Part shown: positions 1 to 64,000 of the stretch, piece after piece | Layout: every line of letters begins with the position of its first letter | Numbering within the stretch: the first letter of the stretch is position 1 | Origin: Trigonopsis variabilis | Lineage: Eukaryota; Ascomycota; Trigonopsidomycetes; Trigonopsidales; Trigonopsidaceae | NCBI GenBank assembly: GCA_003707065.3 | Contig: PPXM03000002.1 | Location: 1,116,001 to 1,180,000, forward strand | Reading direction: 5' to 3' | Length of the DNA: 64,000 bases | Made by a program: the position numbers and the translations under genes | The notes under the pieces: generated by a model | What the model saw: only the letters and a program-made list of their open reading frames with translations | Databases searched by the model: none | What the model was told of the DNA's origin: nothing

Positions 1-682
1 TAATTAATGGAGAGGTAAACTTTGTTAACAAAGCCACTCTCTCATGCGAATCATACCCAGAAGAGCGGGCAATTGAAAGACCACTAGAACCCTCTGGTGG
101 ATCATCAAGAGTTCTAATGATCGTATAGTGTTTCCTATCGATTTTTATGCATTATAGTTTGCCTTATGATTCCCTCACTTAGGGATCCTAGAAATTTTGA
201 CGGACGGCTACCCTTTTGAATGGAGCGGTCAATACCAGAAATACATATAGACTAATTACTATAGAGGTCTCGATCAGTCGGATATTAATTCTTTGACACC
301 AATTAACACTTAATGCTTGGTATCTTGATCAAACCGGAAAGAGGATAGACTCAAGTTCCCTCCTGAGTTTACGCCTTTGCCGAATTCTAGCTTGATGGAG
401 TTTGCTCTCACGAAAAATTCGAAAAAAGCGTCCAGCGTCTCGAGTCGCTTGTTCTATGCAGTCGATTGAGAAGAATACGACTTTATGAATGACATTTGCG
501 ATGGATTCCGTGATGACCATATTCTCCAACTATTGAAATGCTATTCTTTTTGAAATAGCTACTAAACCCTCTTTTCTTGATTCTTGAGGATGCCTGTTTG
601 GGCGAGGACATCCGAGGCGTAGCGCATATATAACCCCAAGCGGTCTCGACTCTTCTCTCCATCTTATTTCTAAGAAGAAAAC
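1..682. other. Left-edge non-coding stretch with promoter of first gene
   Basis: I see no convincing gene. The reading frames here are short, and those near 530-780 on the minus strand are antisense to the first gene. The right end holds the core promoter of the gene at 683. Confidence 0.5.
627..633 (+). promoter_or_regulatory. TATA box of the orphan gene at 683
   Basis: TATATAA lies 50 bp upstream of the ATG at 683, with a pyrimidine-rich stretch between. The gene at 2467 also has a close TATA box, which suggests short leaders. Confidence 0.55.
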
Positions 683-1642
683 ATGACTTTCGAATCTCGT
701 TTCGATGCATTCAAACTTCGTTTTAAAAGCAAAAAGGCCGGCTTTCTCATACAGTTCAAGGCTATTTTCAAGAAACCCAAACACTGCCTGGCTATTAATA
801 TGATTATTCGTCCAGAGCCCTCGGCTGCGGATGATATCACTTTGGATCCTGCTGATACCACGGGCGAAGTGAAAGAAAAGTCGCTGCCTCAGGTCGCATT
901 CAGACCGCCGACAGGGCCTCTCTTTTCGCAGTCTGTGCGAAACGGGACTCTCGTAAAATACCTATTATCCCTCGATTTTTTCAAGACATATCATCCGCCT
1001 CAACTATTGTTTGACTTGGAAGACGTCAACGATACTTCTTTTGAGCCCTTTTATCGCGAGCTTGAGCAGAGATCGGAAGAACTACAAGTCTTCTTTCTCA
1101 GGCACTCTCAAACTCGACGGACCACTTGCGACTTGTCGCAACTGTTCCAGCTTCCAGAGACGGAAGTCAGACGTCCATATAGTTCTTTTGAGGCCCCTCC
1201 TTCTTTGCCTCTCATCTATGAGACCGAGGAGTCAGCTGAGGAGTCAGTCGAGGCGTCTCCTCAAGAAGTGGCATTGAGCGACTCTCCGACCACGAATACC
1301 AGGGGCCTATCTAATGATGACCACATCCTACAGGGTGTGCTTGAGAAGCCTCTAATCAGGTGTGTCCCAGTAAGCACATCTAGTTCGAAAACGCTCAATT
1401 CTGATGATCTTTCAGCGCATCAGAGTACGTGTCTTGGAAGCGCAAGCTCTTCGCGTTTCCGAGCTACGATTTCTCGTTTGATGGGCTTTGATTTACGCGG
1501 TTCCGAAGGGCCGAGTTCACCTGTGGGGCTTAAAAATTCCCCTAGGCCAAAGATAACTCTGCTGGATCCAACAGAGGCTAGCCGGCTGAAACAGCGGCTA
1601 CGCAAATGGCCAACCCTCACCAGCCGTCCTCGTTGGCGCTAA
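683..1642 (+). CDS. Orphan protein, 319 aa, basic C-terminus
   Basis: I do not recognise this protein. It is a single open frame from an ATG placed sensibly after a TATA box. The first 40 residues are basic and hydrophobic (Lys/Phe-rich), the middle is acidic and Ser/Pro-rich, and the last 60 residues are Arg/Lys-rich and end in RPRWR. I see no signal peptide or known domain. The 3' third of the gene, from about 1435 to the stop and slightly beyond, is repeated in inverted, diverged form immediately downstream, so a read-through transcript could fold into a long hairpin. Function unknown. That it is a real gene rests on length, promoter and the evident duplication history. Confidence 0.55.
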   Translation: MTFESRFDAFKLRFKSKKAGFLIQFKAIFKKPKHCLAINMIIRPEPSAADDITLDPADTTGEVKEKSLPQVAFRPPTGPLFSQSVRNGTLVKYLLSLDFFKTYHPPQLLFDLEDVNDTSFEPFYRELEQRSEELQVFFLRHSQTRRTTCDLSQLFQLPETEVRRPYSSFEAPPSLPLIYETEESAEESVEASPQEVALSDSPTTNTRGLSNDDHILQGVLEKPLIRCVPVSTSSSKTLNSDDLSAHQSTCLGSASSSRFRATISRLMGFDLRGSEGPSSPVGLKNSPRPKITLLDPTEASRLKQRLRKWPTLTSRPRWR

Positions 1643-1940
1643 GATATTAGATATGAATACATCAGTTTTTTTTACCCATATATCTATTATACATATACTG
1701 ATGTATCTATATCTAGTAGCTTAGCGCCAACGAGGCCATCTGGTAGGCTGTCTAATGGGAGTTGGCAATATGCGTAGCTGCTGTTCAGCCGGCTAGTCTG
1801 GCAGAGTTATCTTTGGCCTAGGGGAATTTTTAAGCCCCTCAGGGGAACTCGGCCTTTCTGAACCGCGTAGATCAAAGCCCATCAAGCGAGAAATCGTAGC
1901 TCGGAAAGAAGAAGAGCTTGCGCTTCCGAGCTACGACAGC
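1435..1940. repeat. Large imperfect inverted repeat covering the gene's 3' end
   Basis: The left arm (about 1435-1665) is the last 70 codons of the orphan gene plus its stop and about 23 bp. The right arm (about 1698-1935) is its reverse complement. Blocks such as CTAGGCCAAAGATAACTCTG and CGTTGGCGCTAAG match exactly, and between them are substitutions and small indels. The loop is only about 32 bp and is AT-rich. The right arm carries no gene of its own and looks like a decayed inverted duplicate. Confidence 0.85.
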
Positions 1941-2426
1941 TACATCTACAGCATTCTCAAGAAGTCGATATCGATATTATCAAATGTTCACGTAATTATT
2001 ACATCCTAGAAAGGCGTCCACAACAGACAACAGTTATACTCATACGTTTCTGAAGGCAGTGAAGAGAACGCCTTAACGTTTAGGCCAAGTTGCCGTTGAA
2101 TAGAATGCTACATGTTGGCAAACAGCTGGCTTTAACTCGAGGTCAATCTTCATGATAACTCGTTTCTTTATGTGGACATGGACATAGCATTGAAGCGCCA
2201 TCGTTGAAGTGTGTTCATTTTGCAGACATAATTAATTCAGTTCCGATTTTCAACGCCAGTAACAAGAAGAATAAAGTGCAGCGCGCCTGAAAAGTGATGA
2301 TAATCATCATGAGTAGTCCACTTTACTGTAATAACAATATTAAAAGAATACTTGACTCTAAATACAGGCTTCCACGCACTAGTCTAGGGGCGCCAAATAT
2401 TCATGCGGGGTATTGTAGAAAAAAAG
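1941..2426. other. Intergenic spacer
   Basis: No supported gene. AT-rich sequence leading to the TATA box of the next gene. Confidence 0.5.
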
Positions 2427-2434
2427 TATATAAT
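2427..2434 (+). promoter_or_regulatory. TATA box of the secreted-protein gene
   Basis: TATATAAT lies 40 bp upstream of the ATG at 2467, the same close spacing as for the gene at 683. Confidence 0.5.
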
Positions 2435-2466
2435 AGCGCTGAGAAAACTCTTACAGCAAGAAAAAA

Positions 2467-3324
2467 ATGAAGCCAGTTTTTATCTACTTGGTATTCCTGA
2501 TCCATTTTGTTCATGCTCAAAGTTGGCAAAACAAAGACATCCACATTTTTAAAAGGATGAATTTCCACTGGATGTTGGAGGCCTCTCGGACATGGCATAC
2601 TGTCAACCATATTGTTTGCAGTGACTTGTTTATCAAAGCGTCAAGCCCATCGTTTTGCCTTGGAGCCACGGCTGTATCTGCAGTAAACGCAGCAGCACTG
2701 ATAGTGAAAGCAGTCATCGCTGGACCTTCAAAGAGATCAGACGGGAATGAGGCCCAATTTTCTTTGCTATCCGAAGCCATCACTCGAGACTATGGGTTAT
2801 ACAATTCACTCTGTGGAGAAAGTCAAGGGCACTTGCTTGGTGATAACCACTCGCTTTGCCTCAAAATTCCAGAGCCCACGGCAAGGGATGACGGAGAAGC
2901 AGCGCTATGGTATAGTGTCAGACCAGCTTTGGCTCAATATTGTTCAATGTTCTCTTCTTCATCGTTAGTGGATGCGTCTTTTCTCTTTACACCCTCTACC
3001 GAGTTCTGCACTTTTGGTATCCAGACTAACGTGCTCACTCAGCTTGGAGATGTTTCTGCAGAGGGTGTGAAGGAACCTTTAGTGAGACCGAGCTGGGTAT
3101 ATGCAGCTAGTCTCTTGACAAGCGGCTCGCACATCTTTGAGACGATAACAGAAGAAGATGGGCTGTATAAGGAGTTATCAGAGTATATTGGTTCCGCCAT
3201 TGAAGTAGCACAGACGGATGTTGCTCGATTAGCAGTCTTCAAGGACAATCAAGACATTGACCAGGAAGATGAAGGATTTCTAGGCCAGGCAATTCTTGAA
3301 GCGACCGTTCAATACCTATCCTAA
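2467..3324 (+). CDS. Predicted secreted orphan protein, 285 aa
   Basis: The protein begins with a clear signal peptide: a Lys near the start, a hydrophobic core (VFIYLVFLIHF) and a VHAQ cleavage region near residue 18. A second hydrophobic, Ala/Val-rich stretch lies around residues 65-85 and is followed at once by SKR, a possible Kex2-type dibasic site. FKR near residue 29 is another. Several Cys residues (around 53, 63, 117, 130, 160 and 179) could form disulfides. The C-terminal third is acidic. This is the layout of a secreted pre-pro-protein. I recognise no family, and any killer-toxin-like role would be speculation. Part of the 3' half is repeated in inverted form downstream (3400-3600). 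Confidence 0.6.
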   Translation: MKPVFIYLVFLIHFVHAQSWQNKDIHIFKRMNFHWMLEASRTWHTVNHIVCSDLFIKASSPSFCLGATAVSAVNAAALIVKAVIAGPSKRSDGNEAQFSLLSEAITRDYGLYNSLCGESQGHLLGDNHSLCLKIPEPTARDDGEAALWYSVRPALAQYCSMFSSSSLVDASFLFTPSTEFCTFGIQTNVLTQLGDVSAEGVKEPLVRPSWVYAASLLTSGSHIFETITEEDGLYKELSEYIGSAIEVAQTDVARLAVFKDNQDIDQEDEGFLGQAILEATVQYLS

Positions 3325-3340
3325 GTGATCATAATAGTCA

Positions 3341-3706
3341 TTCTTAATACCAGAGCAACAAAGCCGAGAGTGATAGCGACAGATTGGTGATTGGTGGCGG
3401 AATCAATATGACTCAAGTCTAGTATAGCCCATCTTCTGTTATCGTCTCAAAAGATGTGCGAGCGGCTAATTATGAGACTAGTTGCATATACCCAGCACAT
3501 CTCGCATTGACATTCATTAACTGAAGGTTTATTTTGGCGTCCATAGACAGAGTTCCTTGAGCACGTTAGTCTTGAAAACTCGGTGGAAAGCACGAAGAAA
3601 GGAATGCCTCAAAGATGGAAAATAAGATGGAAAATAAGTGAATGACACTATTGTTTTAAGTTCTCTGTCGCTATCACTCTCGGCTTTGTTGCTCTGGTAT
3701 TAAGAA
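3341..3706. repeat. 42-bp perfect inverted repeats flanking an inverted gene fragment
   Basis: Positions 3341-3382 and 3665-3706 are exact reverse complements over 42 bp, and a weaker match extends further outward. Between them, about 3400-3600 is a diverged reverse-complement copy of about 3000-3210 of the preceding gene; the block around CGCACATCTTTGAGACGATA is nearly unchanged. The order of parts is not a simple mirror: the gene copy lies inside the repeats instead of beyond them. Confidence 0.85.
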
Positions 3707-4098
3707 GACTATTATTGTCAGTTTGATATTAACGTAGACATCGATCAATTCGAAATCAACTCAGTATCTGAAAGTGTAGACCATCGGGCCGCCCGCGTAA
3801 TCATGATCAGCAACTATAGTACAGAGAAAATGTAGTATTAGGATGAAAGCGTCTCTTTTTGCCGTGCGAATAGGACACACAGCGAATCAGAGTGATCGTA
3901 GTTGAGATGCAAGAGTAAGAGACAAGCTACTGAAACGCTTATGTCAGTGATATAATTAAAAAAAAGGGTATAATGCGTTGCCTTATGTATCATTATGGCA
4001 CGAAGTTTGGTAGGAGGGGATTTATTTCAGTGGTTGCCATATAGAAAGGACGGTAACGGCAGCGATATTAGTGGCCATCATCCCTGAGATCAGACACC
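3707..4098. other. Intergenic spacer upstream of COX23
   Basis: No gene seen. An A-rich tract near 3955-3965 precedes the COX23 leader. Confidence 0.5.
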
Positions 4099-4392
4099 AT
4101 GTCATCTACCCCCGGCCAAGAAGAAGTCAAGAAGATTCTGTCTCAAGATAAAGAAGCAGCTAAAAATGACGGGTTTGTAGATAATCCGACTAGCTCAGTT
4201 CATACTTATAATTTTGCTATGAAAGAGCACTCGCGATTCTACGACCCATGCGAGACAGCTAGCAAGATGTCGTTATCTTGTCTCGAGAGAAATGATTACG
4301 ACAAGTCGAAATGTCAAGATTATTTCCAGCTATACAGGGACTGCAAAGGAGAATGGGTAAGAGATACAGTAGAGGGCGTCTTTAATATGTAG
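4099..4392 (+). CDS. COX23: Cox23-like twin CX9C protein
   Basis: 97 residues, no intron. Two CX9C motifs are visible in the second half: CETASKMSLSC and CQDYFQLYRDC. This is the coiled-coil-helix-coiled-coil-helix fold of small proteins imported into the mitochondrial intermembrane space and oxidised by Mia40. The FYDPCE...SLSCLERN...C..YF..YRDCK context matches the Cox23/CHCHD7 family, which assists assembly of cytochrome c oxidase. The N-terminal 50 residues are polar and variable, as is usual for Cox23. It is tail-to-tail with the kinase gene, 135 bp away. Confidence 0.85.
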   Translation: MSSTPGQEEVKKILSQDKEAAKNDGFVDNPTSSVHTYNFAMKEHSRFYDPCETASKMSLSCLERNDYDKSKCQDYFQLYRDCKGEWVRDTVEGVFNM

Positions 4393-4527
4393 ATGAGAGA
4401 AATGAGGAAAGCTAAGAGGAATGGAATTGTTTAAATAGCATGAAGGAGTCTAAGGGACATATTAGTCTACAGAGTTTGTATATATAATGAGAATAAATCA
4501 TCGTGCTTTCTTGCTTCTCAGTCCTTA

Positions 4528-6969
4528 TTACCTTTTCCTACCCCGATGCTCCTCCTCATCTTCGTCCTCCTCGTCCATGTCATGACCCACTCCTTGATAT
4601 CCATTCACAAAATGCTCCATGCTTGCCCCTGATGCTCGCCGACTATCATAATTTTCTTCGTCATCATCCACATCGTCCTCAATGAACTGGTCCTTACGAT
4701 CATCGTCTCCAATATCCAATTCGGCAAAGTCTCTCTCCAGATCAGGTGATTTCCTGCTTTCGTCGTAGTCGTAGCCATCTTGCTCCAAATACTCATCCTC
4801 TTCTCCAATCTCTTGGATCGCTTGTCGATCTTTGGGCTCGGAACTGACCGACTCTCCATGGGCCGAACGGAAGCGAGGAGACCCTCCTAGACCTCGATGA
4901 CGCCTAGCCACTAACTTTCCTGGAAACATGCTTTCAGTGTATCTGTTATTTCTCGATTGATGGAAAGGAAAAGTCGCTGATGTTGGTGTCCCACCCGGTC
5001 CTCCCCGTCGCCCTTCCTTGTATCTAGCCATTTCATTCCAGTTGGATCTTTTCCTCCTCCTTCTGGATCTCGAAGAGGCTACCGACACCGAAGAGCTTGT
5101 GGATGCAACCGATAATCGTCGCCGACGGTAAGAAGAATGGGAGGACGATGTCGATCGTCGACCAAGAGAGGGCCGCCCTACTGGAGTCTCTACCGGTGAT
5201 TCAGAGTCAGCAACAATAGCGGTCGATACAAGTGAGCTTTGAATGTCATTCCGATAGTCGCTCGCTTTCTTATCGTCGGGTCTTGAAGAAGGGAGATCAA
5301 AAGAGACTGCAGTTTCTAACTTGGGTCCTTTTTGCTCTGGTTGACGGTTTCGTATTAGAGATTTGCGGTTGATGAATGATTTAATAGATGAAAAGACATT
5401 TCTTCCTCTGGTGGATCTCATCGATCCCGGTGAGTTGCTCCTGACCGTCTTTTTGGAAACAATTGGCTCAAGTGGCCGGATCGGATGCGCATTTCCCTCG
5501 TTAGGTTTTGTCGGAGTCACGTAATTGTTGCTGGGTCTTGAACCCTTGGCGGGAGGAGTGCCTAGCACAAATCCTTCTTTTGAAGAAGTAAAGGCAGCAC
5601 GAAGAGGTGACGGGTTGTCCATAATGAGACCGCGACGAAAAGCGTCAAAGCCATGAGAATTAGACTGTGAGTTTTCATGAGATTGTGTATGGCTGGTGGA
5701 CCGTTTGCTGCTCGAGCTGCGGCCATATCTATATAGAGACGACATATGACGTTTGCTTTTCTTTGACTGGTATCGCCTTTCTTTCTCTAAGCAAATATGC
5801 CAGTAGCCATCCAAAGCATCTAGCCGCCGATTTTGTACGCTGAATACCAACTCGTCAATATCCACCCAACTGCGCCGAAGTTTATCAAGAAAATGGCGCT
5901 CCAACTTGGACGAAAAGGCAACATGATCTGGCTTTCGAGCCAACTCAATCATATGCTCGGTCAAAGAGCCTTCGAGAAAAGGTTGCTTCAGTACCTCAAG
6001 AGCTCGAGGACGATTCTTGGGATCTTTCTGCAATAGCGACTGGATAAGCTCGCGAAGTTCCGGTTGTAGACTTTGATCATACTCAGGTTCGTCATTGACG
6101 ATCCGATGGATCGTACGCTGTTCGTCGTCCTCGTCAAAAGGGAGATGTCCATGGATCAGGGCAAAAGCAACGACTCCCAAGGCCCACATATCGACTTTTT
6201 CACCCAAATAAGGCTGTCCACATAAAACCTCAGGCGCAGAGTAGCAAACGGTACCACATCTTGTTTCTAACAGTGTATTTTTATCAGCTTCCCGGGTGAA
6301 TCCAAAATCGCACAGTTTGGCATTCCCCTCCTTGGATAGCAGGATGTTCTCAAGTTTGAAATCTCGATGAACGCAGTTTCGTTGATGGATATAGGCCAGA
6401 GCTCCACAGCATTGGATTATGATCTTTTTAGCCTCATCTAAGTGTAGAGGACCATGTTTGACCAAAAAATTATATAGTTCATCACCTAGAAATATCAGTA
6501 TATGCTGAAAGAGAACCGTACCTGCACAGTATTCTACAGCTAACCAAAGGTTTGTTTCGTTGATAACCAGTTCGTATAGTTTGACGATGTTCGGATGATC
6601 CATTTGTCGGTGATGAAGGATCTCTCGAGCAATGTGAGGAGCTCCTTTGGGTATACATTTCAAAACGACCTGAAAATTAGACACCCAGCCTGTTTTCTCT
6701 TTACCTTTGTTCCTGTCAAGGTATGGTAGGCAAGGTAGACCTTACCAAAGCTTCCTTCAACGTCAGTAAAAAAATGTTAAAGACTACCTTCAGCAATAGA
6801 AGAGCTAATTTGATAATTGCCGATCGACTGAGGCTGTTTCGATCCTATTTCTTCCACCAATTCCCTATAGCGCTCCGCGAGCTAAAACACAAGTTAGTTG
6901 AAATTTTCAGCCGATATTCGTTTGACTTACTATAGCTCGAGCATTTCTTTCCTCAACTCGATTGGCCAT
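4528..6969 (-). CDS. CAMK-type serine/threonine protein kinase
   Basis: Five exons read from the minus strand: about 6969-6931, 6881-6788, 6754-6705, 6669-6522 and 6485-4528. The introns are 49, 33, 35 and 36 nt. The short first exon starts MANRVEE. Joining them restores the glycine-rich loop (AEGSFGKVYLA) and the VVLK lysine. The 36-nt intron keeps frame and lies just before DELYNFL. Catalytic motifs are HRDFKLEN, DFG and GTVCYSAPE. The kinase domain (about residues 45-310) is followed by a long Ser/Arg-rich, low-complexity tail with an acidic end, as in fungal signalling kinases of the YPL150W/Kin4-like sort. Exact orthology is uncertain. It is divergent from ATG5 across 149 bp. Confidence 0.85.
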
Positions 6970-7118
6970 TACGCCTCAGACCGCAAGCTTCGTTGGAAAT
7001 CAGACCTTGAATTTGTTGTAGTAGCACGTCGGCGCACACCGTGGGATTTCGATTGTATCGCTTTTGTGCTGAAACCATCGCTAGTATCGCCTTGGTGACC
7101 GGTGGGATAGAGCCGCTC
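6970..7118. promoter_or_regulatory. Divergent promoter between kinase gene and ATG5
   Basis: Only 149 bp separate the two ATGs on opposite strands, so both genes must draw on this short shared region. I see no clear TATA box. Confidence 0.5.
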
Positions 7119-8047
7119 ATGGATTCAAAGCTAGATGACATTAAAAGTTTAGTATCGGGTGGTTCCTTACCGGTGCAAGTCATCTTGGCTCTTGATGATG
7201 CGAAAACATTGGATTGTGATCAGACGTTCCATGTACGATTATCTTGAGACTCGATTCTAACGAACATTTCAGACTTATATGGATAGATTGAGCTATTTAC
7301 CTTTCTACCTTGACCGTATAGTTCGATTCTTTCAACCTTATGTTCATGATACTGGAACGACTGGCTTGAAATGGTGGCTGGACTTTCAGCAGGTGCCGCT
7401 GAAATGGTATTTTTCAGCTCAATTTGTCAGTTCTGACGACTAGGCATCTACCAATTGGACTGCTGTATGACCTACATACATCACAAGACCCATTAGCCTT
7501 AGAACAAGAACGCCTTATTCCATGGACGCTGGTCCTCCATTGTTCAGAGTATCCTTCTCAACTATTTGATATTCAGAAGGCCGATGATTTGAAAGTCCTA
7601 TGGAGAAATTTCATGAAAGAGTCCGACTTTCTTCGACGGGGTAACGCAAACTTGATCATGCGCCTCTCAAAGGACGACTCTGATGCTTTCTGGCGGTCAG
7701 TCGTATCTCATGATTATTCTAGATTCTTTTCTTTATTCTCTTCGAAATTACTCTCTTCTGAGAAAGGCCTCTTGAAGAATGTTCCCCTGAAGATACACCT
7801 TGCGCCGGTCGACAAGACGACCATGCCCCTGGTGCCTGCTGTCTCTGACGGCGGGTCTGAAACAACGTTGGGTGAACTTCTCCATCGAAACTTATCAATC
7901 CTGTTTCCGTCTCAGAGAACCCCAGTCCTTGGGCGTCCAGTTGTGCATGGCCTTGCCGTTCCGTTGTCGGCCCCTGTTCAACAGCTGTACGAACTGGCAG
8001 TCTATTTGGATGGTTTCTTACATATTACTGTCGTCATGATTCATTGA
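7119..8047 (+). CDS. ATG5: Autophagy protein Atg5
   Basis: Three exons (7119-7232, 7273-7406, 7444-8047) give about 283 aa. The splices restore the family signature KWHLPIGLLYDL, which is broken in the unspliced frames. Upstream come SLPVQV and SYLPFYLD, the start of the first ubiquitin-like fold. PWTLVLHC and, near the end, HGLAVPLSAPVQQLYELAVYLDGFLHI (27 residues; only key parts conserved) fit the family. Atg5 is conjugated to Atg12 and, with Atg16, acts as the E3 that lipidates Atg8 on the growing autophagosome. The acceptor Lys is not assigned here. The stop lies 4 bp before that of the CSA gene on the other strand, so the 3' ends are tightly convergent. Confidence 0.9.
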
Positions 8048-8051
8048 GATT

Positions 8052-9402
8052 CTAAAAATCCATCACCTGCTGGGCCTCAATTGAGCGATAGATTTCATTT
8101 AAGACATTATCGCTATTCTTTTGTCGAGCATTAGATTCATCCGCTGTCTCTTCATCGTCATCATCTAGCTCAGCCCATGGGGGCTTCCAGGCTACTATGC
8201 ATCCATCAGACTTCCCCGAGTATAGTTCTGGATATTCTTTCATTCTTCCTGCGAGCGATAGATGACGTTTAAATATATTTCGACCGGTGACTGTTTCATC
8301 GTGAATCTGATCTATCATTCGATTCACACAGTCGGCATCTTCCAAGTCAAAAGCGACAATATCTCCCGAGAACGACGGGAAATACAAGATCTGAGGACTC
8401 GAGAAATCTTCTGGTGACACCCACGGCAGCAATGTTTGCTGAAACGAATTTTTGGCCAATAGGCCAAAGTTTAAAAGAGTGTTTGCACCTCCAGGGACTG
8501 ACATAGTCCAGACACGTATTTTGTCGTCAGTGCCACAAGACACCAGGTTTTGGCCGTCCTTGCACCACACCAAACCGTTGACTGTACCCCAATGAGCTTT
8601 GCGGTTGTATCTTGCTGAAACGGACTGTCGCGACAGCTGCGCTTGAGCTTGCTCGGGTGTCGATTCCATGTCTAAGAGCGCAACACAAGCTTTGCTTCGC
8701 CGAATGTCCCAGACATGGATCGAGCCGTCGCTTCCGCCACTTACAAGAGAATACGAGCACTGAGGATGCCATCTCACGGTGACCAATCTGCCTTGGTGGC
8801 CGGTGAGAGTCTGGGCTGCCGAAGTGGTACGAAGATCAATCAGGCGGAGTCTCGGATCATCGGCTGCTATGGCTATCAGCGCGTGATCAGAAGTGGGCGA
8901 AATATCATGGGAGTATATCTTAGCTCCTCGATCGAATTTATAGACTTCCTCGAGATATTGCGTATCCCACACCCGGGTAGTTCCATCAAACGACGACGAG
9001 CAGAACATCCCAGCGTCATGAGGCCACCAGCTCAGATGAGAAATACCGTACGTATGTCCCGACTTCCTATATGTTAAAAAGTAGCCAGACAACGATCATA
9101 CTGAGGAATCTCGGCTGAGCTCCGAATCGTATCTCCATCACCAGGCTGATCTAGGTCGTACAGTCTCATGGAAGAGTCACCATATCCTGCCAGAAGACTC
9201 GACGTTAGGAGCATTCTCTCTTCTGCACTCACTATTGATTCGATTCATTATCAATACTGATACTATTAACTGGAGCTGAGGATTCTTTGACGAACTTCAA
9301 CTGAGCTTGACGCAAGCTGGAGTAACTTCTCTGAATGAACTGTGGTCTGGTGGAAAAATAAGTAAAGATTCCTTGTTCTCTTGACCGAGGATTCAAGTAC
9401 AT
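8052..9402 (-). CDS. RAD28: CSA/ERCC8 (Rad28) WD40 repair protein
   Basis: Three exons: 9402-9264, 9231-9102 and 9066-8052, with introns of 32 and 35 nt; about 427 aa. WD40 repeats are obvious. SWWPHDAGMFCSSSFDGT and LYSGKSDGCIVAW are close to ERCC8 (YPHDTGMFTSSSFD, LYSGSRDCNILAW). The acidic end (LDDDDEET) is also typical. In the family this protein is the substrate receptor of a Cul4-DDB1 ubiquitin ligase acting in transcription-coupled repair. The first intron is inferred from frame only; without it the N-terminal exon (MYLNPRSREQG...) runs into a stop. The join shortens the first repeat slightly, so that boundary deserves a transcript check. Confidence 0.82.
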
Positions 9403-10171
9403 TGGCCGTCAATCGGTAGTTAAAGACGGTTGTCCATAAATCTCTAGAGAAACCTGTTAAGAGCGTATCATCCAGTGGAGTCGATGTGGTTGGCAGTCGG
9501 TACCCGAGTTGGGAGTTCAACAGTGGACCGTTTTCTGTAACGTCCAAGCAGACAAACTCCAACTCAGGTACGGTTTCTGCTAAACCACCAGACACCTTTT
9601 TTCTACAGTTTTCGGTGGTGGACATACGAGTCAGATACATGTCAAATATGACAAGCATGATGCAACGAGGGAGGAAGATCCCTTTGCCTTTCAAGGAACG
9701 AGAAATCCGTGATAATTACAGTATAGTCTCTTAGAGGCGATAACGGCCGATATGTACAATTACGTGCGTATCTTTTCCAAGAAAACCCTCCAGATATTCC
9801 TTAAAGGCATAATGGGCATCTTGTTCAAGGCCTGTTAGCGCTTCAGTTATTATTAGCTCGCTCAGTGAGAACAGGACACGTGTAGCTGTTGTTCTGGATT
9901 GGGCACAATCGATAAGAGTATGATGATGGTCCCTGGTTAGCCGTGGGGTCTTGGCAACGAATGGATCATCTGATCGGCTGGACGGCCATTAGGAAGAAGC
10001 TAATAATAAATAAAAAAAAAAGCGGCACATGACGTAAAGAGCTTGTAATTAGATTTGAGATTTTTCTGTTTAGACGCGTAGCAAGTCTAAGCTGGTCGTC
10101 GTGCTCAGCTATCGAGCTAGCGTGCAACAAAACAGCCGGGGAGAGGGGAGCGAGATCGACCGCTTAAGGTA
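9403..10171. other. Intergenic region upstream of the OPT transporter
   Basis: About 770 bp without a supported gene. An A-run at about 10009-10021 and GC-rich sequence follow before the transporter ATG. A minus-strand frame at 9403-9694 is open but has no family signal. Confidence 0.45.
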
Positions 10172-12730
10172 ATGCCATCAGAAGAGCATGAACAAGAAAG
10201 AGAAGAACAGAGCGAGAATGCATTAGGAAGAAGAATATTCTGGTATGGGAGTCCTTGGGCGGTTGACGAAGAAGAGGAGGAAGATGCATCACTTAGGCCT
10301 CAGCGTCGGGGACGATTACGAGGCAGAAAGAGTTTCAGTGTTTTTGGAAGGCATCGACTGCGAGAAGAGTCAGAAGGAGAAGGGATGCGGATTAGAACGA
10401 CCCGAAGCACGGGAGATATCTTTGACAGGGCCATGCTGGAGTCGTGGGATGACGATATGAATGGCTATCAGTATGCAGATTCATTTGAACGTACGCCATT
10501 GCTAGTGCGAGTTGAGTCAGAGGAAGAAAGTCTGAATGATGGAGAAGAACCCAGGGTAGAGGAAGATGATGCGTCGGTGTATCCCGAGGTCCAAAGTGCC
10601 GTTCCTTGCTATGATGAGGCGAATTTACGGGTGAACACGGTTCGAATGTGGGTCATTACTATAATATTTGCAATCGGTGGTTCCAGCGTTAATTTAATTT
10701 TCTCTTTGCGCTATCCTTCTATCACAATTACCCCCATCATAGCCCTGCTCGCTGCTCACCCAGTAGGGATCCTCTGGGATATCATTTTTGCAGAACTCCC
10801 TCGCCAGCCAAATGCCTCGCTTTGGTATAAATTCAGATACCAACTGGGTAAAGGCCGCTGGAATAGAAAAGAACATACGTTGGTGTTTGCAGGAGCCAAT
10901 ATGAGCTTTGGCTTTGCCTACGCCTCAGATATAATTGTTGAACAAACGCAATTTTATCAAACAAATTTCGGGCCAACCTATCAGTTGTTGCTCATTCTAT
11001 CAACTCAAATTCTTGGCTTGTCCTTTGCCGGCTTTTGTCGATCTATTCTAATCACACCACCCTCAATGATTTGGCCCTCGACCTTACTATCTTGCTCAAT
11101 GTTTAATACTCTACATTCGCGCGGAGCTAAGTCTGGTCAGCGATCTAAATTCAAGTTCTTCATTATTGTTTTTATCATCGGTTTTGTGTGGTACTTCCTC
11201 CCTGGTTTGGTGTTTCCGGCCTTAAGCAGCTTTAATATCGTCACCTGGTTTGCGCCGTCATCGTCAACAATAGCTACCTTTTTCGGTACTCATAGTGGTC
11301 TCGGCATCTTGCCTCTTACCTTTGATTGGGCCCAGGTTTCTTATATCGGATCACCTCTCTTGACTCCTTTATGGGCACAGCTGAATATTGTAGCCGGACT
11401 AGTCCTTTTCATCTGGGGAGCAGGCATACTAGTTTATTTCTCCAACCTCTTCAACTCATCTTACCTGCCAATTCTGTCATCTTCTTTGTACGATCGATTT
11501 GGAAACATCTACAACGTCAATAAGATCCTTACTCCTGATCTCCGTCTCGACCTGGACGCATACCATGAATATTCGCCAATCTACTTATCCGCAACTTACA
11601 TAATATCATACTCCTTACAATTCGCCTCTATAGGTGCTCTGGGCACCTACATCCTTCTCTACCATGGCAAGAGCATCTTAACACTAGCCCGAATGAGCTT
11701 CTCGTCTCAGCAGCGAGACGAGCCCGGAGATGTTCATCAACGACTGATGCAGAAGTATGACGATGTTCCCATTTTTGTCTATTTCATAGTCTTGGTCATC
11801 TGTTTGACCTCGGGCTCCATCCTGTCCTTCACTTATCCCCTTCAGATGTCGCTCTTTGAGTTCTTCTTATCTGTGACTATAAGTTTTGTTTCTTTCCTGC
11901 CCATCAGCATTATATACGCCATCACCAACCAGCTTCAGAGTACTTTTCTCATTGTCCAGATCATCGCCGGGCTTTTGATGCCGGGACGGCCAATTGCTAA
12001 TATGACCTTCTTGGCCTTTGGGTATATCACCGCTGCTCAAGGCATCAAGTTTGCCGGTGACATGAAACTGGCTCACTATATGAAAGTCCCACCAAAGATC
12101 ATGTTCGACGTTCAAGTCACTGCAATCATCATTTCGTCCCTCACCCAATTGTCCACCTTAGCCTTTTTGACATTCTCTCTCTCTGATTTTTGCTTCCTTG
12201 AAGCAGAGTCAGGGTTTTCCTGTCCTTTTGCGCGAGTCCACTTCAATGGCACCGTCCTATGGTCTTTGATCGGCCCAACCCGGTTTTTTGCCATATACTC
12301 GTCCATAATCTGGATGTTACCTGTGGGAATTATCACAGTTATAATCGTATGGCTTCTCTATAGACGATACCCTTCATCTTGGTGGAAATATGTCAACATC
12401 CCTGTCTTGACTGGCTCACTGACTTGGATCCCCCCAGCAACAGGACTCAACATCTCCTCGTGGGCAATCACGGGCTTTGTATTCAACTATATAGTCTTTC
12501 GCCGTTATCACGCTTGGTGGAGGAAATATGCCATGGTCCTCTCAGCTGGGCTAGATGCATCCCTGGTGTGTTGTGCTCTTGTCATCTTCCTGACTGTTGC
12601 CTATCTCGATGCCCCTAAGTACATAAGCTGGTGGGGCACACGAGTCTATAGAGATGGCTGCGACTGGGAAGGTTGTCCGAGGTTTCCGCTCAAACCGGGG
12701 GAATCTTTTGGAGAAGATACATGGTCATGA
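10172..12730 (+). CDS. OPT-family oligopeptide transporter
   Basis: 852 aa, no intron. The first 140 residues are hydrophilic and acidic (cytosolic). About 14-16 hydrophobic segments follow from residue 150 onward. Family features include NLIFSLRYPS in the first membrane segment, YSPIYLSATYIISYSLQFAS, the conserved middle block PLQMSLFEFF, and PGRPIANMTFLAFGY. The C-terminal FNYIVFRRYHAWWRKYAMVLSAGLDA is a hallmark of yeast/fungal OPTs. These are proton-coupled carriers of tetra/pentapeptides, and sometimes glutathione or metal chelates, at the plasma membrane. The substrate cannot be told from sequence alone. The length is typical of the family. It converges on the IRC20-type gene with about 155 bp between the stops. 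Confidence 0.93.
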   Translation: MPSEEHEQEREEQSENALGRRIFWYGSPWAVDEEEEEDASLRPQRRGRLRGRKSFSVFGRHRLREESEGEGMRIRTTRSTGDIFDRAMLESWDDDMNGYQYADSFERTPLLVRVESEEESLNDGEEPRVEEDDASVYPEVQSAVPCYDEANLRVNTVRMWVITIIFAIGGSSVNLIFSLRYPSITITPIIALLAAHPVGILWDIIFAELPRQPNASLWYKFRYQLGKGRWNRKEHTLVFAGANMSFGFAYASDIIVEQTQFYQTNFGPTYQLLLILSTQILGLSFAGFCRSILITPPSMIWPSTLLSCSMFNTLHSRGAKSGQRSKFKFFIIVFIIGFVWYFLPGLVFPALSSFNIVTWFAPSSSTIATFFGTHSGLGILPLTFDWAQVSYIGSPLLTPLWAQLNIVAGLVLFIWGAGILVYFSNLFNSSYLPILSSSLYDRFGNIYNVNKILTPDLRLDLDAYHEYSPIYLSATYIISYSLQFASIGALGTYILLYHGKSILTLARMSFSSQQRDEPGDVHQRLMQKYDDVPIFVYFIVLVICLTSGSILSFTYPLQMSLFEFFLSVTISFVSFLPISIIYAITNQLQSTFLIVQIIAGLLMPGRPIANMTFLAFGYITAAQGIKFAGDMKLAHYMKVPPKIMFDVQVTAIIISSLTQLSTLAFLTFSLSDFCFLEAESGFSCPFARVHFNGTVLWSLIGPTRFFAIYSSIIWMLPVGIITVIIVWLLYRRYPSSWWKYVNIPVLTGSLTWIPPATGLNISSWAITGFVFNYIVFRRYHAWWRKYAMVLSAGLDASLVCCALVIFLTVAYLDAPKYISWWGTRVYRDGCDWEGCPRFPLKPGESFGEDTWS

Positions 12731-12885
12731 TCCTTTGGAGAAGAAAGCGCCTATGGCTTTGCCCGAATGGAGATTTTTTGTGTAATATTAAGAGCTACAT
12801 TATTGGTCGAACGACCGGATCATTGGTCAGCTGACCTCACATACCGATATTTCACTTGAGTATCCCTTTTATAGTACAATTAAAT

Positions 12886-15800
12886 CTAACCTATCTGACC
12901 GACCTGACGACCCATTTGAATCGGTGCTGGCTGTGACTTGGGTGCAACTGTAAAGAAGGAAGCCCATAAGTCACTAGTATCCACCATTTCTCCGTTCTTA
13001 CCATTCACGAGCTTGCTCATGTCTCTCTGCAACTCAAGTGTATTTGAGACATCGATGCCGTGCTCATCCAATGTCATATCCTCTTCATCGCAAGCCTCCT
13101 CTTGAAGCAAAGCAAGCCGTCGTTTAGTTCCAAGTGATAGAATGGACTCCTCAACTGTCCCTTTGATAGTGTAAACCCAGACAGTAGTATGCTCTCTTTG
13201 CCCAATTCGGTGAACCCGGGAGATGGCTTGGAGTTCCAACGCAGTATTAACCAGCGGCTCACAAAGAAAGACATGAGTCGCGTTGACTAACGTTAATCCA
13301 GCTGCTTGAGTCTTTGAATGCATGAGGAAACAGGTGATCCCAGTGTCACGCTTGAATTGATCCATACCACGATCGACCGTAGCATAGGCAATGTCATGGA
13401 TTTTGAATGCCTTCATGAGCAAACTGAGGAAATTAGCCCATTGAGAGAAAAGTACAATCTGGACACCAGGTTCTTTCTCTCGAAGCCACTATAAATTGTT
13501 AGACCAGCAGTATTAAGATTGCTTACCATAACATGTTTAAGAATCATATCCAACTTGGATCCATATGAGTTGCTGAGCACGACTGAGGATATTTCATCAA
13601 TCACTTCTTCTTTGACATCGGCATACAAGGAAATAGAGTTTTTCAGAGTGGGAAACTCGAGATATTTATGGTTCTTATCGCCATGTTCTTCGACAACAGC
13701 TGTGATAGATCTCTCAGGATAAACAATATCATAGAGATCATTAGGAGTCAATAATTTCTTGCAAACGGGACAGCTGTGATTGAATTTCGTCCATTCTTGC
13801 AGACAGCGCCGGCAGAATTGATGTCCACACACGGTTAGGGATCCAAGGACAAAGTCGATACAGCAAATGACACAGATCCGATCTTCTTCTGAAACATATC
13901 CATTGGTAGTCTTACTGAGGTTTTCTAAATACCTTATTCTTGAATACCCCTTATCTATCTGATCTTTAAGCTTGCTTTCGCTTTTCAAGCTCTCTGCAAG
14001 GAATGCCTGCTCATCCTGAACGTTGAAGGCACTCACATTATCGGATAGCTGTTGTAATTGACGGTAATACTCCAATCTAGAATTGAAAATATCCCGAAAC
14101 AAGGCCATTTCCTTTTCTAGCGCAAGGCAGCTCTTTCTCTGGGTATCATACACTCTCCATATAGCCCGACTAAGACCTTGAGCAGCCCTCAGTTCAATAT
14201 TTTTGCGAATCACAACATCCTCCTTTGTGCTCATCTCGACCTCATTCTTCAGGTCATTGCACAATCGCCTACAAGTATCCAAAATCTGCTTGGCCGATAA
14301 GCGTGCACCGGATATCACATTCTCATCCACCGCCTTCTCCATATCTCGATTCAATTCATATAGAGCCATTTCCATCTTATCCGAGGGATCTGGTGGGGGA
14401 TGGGAGATCTTTCGTCGTTCCTCTATTTCATTGATGCTATTTTGTGTCCCTCTAATGACATCAAAACGATCAGACAGTAAGCACTGTAAATGCTCTTGAT
14501 AAATAAATGCCTGCTCCTGATTGCTGATAGAATTGCTGTACTCCTCTCCATTGGGATCTTCTGTCTCATCAACTAAGGTGCTAGTCAGCAGGTCGATCAA
14601 AGTTGCTCTCCAATTTTCAATGACTTTAGTCTGTCTGTTGAGGTCTTGGCATATATCTTTGAAAGCCTCAAAGGTGTCTAAGCTTAATAGCCCTCTTAAT
14701 TGTGGGTCTGGGGCTCCTGATATCGGAATAACAGAGGGGAAAGCTTCATCTTGCTGTCTAGAGCTCAGATCTGCAATGGCCTGTTGAGCTTTGCCGATTG
14801 ATTCACGCAAAATCTGTCGTCGCAGCTGTTCAGCCTCTTCATAGAATGCCTTTTCCTTATCTGTATCTTCGAGTTGGAAATTAATACTAGCAATAAAGAA
14901 TAAACACCTATGTCTCAGCTCCATCCACCCTCGTTGTCGCAAACGCAAACCACCTATCCGTTTATCGTCCTCTGCTTTGATTTTTTCCTCATCATCCTCA
15001 GGGTCAGGTTTGCCTTGCTTCTTTGTGTGCTCTTTCCTTTGATATCCATTATCCTGAGCTTCATGCCCATCACTTTCCTTCTTCACATTTTCTTCAACTT
15101 CTTGTTTAATTCTCTCATTCGCATCACGCACTTCCTTCTGGGCTTGCCGTTCAGCTCTTTTTGTGTCTATCCGGGCCTTTTCATCGACGATCTCGGCTTC
15201 TGTTTCTTCAATCACTCGGTCCACTTGACGTAAAACATGCTCAAAAATCTCTAGAGATTCCTTGGGCTTATGATTCTGTTCAAGAATCTGGGCTCTTTGG
15301 ATCATCGAAGCATAATATGATCGCTCATCACTTCTCAGCGACGACATAGCCTGTTCATTCATGTAGTGCAAAACATCATCCACAGTCTTTAAGCCAGTAA
15401 AGTTGGAGCTGGTCAGTGAGGGACCTTTACGACCGACTCGAGGCATGAACTGAGCATGATTGCATGTCTGCCTTAGCCGCAAAAGCCAGGTGGACATAAG
15501 GGAGTTCATATACTCGTCTGGAGTCCAATATGAACTTCGCGGAGCACCGTTGCGATCAAGATCACATTCTCTAAGAAATTCTTCAAACAACAACCAATAG
15601 TTATGTTCTTCGACAGGAGTGAATGGAATAGCGAGGCGAACCCGTCTCTGTGGAGGGATATTAAGGTCTTTATACACTTGAGCTTTTGAATGTCGGATAG
15701 CCAAACGCTGAAAGAAGACTTTAAAATCAGCAGGGTTATCAAGCATTCGTTTCCACATCTTGATATTGGAACCATAGGGTTCAATTCCCAAAAACATCAA

Positions 15801-17468
15801 GATCCCCTTGAGGTCAGCTAGATTTTTCCTAACCGGGGTACCCGACACTCCCCAAGCATGGAAGCGAGGAACCATACGGGATACTAAGGCTGCATTATTG
15901 ACGCCACTTTCCACCATCTGGACCTCATCGAGCAAAACTCGCCAAAACTGGTATTTCGTAAGATGACTGTCGGGAACAGTATACTTCTTCTCGTGACGTA
16001 AATTCTTCGGAGGGGGTCGAAGTACATAATGGAATTCATTGGCAAGAGTAGCATACGAAGTCAGCACGATATCGATTCCATCAAAGTCAACAGTAGGATC
16101 AGACGCAGTAGAATTCTTCAAACCTTCATAGACATAAACTTTTAAAGACGGTGCATGGCCATGGATCTCATCCTTCCATTGCCGTAAAATGCTGTTAGGA
16201 CAGATAATCAGTGTAGTTTTAATCTTAGTAACCGGCTTATCAAGATTCATGTCGTGAACGGTGTCACTACAATCTTCTATCGGTCTCGGATTCAGCATTA
16301 TCAAGGCCAACATTTCAATGGTTTTCCCTAAACCCATTTCTTCAGCTAATAGAGCTTGAGCACCAGTGATGCGAATATTATAAGCCGTTCTCCTTATCTT
16401 ATCAAGGTCATTGCAGACCAAGTTTTGCACCCGATTTATCCATATCGGCTTACCAAAGGTATCAGTGGCACGCGACCAGCCCGGCGGTGGACAAGGAATG
16501 TCATCAATTTCAATAGGAACGACATTCCCATCTCTTAGTTTTTTGCCTTCTTTTCCTAGACACCATTTTACTGTATGCCGTTGAAAAGGTAATAGAGTCG
16601 TAGTCAGACCATCCGGTTGAATGCCACTAGGTAAATCATTATCGTCGGGAGAAGATAAACATCTATAAAAGTCTTTGGGAGACACTTTGGAATCCTTAAC
16701 TAGCTCAGCGCTAGATGTTCTACCGGTATAATTAGTCATATCATAGTTCATTCCTTGATAGATCTCAGGGTATAGTTCGACCAATAAATCTTGATATCCG
16801 GAATCAACAAGAAGTGCTTTTGAAGGAGACGAGCTCCATATTTCGCTGCTAGCCACGCTAACCTGATAAGAGATGTTAAATTTCAGGTCGCCCATCTCAG
16901 GGTCAAATTGTAGAGACTGGAGATCTAAGATTGGTCCGATCAGTCTGATCGCAGAAGGAGCATTATTGACAATTTTGGAAGATTTCATTCTCTGAACAAT
17001 ATTGATCTCCCCATATATCTTCTTGGCCTCGACTGGATCTAAACTTTTCCCGAGATTTGCCTCAATGATACAGCCACCAGCAGGCGTCAAAACGCTGATA
17101 AAATCATTTTCATAGTTATTCTGGAGATCATCGGCACCTGAAAAAGAAGAAAGTGTCTTTAGCGAGACTCGTAGCCAAGAATCGTCGAGTTTATCGACGG
17201 TAGCCTTGATGGACTCATACCGGCTAGAATCACAATTTAGAGCGACGACGAATTTCCGATCCACTAAAATGACACTTAGATGACTATCGTCCTTTTTGAT
17301 AGTATGTTTAATATATTTGATCTTCACGCTTGTCTTTGAACCGGTCTTCCTCTTCTTCTTAGGAGCACAAGTCGAATGAACCTCGGTCGGGACTAAGGCA
17401 TTTTCAAAAGCCGAAAGATCCGAGGAAAGCAGAGTATTCTCGGAAATCAAGATACTTTTCTCTGTCAT
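12886..17468 (-). CDS. IRC20: IRC20/SHPRH-type SNF2 helicase with RING finger
   Basis: Two exons: 17468-13527 and 13488-12886, around a 38-nt intron that falls in the start of the C-terminal helicase lobe; about 1514 aa, close to yeast Irc20 (1556). The Walker A motif AEEMGLGKT is near residue 375 and the Walker B/DEAH-like box LLDEVQMVESG follows. A long coiled-coil insertion precedes a RING finger (CVICCIDF...CGHQFCRRCLQEW...CPVC, about residues 1195-1240), then SQWANF, QAAGLTL and ISRVHRIGQ of the second lobe. A split helicase with an embedded RING marks the SHPRH/Irc20 branch: DNA-dependent ATPases with ubiquitin E3 activity in DNA repair. Unspliced, the frame runs on into missense. Confidence 0.9.
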
Positions 17469-18084
17469 TGAAGCATGAACAGGATCAGTGAGTCAGATAC
17501 GATAAGCAAGTAGAGCTCTTCTCGGCGCGAGAGCAACGGGATGAGCGACTAAAATTCGGCAAACGAAAAATATTCAGTTTCCAAGAAATCCGACACCAAG
17601 TAAGAAGATCTTAGTCGTGGAGTAGAGCTGTAATCTGTATCTGGGAATAACCCCAGCTACTAACCGATGAATCTTGTATCGGTTGCCATCAGGTTGGGAA
17701 AAGTCTTGCCTTTATCGGATAAGAATCAAAGGATGAGTTGGATGAAAGTACTCAATATTTGTAATACAGATAAAATGGATCTTGTTAATTTTCGATTTTT
17801 TTTTATTTTTTTTTTTTTGAATGTTTACATTAACTCATGATCGTTGCGCTAATTTAGGGGATTCTCAACAATCTCTTTTCTGAGTAGAATTATATATTTG
17901 GTAGCACCTACTCATAGATGGTTCATTATTTCTATTCTACTTACAATCGAATAATGGCTATCTGATTGTCCGAGAACGGTAAGCTTTACCCACCAGCGGA
18001 TCGAATCGATCATATCGTTATACTTCAAGGCGACCCATAAAACGAAACCTATATGTACAAAAAAGAAAATCCAAATATAACAGA
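17469..18084. other. Intergenic region
   Basis: No supported gene. It contains a long T-rich tract at about 17800-17820. A 61-codon minus-strand frame at 17912-18097 overlaps the end of the next gene and has no support of its own. Confidence 0.45.
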
Positions 18085-18427
18085 TCATTTGGCCCATAAA
18101 CTAAGGTGCCATTTAGGCCAACTCCAGGACTTTGTGGCTCCAGAGGCTTGAGCACGAGTAGCTCGATTTTTCAAGAGCTCCTCCAGTTCTTTTTCAAGAG
18201 AATGTATTTCAACTGGAACTTAGTATTGATAGCGTTGTCCACTTACGCATCTTTTGTTCTTTCAACTTTTCATTCTCAAGCGTCCACCACCAGCGATGAA
18301 GACCTAGGTAGACTGAAGAACCGATGAAAAAGATTTTCGATAATGGCCAGACAGCGGCCCTTAAAAGATTCGGTTGTCGCTGTATCTGAAATCAGCTGCG
18401 ATCTACTTTCATCCTTACTTGAGACAT
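18085..18427 (-). CDS. Small single-pass membrane protein, 91 aa
   Basis: Too short and split to show as one frame. Three exons: 18427-18419 (only MSQ), 18385-18247 and 18212-18085. The introns are 33 and 34 nt, with a canonical gtaagt donor at the second. The protein has a short N-terminus, one hydrophobic segment (PLSKIFFIGSSVYLGL), an aromatic HRWWW edge, then a charged helix likely to form a coiled coil (ENEKLKEQKM...LEKELEELLKN), and a Trp-rich end. Size and layout (N-terminal membrane helix plus charged coil) recall ATP synthase subunit e and other small mitochondrial inner-membrane proteins, but I cannot assign it. Confidence 0.5.
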
Positions 18428-19065
18428 ATCGATGGATGTATGTGATCGGGTTGACGGGGTCCGCAACGACTACGATCCCGTGTATGATCTACAAGCTTCG
18501 CTGAAGAGCAGCTACATATTCAATCAGAAGAGTCTTTAATATGTTCAGCGGAATACTTGCATAGATCGATAGACTACAGTGGAGGCGCAAGATAAAAAAG
18601 ACTGGAAGCTATTATTCGGACACCATTGTAAATCATCTCTGACCTGGGTGGTGCCAGATTGTTCCACAGTTGAGATCTGTCCAACTCTAGAGGTATACCT
18701 TCGATGCGCATAACCTTAAATGAAGCGCTCCGAGAGTAATCCTAGTACACACGATCAGCTAGATTATTAAACCCTTGTGCTATTACAGAAACAGTGAAAT
18801 ACCTTACTTCACGTCACGACTCGCTTTGAACCTTATTTAGCACTATATAGTATTAATACTCGAGAATTTATCAGTTGGAAACTATATTCTCTACTCGAAC
18901 AACAACGTGGGAAAGCAGTTGTCGTATTGACGATTGCCCAAGGTGGCCTCTGGATTACCCTCTCTTGACTACTAATGTGCATACATTGTGCTGCTCTCTT
19001 CTTACACTTGCACTCTATACCTAGCAGTCTCTTTGTGACTTTATCGTTTGTTATCGGACTCGAGT
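18428..19065. other. Intergenic spacer between two small genes
   Basis: No gene seen in about 640 bp between the divergent 91-aa and Ser/Arg-rich genes. Confidence 0.45.
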
Positions 19066-19697
19066 ATGACTATCGCTTCTAAGAATACCGAAACCCTTGC
19101 TGACACTCCTGCTGGAACGCATGTTGGCTCTGTGGGTACCGGCGCTGAGTTCCCAGGATGTGCACTGAATGCGTCGTGTGATACCCATAAAGATGGGGAA
19201 AGCGAATATTTTATACCAAAGTCTTCTCTCAATTCTTTAGCTTTGAAACCAGATGCTGTTTCCTCCTGCACCAAGAACCCTGATGAGCTTAAGCAGGCGA
19301 AGAACAATGTATAGCTATACCTCTGGACGCATTGCTGACGTTAGTATTTCCGACTTTTTTTCTCCAAGAAGACCACAGCTCTTTCTTTAGATGCCAAGGA
19401 TGACGGTATATGAGTTCTTAGATTCCATGACTGACCGAAGCTAATTCTATATCCTCTAATCGATCAAAAGCTTCTTACAAGTCCAATCGATCTAAAAAGT
19501 CTCAGAAGTCCTGGAGATCTGCTCGCTCAACTTCAAGAGGTTCCAATCGTACGGTTGTTAGATCTGCGAGCGCAGCGAAGCCTAGCCCATCAGTTAGGTC
19601 GAGACGTACTCGTTTCCGGCGATTCTGGAACAAACTTAGAAACTCTAAGGTTGCAGCCAAGATTCTTTTCAAGCGTTTGGTTTCGCGCTCTCCTTAA
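19066..19697 (+). CDS. Orphan protein with basic Ser/Arg-rich C-terminus
   Basis: Not recognised. I propose three exons: 19066 to about 19308, then about 19345-19405, then about 19441-19697. Both putative introns carry a CTGAC branch sequence just before the acceptor, as in the other genes here, and the joins keep frame. The N-terminal 80 residues are Thr/Ser/Gly-rich and acidic. The last exon is strongly basic: repeated SNRSK and SKKSQKS followed by RSRRTRFRRFWNKLR and a stop. This could be a nucleic-acid-binding or nuclear protein, but I see no domain. Coding potential is plausible, not proven. Confidence 0.4.
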
Positions 19698-19822
19698 GCG
19701 TCTACAACCTGTCTGTCAAGTTGTCTTCTCCTTAAAACATTCTAATATAGAAATAAAGTATATTTATTGATTTACTCCGTACGATATAATTGAATGCTAC
19801 TATTTATGCTATTGTACAGACA

Positions 19823-20869
19823 TTAATCAATGATAAAATCTCCCACTTTTTGTAGATGGTCACTAATCCTGTTCTCTTCCTGGCTCTTTTCCGTCTTCTC
19901 CTCTTTTTTCTCCTTCTTGTCTTTTTTCTCCTTCCTCTCCCTCTTATCCTTTTTATCCTTCTTGTCTTGCACTTTGTCCTCATTATGTTCAGCCTTCTCC
20001 TTGTGGGCCACGGGTGAATCGCTATCACAGTTATTGCAGTTCTCGCTATTTTCTACTGGTTCCTTTTTGGATTCTTGCTTGGCTAAACGTTTTTCACGCC
20101 TTTGATCAATGATGGCTTTCTGTTTAGCAATCTTAGCTTGTTTGCGCTCCAAGCGCTCTTGATTGGCCTTCAGCCTCCTTTGCAGACGTCTCTCTGTACG
20201 TTTCTCAATTGCTGCTGCTCTAGCAGCCTCTTGCTCTGGAGTATATTTGGGTTTCTCCTCTTCCGGTTCCGAAACTTTCTGTTCGTGCTTTTTCCGTTCT
20301 TCTTTTCTCTTTTTTGCTCTTTCTTTTCTTGCCTTCAGTCGCTCATCTCTCTGCTGTCTTTTGGAAACGGCCTCTTTGTCAGAAGCTCGGCCTTCATCTT
20401 CTTTCGACGGATGTTGGATCTCACCAAGGTCTATAGGAGCATAAGCTCGTCCTAGCCTTTTGTTTGCTTTTTTTCTTGCCATGTAGGCCTTTCGATAATC
20501 AGGATCATATTTGAGCTTATTCTTTTTCGGTCTCTCAGGCAAGAGGACCTTTAATTCTTCAGCGGAGAAATAGTCACTAATGATGGGCGCCGGTTTACCA
20601 TCAGCGTCAAGCTTAGGACCATTCAATCTCTCTCGGCGTAAACGCTTCAGTTCCTTTTTAACTGTCCTTCTGTCTTTCTTGGCCAAACTCTTAATGGCAT
20701 CAACTCGAAGTTGACCGTCGGACTGAACTTTGGTACTAGTAATCGCAGCAGCAGCCTTTCGAAGAATTTCCTTACGCTCTGACTTTTTGATATTTTTCAG
20801 CCTTGTGGCACTATGTTTTTTGGGCTTGTTTTCAACCCCTAGAGGGACAAAGTCATGATTTTCTTCCAT
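19823..20869 (-). CDS. Lys/Glu-rich coiled-coil protein, probably nucleolar
   Basis: 348 aa in one exon. More than half of the residues are Lys, Arg or Glu. The N-terminal part (to about residue 150) is more complex, with PIISDYFSAEELKVLLPE and YDPDYRKAYMARKKANKRLG. The C-terminal half is long KKER-type helix ending in polylysine/glutamate repeats and HLQKVGDFIID. Such composition is common in ribosome-biogenesis factors, so a nucleolar role is an inference from composition. I cannot name the family. The plus-strand frames across it are shadows of the low-complexity codons. Confidence 0.65.
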   Translation of the reverse strand: MEENHDFVPLGVENKPKKHSATRLKNIKKSERKEILRKAAAAITSTKVQSDGQLRVDAIKSLAKKDRRTVKKELKRLRRERLNGPKLDADGKPAPIISDYFSAEELKVLLPERPKKNKLKYDPDYRKAYMARKKANKRLGRAYAPIDLGEIQHPSKEDEGRASDKEAVSKRQQRDERLKARKERAKKRKEERKKHEQKVSEPEEEKPKYTPEQEAARAAAIEKRTERRLQRRLKANQERLERKQAKIAKQKAIIDQRREKRLAKQESKKEPVENSENCNNCDSDSPVAHKEKAEHNEDKVQDKKDKKDKRERKEKKDKKEKKEEKTEKSQEENRISDHLQKVGDFIID

Positions 20870-21108
20870 GAGTACTTGGTTGATCTCAGCCTGGGTGAAT
20901 TTTTTTGCTACCTGCTACGTGGGATAATTCGGCGTAACAGAGATTGTAACTAACTAGCTTGCGAGGGAATACTCGAAGATCTCCAAATTTCAGAGAAAGC
21001 ACGTTAAACATTGAAAGGGAGAATAATTAAGCTTTCGTAAAACTGGGACTAGACATAAGGCGTAGAGAATTTTTCACGATATCCGTTTCAAGAAATCTGA
21101 GATCGCAT

Positions 21109-21419
21109 TTAAGCCATCCGAGGACCAATAAAAATGACACCGATAAGCTGGATCAATAAACTTCCAATTACAACAAACAGGAGAAGATCTCTGGTTAGAT
21201 GAGAACGAGAAGAGCACTTACATAACCACGTTCGGGATACAGGAGCTTTAGCTTTGACTTCGGCCTTCTTATGGGCTGAACCCATCTTATGTTGTTCTTT
21301 CTTTGCGAATTTCTGATTTGCACGTCTCTGAGTGGGAGTCTGGACCTGGTCTTGTAAAGGATCACGTTCTGTTTCTTCCGCAAGCAAGGAGCGAAGGCTC
21401 GGGCTCAAATTGTACCCAT
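21109..21419 (-). CDS. YSY6: YSY6/RAMP4 (SERP1) small ER membrane protein
   Basis: Three exons give 70 aa: 21419-21416 (ATG plus one base), 21350-21222 and 21188-21109. The core reads VQTPTQRRANQKFAKK, then APVSRTWL and a tail-anchor helix (LLFVVIGSLLIQLIGVIF). This matches Ysy6 (QTPRQRLANAKF...SKTWL) and mammalian RAMP4. These tail-anchored proteins sit at the Sec61 translocon and stabilise nascent membrane proteins under stress. The first intron (about 65 nt) and the four-base first exon are inferred because no in-frame ATG exists nearer. The second acceptor must use the CCAGAG site to hold frame. Confidence 0.78.
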
Positions 21420-21991
21420 TCAGTTGGGAGTATCAATTGATATTGAATAAAGCAAAACAAGTAAACCGTTTTGCGTTAGCGTCCGAGACTTGCTCTTACA
21501 CAAGTGATTTACCCTCGCTCCTGTGAGTGCACAAGCTAGATACGTGAAGTCCATGATGTTCGGTTAGCAAGAAAAGAAAAACAAAAGTATTTTCAATAGC
21601 ATACCATTGTGGATCAATAATATCGGGAATCAATTTGGCAACTCCTTGAGTTCTTTGGCAAATGGGACAGGGTTACCCTGTCACACAGACCTCGTGCGCG
21701 GCCAGTGCATTACACAGATTGACAATCGATCAAAACAGGTAAAAACCAGGTGATCTCCAGAAATGATGAGAACGTAGTCTTTGCTGTTATGTAGCTTTAT
21801 TATTGCATTTCCGGCTTACGCTTTCATATAAGATATTTTGATGGCTCACTGGAAGAAATAGCACAGCACTAGAGCATCGATACCTTTTCTTGAGTAACGC
21901 ACGATCCTACAGACACAGAGATCATGATTTAATCCGAAACTTCGTATAAAATAACCATACACCGACCAGTCCCACATATTTCGTCTCATCT
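21420..21991. other. Intergenic spacer
   Basis: About 570 bp between two minus-strand genes. No gene found. It must hold the YSY6 promoter and the 3' end of the P450 transcript. Confidence 0.45.
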
Positions 21992-23512
21992 TCACGCCGT
22001 AAGAGCCACTTTAACGCCATGCTCACTAGATAACGTAACGTTATAATGCTCTCTGAAAGGCAGCGAATCACGATTCTCAAGGGTTCTGAACGTTTGCAGA
22101 ATCCGAACTACGGTATAAGCCGCATCTGTTAAGGCCATTTGCTGTCCTAGGCATATGCGGGGCCCACCGTTGAAAGGGAGATATTCCCAAGTGGGACGGA
22201 TAGTCTCCCAGCGTTCAGGGATGAACTCCTCCACATCAGGTCCGAAGTTTTTAGCATCATGATGCATGGCATAAACACTGTACCCAACACCGGTACCTTT
22301 TGGCACAAATATGGGCTGATCACCATTGGGGCCACCGCCAGTGGGCAAGGTGGTGTCTTTGTTTGCCATTCTCATGTTTAGCGGCACGACAGGATATAGC
22401 CGCAATGTTTCATTGAGAACATATTTAAGATATTTAAAATCACGCAGCTGTTCATAAGTCGGTATTGCACCTTCAAAGGTCGTATCAATCTCTTTGAGCA
22501 ATTTGTTAAAAGTTTCAGGATGGCGAGCCAATAAGTAGAAGGTAAACGAGAGAAGAGTAGCTGTTGTATCTCTTCCTGCAAGAAAAACCTGAAGAAGCTG
22601 GTCTCTGATCACTTTGGGATCTTGAGTTTCTTGGACTAGGGTGTCTAGAAATACATATCGATCCTTCTCTACCATGTTGCCAGTCTTGAAGTCATAAATG
22701 GCTTTATGAACATACTCGTCAACATAGTCATGAACAAATTTACAGGCAGATCGAGCCTTCGGTGTGTCGATCAACCAATAAAGAGGGCCGAATTGGAATC
22801 GAATATTCATGAACCAAAGCGCATAATCAAAAGCAGAAGAGAAATCCCATCCTTTGACAGGCCGAGTTTCGTCTTCAAGCAAGGTTAAAGATGACTGGCC
22901 AAGAAGAAATTCCGTGGAATTATCCAAAACGTACCGTAAGAATAACGGCTGAAGATCAACGGTGGAACCATCGGTTGGAATTTTGCGAATCAGGTTTTGA
23001 ACGTGATATTCAAGTGCCCGCAAATCCATCAACTGAGGTCGGACAAAATTTGGGCGCAACAGAGCCCGAGAATGAGCCCAGACCTTGCCGTCGGACGTGA
23101 AGATTCCCGTACCTAATAAAGGCTCGAATCCCACATACCTTAGGTGACCAAGGTCAAAGTCTTCAAACTGTTTTGACAACAATGCCTGTAAATTTCGAGG
23201 CTGGCGGAGCAATATAAAGCGAGCCCCAAGGAGAGAGAACGTGTAGCTATCTCCAAGGCGCTCAAACCGGCGGAGGTTGTCCCTTACCATAATTCCTTCT
23301 CTAGTTAACTTAATGGATCTCACTGCGACGTGGATTCCAAAAGTCAAAGGGCTCCACCAACATTCCCCATAGTATCTTGTAAGTTCACCACATCCTTGCT
23401 TTTTGGCAAGCTTGCGATACCGCAATGAATCGGCAATCAGTCGAACGATAAAACTCGCGAACGCTAAAAGTAGAACAGCATATACACTATAGGCCAATGA
23501 TATCGCTAGCAT
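21992..23512 (-). CDS. CYP52-like cytochrome P450 monooxygenase
   Basis: 506 aa, one exon. An N-terminal membrane anchor (YAVLLLAFASFIVRLIA) is followed by a complete P450 fold: I-helix oxygen-activation motif AGRDTT, K-helix ETLRLYP (ExxR), and heme-binding loop FNGGPRICLGQQ with the Cys thiolate ligand. The sequence around LNMRMANKDTTLPTGGGPNG and the NFGPDVEEFIPERW region are typical of the CYP52 family. These enzymes hydroxylate the terminal carbon of alkanes and fatty acids at the ER as the first step of omega-oxidation. Length is normal for the family. The family call rests on motif pattern only. No tandem CYP52 copies, common in alkane yeasts, are seen here. Confidence 0.9.
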   Translation of the reverse strand: MLAISLAYSVYAVLLLAFASFIVRLIADSLRYRKLAKKQGCGELTRYYGECWWSPLTFGIHVAVRSIKLTREGIMVRDNLRRFERLGDSYTFSLLGARFILLRQPRNLQALLSKQFEDFDLGHLRYVGFEPLLGTGIFTSDGKVWAHSRALLRPNFVRPQLMDLRALEYHVQNLIRKIPTDGSTVDLQPLFLRYVLDNSTEFLLGQSSLTLLEDETRPVKGWDFSSAFDYALWFMNIRFQFGPLYWLIDTPKARSACKFVHDYVDEYVHKAIYDFKTGNMVEKDRYVFLDTLVQETQDPKVIRDQLLQVFLAGRDTTATLLSFTFYLLARHPETFNKLLKEIDTTFEGAIPTYEQLRDFKYLKYVLNETLRLYPVVPLNMRMANKDTTLPTGGGPNGDQPIFVPKGTGVGYSVYAMHHDAKNFGPDVEEFIPERWETIRPTWEYLPFNGGPRICLGQQMALTDAAYTVVRILQTFRTLENRDSLPFREHYNVTLSSEHGVKVALTA

Positions 23513-25877
23513 TGCGATAATGGACTATAGAGAGACTCTCTCTGGTTTATAAATCACAGGCCCCATTCTCCTTCCTACCCATAAATGTCATTAGTCTCCG
23601 TATCTCGTCCGATTCAGTTGATACACCTTATTAGACCAAGTCTGCACGGTCTTCATGGTCTCAGTCAGTTTCTCTGAAGACATATTGTGATATCATTGCT
23701 ATATATACCTTAATACGTTATTTTTTCTATTTTTAATAATTGCTCTGTCTCTGTCATGGTTGCCATTCTCGCAGAAGGTCCAAAGGCATGGCAACTGCAG
23801 AGAAGATCGATCGGACGATGAGTCAAGAGGCTGATTAAGCTCTTCACAACCCCCCCTGAGACGTACTAAAAGCATTCATGCTTGATGTTCTTACAAAGAG
23901 TTTATATTTTTAGAGTTCTTTCTCCTAAATATGATGGTTTTTCTTTGCAAGTGCTCGTTTCTAACTCAATTTCCTCTAAGCGAGGACCCAAAGTAACGGC
24001 ATCTTTGCGTATACTGCAAAGGCACTTGTGGCATTTCCTACCTTGGAGTCAGTTTTGGCCCATGTTTTCATGATAACAATGTTTACGATGTTTTCCATTA
24101 GCGTACTCTGAACCTTTGATTCAGACAGGTGTGAATTAGCCGTAGATTATTGTTCCATTAGAGATAACGAGTTTACTCAGTTGAAAGGAGCAAGCAAAGA
24201 GCCTAGCTAAATCCACAAGAGCCAGAGCGCCGTGTGGTATCGCTTTTCTTATTGTGGTTTCATTTAGCCGCCGGGAGAAAGGCTTTCTCACTTCAAATGT
24301 TCGACTTGAAATACTCACAAGCTGTTCTGCCTTAGCAGCGCGGACATAATGCTGACACAGCCAGCAGGAGCTCAATGGCTGGTTGCGTATCTAAATAGTC
24401 ACTATCAAGATAAGGCGGTCGATTATATGACAATAACATAATCAATGTACGATAAGATGTATCCAGGATCTTGTGGCATGCCCCCATGTGGAGCAGCCGC
24501 TGTGACAATCTTCGAGCCTAAATAACCAATCACATTAATCATTATTATTAGCTAGTGGTTGTCATCAAGTCCTCTATTAAACGACTAAATTTCGTATGAG
24601 AAAACCATCTCAATAAGTGTGCAGCTAAATGAATAACAAGCTTCCCCTAGATTATATTCTATCAGTCAGTAACCACGTGTTCTATAAGAGCTTGATCACA
24701 GTAGAATTGGATACAAGGTACATTGTCTAAATTGGAGACGAAAGATCGCATAAGAGTAAATCAGATCAATGTTTACCCAGTACTACTGATAGAACTATGT
24801 ATTCTAAATTTGGCTTTAGCCTTCAGCGCGCTTATGAAAGCGCAAATAAGCTCTTGCAAAGCAACAACGGCCAGCACGTGATGATCGGTTACTATTATCG
24901 CATTGTTTTAAGCGAGCACATTCCAGAACAACTTTTAATATCGATTTTATAGTGAAAGACACCGGTGTCTCTTGAAATAAAGAGCTTGGAATTATTCGAG
25001 ATATGAAAGAGGTCGTTTCTTTAAAATCCTAACGGATGGTGGTAACATTATTTAGTCTCCTTGGAGGTCGAGATTACATTGGAGTGCTCATATCTTAACA
25101 CCATCTAATACAGGACCTGTTAAGCTTTCTCTCTGAGTCTAGATGGAGATATAACTTGTATGTGAACAAATAATCGATTAATCGATTATTAATACTTATT
25201 TCTTGGTCCTATTGGGGTTCTAGTGAAACCATTTCTCTTGCTCTTGATTTTCCTTTTGCAAAAACTGCAGCTCTTCTCTTCAGAGCTTGTTGATGTACAG
25301 GTCGAATCTGCCATACACTTTGTAGACCTTTTGGGGGCTATTTCTTTGCCTTCGGTGGGCTTGCCGAAGGAACTGCCGAAAGACATTAGATGACGACAGA
25401 TCACGGTACCTTATCTCGAGCGCATGCTATTCTGCTACACCAAAATCTGATGCCGCGATGTTGCACCAGAGCTGGAAATGTCTCACCGGACATGCTTGGC
25501 GCAGCGCCATGATCCACAGGCTACGTGGCATCAGAACACTGAAGTGAACGAAGATTATCTGACACTATATATACCCTGTGATATGGCTTAATAGCTTTAG
25601 GCAGTATTCGGCAATTTCAGTAGTATCGAGATTTTCCTTGAGCCTGCCCTTTTCTTTTGTTTCAATTCGTCTGTGCTCTCTTACTAGTACAGAGCGATTA
25701 TCTGTGTCCAGTTCCTGATCCAGTTATGTGCGTGTCTTCAAACGTTAAGATTGAACTTACCCTGAAATCTGCAATTAAAAAACTTGTTTGAAATGTGAAT
25801 CCCAATAAGCTCAGGAAATAAGCTTGGCAAAACTTTTCGAGAAGGATGGTACTGCAACGGTTTAGGGTCTTTTAAAG
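23513..25877. other. Gene-poor 2.4-kb region
   Basis: No convincing gene on either strand. Short frames (for example 24136-24375 and 25189-25404 on the minus strand) lack family signals. The latter is Cys/Lys/Ser-rich and might be a small orphan. Several T- and A-rich tracts and a palindromic ATCGATTAATCGAT near 25170-25185 occur. I recognised no transposon remains. Confidence 0.4.
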
Positions 25878-25885
25878 TATATAAA
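25878..25885 (+). promoter_or_regulatory. TATA box of the orphan gene at 25916
   Basis: TATATAAA lies only 38 bp before the first ATG at 25916. If transcription begins the usual 40 or more bp downstream, the second in-frame ATG (25967) may be the real start. Confidence 0.5.
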
Positions 25886-25915
25886 CAGCAAGAAAATGCA
25901 GCTGCTTCATCAGCA

Positions 25916-26731
25916 ATGAAGTGTCCCTCGATTACGAGTCACTGTCTGAAGCAGTCAGAGCAGGCAATGCTTAAGGATAGATTGGTATCATCTGCTGTCC
26001 GTGAAGCAGTTTATAAACTCTCAAAGCGATATCCTTATACTGATACCATCTGTTGTATGGATGCTCGCTCTTCTTCGGATTTGATCTTTATCGGGAAAAG
26101 CATTCCAGAAATTACTTGTGAGGCCATGAAGATTGCCTGTAGTCATGGTTATCATGTCAAGTATACCTACTCGGAGGAATTGACTGCCAGAGCCAACGCT
26201 AGTCGGCTTCTGTCGAAAGCGCAGAAAGCTGCTTACGACAAATGGAATTTGGAGAACAACCTGGAGCAGATTGACTGGGAGAATAATCGACTACCACTTG
26301 AGTCGAACAGGAGTCTTTTGAGCCGAGATTTGCTGAGCAATGACAACTACTGCGTGCAAGCTATGCGTTCGATTTGGGGTAGTGATAAGCCTTCTAAAGA
26401 AAACCTATATTATATAAAGCATAAATGCCCTTCACTTTATGCTCTGGTGAGCGGGTTCGCTGTCATTCTTGAGGCAACCGCTTCCTTTCGGATGCGATTG
26501 CTCCAGCACAAATGCTATCTAGGCCTTCTCGAGTACCTCGTCGATCGTGAACGTTTGGTTGTTAATGATGTCAGTTTTCTTTATGATATTTTACTACCGA
26601 AAATAAGGGAAACTGAACCAAAGGTCATCACCCATTTGGACGACGATCCTTGTGGTTCTGCTGAGGTTTTTGCTCTAGACGAAGAGCTAAATCAGGTTGA
26701 GGCCGACTTTGAAGCATATATTTTTGCCTAA
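25916..26731 (+). CDS. Orphan protein, 271 aa
   Basis: Not recognised. One exon, with a strong TATA box close upstream. The second in-frame ATG (MLKDRLVS, residue 18) is an alternative start. The protein looks globular and soluble, with mixed charged and hydrophobic helices, Cys and His scattered without a zinc-finger pattern, and an acidic end (DEELNQVEADFEAY). No signal peptide or membrane segment. It is isolated: more than 2 kb of empty sequence precedes it. A lineage-specific gene is likely. Confidence 0.5.
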   Translation: MKCPSITSHCLKQSEQAMLKDRLVSSAVREAVYKLSKRYPYTDTICCMDARSSSDLIFIGKSIPEITCEAMKIACSHGYHVKYTYSEELTARANASRLLSKAQKAAYDKWNLENNLEQIDWENNRLPLESNRSLLSRDLLSNDNYCVQAMRSIWGSDKPSKENLYYIKHKCPSLYALVSGFAVILEATASFRMRLLQHKCYLGLLEYLVDRERLVVNDVSFLYDILLPKIRETEPKVITHLDDDPCGSAEVFALDEELNQVEADFEAYIFA

Positions 26732-27314
26732 TTATAAATTTTACTTTCATTTTTTGTTTGTCCCAATAGAGCCTCGGGATAGGATCAGATAGGAATAATT
26801 AGTAATTGATAGTCTTTTTCTTTTCGATTGTCTCATAGAATAATCACTCCCAATGTAACCAAATAGGAACTGTACGTTGTGGCGATTAAGTCATTAAGTA
26901 GAACTTGTATTACCGAAAAGAATTTCTTGGTTTGCTCCACATACAAAATAGCTAGAAATACCATATTTGCTCCTTTGTTGAAGTTATCTTACTTCACTGT
27001 AACAGTTTAGTGACCGATAGTAATTCTTTACTCGGTAGACTATAGAAATGCACGATCATTCTGTGATAAGCTGAACATAGTTCGCTATCTTATCGTTCTG
27101 GCACTCGTGTATCAATGCCAATCGTTACAACGGGAATTCCCGAACTGCTGATGATCTAACAATGAACGTCATTATTGGTCTTCCCAATTTCTTGAAAGTT
27201 ACGCATACATTTGCATTAGTATCTTTTTCTTTGATTAATATATAGCTTGATACATCTATATCTGGTATCAGCGAGGCTCAATACTCGACCTACTGAAGGA
27301 CCGCTGAAGTAGTG
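26732..27314. other. Intergenic spacer
   Basis: About 580 bp, no gene seen. It holds the promoter of the Moco sulfurase gene. Confidence 0.45.
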
Positions 27315-29643
27315 ATGGGACAAGCCAGCAGTAGGCCTACCTTCCCTCAGGATATTAGCAAAATCAGAAACCGAGAATACCCACAGCTTAAAGGTAAGTG
27401 GATTGTAGTAGCCTAGATAATATTAATGAACAGATCATGTGTACCTGGATCATGCTGGATCTGCGCTTCACCAGAAGTCTGCTATTAAGGCCATCTACAA
27501 AGATTTCTCAAAGAACATATATGCTAATCCTCATTCGAACAGCACTCCTTCATTAAATACGGCACGAAAAATTGAGTCTACTAGAAATGCTGTAATCACG
27601 GTCCTATTCAATGCCGCTCCTCAATCTTTTGATGTTGTGTTTTTACAAAATACCACTGCTGCTCTAAAACTTGTGGGAAGTCTAATGATGGGGTGCTTTG
27701 GTAAATCGTTTACTTATATCCATCATGAGGATGCTCACACCTCCGTCCTCGGGATTAGGCAAATGGCGAACAAAACCATATGCTTGAATGAGAGTCAATT
27801 TGAAGAGTGGACTAAAACTAAAGATGACAGCGAAGAGCCAGGGTTAGTCTCTATTACCGCACAGTCTAATTTCTCTGGAAAGCGATATCCTTTAAATAAA
27901 TACGTTCAACGTCTACGACAAAACCACCCTAGCTACTTCATTATTGTTGATGCTGCTTCTCTTTTGTCTACAGGAAGATATGATCTATCCAATGAAGATT
28001 ATGCCCCTGATTTTGTTGCAATGTCTTTTTATAAGATCTTTGGATTCCCAGACATCGGTGGTCTACTGGTCAAACGGACAGTCCCTGAAGATGTACTAAA
28101 TAAGAGGATGTATTTTGGAGGTGGCACGATCAATGGACTCACTGTCTATGATAACTCTGTTCTCACTCCTAGAGACATCATCCATGAGCGGCTTGAAGAC
28201 GGTACTATCCCCTTTCACAATGTGGTTGCTTTGGATATTTGCTTGCGAAGGTACCTGGAAGTTTTCACCAGTCTTGATGCAGTCTCCGGGTATCTTGCTG
28301 GATTGACCCAATACGCCTATGACCAGCTTCGTTCCCTCAAGGTTCCTGGGTCAGACCAGCCTATTTGTCAGTTTTTTAAGGGTGGCGAATATGGAAACTC
28401 CTCGAATCAAGGACCAATCATCACTTTCATCCTAGCTTATGCATCTGGCGTCTTCATCTCTACAAAGGAGTTTGAGAGAATCGCTAATCAGCTCAATTTC
28501 TCACTACGCACGGGGAGGCTCTGCAACCATGGCTCTGCTGGCCAGTTCACTGGAGTGGATGATGATTTCATTCGGAAATATACAGGTCAAGGTCTAAAAT
28601 GTGACGAGTTGGACCTTATCGATGGCCTTCCTACTGGTGGTATAAGAATAAGCTTGGGGCCTTATAATAGCTCACATGATGTTGACAGGCTTGTGTCTTT
28701 CATTCGAGAGAGCTATTGTCAACGTTTTATCGCTTTCAACCCCAACGACCTGGAGTCCCAAGAGACTATTGCGTCTGCTGTCTCTAACATTTCTGAAAAG
28801 ATCGAATCTAGACCATCAGCATTCATTAAGTCATTAAATATTTTTCCCATCAAAGGCTGTGGTGCGTATAGCATCGAACCTGGAATGTCGTGGGCTGTCA
28901 ACTCCCGAGGTCTCGACTGGGATCGAGAGTTCTGTCTGGTTGATTTGGGTGGTTCAAAGGCTCTGACACTCAAGCAATATCCTCAGATGGCTCTTATCCG
29001 GCCAAAGATTGATCTATCGCGACGAATGATGGTGATCGATGTTAAAGGCTCCGATATTGAGCCTCTTCAAGTACCACTGGACGATCCTGTTTCTGATTCT
29101 GTGAAACTTAGCATGTGCAGTACTCTTGTCTGCCTAAACAATATGAGCCTTTATTTATATAATGACGCCGCTATTACAGAGTTTTTCACAAAGGCGGTTG
29201 GTCACCCATGTCGTCTTGCGCGTTCAACTAAAGATGAAAATCTGGCAAATAACTCTGCATTTCTGATTATATCTCGCCCTAGTGTTGTTCGGCTTCGCGA
29301 TTCAGTTCCAGGGGATGTTGCTGATCACATTTCTGATGATATCTTCAGAGCGAACATCGTTTTAGATTCTCAGACTCTAATACCTTTCAGTGAGAAGGAG
29401 TGGGACAGAATTACAATCAAAAATCTCGAGGGAGAGATTGAGTTTGTGATGAATAGTCCCTGCAGACGGTGTCCTGTTATCTGCGTCGATCCAGTGACCG
29501 GCACTGCATCCAAAGAGCCCTATTTTACGTTAATCAAAATGAATAAAGGTCTGGTCGAGTTTGGGCAGCTTGCAGACCTTGGTGGAGAGACAAAGAAAGT
29601 GATTCGAGTTGGTGATGTTGTTGAGCGAGTGAAAAATAAGTAG
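27315..29643 (+). CDS. hxB: Molybdenum cofactor sulfurase (HxB/MOCOS)
   Basis: Two exons (27315-27393 and 27434-29643) around a 40-nt intron; about 762 aa, normal for fungal HxB. The N-terminal part is a PLP-dependent NifS-like cysteine desulfurase: YLDHAG, NPHSN, FLQNTTAALKL, and the region DFVAMSFYKIFGFPDIGGLLVKR, where SFYKIFG carries the PLP lysine. NHGSAGQ holds a candidate catalytic Cys region (RLCNHGSA). The C-terminal MOSC part (from about residue 470) contains SIEPGMSWAVNSRGL and CRRCPVICVDP. The enzyme adds the terminal sulfur to Moco and so activates xanthine dehydrogenase and aldehyde oxidase. Its presence implies the organism makes Moco. Confidence 0.92.
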
Positions 29644-29827
29644 CACATAGTCATTCTGTTTGCAAGGTGGAAGACTAGGGTATTGTATATTTATGGTGAC
29701 AGGCCAAGGGCCATTAGCATCTTACGAGTAACAACCATGCTGATTTTGCTGTTATTATATCAGCATCTCGTTCTGGGAGAAATAGATCGTAGAAGTTTTT
29801 GTTACCGGTAGCATAATATTATACAGA

Positions 29828-30591
29828 TCATGACGTTTCAAATAGCTTTTTAATAGTCTTGGCTCTCTATAAGGGTCAGTAAGTGGACAAGTGAACAATC
29901 ATACCTCTAGTAGGTTACCAACTTCTTCATCTAGTCGAGACATTTTTGAGTCTTGTTTTTTAATAGCGTCTTTCATTCGATGCTGCTTCGATAATAGCTC
30001 TTTCTTTTCTTTTCCGGCCTCGATCCTCCGTAACAATAGCTCCTTTATTCTTTCGGAAGCCAAAAAGTATTCGTAATCGAGATCTGTCATATCTTTGATG
30101 CGACTATCGACTTTGTCATTAGGTGAATCTGTCATTTCGACGTCTTCACTCTGATCGCCAGCAGGGCGAACGAATTCCGGGTGCTGTTGTAAGAATTCTT
30201 CCTGAGATAAGAGGTCAGGCAGCTGGTCTAAAAGGCATTTAAAATTTCGCTCGGTCTCAATCATTCTCCCCAGATGGGAGTGTTGATAGTAGATATTCTC
30301 CAGTTCCAGCTGGCTCATATCAAGATGGTCACGCTCATACCCTGTTCTGTCTCGGATATCTTTTGAGTATAAAAGAAGGCGTCGATCTGCATTTGCCAAA
30401 AGGGCGGCCGAAGATAGCATTTGCTTTTGCAGAGAGTAAGCCTCACCTAGAAGTTCCTTCTCCTTCTCCTTGTCCAAAGAGGTCCGGTCGCTTAGTTGTT
30501 GCGCACATGAAGTGAAGTCATCCGCATAACTTGTTACCCGATTCAAGATGTCCTTACAAGCCTCTAACGGAGGCTTTTCATCGATGGTCAT
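29828..30591 (-). CDS. THO complex subunit 5 (THOC5) homologue
   Basis: Two exons (30591-29905 and 29866-29828) around a 38-nt intron give about 241 aa. The diagnostic core is LELENIYYQHSHLGRMIE followed by EEFLQQHPEF, which matches the fungal/metazoan THOC5 (Fmip) family. The flanks are coiled-coil-rich, and a small second exon ends ERAKTIKKLFETS. THO couples transcription to mRNA export. S. cerevisiae lacks a clear THOC5, so this gene argues against a close relative of that yeast. The acidic linker VEMTDSPNDK lies between the core and the C-terminal coil. It is convergent with the Moco sulfurase gene, 184 bp away. Confidence 0.82.
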
Positions 30592-32123
30592 GGATGCGAA
30601 GAACGACGGTTACACAGTTGGAGATACACTGATACACTGACTGACCAAATCAGCCACCGCAAGCAGCGAGTCTACCGGCACCGTGATCACATGTTTCAGG
30701 TCCTCTCTAATATTGGTTCAGTCCTCTGGCTATTGCGCCTCTCTAGATTGCTGATCATCGTCTGAAAGATTTTGACTTCGGACGGCAAATCACATGTGCA
30801 CTTACTATATTCCTCTAACTTAATTGTTCACGGCAGGGCGATCTTGTAAAAGTATATAATTTAAGGTAAACAAAAGTAGCTTTATACAGGAATGCAAGAC
30901 CATGAAATATTAGGAGAGAGCGTCAGAGAGCAGCAGCAACGCTCTCTCGAGCTAGCCAGGCGATAGTAAGAGAGAACTCAAGTGAGCGTAAACCTCCATG
31001 ATAGAAATGCTCATTTTTCTGGCTATGATAGGTTAAAATTGCAGTCAGTTATCACTACAAGCAGCGCGCTAACTAATAGCAGCGGTTGCATTAAGTCGCC
31101 GTTATACTCATCGCCTACGGAGTGACGCTAACTAATGAGTCTGCATGCTATCGCTGGCCAGTGACGTCGCCATCAATAAACGCGACAGGTCCTTTTATTA
31201 GTAATGTCCGCAACATCGATCATTCGTATTGCTTTTCGCTCAATTGTAACCTTCTTACTCCTTACTTTCTATAATTGGTCATATTTTCTCGCCAAACATT
31301 CTGCTTAAGGCAGCGAGCAGTAGCTCAGTGCATGCCATCGCAAGTATACGGGCCATAGTGACTCAGACCCGGCCTCTTTACGGTCAATTCGGGGATTTGG
31401 AATTCCAAAATCGAGCAGATCGTAAAACCATATTCTCCCATATTTATTATAAGATTTATAATCTCACCTGTATGTGAAAAGCCACGGGCTCGCACCAGAG
31501 TTCGTGATGTCAAGCGCTAAACTCCGATCACGCAATAGTTCTTATTGCCTGAATCTTTTCAAGTTATGCATAATAAAGACTCGGAGACTTAAGCTCCAGT
31601 TGCCTATACTACTTTTCCATTCAGAGAGACCAATAAAAGCTCATTATAGAATAAACTTAGGCAAGTCGTAGCGTTACCGTGATGATGAGTTTTGGCCATT
31701 AAAATTTTTCTTCCATCTCTTTTGATTCCTTTCTACTTTTCGCCTTCTTTTCATCCAAGCAAGTTTATCGTTTGGTTCCTTGAGTTGCCTGAGTGTGTCT
31801 GCTTAGTCTAAGGAATCACACAATCCAAGAACAGTATGTTTTGTCTGGTTGAGAGACAGTTAATCTAACGGAGTCTAGGAGACAAGTATCTTCTTTCTTG
31901 GAAATTGTATCTGTTTTTCGACTTTTTCTTGTCGCACGAGAGCTGCCGCTTGGTGGTCCATAATTAGCGCCGGCCTCCAGTAATTGTGGGGGTTTCTGGC
32001 GTCCGCAGGACCCATAGGTTCATCTATCTTGTTCGCCATACCAAGGTATATTCATCTGTCGCCGTGTTGCTTAAACGGTTTTCGTCCACTCGACCTAGGA
32101 TTGATTGCCTTAAAGTCAAGCTT
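30592..32123. other. Long upstream region of the ornithine decarboxylase gene
   Basis: About 1.5 kb without a supported gene, shared as promoter by THOC5 and ornithine decarboxylase. The sequence CGCTAACTAAT occurs twice, near 31067 and 31127. The ODC frame stays open for 46 codons upstream of its ATG but has no ATG there. The pyrimidine-rich sequence at 31690-31960 may be a long leader. Confidence 0.45.
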
Positions 32124-33518
32124 ATGGCTCCTTATTCCACCATGGCTCCCTCGGTCAACGTTGAAACTGAACGCCAGAACTTGAGCCTTCGTCTTAATAC
32201 CTCGTTTCCAAAGTTATCGCCCGCCTCTCTTTCGCCCCATTCTCCCTGGGGAGCTTTTTCCTCTGGCGGATTGACTCCCTTGAGTCAATCGTTGATTGCG
32301 GAGGCTCTACGCACTAAGGTCCAAAGTATCGACTTGGACACTTGTCTAGCTGGCGGAGAGGATTCTTTTTTCGTTGCTGATTTGGGTCACGTTTATAGAC
32401 AATACGTCCTGTGGTCTACCTGTCTTCCTCGAGTTACTCCCTTCTATGCAGTTAAATGTAACCCTGATCATAAGGTGGTCTCCCTTTTGGCTCGTCTCGG
32501 GGCTGGATTTGACTGTGCTTCCAAAAACGAAATCAACCAGGTCCTGAATATGGGTGTTGATCCTTCTCGAATCATCTATGCTCAACCATGTAAGGCTGCT
32601 TCGTTTGTTCGCCATGCTGCTGACAAAGGAGTTGCCAACATGACCTTTGATAACGCTGAGGAACTTTACAAATGTGCTCGATATTTTCCAAATTGCCGTC
32701 TTTTCCTTCGGATCGCTACTGACGATTCGGAATCCCTTTGCCAGTTTAGTATGAAGTTCGGTGCCCATCCTGAGCATGTTTCACAATTGCTCCAGTTGGC
32801 CCAAGAGCTTAATTTGAATGTCGTTGGTGTTTCGTTCCATGTCGGCTCGGGAGCGTCTGATCCGGCTGCTTTTGTCAAGGCTATCAAAGATGCTCGTGGA
32901 GTTTTTGATCTGGCTGCATCACTGGGCATGAACCTCTCCGTTCTCGACATTGGTGGAGGCTTTGTTCCTGAGACATTTACTTCCGTTTCCAAGATTATCA
33001 ATCAATCGCTGGATGTGTACTTTCCTCAGGAGTCTGGAGGAAAAAATGTCGAGATCATAGCCGAGCCTGGGCGTTACTTTGTCGCAAAGGCCTTCACCAT
33101 GGCGGCCAACGTCATTGCTCGCCGTCAATCGGGTGATCGACCGGTGATGGTCTATATCAACGATGGTGTCTACGCAAACATGAATTGTATCTTGTTTGAT
33201 CATCAACACCCTGTACCTCGGCTTCTTTCTCACCGTGGTCAGTTCTTGTATCATGGTGAGAAGAATTTAGATCTTCGCAAAGGTGTTGATGCCAGTGTGT
33301 GGGGCCCTACATGCGACGGAATTGACTGCATCTCTGAGAAATGCACCCTCCCTTTCACCCCCGAGGTGGGCGACTGGATGTATTTCACAGACTTTGGAGC
33401 TTACACGATATCTGCTGCGACTACGTTCAATGGTTTCAACGACAATTGCAACGTTACTTATATCTGCTCCGAGCCCGAAGCTAGTGCCGTTCTTGCGGAA
33501 GCTGGCTTGGAATTCTAG
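32124..33518 (+). CDS. SPE1: Ornithine decarboxylase
   Basis: 464 aa from the ATG at 32124 (MAPYSTMAPS). It is a PLP-dependent group IV decarboxylase that converts ornithine to putrescine, the first step of polyamine synthesis. Visible motifs: PFYAVKCN with the PLP Lys near residue 107, the substrate-side HVGSG, the phosphate-binding DIGGGF, EPGRYFVA, and the active-site CDGID with catalytic Cys near residue 397, then DFGAYT. The length suits fungal ODCs with an extended N-terminus. The protein may be subject to antizyme control as in other fungi, but no antizyme gene is in the window. A second in-frame ATG lies six codons later. Confidence 0.96.
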   Translation: MAPYSTMAPSVNVETERQNLSLRLNTSFPKLSPASLSPHSPWGAFSSGGLTPLSQSLIAEALRTKVQSIDLDTCLAGGEDSFFVADLGHVYRQYVLWSTCLPRVTPFYAVKCNPDHKVVSLLARLGAGFDCASKNEINQVLNMGVDPSRIIYAQPCKAASFVRHAADKGVANMTFDNAEELYKCARYFPNCRLFLRIATDDSESLCQFSMKFGAHPEHVSQLLQLAQELNLNVVGVSFHVGSGASDPAAFVKAIKDARGVFDLAASLGMNLSVLDIGGGFVPETFTSVSKIINQSLDVYFPQESGGKNVEIIAEPGRYFVAKAFTMAANVIARRQSGDRPVMVYINDGVYANMNCILFDHQHPVPRLLSHRGQFLYHGEKNLDLRKGVDASVWGPTCDGIDCISEKCTLPFTPEVGDWMYFTDFGAYTISAATTFNGFNDNCNVTYICSEPEASAVLAEAGLEF

Positions 33519-33723
33519 ATCGCGTCGGGTAGCCGGCATTTCCAGGACCATTCTCCAGATGTTTAATGCTTTCTTGTTTTATCTTATGATGATGTCTGTG
33601 CTGTTATTTGTTGTGTCTTTGTTTCAAAAGTTTGTTTGAGGTTTGTTATTTGGTCCGTTCGGCTGCGCAAAATATATAGTATAGATTTTGTTCTTCCCAT
33701 TGTAAACTATGGAATTTCTACAT

Positions 33724-35235
33724 TCACACGTTCTTGTATTTTGGTGCGACGGTTCTCCAGGTCTTGAAAAAGGTAGAGAAGAAGACCAGAGCCAGCCAAG
33801 GATCCTTACTTCCAGTTGTGGCGGAAATCGAGTGCATTGCCATCTGAGGGATTCCCATATCAACAGTTCGAGCCCCAGTGATTGCGCTCATGATGGGACC
33901 GATGCTTGAGCCACTTGGCTCGCCATTTGGGGCCTGAAAAATTTGTAGATTGTAGTTGATGAGCTGTGCGATATCTTGAATAATCGAGTAGCCAACTCCA
34001 TCCGTAGCAACATCAAGGTGAGGATCATGTTCTACAGTCATGCCCACATTTAACCGAGGCGAAGTGGATGGACTGTAGGCACTGATGAAGTTTGGGTTCA
34101 CCGCATGCGTACAGTCAGCAGAGATAATTAGTGATTTCGCCCATACCTCGGCGACTGAAGACAAATGCTCAGGATCGAGCGCTTTCAAACAGCGGTCGAC
34201 ACAGCTATGCAGCAGGGTGCCAAAAGCACCTTGTCGAGTGACGCTTCCAATTTCCTCATTATCAAATAGGACGACCATGTTCATTCCTTTACCGGCATCT
34301 TTTGTATTCGAGGAAAGCAAACCGTCAACTGCGGGAAGACAGCAAAGTCGGTCATCCAACCTCGGACAAAAGAGAAACTCTCTGCTCAGGCCACCAAGTG
34401 TTCCAAATTGAGCGCTCACCAGCTCTAGTTCTATATTTGCAATCTGATCAAGGTTAATTTTGAGAGCGTCACAGACTACAGCAAGCAGTCGTGGGTTATG
34501 TTTTCGCACTAAGGAAGATAAATGGGTATCTGATTCAAGCTCTTCAATAGAGCGAAGACCAAGCCTTTTCATTTGGGTCTCTAGGGCCCTAAATCTCGTG
34601 GATTCAAGGCCAATAATGGGAACCATTCTGCTTTCCTGATCGAACGGATCTTCTGTCGGCTTTGCAAGATAAGACGGTAATGTGGGGACTTTCCCAATTG
34701 GTTCTTTGATGTAGAGTAGTCGATAGATGAGCTTGCCATTCTCTTTAACCAAGACTCGCCCAGCCAGCGCAAGATCCCTATCCCACCAAGAAGAACTTAG
34801 CCCGCTAGCATATGGTGCCACCGCTAGTCTAGTGTATCCTTCTTCAGGTTTCACTTTGGAGACTGGCTTTAATTTACTTGTCAAAGCATCAATGTGGCAT
34901 CCAATGACCCCTAGACCAGATCCTGGCTCATATTCATTCCCCACAACAAACATGCAAAGCGCCGATCCATTTCTGACCGTAAAATATTTCCCTCCAGGTA
35001 CGATCTCGTCGTCCCATTCATCTCGTTCAGACAAATATTTATATCCTGCCAACAACAACTTCTTGGTCAAAAACTCGGTCGCATGAAAGGTCGTAGGACA
35101 AGTATTGGTAAAATCTAGAAAGGTCTGTCCATACTCCAAGTCTTCGCTCTTGATCCGTTTAATGTAAGCCGCTGTCAGGCTGACAGGAGCATCGATATCC
35201 TTCTTCCCTGGCTCTACTTTGGCTCGCCTGGGCAT
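33724..35235 (-). CDS. M18 aspartyl aminopeptidase, copy 1 (Ape1/Lap4 type)
   Basis: 503 aa, one exon. Metalloprotease of clan MH, family M18. Zinc-site motifs are GCHIDALTSK (His), CPRLDDRLCC (Asp) and VVLFDNEEIGS (Glu-Glu), with the C-terminal SAISGTG-like stretch replaced here by MAMHSISATTG. FLDFTNTCPTTFHA near residue 40 is the Ape1-type start of the catalytic fold. These enzymes release N-terminal residues and, in yeast, Ape1 reaches the vacuole by selective autophagy (Cvt pathway). The N-terminus is short (about 35 residues), and a yeast-style propeptide is not evident. The next gene is a clear paralogue on the same strand, 350 bp away. Confidence 0.92.
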   Translation of the reverse strand: MPRRAKVEPGKKDIDAPVSLTAAYIKRIKSEDLEYGQTFLDFTNTCPTTFHATEFLTKKLLLAGYKYLSERDEWDDEIVPGGKYFTVRNGSALCMFVVGNEYEPGSGLGVIGCHIDALTSKLKPVSKVKPEEGYTRLAVAPYASGLSSSWWDRDLALAGRVLVKENGKLIYRLLYIKEPIGKVPTLPSYLAKPTEDPFDQESRMVPIIGLESTRFRALETQMKRLGLRSIEELESDTHLSSLVRKHNPRLLAVVCDALKINLDQIANIELELVSAQFGTLGGLSREFLFCPRLDDRLCCLPAVDGLLSSNTKDAGKGMNMVVLFDNEEIGSVTRQGAFGTLLHSCVDRCLKALDPEHLSSVAEVWAKSLIISADCTHAVNPNFISAYSPSTSPRLNVGMTVEHDPHLDVATDGVGYSIIQDIAQLINYNLQIFQAPNGEPSGSSIGPIMSAITGARTVDMGIPQMAMHSISATTGSKDPWLALVFFSTFFKTWRTVAPKYKNV

Positions 35236-35586
35236 TTATGGAATTGGAATTAAGCAGAATGGGTCTAGCACCAAAAGTCCCCACACCGACCCATTCAACC
35301 TCTTTAAATTGTAGTTGTGGTGGGTCGCTGGGAGATGCCCGGGGACTACAATGAAGAACAAAGAGCAACGCGACATAAGAATCCAGCACTTTAAAGACAA
35401 CCAGGTACGCCTAGATGTAGGATGCCTATATCTTGTCATTAAATTGGCAATTGAAGTGTAGTATGAGAAGACATCAGATTGGACACATCTATGTATAATA
35501 CGCATGAGAGGTAAAGTAAAGGTAAACTATTCAGGAATGAAGCAACAGTCAATGGAACACCGACTTTGGCCATTCGCAGAAGTTGA

Positions 35587-37167
35587 CTAATGCAAATCGA
35601 CAAAATTCTTATCCACCTCAAAATATAAATCAAAAAAGCTCTTGAAAAACTCCTTGCCCAGATAAGGGTCTTGGCTCCCAGTCACTGCTGAGATTGAATG
35701 CATTGCCAATTGGGGCATTCCAACGTCAGCACATCGCATGCCCGTAGCCGCTGATAGCATAGGGCCTATGGTTCCTCCAGAGGGGAAATCGTTTCGTACA
35801 TGAAAAGTCTGAAGGGAATTCTTGCCTCGCCTTGCGATCTCCTCGATCACTGACCATGAAGTTATATCTGAAGCTGTCCGACAGCTTGCATCGAGCTTGA
35901 CCGTCATACCAACATTCAGATGGGGCCGGTGGTGTTCAAGGTAACATTCAACAAAATTAGGATTAACCGCATGGGTCACGTCTGCAGATAGCAAGAACGA
36001 GTTTGCGTAAAACTGTGAGGGCGAGGATGCACGGTCTGCATCAAGGGCTGATAGCGTCCTTGAAAGGACCGATTGGAAAAAAGTGCCGCCCGCTCCCATT
36101 CTTGTTTTGCTGCCTATCTCTTCATTGTCGAAAAGAGCAACTCCAACTATACCATTTCCTTCATAGGAGCTTTCTAATAAACCATGCACTGCCGCAAAAG
36201 AGCAAAGACGATCGTCTAGTCGTGGGGAAAATATGAAATCGCGGTCAAGACCGCCAAAGGTAGCATGCTGGGCGTTGACCAACTCCAGTTCAACATTAAC
36301 CAGGTCATCAACTGGAACACCAACTTCTTCTGCTACCCTTGCCAGTAGTCTAGGGTTGTGTTTTTGAAACAGATTAATCGGTCCCTGAGATTCAGAGAAC
36401 CCAAGGGACTCCAAGATCTCGCGATCACGGCTCGACTCAAGTCCTATGATCGGTACCATCTGAGTCTCTTGATTAAACGGTGGCTCTGCCGCTTTTCCAA
36501 AATGCTCAGCTAGCGATGGAATCTTCCCAATTGGCTCCTTAACATGCACTAGCCGGCCCCTCAAAGAACCATCGCTCTGTCGCACAAGAACGCGACCAGC
36601 CAAACACAGATCTCGGTCCCACCATCGGTCACTCAACGCTCCTCCGTAAGGGGCCACCGCTAACATTGTATAGCCTTCTATAGGATCCTTCTTCGAGATT
36701 GGTTTCAGCTTAGCAGTCAAGGCATCAACATGACATCCCGTAATTGCACATCCATTTCCAGGTTGATAATCAGACCCGATAGACAAGGCAATTAAACCAG
36801 TACCATTTCTAGTCACCAGATACTTCCCACCGGCCTTTATGCGATCTTTCCAGTCCTCTCGTTCATTCACAATCTCGTATCCTCCATCGACAAGTTTGCT
36901 CTTGAAATACTCAACCGCGTGGAACGTCGTGGGACATGTGTTTGTGAAATCGATAAACGCCTGGCCAAACTCTTCCGCAGCCTCAAAGCCATCAACGTCG
37001 TGACCTAGTTCCTTGGCACATCTCGTCAATTGAGTTCTGAGGCTATCCAGAGATACCGAATCGCCAGTTTTTCGGGCCTTATCGATTGTAGACAAAGCCT
37101 CTGTTAGTTCCTGGACTGCAAATCGTCCGGAGTGATACATCAGAGACTGTTCTGACACCGCAGACAC
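35587..37167 (-). CDS. M18 aspartyl aminopeptidase, copy 2 (Ape1/Lap4 type)
   Basis: 526 aa, one exon, tandem to and in the same orientation as the previous gene. Same motifs: FIDFTNTCPTTFHAVEYF, GCHVDALTAK, FSPRLDDRLCS, ALFDNEEIGSKTR, and MAMHSISAVTG near the end. The N-terminal 70 residues form a helical extension (QELTEALSTIDKARK) absent from copy 1 and closer in position to the propeptide of yeast Ape1, which drives its assembly and autophagic delivery. The two copies are diverged well beyond a recent duplication. Which one is the vacuolar cargo is an inference: this copy, from its N-terminal helix. Confidence 0.93.
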   Translation of the reverse strand: MSAVSEQSLMYHSGRFAVQELTEALSTIDKARKTGDSVSLDSLRTQLTRCAKELGHDVDGFEAAEEFGQAFIDFTNTCPTTFHAVEYFKSKLVDGGYEIVNEREDWKDRIKAGGKYLVTRNGTGLIALSIGSDYQPGNGCAITGCHVDALTAKLKPISKKDPIEGYTMLAVAPYGGALSDRWWDRDLCLAGRVLVRQSDGSLRGRLVHVKEPIGKIPSLAEHFGKAAEPPFNQETQMVPIIGLESSRDREILESLGFSESQGPINLFQKHNPRLLARVAEEVGVPVDDLVNVELELVNAQHATFGGLDRDFIFSPRLDDRLCSFAAVHGLLESSYEGNGIVGVALFDNEEIGSKTRMGAGGTFFQSVLSRTLSALDADRASSPSQFYANSFLLSADVTHAVNPNFVECYLEHHRPHLNVGMTVKLDASCRTASDITSWSVIEEIARRGKNSLQTFHVRNDFPSGGTIGPMLSAATGMRCADVGMPQLAMHSISAVTGSQDPYLGKEFFKSFFDLYFEVDKNFVDLH

Positions 37168-37248
37168 AAAGGCGGGGCAAGGTCAACTGTTTGGCCACTA
37201 CTACCTAGGACCGGCTTTATCGTGACGTAACGCTGTATGTAACCAGAA

Positions 37249-37412
37249 GCAGCGTTCTACCGGCATGTGCCCTGACTGCTTGATCATGGTCAGAGGAAGT
37301 CTTATCTCCTTGATAGGATAATGTTACCTATTACGGCTCGGGTTGCGTGATTTATCAAGGAGTTGAGAATTCCTCTGACCATGATCGTGTGCTCAGGCAC
37401 ATAGGCACTGCT
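37249..37412. repeat. Intergenic inverted repeat (about 65-bp arms)
   Basis: The left arm 37249-37315 and right arm 37353-37412 are near-perfect reverse complements. The core GATCATGGTCAGAGGAA matches exactly, and CTCCTTGATA/TATCAAGGAG closes the stem. The loop of about 37 bp holds a smaller stem (TAGG...CCTA). It lies just upstream of the second aminopeptidase gene, so it might affect that promoter. Confidence 0.8.
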
Positions 37413-38128
37413 CCTTGCTACAAGATAGGTATTGGCTTGACTCTTCCGAGAACGGCAACGACAGAAAGATAAGACTGAATGGGATCGCTCTATAATGAAT
37501 GAGATGCAATTGCCCACTAGTACTATTACTTTTAGGGTCGAAAGGTATGTAAAGAGAGTGGAAACATGTGGGGAAGTTTCTGTGATACTTAGAAAGTTGG
37601 ATCTCGGTTTGGGAAAGATTTCTTTCCCTTGGGCACGTTTACTAGATCAGCTTCATCAACAAGCTGACCTAGCAAAAATATTCTCGATCCTGAGGAATAC
37701 GTATATTCGAAAGGGAAGTAATAGTGAGATACGTTTCCACGTCTTATTCGTTACCATTGTCTCTGCCTATATAGTTCTTCTCGAATCTTTATAGATTAAT
37801 ATTCATAGAGCCCGATCACCGGTGAAGTCTCGTGCTGATCACCGAGAAAGGCATCTCTTTCTTCCAATGACGGAAAGAGTAATCACCCGTAACAGGTGTC
37901 ATATGACCTATCCATGACTAAATCTCCCAAGATAATTTGAAATCTCTCACCAGAGAGATTTCAATCATAGATAGATAGCTGTATTTTAATTCTTTTCACT
38001 CAGATAAACTATCCAGACCAACTTTATCTGAGTTCAGGCAACATTGAAGAATCGTCACGCGAGTTCCGGTCGGCCACGTGACATGTCTGATATCAATCTG
38101 ATAATCGGCCCATCTACCAACCTGTCAT
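37413..38128. other. Intergenic region with small hairpins
   Basis: No supported gene. A 99-codon plus-strand frame at 37495-37794 begins with ATG but has no family signal. Small perfect hairpins occur at about 37947-37976 (TTGAAATCTCTC/GAGAGATTTCAA) and 37999-38035 (CTCAGATAAA/TTTATCTGAG). Confidence 0.45.
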
Positions 38129-40067
38129 ATGTCATCTCAGAGGATGGATAAATGGCGGCTTCAAGCATGGCCTGGCAATTCCTCTCAGGATACAGAACAG
38201 CCTCTTCGAGGCAGTCCTATTAATGACGGGTATGGGTCCGTTTCAGATGAAGAAAATGAGCCCAGTCGGAACCTCGGTTAGTCGAAATAAAACCTTAGTA
38301 CTAATGTCAAAGGGAGCCAGCAAATAGCTTTTGCTCGTCGTCATATTCCAAGTCATTTGTTTAAATATGCTTTTCCTTGTATTTTACTGCTGGCTTTTGT
38401 CATTTCTCTAGATGCACAGACCTCAGTCTTATTGACTCCTTTTGCGACTAGTTCCTTCCAATCTCATTCAATGCTATCTACAGGTACTATATCGCTTTTA
38501 TGCATCCTGCTAATCGTTTTTAGTACAAGTAGTTCAAGCGATTTTGCTCGCCGTGGTTAAGACACCGATGGTAATGACTACGAGCAATGTGTGGAGAAAC
38601 TAACGCTCTTTAGGCTAAGATAGCAGATGTCTTTGGAAGAGCGGAAGCCTTGATTGTCTGTTTTACGCTTTATTTTATTGGATACACCTTGATGGCGTTG
38701 TCCTCCTCTATCTGGGTCTATGTCTCAGCTCAAATCTTCTATTCCTCGGGCTTGAGTGGAATATCTATCCTGCAGCAGATATTCATTGCTGACACGACCT
38801 CTCTCTTGGATAGAGCTGTCTATACAGCTCTACCAGACTTGCCTTTTCTCATTACAGTTTGGATAGGGTGAGTTCCTCATAACGGTTAGTTGTATTAACT
38901 TCATTTAGACCTTTTCTGGCTCGTCTTTTTATAGATCATCTAGGCTGGAGGCTTGGGTACGGATTCTTTGCCCTTATTATCCCTCTCTGCGGCTTACCAT
39001 TGATTCTTATTTTTCATGCCATCGAAAAAAGGGCTAAGCATCTCCTTCGCTCAGATAGTCTTGAGTCCGAGTCATTGTGGGGTGATTTAAAGAGAATATG
39101 TGTTGATCTAGATGCTGGAGGAATCCTTCTATTCATGACATCGTTTACTAACCTTCTTCTGCCTCTCACTTTCTCTTCGCTATTTCCTTCGACACCTACT
39201 TTTGTTTGGTATCTCATAGCAGGTCTGGGACTATCAAGTCTGGGCGCACTGATTCTGTGGGAACGGAGTACACACGTTCCTAATCCCCTGCTGCCTCTGG
39301 ATCTTTTTAAATCAAAGAAAGTCCTAGGATGTTGTCTAGTTCCTTGTATGACTAATATGGGCTTTAGTATTTTTCAATCATATCTCTTCAGTTATCTCAT
39401 GGTGGCAAAAAACTGCCCTTCCGACGTTGCAGGATGGATCACTGAAATATTCTCTTTCTCGTCAACCTTGGCAGCTATTACGTCTTCGTTCTTTATTAAA
39501 AGGTTAGCCTCTTATCACCAGACGGTCCTCCTCGGCGCCTTGATTTTCATTTTTGGTATCGCAGTCATGATGCATTATAGAACCATTGATACATCCAGCA
39601 TCTACTTGATTGCTATACCCCAGGTGCTAACTGGAATCGGTGTTGGCATTGCTAATTTGGCTAGCCAGGTCGGAGTTCAGGCTAACGTTCCTCAATCCAA
39701 GCATGCCCTGGCAACATCACTGTTTCTAAGTATCTTTTCTTTAGGATCGGCTCTGGGCACTGCTCTTTCTGGTCTGGTATGGAGCCGGACGCTACCTAGA
39801 CAGCTAGAAATCAATTTGCCTTCCAATGCTACCGACCAGGTTTCCACCATCTATAGAAGCATAGAGGTAGCACTATCTTATCCTGTGGGCGGTGAGATAC
39901 GGGTGGCAATTGATGAGTCCTACGAAGTTACAATGCAGCGTATTGTCCGTCTAGCTCTACTAGTTGCTCTTCCTTTATTAGGCGGTGTCTTTTTGGCTGG
40001 CAAGAAAAGGCTTGATGTTAATGATAGGCTGGTCCTCCATTATGAAGCGATGGTTCCTCATGAGTAA
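38129..40067 (+). CDS. MFS siderophore-iron transporter (ARN/Str type)
   Basis: Five exons: 38129-38276, 38313-38483, 38524-38570, 38614-38867 and 38909-40067. The introns are 36-43 nt; the sum is in frame and gives about 592 aa. The joins yield AILLAVVKTPMAKIADVFGR, the conserved loop of fungal siderophore importers, then FIDHLGWRLGYGFFA. About 14 hydrophobic segments in all follow a 60-residue polar N-terminus. These carriers take up ferric siderophores by proton symport at the plasma membrane or endosomes. An in-frame ATG five codons downstream is an alternative start. Which siderophore is carried cannot be told from sequence. Confidence 0.85.
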
Positions 40068-40273
40068 TGATATACACACTTTGGTCACGGTTATTATGTT
40101 CGGATGCTTTAGTAAAAATATATATATGGATAATATGATGTATGTCGTAGCTGCCTCCATGCCTGCGTTTCTCTAGACAATTTCTACATGCTGAAGCATA
40201 AAACCAATCTATATATATCAGCAGGGCAATGCCCTAAGTTGCACCCTATTATAGTACACAAAAGAAACCGTCT

Positions 40274-41675
40274 TTAGCTGCGACATCCGTCCACAAGATA
40301 CAGCACAGCAAATAAACCAAAAGCTGCGGCTCCAAAGTAAGTAACTGCTTTGACTGAAATCTTGGAGGCCAGTAGTTTACCTCCCAAGACGGCAGCAAAA
40401 GTGCAGATAGCATGACCAATGATAGCTCCCACGACGACATACCAGTAGTCTTGGCCTGCTGCCATTGCAATGGTGGAAATCTGTGATCGGTCTCCCCACT
40501 CGCCGAAGAAAGTCATGATGAAAGTCTGGACCCAGGCAGGACTGAGAACTAGATAGGCGAGGTTCTGAATGCTATCGCGAAACCGGATAGCAGACGAAAA
40601 GATATTCTTCTTGGAAGCACGCTCAACGACAAAAAAAGATCGATCAAACTCAGCACTTAGCCTTGGGCTGCTAGATGATCTTCGAAGGTTAGGGCCTTTG
40701 TTTCGGTTGGCATTGAACGCCTTCTCCGATTCCCCCGCTTCCAGCGCAGCAGCCTTTTTCTCAATGGAGGCTGAATTCAATTCTGCTTCGACTTCCTGTA
40801 GCTCATCGTCGACACCCATCGAGCGAGGCATTTTAAGGGCTTCAAAGAACATCTTGACGGCAAAGACAGCAAACAACACTCCCGCGGCAAGACATGTGTA
40901 TTCCTTTGTCAACAAAGCAGGGACAGAATGACCCAGGATCGCCGACAAGATGGTCATCAAGAATAAAGCCGAGAAAGCGGACGTGAAAACGGTGGCTCTG
41001 GAATGTTTCATGGCCATTAGAGCAGCAATCAGGAAAGTCTTATCACCAATTTCAGATACAATCACCATGAGAAACGAAAAAGACATGGATTTCCATGCGC
41101 TTTGGAGACTTTGAGCCCCGGTCCGGGATATGGTATTCTTATCATACACGACCGTAGGTTCAGTCTTTGCTTTAGTTTTCTGTTTCTCAGTCGTCGAAGT
41201 TTCCATTTCTTCGGCCACTAACACGTTAGTTTTCTCCTTATCGCATGCACTCACAAGGCACTTCCTCTTGGATGGGCGGCTGCTCCACTCCTTTTGTAAT
41301 ATCGTAATCTGCAGTCTCGGGAGCCGTCTTAAGCTCTGGTTTCTTAGGCAGTCGGTCACTTTCTTTTGTTTTCGAGTCTACTTTGCCTTCCATTCCAAAG
41401 GGATAAGGAGGCTCTTCATCTTCAGTCACTGCTCCTAGCCCACTCTTATCACTAGTCTTAATAGCAGGGGTTTCACTAAGAAGAATCGCTCCAGATTTAT
41501 CTAGACCAGTCAGTCTCTCTTCAGATCACGTCCAGGCAATCCGATCATGTCCCGCCTTTGTGTCTCGAGATTACTTACCGCCTGCAGAATCAATCTTCAC
41601 GCTAGTCGATCCAAACCCAAGAGCAAGAGCTTGTTGCGCAAAATAAGCCAACCAAACCAATTTAGTGATCTTCAT
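40274..41675 (-). CDS. GDT1: Gdt1/TMEM165-family (UPF0016) cation transporter
   Basis: Three exons (41675-41579, 41518-41255, 41217-40274) give about 434 aa. Exon 1 encodes a signal peptide (MKITKLVWLAYFAQQALALG). An acidic, Lys/Pro-rich luminal segment follows. The membrane part has the two family signatures EIGDKT and EWGDRS, one in each half of the inverted repeat of three helices. Gdt1 is a Golgi Ca2+/Mn2+:H+ exchanger needed for glycosylation. The central loop with DELQEVEAELNS is cytosolic. The first intron (60 nt) is longer than most in this window. Its 3' end faces that of the MFS gene. Confidence 0.92.
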
Positions 41676-42221
41676 GATTGAACAGGTTGGCAAGTTGGTT
41701 CTTGTCGCGACGAGAAGGAATGAGTAAAAGGAGCCAGGCGCCCTTAACAATAATTTTTGGGTCGGATGCGTGCCCGTTACCAAGGGGTCTCTAGGTGCAG
41801 GATCGGTGCAGGTCCCAACACAGATGGATTTGGGTTATTATTACACTTGTTCCCAAACGGGAATTTCCTGAACGGGAACAAACAACGTGATAGTTCAGAC
41901 CCGTGATTTTTTTCGTGCTCCTATTAGCCCACCCGGTAATGTAATCAGATAATAACTCCTAATTCATAATCCTGGGCCATTTTTCCTTTCCCTATCTAGT
42001 TATCCAGGACCACGCGCCCCTGGTGCTATGCTCGATTCGTTTTTCTCTAGCGGTCGCTTGGCACATGACAGACGGAAATAAGCTTTCGCCCCACACTAGT
42101 CAATTCTTTGAACACGTTTCGTCTATATAGACAATACGGGCCTTATCCGTGCATATCAATGGCAACCTGTCGGTTCGTTAGCATTAAAGCAAGCTAGTGT
42201 ACATCCTTCCTCACTCCTATC
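41676..42221. other. Intergenic spacer
   Basis: About 545 bp between two minus-strand genes. No gene seen. Confidence 0.45.
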
Positions 42222-45200
42222 CTACACATCATCAAATAATTGCTGAAGATAATCAGCTGGACTCTTTGCGTCCAAATCATCATATTTCTCCCAGTCGGTC
42301 GGCTCGATTGGATGACCCACGTCGTACTCAATATCTGACGATTGTTCGTCTTCAATGTCACGCGAGTCTCCTGTCTCTGCAATGGCCTCACGCATATGTC
42401 CACTGGTCGATGGGCTACTTGATGGTTCAGACCGCAAAGGCGTCTCCATAACTGACGGCTGCTGGCAAGGTTCTCGAGCTGCCATCGCGACTGAGGTCCC
42501 TATATAGTTCTCTGTAATACCCAAGTCGACTATCGTCCGTTCCACATCGGCGGATCTCTCGTTGGTTGACTGTGTTATCTCTGTTTCCCGGGGATGTAAA
42601 CTGACATCGACTGCTATGGAATCACCTGGGCCGCGTTCACTTTCCCTGTCTGCCAGCTCTTGAGATTCACGTAGACCAGAATGCTCCTCCGCTCCTTCAG
42701 ATTCCGGAATGTTTCGAACGAACACTATTTCATCGCTTTCTTGACCTCTTTCATCCTGTACCACTGGAGTTCCCGTGAACCCATCGGGAGCCCTCCCAAT
42801 TTGCTCTTCTGGTGCCTCTTGAGATTCATCTAGAACTGAATCCAGTGAATTCCGTCTATTTTCATACTCATGCAAAGATGCAGGCTGAGATTCTGGACCA
42901 TTTACAGCGGCTGGCAGCTCCTCGACATCAATTTCTAGATGAGTCGCACTTGACAGCTTATTAACGGCAGGGCTTTGATTGGTCAGCACGGTACTGCGTT
43001 CCATCAATGCTTCAGCTGCTTGGATATCTACTTCAGTGACATGTGTCTCACTTATTTGAGATATCTCTTCAGTTTTCTCTTCAAGAGATCTTGAGACCTC
43101 GTCTGATCTAGGCCCTACCTCAGATGGTAAACGTGAGACGTCATCCGAGATTGAAGTCTTCATCATCTCTCTATCTGATGGAGATGCAGGACCATGTATC
43201 TCCGATGCAGCTTGCGATTCTTCCGCGTTCTGAGAACCGCTATTGAGTTCCGACATGTGAAACACTTCCTCTTTGTCAAACTTAGATAGGTTCGTTGCCA
43301 TTAGACTCTCTCCATTTTGATTGTCAATGACGTAGTCAGAATCCCTTAACTCAGACTCAATACTAGCATCTCGAATTGCTTCATTATTCTCGGCCAAGTC
43401 CTCTGCCACATCTTCTCTTGATAATGAGGAACTTGTTCTTAATACAACCTTTATAACATCCAGCTCGTCAGACTCGCTTTCGTTTCGCAATAAGGTAGAT
43501 GACTCCGAGCTGGAGCCTTCTGTTGTTTTCGCTTCATTTATTCCGCTCTCCGCATTAGATGAAGAGTAAACCTGCTTTTCGGAACTTTGCGTACCTTGGC
43601 TAGTCGCATTACCGTCTTCTGCAATTGAATTGATCTCTTGGGTCGCATTGGCGCGATCTTCATTAACGCCAGCCGGCTGAGGAAAATCTTCATGGCCATT
43701 ATTCACGTTGCTCCTAGGAATTGAGTTCAAGTGATTGTTTGTCTCTTCTGGTACCGATGGGATGTCAGGATCACCATAAGGAAACTTCCAAGCATGTTTT
43801 TCGAAATATCTTCTCGATCTTTCTGATAACCATGCGACGTCATCATAACTATAATACTCCCGAAAAGGTCGTAAATTGAGAGAATTTCGGAGACTTTGAA
43901 GACGGATAGACTCCTCTATAAACTGCTTAACCTTTTTATCGACCACTTTCTTACGTGGGAAGGATAGGACTTGAGCTCCATTAAAATCCACGAACGTACC
44001 TTGTGAAGTGGAGACATGGTTTTCTGAGTTGTCATCGTCGTGAAACCTTGCATAACTTGTTTTATTAGCAGTGCCATTTGCAGAAACGGGCTGGTTTAAT
44101 TTCGCCCTGTCAAGGTTCTCTCCATCAGTGGACGTTTCCTCAAGTTGCCTAGCTCCATTGAGTGCAATGGCCGAAGAATACCGGGTTATTGCTTCAGTAG
44201 GGGTAGCAAACAATGGACGACGATGTTGGTAGCTGCTTGATCTTAAGGCCTTTATTTCAGACTCCGAGACCGATTTAGATGTTCTGCTCTCTCCATTCTT
44301 CAGGATGTCTATATCATCGAAGTCTGCAAAATTCGTCGAGTCATCAGTTACTGCAGATATCGAGGTAGCTTTATAAGAAAGATCAGGCGCGTCTTTAGAC
44401 CCATTAACAGGACTGCAAGCTTTAACTTCTTTCCGTTTTTGCGCATCTATAGAGTGCTCCATATCATTATTGCTAGTCATCGTATTCGTTCCCCCATTGC
44501 CGATTGATCCTGCCTCAACTGGTACCTTGGTCTGATGATCAGCAGGAATCTCAGAAATATCAACACTAAGATCCGCTTGAGCCACATTTATCTTGTCAAC
44601 GTGGCTAGTCTCTACATGATGAGAACTCTCATCAGCATGCTGCTCTTCAACATTCTTGGCGGTCTCGGATCGGAACTCAATTCCGGTTTCATCAGTGATT
44701 TGCTTTTCACTCTCTGGTCGCGAATCCTTATCAAGCGACTCAGTTAATCTTTCAGCGCTTTCGAAATTTTCAACATCGTTGGAGAGCACTTGAGAAGGTG
44801 TTCCAGGAATAGGGCCCTCTAAAACCTGTGTCTCATTCGATTCAGCCTGATCAGAGAAGCCTGCTCCTTTTGCTTCTCCTTGAACTTGAGGTTTAAGAGA
44901 TGGGAATGATCCATGAGGGACGGCTTCATCTGCCATGGCAAGAGGGTCGTCTAGAGAACCATTTGTAGAGGTATCAGAAGCTATTTCTTTATTAAATAGG
45001 CTAAGTGCCTGGAATATTTCTGGTCCTGAAAGGACCCGCTCACAAGTCGGGTCAGGCCACCGATTTATAACGTCGGCTCCTCTGGAGAGAGAATTTAAAG
45101 CAGCCTGTGCATCGTTTATGAGAGATCCATAGTTTTTTCCTAGGACTTCTCTACAGCCTTTTTTAGTACTCATTCCAAGAGAGTTTACAAACGTCGGGGA

Positions 45201-46906
45201 CGGGATTCGGCTGCAAGTAGCATTCTCAAGATAGACTTCTTTCAAGTAAGGCATGGAGTCAACTGATTTAAAATCCTCTGGTATAATGACATCGAAGCAA
45301 GTAGGATGTAATGGTTCGAGCGGACTTGAAGGATATTCCGGCTCTGGAGTACAGTGAGTCGAGAGATGCTCGGAGCTTGTAGGCTGATCCGGGCTAGAAG
45401 GAACACGAGAAGGAGCATGTGCTACCTTAATATTCGAGTCTTCAATTGACTGCTCAATAACGATAGAGTTGATAGAACTCCTCCGTTCAGAAGCCACACC
45501 ATTTTCGTTGGGAGAGCTGACTACCTCGAGAGCTGGAGACACGTCTATTGGCATATCGTTTGTTCCTTTTGCAGTATTTTCATGCAGAGAAAGAGACTGA
45601 GAGTCATTCACCATACTCTTGTCTCTCTTTAGTTCCCCAGTTTCATGCGGTTGCTCAATGACCTGTGGCTCTGTCAGTATAGCCTTTTCGGAACCAACTT
45701 GGTCCTCCTGATATTAGCCAAGTAGAAAAAAACATACACTAACAGCTTCGGATGAAGTGAAGGATTGAGATAACCGTCGAGACTCGTTCGAGTCCTCGAT
45801 GACTTCACTCGCATGTTCTTCAATAGTCTCATTGGGGGTGTTGTCGATTTCAGTTGTTCTATTGATATGATAGTCTTCAGTAGGAACCTGTGTGGATAAG
45901 ACTTGGACTTCAGAGGAGCAACTAAGGAGTTCATTGCTCGAAGGTTGATAACTGAGTGCGGTCAGAGTGTGACTTCCCTCTATTAGAGAAATCAATTGCT
46001 CATTATCTTGATATGGAGAAGAAACTGTTTTGACGCGCTTAGAATTAGAAGCAGGACTCGATAGACGGTGCCTTTTTCCAGGAGTCTCAAGCGCATTACT
46101 AGAGATCTCTTCGATAAGAGCATTAAGATATTTGAAATCCTCAACCATGTCATCAACTAAAGAAATAATAAAATCGAATATTCCGTTAAGGAGAGATTCC
46201 CATGGGAAAACGGCATAAAGTACGCCAATCAAGTCAACAAAAGACTTGTCAGGGATACTCAATTGTTCACGTATCACGTCTAAGATCTGCGAGATATCGT
46301 CTTTGTGTTGGTATAGCTCCTCTGTATCAAAAAGAGTTTCAAAGATATCGTCTTGGAATCCAGGGTCTTGAATTCTCCATAGAATATCTCTAATGGTGAT
46401 ATGTCGCCACTGCTCGCGTAGTATATCGCTAATCTGTGGGCTTCTAGGATTCTTTATCATGAAAAACATATCAGGACACGTAAAACACCGTTCAACAGCG
46501 TCCATGAACTGACGTGAACCCAGCCCAGCCGAGGCTGACACCAATATCATTAACGCCATGTTATGAGTTGCCAATATTAACGCTATATCTTTGCTATAGC
46601 CAGGTTCGATAACTTTGAAATCATCCAAACCAACCGCTCTCCGAGCATCTGCTTCGTAAGCCTCGACTCCAGTTAAGTCAACTTACCTTGGAATTCCTCC
46701 GCTAATTCTCCGATATCCCTTGAGTTGTCGTTATTACTGTATAGTTCCTCCATAAGCCTGTCGCGAGCACAATTGAGGCTCGCTTTCCTGAAAGCGTCCA
46801 CAATGGCAAAAGAGGCTTTGAATAGAGTAACATAAGATGCTGGGAAGGATTTCTTATAATAATTTGTAACTCCATGTTCCCTTTGGTGATAAAATAATGT
46901 TAACAT
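42222..46906 (-). CDS. Large unknown acidic protein, about 1539 aa
   Basis: Three exons (46906-46687, 46651-45738, 45707-42222) joined across 35- and 30-nt introns in consistent phase. I do not recognise it. The N-terminal 270 residues look helical and globular, with conserved-looking stretches such as VIEPGYSKDIALILATHN and DILWRIQDPGF. After a basic KRHRLSS stretch near residue 285, the rest is low-complexity, Ser/Glu/Thr-rich and acidic, with one ordered island (FREYYSYDDVAWLSERSRRYF, given in part, around residues 970-1000). The layout suggests a nuclear scaffold or chromatin protein, but that is only inference. The 30-nt intron is among the shortest seen here. It is divergent from REV3. 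Confidence 0.75.
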
Positions 46907-47483
46907 TGCCTTAAGCTGCCGTGTTCAACTATCAACATTATTCACTTCCACACGCAAAGAGAAAGCAATACTAATATCAACAGTGTGAACTTGCACTTTT
47001 CGAAGGCCGTACTAAGTACTCAAAACAATTCTGTGTGCCAAACGTCTATTGTCAAGTAGCTGGTGGTCAAGGTAAGATCAGTCTCGAGGTTGTTCGAGTT
47101 GATTAAGACTGTTGTGGGTCACTTATCCACACGATACGAAGAATGTACAATTTATCAACACAAAGATAAAACGATCATACTTGATGAGAAGTGATTGATT
47201 TTTTACTGTGTTTTGTCGAAAGCGTCTGGTCTAATCAAGCAGACAAGCGTATTCATATAAATTGCCGGCTGTTCTACATGTCGACTCTACGTCTTTATGG
47301 AAATCGACTGATAGACGAGATTGTAGCAATCCCATGTAACTCATATACTTTATATCTTGTGAGAGTCAATTTTGCATATAAAGCACGTCTTTGAGGGTGA
47401 CTACACATCTTTGCTATCTCCACATTTCTTCCCAGTCAACGGTCCAATCTTGGAAGCAAGTGTCCACAAAAAATGCCCCTAGG
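46907..47483. promoter_or_regulatory. Divergent promoter region of REV3 and the 1539-aa gene
   Basis: About 577 bp between opposite ATGs. The REV3 frame is open upstream to about 47391 but only through non-ATG codons. No clear TATA box was identified. Confidence 0.4.
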
Positions 47484-50400
47484 ATGACTGAAGGCCCGTA
47501 TTTCAGTGTTCGAGTGAATCACATTGATAGTTACCAGACGACGTCTAGTGATTTCGATCGTGAATATCGGACTGTGCCCATAGTACGGATCTTTGGCAAG
47601 ACAAAGATTGGTCAGAATGTTTGTATTCATGTGCACGGTGTCTATCCTTATCTTTTTATTGAATACAGAGGCTCATTAGAGTCATCAGACGTGGATGAAT
47701 ACATCTCGACTCTAAAGAAAGCAATCAATGTCGCTCTATCCAGGTCAACTAAAGATCCGGAAGTAGGTCTAGATTATGTGGCCGAGATTATCATATGTAA
47801 AGGATTTCCTTTCTATGGTTATCATTATGGTTGGAGCCATTACTTGAAGATATACATGCTGAATCCCCTTCATATGAGCCGATTGGTCTCGGCGTTGGAG
47901 AAAGGGTCTATTCTTGGTACCGTTTTCCAGCCTTATGAGGCTCATATACCTTATCTGTTACAATTTCTATGTGACTTTAACCTTTATGGCTGCTCGGTAA
48001 TGGATCTTTCGACAGTGAAATTTAGATCTCCCATTCCTCAATGTCCTTCAATAGTATCCAGCACCGTCGCTTCATCATTTAGCGAAGTGGACGATTCACA
48101 GTTCTGGACCAGCCGAACTATTCCTTCTTCCTCTATTTTAAACAGTGTCAGATACCCTCGCGTCTCTTACTGTGAGCTGGAAATCGACATCTCGGCTGCT
48201 TGGATCCTAAATCGACAAGCAGTTAGACAGCGTTTGACCCACCTCGACCGATTTGAAAGCAAATCTTCATCTAATAATCTGCTTCCTAGCCTTCTTGAAC
48301 TATGGGAAGCTGAAAGGAATCGGAAAAGAATGGACACTTTACCTTTATCTGACGTTCCAGAACCTGACTCTTCTCAATCCTATGAATGGAATAATATAGA
48401 TTACTTGAGAAAGATGCTCAAGGATAAAATCAATTCTGACACTTCAACCAGTGAACCTATTCTTGAATCGTCCTATCCTACTACCTTTGCGTCGGTCGAT
48501 TTCATGTTTAGACAAGAGCGATTTCCTCTATCGTCTCAAAAGCGACCAGCGGAATCTTCTCCAGAGGAGCAGCTTACTAAACGACAGTGTGTAGACTTAC
48601 CTTCTAGTCTGGATTTTACAATATCTTCTTTTGAAGCTTCTCAAGAACAGAATAGAGAAGCTTCTGCTTCTCAAACTCATTCATCTAACGACAATATTGC
48701 AAGCGCAAGTGAAGAAGCATTGCAAAAATCTATAGCAACTGCTATTAAACGAGTCTTCAATATTGACGGTCCCTGTTTTATCGTTCCCCCATTTGATCCA
48801 TCTTCCGTGTCGTCTTCTGAAACCTATTATATTGAACCTTTCTATAGTAACGATGACGACGTCCCTGAGAAGCCATTTGAACTGGCAGGAAAATTATTCC
48901 AGCTAAAAGGATCAGGGCCGCGTTTTCTGAAGGATTTTGAGTTTTTCAAGCTTCCTGCTGTAAAACGCGCTGTTTCTGGTAATGTTTCCACACAAACTTG
49001 GGTTTACTCTCCTAGTCCGCCTAGTCGCCAAACGGTCACCCGCGATCTTTTTTCCTCAAAGAGGGATCATCGTCAAACTAATCATTCCTCTCAGATATTA
49101 GGGCCTACTCAGAAGATGTTTCGTCCCCAAAACCGAAGTTGTAAGACCGGAGCCTATTCATCTTTAGCTTATACCGAAATGAGTTCATTTGCGTTAGAAA
49201 TCCATGTTGACTGCCGAAAAGGCTTCCGACCGGATGCTTCTCAAGATCCTATTCAGTTTCTATTCTATCGATTTCTGTTAGATTCGGCCAAATCCAACCA
49301 GGATGAACGCAATGTCTTTCAAGGAGTTCTTTATTGGTCGGATAGATTTAAAGGATGTTATTTACCTCGAATTGATGGCGTCCGATTCATTGAATGTACA
49401 GATGAGCTTGATATGATGATGAGATTGACGAAACTCGTTCGTGAATATGATCCTGATCTTCTGGTTGGTTATGAAATCCACAGCGCTTCCTGGGGATTTT
49501 TAATCGAACGAGCATTATCAGCTTATGAATATGATATCCTCTTAGAGTTATCTAGGACATCAGATTTCACTCGCCAGAAAAGTAATGACCGATGGGGATA
49601 TACTCATGCGACTTCATTTCGGTCCACTGGCCGGTATATGTTCAACATTTGGAGGATCTTAAGAAAAGAAGTGAACCTATTAAGCTATTCATTGGAAAAT
49701 GCAGTTTACCATATACTAAACATCAGAACTCCTCATTATTCAGACGATCACCTCGCCCTTCTCTTCAATGCGGGCCCGCTTAGTGATATTCTATTGCTGA
49801 TCGAGTATTACATGACCCGTTTAGGTCTGGAGATGCAGGTGGCTGAAGCCCGAGAGCTCATCACTAGAAACTGGTAAGTTAGTCAGGAAGGTATGCTAAT
49901 GTTTAGTGAAATGGCAAGGCTGATTGGTATTGACTTTTATTCGGTATTTTCAAGAGGTTCTCAATATAAAGTAGAGTCGTATCTCTGTCGATTATGCAAG
50001 CCGGAGTGCTATGTTCTAATCTCTCCAAACAGGCGTCAAGTCGGCTCGATGAATGCCCTGGATTGTATTCCTTTAATTATGGAGCCAATTTCAGCGTATT
50101 ATAAGGGCCCTTTGCTGGTGTTAGACTTCCAATCGCTTTATCCATCGGTGATGATGGCTTACAATTATTGTTACTCTACATGTCTGGGACGAGTCAAAGA
50201 CTGGAAAGGGAAAAATAAACTTGGGTTTATTGATCTAGATCTACCTCCGGGGACTCTTAGAGCCATAGGAATGAAAAACATAACCATTTCACCTAATGGA
50301 ATGGCTTTTGTGAAAAGTAATGTCCGACGGTCTCTGCTGTCTTTGATGCTTTCCCAAGTATTGGATACTCGCGTGATGGTAAAGAGGGGCATGAAAGAAG

Positions 50401-51695
50401 TCCAGAGCGATCCAGATCTATTCAGAGTGTTTAACAACCGTCAGCTGGCGTTGAAATTGGTTGCAAATGTCACTTATGGATATACGTCGGCCACTTTTTC
50501 TGGCAGGATGCCATGCACTGAAATTGCTGATAGTATCGTTGAGACAGGGCGGCAGACACTTGAAGATGCTATGGATTTTATCCGCTCCAATGAAAAATGG
50601 AAGGCAGAGATTGTGTATGGGGACACCGATAGCTTGTTTGTCTATCTCCCAGGACGCTCAAAGCAAGAGGCCTTCGAGATTGGACAAGATATTGCTAATA
50701 AAGTCACGGCCAGAAACCCTAATCCTGTCAAGCTTAAATTTGAAAAGGTGTATCTGCCTAGTTTTCTTGTCGCCAAGAAAAGATATGTCGGCTATAGTTA
50801 CGAGGGCTTGGGCCAAAAAGATCCGGTGTTTGACGCAAAAGGAGTGGAGACCGTGCGACGGGACGGGACGTTGGCCGAACAGAAAATCGAGGAGAAGTGT
50901 TTGAGAATTCTTTTCGAGACTGGAGACCTGTCTAGAGTCAAACGATACTTCCAAGAAGAATGTCAGAAGCTGTTGAACGGCAAGGTCTCTTTATTTGATT
51001 TCTGTTTCTCCAAAGAAGTCAAGATCGGAACGTACAAGAATGAGAGTTCCATGCCACCGGGAGCGAAATTGGTTATGAAGCAAATGGAGCAAGATCCTAG
51101 GGCTGAAGTTCAGTACGGTGAGCGGGTGCCTTATGTTGTGGTCGCTGGACCTAAAAACAGCCGGTTGTCGGACCGGTGTATAACTCCGGCTGAGTTCGTG
51201 TCAAATGGCTTTTACAGACTTGACGTGGATTACTATATGCTTAAAAATATAATTCCTCCAATGGAGCGGATATTCAACTTGGCAGGGGTGCGGATTGCCC
51301 CTTGGTACATGGAGATGAGTAGGAATCGCAAGTTCCAGTCGATGATTTCAATGGCCCAGACCAGTGGCATGAAGAACAGTCTCCTTACATTTGTCAAGAG
51401 CAGCACTTGCATGAGATGTAATAGTGCTGACAACGTCATCGATGGACTCTGCAAAGATTGCCTTGATGATAAAGCTGGCACTAGCTATTATATGAACGAA
51501 GAGTGTCGCAGGTATCAGCAGAGGCTGGTTGAGTTTCACGAGATTTGCCAGCAATGCTCCAGCATTCAACCGTTTCAGCTAGTGGGATGTACTAGCCATG
51601 ACTGTCCAGTATATTATTCTAGAACAAGAGCTCATGGATTATGGGAAAACAGTGTCAAAACAAAGGATACTGTCTTGGCTCGACTCCAATGGTAA
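47484..51695 (+). CDS. REV3: DNA polymerase zeta catalytic subunit Rev3
   Basis: Two exons (47484-49873 and 49907-51695) around a 33-nt intron; about 1392 aa against 1504 in S. cerevisiae. The start is the ATG of MTEGPYFSVRV. The N-terminal domain has IVRIFGKT and HVHGVYPYLF. The B-family polymerase motifs are complete: A, DFQSLYPSVMMAYN (near residue 870); B, LKLVANVTYGYTSATFSGR; C, VYGDTDSLFV (near 1033). The C-terminus has two cysteine clusters, CMRCN...GLCKDC and CQQC...C...C, the second ligating the Fe-S cluster that binds Pol31/Pol32. Pol zeta extends past DNA lesions in mutagenic translesion synthesis. The catalytic Asp residues are intact. Confidence 0.96.
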
Positions 51696-51913
51696 GGCTA
51701 GAGTACTGTGGAGAGGTGCATTTGTATTTTACATTCATTTAATTATCGGGCTGTTATTTTGATTTCTTGGTAAGCCATTTATTTGTAGAGGCATCCCGTA
51801 AACATCACACAAGTGCCCTGTCGCAGGATCGTTCCTGACAAGGTTCCAGTTACTCGTGCTCATCAGTGACATCCCAATGACTTTGGGAAGCCAACCTTAG
51901 TTGGACTGATGAT

Positions 51914-53885
51914 ATGCCTAGTACTATTAGACGCTTGGATTTGCGGGTGATTGATAAATTGAAATCGTCGAACTCTATCCCTTCCGTGGAAGCATGCGTG
52001 AATGAATTGGTAGAGAATGGTAAGAAGCATCCATATATGATCTAACTTGGAACAGCGCTTGACGCAAAGGCGGATTTAATCAAGGCTTACATCGACTTCA
52101 ATCCATTTTGTATTACTGTCTGTGATAACGGACATGGGATCTCTTTCAAGGATCTAGCTCTTATTGGAAATCGCCATATGACGTCCAAGATAGAAAATCT
52201 TGAAGATCTGAGCGACTTGACTAGTCTTGGTTTTAAAGGAGAGGCTCTTGCTAGTATAGGGGATGTGTCACTAATGACCATTGTCACTAGGAATGATGAA
52301 CGATCATACGTATCTAGGATCTATACGAGCAGCCAAGTTTACCTAGGGGAAGCGACTGAAGAACAAAGCCTAGACTGCAAGGGGACATCCATTACAGTTG
52401 AGAATTTCTATTACAATTTACCAGTACGTTACCAGATCTTACAGAAACAAAGCGCCGATAAGATATTAAGCAGCATTAGAAAGGTTCTCATTACCAATGC
52501 TCTGCGGTTTCCCAATACTACCTTTGAACTTTATAGAGCTGATTCTCTTGTTTTCAAACTGAAACTGCCTGATAGTGTTCCCGATAAAGATGAGGAACTT
52601 GCCTTAGTCCTTCAACAGACTTATAACGATCACATTCTATTTACATGGAATCCTATATCTGTTATTAAGGAACCTATTTTTACCATATACGGGTTTATTT
52701 GCCCAGAGTTGGGCCAGTCTAAGGCATATCAATATATTTTCATAAACAATCGACAGTTGTCTAGCTCGAACGATATTTTTTCTAGGATCAATGGGATGTT
52801 CAAGTCATCTAAAGGTGCTCAACTTTATCCTGCTTTTGTGCTAAAGGTTGTAACGAAACTATGCTGGCCCGATCTGTGCCAGGATATATCCAAGACCATC
52901 AATGATTTTGCTTGTTGGCCTGAAGTCAAGCTTATTCTTATTAATCTATTTCGTCAATTCTCACAAAAGAATCGCGCAGAGCCTGAACAATTGGGGAGTC
53001 AGCGGGAAACTATATCTGCTGACGAGTCACCCCAGGATAATCGCACAGATGACTCTGATGTGCTATCAAAAGGGCAAGTTTCATCTAGGCTTGGATCGTC
53101 TTCACCACAGACCAGTCCAGAAGCTTCGCTATTAAACGAACTGGGTCTTAAATTAATGAGCTTTGACAGCCAGACCAAGATAGATAAATCTGCCCTGGCA
53201 AATGCTCGAGTTATCTCGCAGCTAGATGATAAGTTTATCCTTCTTTCTCTTCCCAATATTCTACTGGCTTGCATCGATCAGCATGCTGCGGATGAACGTG
53301 TTCAATTGGAACGCTTGCTATCCCAGTACTCATCCGATTGTGGTATCGACCCCCATGTCCTCTCATTAAATACGCCCTTGCCTATCTATCTATCCGACCT
53401 GGAAATTCAGCTGCTGCATCAGTTCAAAGATGAGCTCTTTTACTGGGGAATATCCTGTCAAATCGACAGTCAGGCTCATGTTTTTTGTGACAAGCTGTCG
53501 CCGTTGTTAATACCGATCCTTGATGAGCCCGTTATAAATGACCTTGTCTCGTCATTTCTGTATCAGGTTCGTGATTTACTGCATTGTCCTCGCTATCCTG
53601 ATACGCCATCGTTAATATTTACGATCAATAATGCTCCTTCTATCGTCCTTGATCTCTTCAATACGGCTTCTTGTAAAGGTTTGTGGGGATCTTTGCTTTT
53701 CTAATAGTAGCTGCTGTGAAATTTGGTGACAAATTGACTGTTGACCAAAGCAGAGAAATTGTGCAAGCGCTCGCTTGTTGCTCTTTCCCCTTTCAATGTG
53801 CTCATGGAAGGTATGTCTGTTGACTGTAGTACTAAGCTGACACTCTAGACCAACTGTTGTTCCGCTAGTTGAAAAGTTGGACTAG
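51914..53885 (+). CDS. MLH3: MutL homologue Mlh3
   Basis: Four exons (51914-52019, 52056-53678, 53708-53810, 53849-53885) give about 622 aa. The N-terminal GHKL ATPase is complete: ENALDAKA (motif I), DNGHGIS (II), and LGFKGEALASIGD (III). The C-terminal half has the nuclease motif DQHAADERVQLERL, whose DQHAADER form separates Mlh3 from Pms1, and ends FPFQCAHGRPTVVPL, which becomes readable only after splicing the two last introns. With Mlh1, Mlh3 forms the endonuclease that resolves meiotic recombination intermediates to crossovers and aids mismatch repair. It is 218 bp after REV3 on the same strand, and convergent with the a1-like gene. Confidence 0.94.
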
Positions 53886-54064
53886 TTTAGCGCTCGCTTC
53901 TGAGCCAGCTGTGTAAACTTTTACCTAAAGACTTTATACTTTGATATTCTCATAGTGTGGCCTATATTCAGATTAAACATAAATCACAGAGTCAAGAACT
54001 CCAATAATTGATTTTAGCGTCGAATAGGCCTCCTGAATTTTGGGCTTCTCTAGCCACAGCCTTC

Positions 54065-55171
54065 TTAATTCGTTTTCTTTTTTTCGCGTACTCTTCTATT
54101 CGAAAACTGACTATGATTAGAGGAAATTAAGAGACCACTTACCCAGACGTTTATCTGGTGATATGACATGCCTGTCTTCTCTGAAAGTCTCGTTTTCTCC
54201 GCATGGTTGAGGATCTTTTTGATACTGAAAACGTCAATCAATAGTTTTTTGATTTCTGCTTTCGTCATCGCATCTCCTCTTTTATCGTTGCTTGCAGGCA
54301 TTTTCTGTAGTTCAGGGCTCTCACTGACGGGCGAACCTAGGGTTCCTGTATCGAAAGACTCCCTGTCAGCAAGAGTTTTATTGATGATGGAAATGCCGCT
54401 AATGGTTGGAGCCTCCTCGTGGGCAAAGGAACCTTTTCTATTAGAATGGTCAATAATATGAGAAAACTGACCTCTCGTTGGGGCCTCATAGTTGGTAAAA
54501 GGGCCGTGGCTGGTTGAAGGACCTACATTTCTTCCTCCTTCATGTTTTTGAGATTGCCTTTTCTTCCTACTGTACTTTGCTATGGAGAGATCTGTCGTTG
54601 CGTTGCTTTTAGGAGATTGTGACTCGTCTCCGTTCGCATCACTTTCAGAGCTTTTCTTATCAGCTTCCTTTTGGAACTCCTTGAGAGCTCTCTTGAGGAC
54701 GTGTTTAAGTACTTCTTGCTTAGAGGGCTTCCCGGATGATTTCTTGGACTTTTTCTCTAGCTTTTTGCAGTATGATCTCCAGGCTGACTGTCGAGAATCT
54801 TTTTTGGAATATACGATCTCTTTGATCACGTCCACAAGTCGTGTCTCGAAACGATAAAGCAGTCTCAGATCAATATTCTCTGGTTCATCTGTGTGTGGAT
54901 CCAGTTTTCGGATCTCTTGTGTCAGTTAGAGCATAAGCTGGCTCACCTCATCTATTATATCATAGGTTTTCTGAAAATTCTCAATCAAGTTCTTATAATG
55001 ATCCCTGTAAAATTTTGGAATCAATGGAGTGTTTCTTAAGTTGACATGAGGGCTCTGCTGTAGGATTTCGGGATTGCATAATCCCATTTGCAACTCGGGT
55101 GAGTTTTGTGTTATAGTATTGACAACATCCTCTAGACTCTTTTGAGGTATATACTCATATTTGTGATTCAT
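54065..55171 (-). CDS. MATa1-like homeodomain protein (non-TALE)
   Basis: Three exons (55171-54947, 54913-54143, 54106-54065) give about 345 aa. The last intron, 36 nt, splits the recognition helix; splicing restores INVWFSNRRVREKKK, the WFxNxR core of homeodomain helix 3. Helices 1 and 2 (IKKLLIDVFSIKKILNHAEK and TRLSEKTGMSY) align with yeast a1 (FLEQVFRRKQSLNSKEK, VAKKCGITP) with no three-residue loop extension. The homeodomain is at the very C-terminus, as in a1. A long Ser/Lys-rich linker precedes it, and the N-terminal 75 residues are unique. It likely acts as the partner of the alpha2-like protein encoded 1.6 kb away. It is divergent from the HMG gene, which mirrors the MATa1/MATa2 layout of yeast. 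Confidence 0.88.
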
Positions 55172-55422
55172 TAGTAATTGCGCTAACGTGGTGCAAGTAG
55201 GTTTTTCAAATTTGTACTATAAGATTCGGTTATACACGATTGACCTGGCATAGAATTATGGCCTTGGGTTGAATGGATACTCTCGACCGTTATTATTTAT
55301 GCGAGAACAAAGACTTTACTGAATACGGTTAGCCGCAACGAAACAAAGAACGATGCGACTTAGAACAAGGGCATAAATACAATGCACAATGATGCTTTCT
55401 TGACGTTTGCAAATTTTTAGAT
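55172..55422. promoter_or_regulatory. Bidirectional promoter of the a1-like and HMG mating genes
   Basis: 251 bp separate the two divergent ATGs. In S. cerevisiae MATa1 and MATa2 also share a central promoter. I see no clear TATA box or known operator. Confidence 0.5.
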
Positions 55423-56245
55423 ATGGATAGGCCGAAAAGACATATTACTATACCAAATAAAGATATCGTTTTGACTGATATCCTACTTCTTGGGGAACGC
55501 GGATATACAGTCATCAGTGATGTTACCAAGGTTCCATATGCTTTGCCTAGAGGGTATAAGTTCGCATTAGTGAAAATTAAGAATGATGCAGAAGAAGAAT
55601 TGTACGTATGATGATCTTGGACAGTCTGACATTTTTAGAGATTCTCCTCCTGCTATTAGCTATCCCCTATGGCATATGGATACTGACGATGAAGATTATT
55701 CTGATGATCTGAAGGACGATTTCGAAGGTGGTTCTGAAGAGGGAGAGAATGTTTCTACATATGAAGATTGTGAACCTGATAGTCCATCAGACAGTGAACC
55801 AGATGTTTCTAATGAAGATATTGATAATGTAGCCGAGAATGAGGTGCTCCGCAGACTTCGAAAATTTAAAGTGACGAAACCACCAAGACCGAGGAACTCC
55901 TTCATTATTTATCGAAATCATAAGCAAGCTGACCTTATGGCACAAGGTTATACGTGCCTTGAGTTGTCCGGCATTATTGGCAGAGTAAGGAAAGTCTTTG
56001 GCCTATCTAACATCTAGATGTGGAAGGCAGAAAAACAAGAAGTAAAAGATGAATATACAAGACTTGCAAATATGGAAGCTGAGCAACATAGAAGGATGTT
56101 CCCAGAATACAAATACAATCCAAAATCAAGGCGTCGACCGAAATTTACTTTCTATGGTAGCGGAAAGTGTTCAACTTCTTTAGACTTGACGCATTCGTCT
56201 CCAAGCATTGGACTATCTGAGGAGAAAAGTTCTCAGGAAACATAG
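55423..56245 (+). CDS. Mating-type HMG-box protein (MATa2/matMc type)
   Basis: Three exons (55423-55601, 55639-55984, 56018-56245) with 37- and 33-nt introns give 250 aa. The HMG box, formed across the second intron, reads PRPRNSFIIYRNHKQADL, then ELSGIIGRMWKAEKQEV and MFPEYKYNPKSRRR. This is the MATA_HMG type: compare matMc of fission yeast, PRPPNAFILYRKEK...GEMWRNESKEV...MYPGYKYQPRK. An acidic region (DDEDYSDDLKDDFEGG) precedes the box. Such proteins bind DNA and activate genes of one mating type. The N-terminal 60 residues are not recognised. Confidence 0.92.
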
Positions 56246-56796
56246 GGCCTAACTTTAAAGAATATAAATGGAATTATTGGTGATAGGCTGTAATGTAGAT
56301 AAGGATTTTGCATGAGATTGCCACCAGATTCAGATTTCTTTCTGTTGAGATTTGTTTACCTGCACTGCAGTTCTTAATTGCCTGTCTTCGAATCAACTTG
56401 GAGATATAATACTACCGAGGAGCATAAGCCGATTCATCGCAATAATAATTCGTAAACTTTCTTATACTCAATTCACCGAATCGTCCCAATGCAAGGGGGA
56501 AAATCCGCTTGAATGGAAAACGGTTCCTCTTGAGACCAACTACAGATAATAGACATGAAATAAGTAAAACAGGGTTCAATAGTCCAATGAGGCATAATGC
56601 AATATTGCGGCTTCGCAAAGATAAAAAGACAATCACTTTGATTCTCTACTGGTGAAAATGAGTAAAAAAACGATCTAACTAACAATCAAGTCAATACGAT
56701 GATATTATAGGCTGAGAAATGCAAAAAGTAATTTCCTTCTCACATCAACATTACAAGAAACTGTCAAACAAGCAGAAACTACGGCCCATATCCTAC
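56246..56796. other. Convergent spacer between HMG and TALE homeodomain genes
   Basis: About 550 bp. No gene, and in particular no alpha-box coding frame, was found here. Confidence 0.5.
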
Positions 56797-57804
56797 CTAT
56801 TTCAACAAATGTCTTAACTCAGACGATATTCTGACATTCTGATAATGTCGTTTCCTATATATCAGATTTGTTTTATTCTGAAATGCTTACCGCGCGTTGG
56901 CCATCCTGAAGTCAGCCCAACTTCATCGATACTCACCAATCATTTATTTGTGCGATAGTAAAACCTGTAAGCCGAGATAACAGGATCTTCTCAGGCAATG
57001 TAGGATAGGGCCTTTCGCTATGGCTATCCAACCTGTTGTTAAGTCATTCCACATGAAATCTCACCATTCGAAAAGGGTCCTTATTCCATCAGGCGACAAG
57101 GATTTGCGACCAGCTTTATGTTTCGCCTTAAGTTTGCTAATCTTACCAGATCGAGATACACTTGTTTCTTCAAGCTCGAAATGACCGCGTTCATCCCATT
57201 TTGAGTATGAATATGGCGGCTGAACACGTAACAGAGAAGAATCACTACAGTCAAAAGGGAAAGGTCCTGAAGAATCATTAAGGGTGCAAGAATCCGTAGA
57301 GATAGGATTAGGTGAGTCGGAGAATTCTGCAGATCCTGGAAACTCTGAATATCCCGGAAACTCACAGAGTGTGCAAAGTTCTGGATACTCTGAGGGCTCT
57401 GTAAACTTTAGTGAGCTTAGTACAATGTCCGAAGGGAGCAATGTTGGAATGCTTCTGGCCAGGTGAGAACAAAGTAGTATCACATATCCTATCTCCATGT
57501 TGATCGAATGAACATAATCCAAATCTTCTTTGCTAAGTTCATATTGACTGATAACTGTCAGGACCACCTCGGTATCAGAAAAACTCTACTATCTAACTCA
57601 CATTGATCATTTTTCTCATTATAAAAGCATAGACATTCAAGTCACACCAAGGATCGTTAACAAGACTATGCTTAATGGCTAAAGTCGTGGACAGGTAGTA
57701 TGAAACCCTTTATTAACAGTTAGTAATACAAATATCAGCACAAACCTTTGGATCAGTAACAGTCTAGGGCTAGTTGGGGAGAAGTCTTCATCGATGTGGG
57801 ACAT
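56797..57804 (-). CDS. MATalpha2-like TALE homeodomain protein
   Basis: Six exons: 57804-57746, 57707-57602, 57567-57065, 57032-56937, 56905-56891 (15 nt) and 56854-56797, with introns of 31-38 nt; phases agree throughout and give 278 aa. The homeodomain near residues 200-260 reads SPDGIRTLFEWLDSHSERPY, then PTLPEKILLSRLTGFTIAQ and INDWMANARKRH. It has the PYP of the three-residue loop extension and an intact helix 3. After it comes NVRISSELRHLLK, which resembles the a1-binding tail of yeast alpha2 (TITIAPELADLL). The start ATG is 29 bp beyond the APN2 stop. The two last introns are inferred from homeodomain continuity. An earlier stop would result if the last one is retained. Confidence 0.85.
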
Positions 57805-57833
57805 TCGGAAGACATACAGATCTTGAACGTAAA

Positions 57834-59599
57834 CTAATTTTTCCATTTAAAAAATGTGCACCTCGTATCGGGAGAATCGGATGCACCGTAAGGGCTGCGG
57901 GTCAGTAGCGCATCACTAGCAATCGACGCACCGAGAACAAATCCAAAACGCTCTTCCTTTGTTGGGACCAGACTTTTTGGTCACCATCAGCGTGCACGGT
58001 TCGCCATGTCCATCGCAGAGAGGGGGTTTGGGCTGAGTCAACAAAGATTTCCACTTTTCGGCCGATTCAATCTTCTTGACTATGTTTGCAGTATCATATA
58101 CAGGTTCTGAGGTTTTCGAGGTCACGGGTTTATGGTCAGTAGAAGTAGCGTTAGCATTTTCCCTTTTCTCCTTTTTTGAGACTTTTTTCTCCTTTGGGTG
58201 CTCGTTCTGCTTGGTAAATTGCATCAATGATGTCTGTGTCTTCACTCCTATATTGACAGCCTTCATTTTTTTGGGGCTCGGATCGGGAGGAGTTCGATCG
58301 CTGAGCAGAGAATCATCGCTTGACTCTGACTTCCTTTTCGCCGAAGAAAAAAAAGACCGTAGAGCTCCTCTTCCTTGAAATTTTGGCAAGAATCTAGATG
58401 CCATCTTTGGAGTTTTAGAGGCCCTAATCAAAGAAGACAAGGATTGGTAGTTGTCTAACGATAGCTTCATATCGGCGTATACTGGGCAATGATCAGAGCC
58501 CTGCAAATCTGGTAAGGTATCAGAATCAACGAACCAGGGCCTAAGACCTTTGCTAATCAATATATAATCGATCCTCGATCCTTGTCGTTAGAAAGGTTCC
58601 CTGGTAGGACACGCGGGACGGGAAGACATGACGCATGGTATCATCAGATGAAAATCATGGCCAACTAGTCGAGGTGCAGAATTAAGACTTACCAAAATTG
58701 GCAGGACGACAATTCAACAGCTGGTTCCAACCTGATTGTTAAAACTGTACAAAAGAGAATATATCACGCACAAGTGAACATTCCTTTTCGTCCAGGATGG
58801 TATTCTCGACATATATCTACCAAGAGCTTATCTCTTTCGACCAGATTATCTAATAATCTTCTAGGATATGTATCCTTAAAATCCTTGATGCCAAGATCTT
58901 TCATCTTAGCCTTTGGGTCAGCTGTATCAATCTCGTCCCGAATAATGTTTATATCTCCTATCAGAATGACCTCTCTATCCATCTCCAACAGTTTTCTGAT
59001 CCGACCATCCAAAGTGTCCAAGAACAACCTACGGTAATCATCCTTGTCACCCATAGAATTTGCAGGACAGTATACGCCAATCAATACAAATAGTCCAAAG
59101 TCGAGTAAGAGGGAGCGCCCTTCCCCATCAACGTGTAATCCCGTCGTTCTGTCCATATCGGGGTAGCCTCCAATCTGATCTTTTTCAGGTAGATCTCGAT
59201 ACCGCATCTTTTCGCCGTTCAAGAGGTACCCGCTCAATCCTTCCTCAACTCTATAGGGTAAACAGGTACTCTTCCGGGTATACATCGCTACTCCGCTGTA
59301 TCCTTTCTTTGATGCATAAGTGAAAAAGGACTCAAAACCCGGGACAACAGCCATTTCATACGTCAGATCCTTGATACCAATTTTTGTCTCTTGAAAACAT
59401 ATGATATCGGCGTCCAAGATATCAAACATTCCCTTTCATCAGCTCACGGTACTTTGATTCTTACCTCAAACGTCCGGGATTGATTCCACGGGTAAAACGA
59501 AAGGATATTCCTTATCCCGCACACATTGAACGTGACAATTCGAAATTTGTCTCTCTCTTTCTTCTCTTTCATCTGAGCATCCGGGGGCAAGTCGTTCAT
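57834..59599 (-). CDS. APN2: AP endonuclease 2 (Apn2)
   Basis: Exons lie at about 59599-59460, 59425-58769, a short one at about 58730-58692, 58582-57932 and 57894-57834. The exonuclease III fold is clear: FNVCGIRNIL, DIICFQETKIG, GVAMYTRK, IGVYCPANS, LIGDINI, and after splicing SRIDYILIS and DLQGSDHCPVYA. A middle region carries QTSLMQFTKQ, a PCNA-binding (PIP) box. The C-terminus is a GRF zinc finger (CDGHGEPCTLMV...GRAFWICSRPYG...RCTFFKW), completed only by the last 37-nt intron. Apn2 repairs abasic sites and 3'-blocked ends. APN2 flanks the mating-type locus in Pezizomycotina and Yarrowia, which supports reading the neighbours as MAT genes. One intron (about 110 nt) is unusually long here. 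Confidence 0.92.
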
Positions 59600-59978
59600 G
59601 GCATCAGCATAGTGTGTAGTACACACTTCTGTAACCTCCCAACTGTCGCTTTATTCGTTCTCGCGAAGCCGATCATCTCGTCTGCATATTAGAGATGCAA
59701 TGACTGTGCAGAATCGAAGTTAATTCAACATATCCAAGGAGGTGGAGTATTAATTCATCCGATGTCGTCTTGGTACGAGGTATGGCGGCAGAAGTGTAGA
59801 GATTTCTAATTCGTGAATGTTGGAAAGGTCATCTTATCTTAATTATCTGATATAGCCGTACCCAATGACTCGAGATTTGAAGACAATGTGCTTCTATGAA
59901 ATTATATCTCAGAGTCTTTAGTATTTTGTTTCTGTTGGCATTCGGTTCATATGATACCTAAGATGGAGTGCAAGCATG
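59600..59978. other. Spacer upstream of APN2
   Basis: No gene seen. It must contain the APN2 promoter. Confidence 0.45.
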
Positions 59979-61756
59979 TCACGTGTTTCTTGCTTTTCGG
60001 AACAATCTCTCGTTAATTTGCAGAAATATCGAATATATGTCAGACCCAAACCACCTTTATAAGACTATTTCGGTATACTTTCCTCTTTGGAGCCTAGCTG
60101 AGGCCTATCGTTTAAGCTTCCCTAGTCACGCACCTGCGAGATAGTCTTCTCTTTTTAATTCAAATGTACAAAGTATTACAAACATATCATGCTTATTACA
60201 CTATTATATTTCCTTGGATAGTCTCTTCGGCCAGTTACCTCAAACTTCTCGGAAAGATCTTGACAGTCTCTTTGGTCACGTGCTTAATGTAGAGGAGATG
60301 TGTTAACTCCTTAAACTCTATAAGCGCGGACACTATGTTAACACATCTTCATCAGCACGGGCTTTCGTATATACTTCTCTTTGATGATTTTTCAATAACT
60401 GGAATAATAGTAAAAGCAAAGTTAGGTCACGTGCGCAGCTATGTGAAACCCTGTTATCTGCTAAATTTGCACGAGCCCCGAAATTCGAGTCGAGTATTTT
60501 ATTCAGCGTATTTCGTTAAATAAACTTCTCTTTGACGAGTATAGTAATACCTGTCAATTAATCCCATTATCAGATTGTGGTCACGTGCACACAGAAGACT
60601 GGGCTCCATGGTCCCTTATTTCGAATAAGACTTGAATTCTAAAATATTGGCGAATATTATTCGCCTCTGTAGTACATTTTTCTCTTTGGCAATTATAAGC
60701 TACGTGTTCGTTTAGATCCACATCGTTTATGGATCACGTGCCTCCGTTCTGAATCCATATTGCCGGTCCTTAAACCCTATAAGCGCGGCATTTACATTAG
60801 ATCTTACTTTTTTCTCTACTCTATACTAAAGACTTCTCTTTGGCACTTTTCTTAAACACCACTAATAGCCCTCCTAATAGCGGTAGTCACGTGAAACTGC
60901 GAAAACCAGATGCGCCTCTAATAGTCTCTAACCTTACAAAAACAAATAATGATGTCATTACATTTAGCATTAACTTCAATATTAAGACCAAATTACCGCG
61001 TTCTAAAAGGCGTCAGAATATATATAGATGACCCTCGCCAAGTAGACCCCTATGCTCCAGGTATAGATCACGTGAGTATGTTATTCAAGCTCAGCTGAAC
61101 CCTTCCTTGAGATCTTGATGAGCTGTTGCATAGAAATTAGTACAAATTATATCCAGTAGAGTATGATTTTCTTATTGATTATAGGCTAATTCTAAGCATT
61201 AAGTTGAGAATTCTCTTCGGTCACGTACACGCGCAATTCTGTTGATAGTCCCACCCTGGAAACATGAATACATGTATTTCTGAGTTATTTCGGGACATAA
61301 GAGGTAGCGAATAGAATCCTCTTTGTTGCAGTGTTCTAAGTAAGATGTAATTAGTTAAGCTGGTAGATATTCTCCACCGTAAAGATTAGTAAAGATTATA
61401 CTGATACATAATCTTTACAAATGGAAGCACCAGCTGTGTAAGATCACGTGCACACAAGGCACGTCGCTCCAAGTCCCTTTTAATCTCTACCTAGCTCATT
61501 CCTTTGCAAAATATTGTCAATTGTTGAACATTAACCATGCCAACTTTCTTTGATGACTTGATAAAATATATCCATTGAACCTGTAAACCCAAAATGTCAC
61601 GTGATATTTCCGTTGGACCATCCTTGTCGGGCTTAATTGGGAGTGCTCGGCTAGATTAACTAGGTTCTCCTTTTAACAATAGTAGAGTTACCGTTATCCC
61701 TTTTGGAGTATAACGAAGACTCTTCGATGAAGCCGAGGAGTCTTCGTGATCACGTG
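59979..61756. repeat. Degenerate tandem array, about 153-bp period, with TCACGTG in each unit
   Basis: TCACGTG or a one-base variant starts at 59979, 60126 (TCACGCA), 60276, 60427, 60581, 60734, 60887, 61068, 61221 (TCACGTA), 61444, 61597 and 61750. Most steps are 147-154 bp, with six of 153 or 154. A second motif, CTTCTCTTTG or close, lies 53-56 bp before the site in at least five units (60374, 60525, 60679, 60833, 61544). ATAAGCGCGG recurs at 60320 and 60779, 459 bp (three units) apart. Outside these anchors the units are strongly diverged. No coding frame fits the region. TCACGTG is the core of the yeast CDEI/Cbf1 site and of E-boxes. Confidence 0.85.
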
Positions 61757-62845
61757 ACAGCCTTCTTTGCTGCTCTCTGAAGGTAGCAATCAACATCTAA
61801 GTCAAGAGAAACCGTAACCTTCGAGGCTTCCTGTAGGCATGCCTGAACGAAAAATTGATTTAATGTATTTTATTTCGTTTCGTTGTTGAGACCCTTTTGG
61901 GCACTTCTCCTTAACAAGGTCCTCGAATTGTGATTGTCAGCTCTCTTGCTGTAAGTTCATTATTGCACGCTTCCGACTGAGTAGCTTCCGCTATTCTCTG
62001 GAGACTTCCTTTCAATCAAGACCCTTGTTCCGCAACTATCAGGGATCAGAGCCATAGATTTTGCCGTACAAGCGAGAGAACGACTTCGTGAAAGTTCTAG
62101 TTTTCAACTACAACAAATGCGTACCATTTTATATCACAATAACAAACTTAGTTCAAGTACGATTCAATGTTTTCTACTTCAATATATCATGCGTGAACAT
62201 ATTGAGATACCAAGTATTCGTTGCTGTAATTTGTAAATTACTGTACCAAATAGGAGGTGTTACGAATATCTGCTTTCTAAGATTCATACTAAAGAGGGTC
62301 ATCTATATAATACCGAGTAGATTAGAAAATCACAGATACCAGCAGCCTAGAATGTACGCAGATCTATCTCAGTTAGACTGTTGATGGCATCGCTAGTGTT
62401 AAAAAATGCTTTTTCTTTAACTGTCATCGATTTGCCTCTATAGTAGGTTATATTATGAAACCAGTTGAGCTAGCGGTCATACAAATTAAACGAATAGGAA
62501 TCTCCCATTGACAGCTACATAGAGAAAGGCGAATAACAAACGTTCTAGACAGGCAGATCTCGAAAGGACAGAACTATTCTCATAAACCTTCTATACGCCA
62601 GAATATCGCAGTGTCATTATTGTTGATTATTGTATATGACCGAGAGAGTAAGGAATATCTAGTCTCATAGTAAGAGTCTAGATCACAACACAGTCAAAGT
62701 TGAGGACTGAGAGTCCGTGTAACTTTTCCATAAGATAATAGTTATATGATGATTCTCGGAGACATAAAGGAAAAGACTCCGATCTTTAATTGGACAACGG
62801 CCGACGAGATCATCTTAGAGAGGAAACGTCCAACAACCAATTATC
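61757..62845. other. Non-coding region after the repeat array
   Basis: About 1.1 kb with no supported gene. The 107-codon plus-strand frame at 62061-62384 is AT-rich and without any family signal. Confidence 0.45.
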
Positions 62846-63537
62846 CTATTGCCATTGATTCTGATGTAAGCATAGAAATAAAGATTTAATGGTTACCTTA
62901 TCCCATTGAGGGTCTTGTATGAAAGCACAGAGAACCTTTGAGCCTGTTTGCAATAACGGATGGCCAGCAACGCTTGAATTGAGTTAGTACTTTTTGGTCA
63001 ATTGGAACCATACATTTGAAGAAATCGCTCCAAGCCTTCTCTACGATGCTCAATAACATCATCTGAGAATCGATTTGTGAACACTTTACCGGGGAGAGGA
63101 GGGATGGTAACTCTTGATGACTCGCTCTCCAGAATGTCGCGGAAGCATTCGAAATCACTGTATCTTCTTCGAACCGAAGAGGTCCTCAACTTGAACGCAG
63201 GTATATTTGTCTTCAAGTCAATAAAAGAGTCCAGCAGTGAACTTACTCTACAGACGATCTCATAATCAGTATACATCTTTCTGCCGAATCCTGAAGTTAG
63301 AGACCCAAAGATCGTGTAGCTAACCATGCGTTTGAGGATTTTTAACCTGAAGTTAGATTCAGCTTATTTGTTCCTCCAATCGCTAACCTCTATTTCCAGC
63401 ACATTCTCGGGAACACCGTAAATCTCATCAAATGTCTGTTGTTTGATTTCTGGCCGGGCCTCGAAGCTTCTAAAGGCTGCAGAGCCATCGGATTCCCGAC
63501 TTGTCGGGGTATTAAACTGATCTTTGTTAGAAGTCAT
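62846..63537 (-). CDS. SNX3: Sorting nexin Snx3/Grd19
   Basis: Six exons (63537-63388, 63346-63325, 63290-63247, 63210-63014, 62972-62897, 62860-62846) joined across 32-41-nt introns in agreeing phase; 167 aa, against 162 in human and yeast. The whole protein is a PX domain: [33 protein letters not shown] with the phosphoinositide-binding Arg-Arg-Tyr, [29 protein letters not shown], then [18 protein letters not shown]. Snx3 binds PI3P on endosomes and with retromer returns cargo to the Golgi. The 15-nt last exon is inferred; if its intron is kept, the tail differs by a few residues. Confidence 0.93.
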
Positions 63538-64000
63538 ACTGCGATAAGAATGGTTGACGGTGGGCTGAACCAGACGCTACCGCGTGTAACGGTGAGGCAA
63601 GGTGACCTTGTCTGAGGTGGATTAAGCGACAAACCATCGCAGTTAATGTACTTATAACCATACCTATGGGAATCCCTGAGAGTTTCGAATGCCTCTATCT
63701 GACGGAGAACTTCTATCTAGTACTGCTCTTTTTGTCGTACATTCGAGGGAGTTATTCTCTATTGCGAAAAGACTACTTTTTCATTTGAAGCTTAGCTTTA
63801 ATGAAGGATCATGACTATGGCTTTCTCTTCAACGCAGGAATGGTACGTGTCATTTTGAGTTTATCCGGTTCATTACACATCATGCCTCAGGTATACCTAT
63901 TATATTGATACCTCATGTACAATAGAAGACAGTTTAGGACTGAAATCTATCCTCGAGACATAATCTCATCTCTTTTTTCTGTTATCGTGAATCTCTCTAG
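63538..64000. other. Right-edge region, possible start of a plus-strand gene
   Basis: No complete gene. An ATG at 63801 opens MKDHDYGFLFNAGM and is followed by a gtacgtg donor-like site, so a first exon of a gene running off the window is possible but unproven. Confidence 0.25.

Follow-up and report, generated by a model that had tools for sequence, protein, structure and literature searches.

An a1-, a2- and alpha2-type gene set with no alpha1 found, at a probable contiguous mating-type locus of a budding yeast

Fused and contiguous mating-type loci

Contiguous primary homothallic yeasts carry MATa genes (a1 and/or a2) and MATalpha genes (alpha1 and/or alpha2) at non-allelic positions within 20 kb (PMC6692504). 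In Lipomyces (the L. starkeyi clade and L. lipofer) such loci have all four genes a1, a2, alpha1 and alpha2 at one ancestral APN2/MLH3/SLA2 site, with no repeats beside the genes and, at most loci, an HMGX gene. MLH3 beside MAT is part of the ancestral arrangement in this genus, and in L. lipofer it is the only one of the three flanking genes still near MAT (PMC6692504). The contiguous mixed locus of Spathaspora passalidarum has three genes, a1, alpha1 and alpha2, the unlisted canonical gene being a2 (PMC6692504). Hanseniaspora opuntiae has a MATa2 + MATalpha1 fusion, a recombinant of both idiomorphs with an incomplete set, consisting of two activators and no a1-alpha2 (PMC10970870). The single fused locus of Pneumocystis (Taphrinomycotina), made up of matMc, matMi and matPi, contains an HMG gene and a homeobox gene and no matPc. 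Its MAT genes are intronless and are spread, interspersed with other genes, over about 10 kb, both pheromone receptors are present, and the same MAT locus was found in every isolate that could be amplified (PMC5821091).

The locus described here lies in a window of 64,000 nucleotides, the whole stretch of DNA that was analysed. Like the Lipomyces loci it has a and alpha genes together at the ancestral site, with no repeats beside them. It differs in that alpha1 was not found and in that MAT has MLH3 and APN2 as its two neighbours, SLA2 being some 23 kb away. It lacks a different gene from S. passalidarum, is complementary to H. opuntiae in having both homeodomain genes and a2, and has compact, intron-containing genes, unlike Pneumocystis, with which it shares the presence of both receptors. 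We take matPc to be the alpha1-type gene and matMi not to be a homeodomain a1; to our knowledge, the a1/alpha2 pair is specific to Saccharomycotina. This pair speaks against an origin of the present DNA in Taphrinomycotina, a possibility raised by the likeness to Pneumocystis; RPS9 does so very weakly, its best PDB matches being apparently chains of budding yeasts, ahead by a few bits only. The preliminary description points out that the three regulators normally belong to opposite mating types; a mixed locus has precedents, contiguous primary homothallism being a described class. As far as our searches show, it is the a1, a2 and alpha2 set without alpha1 that is a new variant, with no earlier report in the literature searched.

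Three genes between MLH3 and APN2

Positions 54065..57804 (3.74 kb of one contig) contain three whole spliced genes, encoding a MATa1-type homeodomain protein, a MATa2-type HMG protein and a MATalpha2-type TALE homeodomain protein. Reading from MLH3 to APN2, a1 points leftwards, a2 rightwards and alpha2 leftwards. Scripted splicing gives uninterrupted proteins of 345, 250 and 278 amino acids, with outer limits at exactly 54065 and 57804. The nine introns, upon recounting, are 31-38 nt long and all GT..AG; a loose scan, which picks up numerous decoys as well, places a branch-like motif in every one of them. For all three genes, codon usage is best in the chosen frame out of six, by small margins. 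The earlier identification of three regulators adjoining APN2, with mixed MATa and MATalpha content, frames whole after removal of short introns and intact DNA-binding cores, is thus confirmed by the spliced frames and by Pfam domains in all three genes.

The a1 gene (54065..55171, minus strand; PF00046, E 2.5e-10) has introns at 54914-54946 (33 nt) and 54107-54142 (36 nt), the latter within recognition helix 3. Its homeodomain is of the typical 60-residue, non-TALE kind with a WFxNxR helix 3, read as WFSNRRVREK. Among its best matches in the PDB are the mating-type protein A-1 chains 1akh_A and 1f43_A, behind Hox-A13. Of five yeast homeodomains used as references, a1 scored best at 95, but PHO2 followed not far below at 77, which counts somewhat against the assignment.

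The a2 gene (55423..56245, plus strand; PF00505, E 2.2e-13) has introns at 55602-55638 (37 nt) and 55985-56017 (33 nt). Its HMG box is of the MATA/ROX1 type, an N. crassa mat a-1 sequence giving a z of 18.7. Among the references ROX1 scored 142 and mat a-1, the MAT HMG, 122, and the protein could therefore be ROX1-like or a counterpart of the Lipomyces HMGX. A search of the protein against a protein collection gave 251 candidates, all of them weaker than E 0.001. The divergent a1/a2 promoter (55172..55422, 251 bp) contains, at 55341-55350 on the minus strand, the only exact match in the 64 kb to TTCTTTGTTY, presumably the S. pombe Ste11 motif, and a one-mismatch copy at 55305-55314 on the same strand; the motif was chosen after looking, and these matches are exploratory.

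The alpha2 gene (56797..57804, minus strand) has introns at 57708-57745 (38 nt), 57568-57601 (34 nt), 57033-57064 (32 nt), 56906-56936 (31 nt) and 56855-56890 (36 nt), and its TALE homeodomain matches Homeobox_KN (PF05920, E 1.1e-12) along the whole length of the model. The homeodomain by itself scored 102 with CUP9 and 74 with alpha2 (one S. cerevisiae reference each, so that the comparison serves as a hint and not as a strict criterion), and in the PDB 19 other distinct chains, each named as an animal TALE protein, rank above alpha2. The gene is assigned to alpha2 because of its tail and its place only, as the homeodomain score alone favours CUP9. The last exon (56797..56854, minus strand) encodes a presumed a1-docking tail, ..NVRISSELRHLLK, like that of S. 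cerevisiae alpha2, for which ..ITIAPELADLL was taken as the reference. The tail NVRISSELRHLL aligned with TITIAPELADLL at a score reached by none of 5000 shuffles, and the phmmer match to the alpha2 structure 1akh_B reaches query residue 277, covering the tail in its coordinates. Judged from this sequence likeness, an a1-alpha2 heterodimer is possible.

The resemblance of the HMG box to ROX1 bears on a different reading, namely that the three genes are relic or rewired regulators in a species that is asexual or uses them for another function. HMGX genes occur at several Lipomyces MAT loci (PMC6692504), the box here is inseparable by score from the ROX1 type, and DMC1 is not established, the genome having one clear RAD51-family gene and one weaker relative. 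All three genes and the alpha2 tail are nevertheless intact, as are the frames of both pheromone receptors, STE2 (416 aa) and STE3 (461 aa). The a1 and a2 genes are moreover divergent, as in other MATa loci. This reading is very improbable.

To the left of the locus lie REV3, the DNA polymerase zeta catalytic subunit (47484..51695, plus strand; PF24065 and PF00136; PDB pol zeta E 1e-192 for 49893-51692), and the 3' part of MLH3 (52178..53885, plus strand; MutL_C PF08676, E 8.7e-9; last exon assigned by eye, stop checked). To the right is APN2 (57916..59650, minus strand, in exons), an AP endonuclease with a GRF zinc ribbon (PF03372 and PF06839), whose stop codon is 111 nt from the alpha2 ATG. 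MLH3, APN2, APC5 and SLA2 occur together within one stretch around MAT. The preliminary description was mistaken in having SLA2 replaced by MLH3 and REV3: SLA2 was found further along the same contig, which rules out its loss. Since it is retained there, the site is the ancestral ascomycete neighbourhood, rearranged.

Heterothallic yeasts read the diploid state from a1-alpha2. Were the species heterothallic, with alpha2 now in or adjoining the MATa idiomorph and a partner strain having alpha1 at the same place, this signal would be gone, as alpha2 stands beside a1 in one haploid. Such an arrangement is distinctly unlikely, even though the data come from one strain, the MLH3 and APN2 flanks would fit an idiomorph, and Hanseniaspora has single-gene idiomorphs, of MATa2 alone and of MATalpha1 alone (PMC10970870).

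All three genes lying within 3.74 kb of one contig agrees with contiguous primary homothallism, as does the finding that there are no direct or inverted repeats of at least 25 nt within 51500-64000. The proposed genome search for further copies found the locus to be single-copy by DNA similarity, which rules out a second or silent MAT cassette of that kind. Because the locus is single-copy and has no such flanking repeats, nothing in 51.5-64 kb points to switching by cassettes or by flip/flop inversion. An Rfam scan of 44-64 kb gave only two weak matches, far below gathering scores, which were taken as chance.

Searches for alpha1 and for further MAT genes

The earlier statement that the window has no alpha1 holds and extends to the 11.35-Mb genome, in which PF04769 (MATalpha_HMGbox) gave no match up to E 10 and no first-look candidate, and a Neurospora alpha1 protein gave no match either. 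These searches comprised one profile at two thresholds and one protein, run without a fungal positive control, so that their empty answer is not equivalent to absence. Two alpha1-box motifs, sought throughout the window and for 37 kb past its end, gave one low-complexity chance match and nothing else. No alpha1 box was seen, by eye or by motif, in the 551 bp that separate the convergent genes a2 and alpha2 (56246..56796), a possible fusion junction. An alpha1 relic in the 3.2-kb gap past APN2 was rejected after a Pfam scan of 28 open frames (the longer ones, including parts of the adjacent gene); that gene's PX domain was clear, and three other families appeared only at E 0.03-0.04.

The locus might still be an ordinary four-gene primary homothallic one, with an alpha1 that falls in a subtelomere, an rDNA flank or a gap of the assembly, or that divergence or splitting by introns hides from the searches. 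In several budding yeasts the second MAT genes lie in subtelomeres or are linked to rDNA (PMC6692504). The alpha1 searches lacked a positive control, and split boxes do score low: 20.2 bits for the first homeodomain exon of a1 alone and 21.2 bits for the second HMG exon of a2 alone. Yet both of these exons were detected, whereas PF04769 yielded no first-look candidate; the alpha1-box motifs were absent as described; and this profile recognises alpha1 in Trichomonascus, another non-Saccharomyces lineage (PMC13130702). A hidden alpha1 is therefore considered unlikely.

Of the five other HMG genes, three of which lie at C2:878 and on C8 and C4, the surroundings of the remaining two were read. A second MAT at C9:559272, a subtelomeric HMG box 5.7 kb from the contig end, was rejected on its neighbours (WD40, methyltransferase-like and BRO1-like genes by eye, and a Clp protease by Pfam) and on the box, which contains a long low-complexity insert. 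The box at C1:228116, the second of the MATA/ROX1 type, had no homeodomain or MAT-like partner around it by eye.

Possible origin and circuit

The reading that we favour, with moderate confidence, is that an early-branching budding yeast here has a contiguous primary-homothallic MAT locus at the ancestral site, in which MATa has been joined to the alpha2 half of MATalpha and alpha1 has been lost. This may have happened in a single step, either by one illegitimate crossover between idiomorphs or in a contiguous locus of four genes from which alpha1 was deleted. From the content of the locus, every haploid cell would encode a2, a1 and alpha2 and not alpha1. The a2 protein would activate a-specific genes, a1 and alpha2 would together form the a1-alpha2 repressor typical of diploids, and primary homothallism would be the most likely life style. 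The three-gene locus points to a self-fertile yeast whose sexual cycle depends on a reduced switch set.

A circuit free of alpha1 can be put forward tentatively, in which a1, a2 and alpha2 all come from a single locus of the haploid, STE3 and the other alpha-functions are expressed without alpha1, and the choice between mating and meiosis depends on when a1-alpha2 forms and not on mating-type identity. In such a circuit a2, probably with Mcm1, would drive STE2 and other a-functions; a post hoc, exploratory motif search placed an Mcm1-like site beside an HMG core 107-83 bp before STE2. Alpha-functions such as STE3 would be on by default, or would be switched on by another HMG factor that starvation induces. 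The a1-alpha2 heterodimer, formed once both genes are on, would end mating competence and open meiosis.

How primary homothallic yeast cells, having both programmes, decide between mating and sporulation is stated not to be understood (PMC6692504). If the proposed circuit is true, alpha1 would be dispensable for selfing, and the two a1-alpha2 halves and a2, without alpha1, would be a minimal set for dissecting this decision. The locus would then be the second fused one without an alpha1-type gene, in another subphylum than Pneumocystis, and would correspond, within Saccharomycotina, to the locus without matPc in that genus.

The three genes of the candidate MAT locus

As proposed in the preliminary description, the locus (54065-57804) contains a1-, a2- and alpha2-type genes, each encoding a whole protein once the nine introns are spliced out. 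The a1-type gene 1 (54065-55171, minus strand) encodes 345 residues after splicing and matches Pfam Homeodomain (E = 2.5e-10); the a2-type gene 2 (55423-56245, plus strand) encodes 250 residues and matches HMG_box (E = 2.2e-13); and the alpha2-type gene 3 (56797-57804, minus strand) encodes 278 residues and matches Homeobox_KN (TALE; E = 1.1e-12). The nine introns are 31-38 nt long and GT..AG bounded, and a loosely set scan, which listed decoys too, gave a branch-like motif for every one. Codon usage weakly supports the chosen frames of all three genes, with scores of 0.005 (a1), 0.097 (a2) and 0.009 (alpha2) bits per codon versus -0.002, 0.012 and -0.040, respectively, in the best other frame.

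When compared with five yeast homeodomains, gene 1 scored highest against a1 (95; PHO2 77). In a PDB search its top matches include mating-type A-1 chains, below two Hox-A13 chains. The HMG box of gene 2 scores 142 against ROX1, 122 against N. crassa mat a-1 and 47 against NHP6A, and by sequence is clearly of the MATA/ROX1 type, not the NHP6 type. Sequence alone does not separate an a2 from a ROX1-like or HMGX protein, and the a2 reading is preferred mostly because of the position of the gene, divergent from a1.

Taken alone, the gene 3 homeodomain is nearer to a generic TALE protein, scoring 102 against CUP9 versus 74 against alpha2, and 19 distinct animal TALE chains rank above alpha2 in the PDB search. 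The last exon encodes NVRISSELRHLLK, which aligns with TITIAPELADLL of S. cerevisiae alpha2, which we take to be the tail that docks on a1; none of 5000 shuffles reached the alignment score. The phmmer match to 1akh chain B, judged from its coordinates only, extends through this tail to query residue 277. A separate TALE gene, named CUP9/TOS8-like by its likeness to these, is located at C2:922304.

Copy number and the search for alpha1

A genome-wide similarity search found the locus to be single-copy, and no direct or inverted repeats of at least 25 nt were found within 51.5-64 kb. No alpha1 was found in the window, as noted in the preliminary description, nor did genome-wide searches with the alpha1 box (PF04769, E up to 10) and with a Neurospora alpha1 protein, both run without a fungal positive control, give any match. 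As a stand-in, like searches recovered the boxes of a1, a2 and alpha2, all split by introns, with scores between 17.7 and 29.1 bits. Two alpha1-box motifs of our own gave one low-complexity chance match over the window and the 37 kb beyond its end (stretches L025-L028).

The eight HMG matches in the genome correspond to the locus and five other genes; no MAT-like partner was seen near two of the five, on contigs C9 and C1. Another HMG box of the MATA/ROX1 type belongs to a 609-residue protein encoded at C1:228116 of the assembly (G000), on the minus strand (796-2622 of stretch L006, 3409-5238 of L057); at a guess, this protein is a candidate Ste11-like starvation factor. The C9:559272 region has an HMG-box gene in one open frame (4135-5364 of L055, minus strand), with about 109 low-complexity residues inserted between helices 1 and 2 of the box. 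The same stretch carries a Clp protease (ClpP) gene (8522-9289, minus strand; E = 2.7e-66). ClpP is not known from most budding yeasts, and the gene is a possible taxonomic clue. Two closely similar typical homeodomain genes, at C9:226949-227422 (L031) and C5:734769-734936 (L034), have in common the motif ..LMKEFL.NHYP...RRQELAIQLGMTPRRVQIWFQNKRQ... About 190 bp from the C9 gene, on the opposite strand, a 114-residue frame contains this homeodomain again in a short and garbled form, which suggests that a partial duplication in inverted orientation took place locally.

Flanking genes, receptors and promoter motifs

In the 11.35 Mb genome (15 contigs), of which the window is C2:1116001-1180000, the locus is flanked by REV3 and MLH3 on the left and APN2 on the right. 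Further to the right, reaching past the end of the window, come a PX-domain gene, a Rad21/Rec8-like gene, APC5, a mitochondrial carrier, SLU7, RPS9, a WD40 gene and SLA2. SLA2, earlier thought to be replaced as a flank by MLH3 and REV3, is present at C2:1196846, 23.0 kb from the alpha2 start. Because the ancestral MAT site of Lipomyces lies together with SLA2, APN2 and MLH3, according to PMC6692504, the MLH3 flank is ancestral and not a replacement. Between APN2 and the PX-domain gene, about 3.2 kb (59700-62900), long for so compact a region, contains no gene recognisable by Rfam or a Pfam scan of the longer open frames. Elsewhere in the window are tandem M18 aminopeptidase genes (33724-35235 and 35587-37140, both minus strand) and a molybdenum-cofactor sulfurase-type gene with aminotransferase V and MOSC domains (27685-29643, plus strand), a type not known to be common in budding yeasts.

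The pheromone receptor genes STE2 and STE3 are both intact single frames. The RAD51 family has one clear gene and one weaker relative, neither established as DMC1. In an exploratory look at promoters, the sequence TTTCCCAAATAGG-ATATTAA-ACAAT, presumably an Mcm1-type site adjoining an HMG core, lies 107-83 bp upstream of STE2. This pattern occurs 16 times genome-wide versus 9 for the reversed control; three of the 16 sites, preceding STE2 and two MFS transporters, are outside frames of at least 110 residues and about 200 bp or less upstream of a co-oriented frame.

The promoter analysis was exploratory, TTCTTTGTTY, which we take to be the S. pombe Ste11 motif, having been picked after inspection of the sequence. 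Its only exact match in the 64-kb window is in the 251-bp a1/a2 promoter, where a copy with one mismatch lies at a distance of 26 bp. When one mismatch is allowed, the window has 25 matches versus 16.4 in shuffles (3 of 100 reach 25). The STE3 region has nine matches of this type versus 1.95 in shuffles (1 of 200 reaches nine), two of them 68-102 bp upstream of the ATG; the STE2 region has three, a number reached by 86 of 200 shuffles. Since the motif was chosen post hoc, the pattern is a lead only.

Known mixed loci and possible origin

Contiguous primary homothallism was defined by Krassowski et al. 2019 (PMC6692504), who also describe four-gene MAT loci in Lipomyces and a locus with a1, alpha1 and alpha2 in Spathaspora passalidarum. 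Hanseniaspora opuntiae has a2 and alpha1 (PMC10970870), Pneumocystis has matMc, matMi and matPi without matPc (PMC5821091), and L. starkeyi is self-fertile, the functions of its MAT genes not being elucidated (PMC9292350). No report of a1, a2 and alpha2 without alpha1 was found in a literature search of mainly open-access papers, supplementary figures aside. Under the published definition the locus is a contiguous primary homothallic MAT locus.

A crossover joining MATa just past a2 to MATalpha just before alpha2 could have produced the order MLH3-a1-a2-alpha2-APN2 and dropped alpha1 in a single step. Deletion from a four-gene locus like that of Lipomyces would have had the same outcome. With the resulting gene set, a2 might act as an activator and a1 and alpha2 might pair, and alpha-functions would require some other driver. 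The a1-alpha2 combination may be constant or timed, depending on expression.
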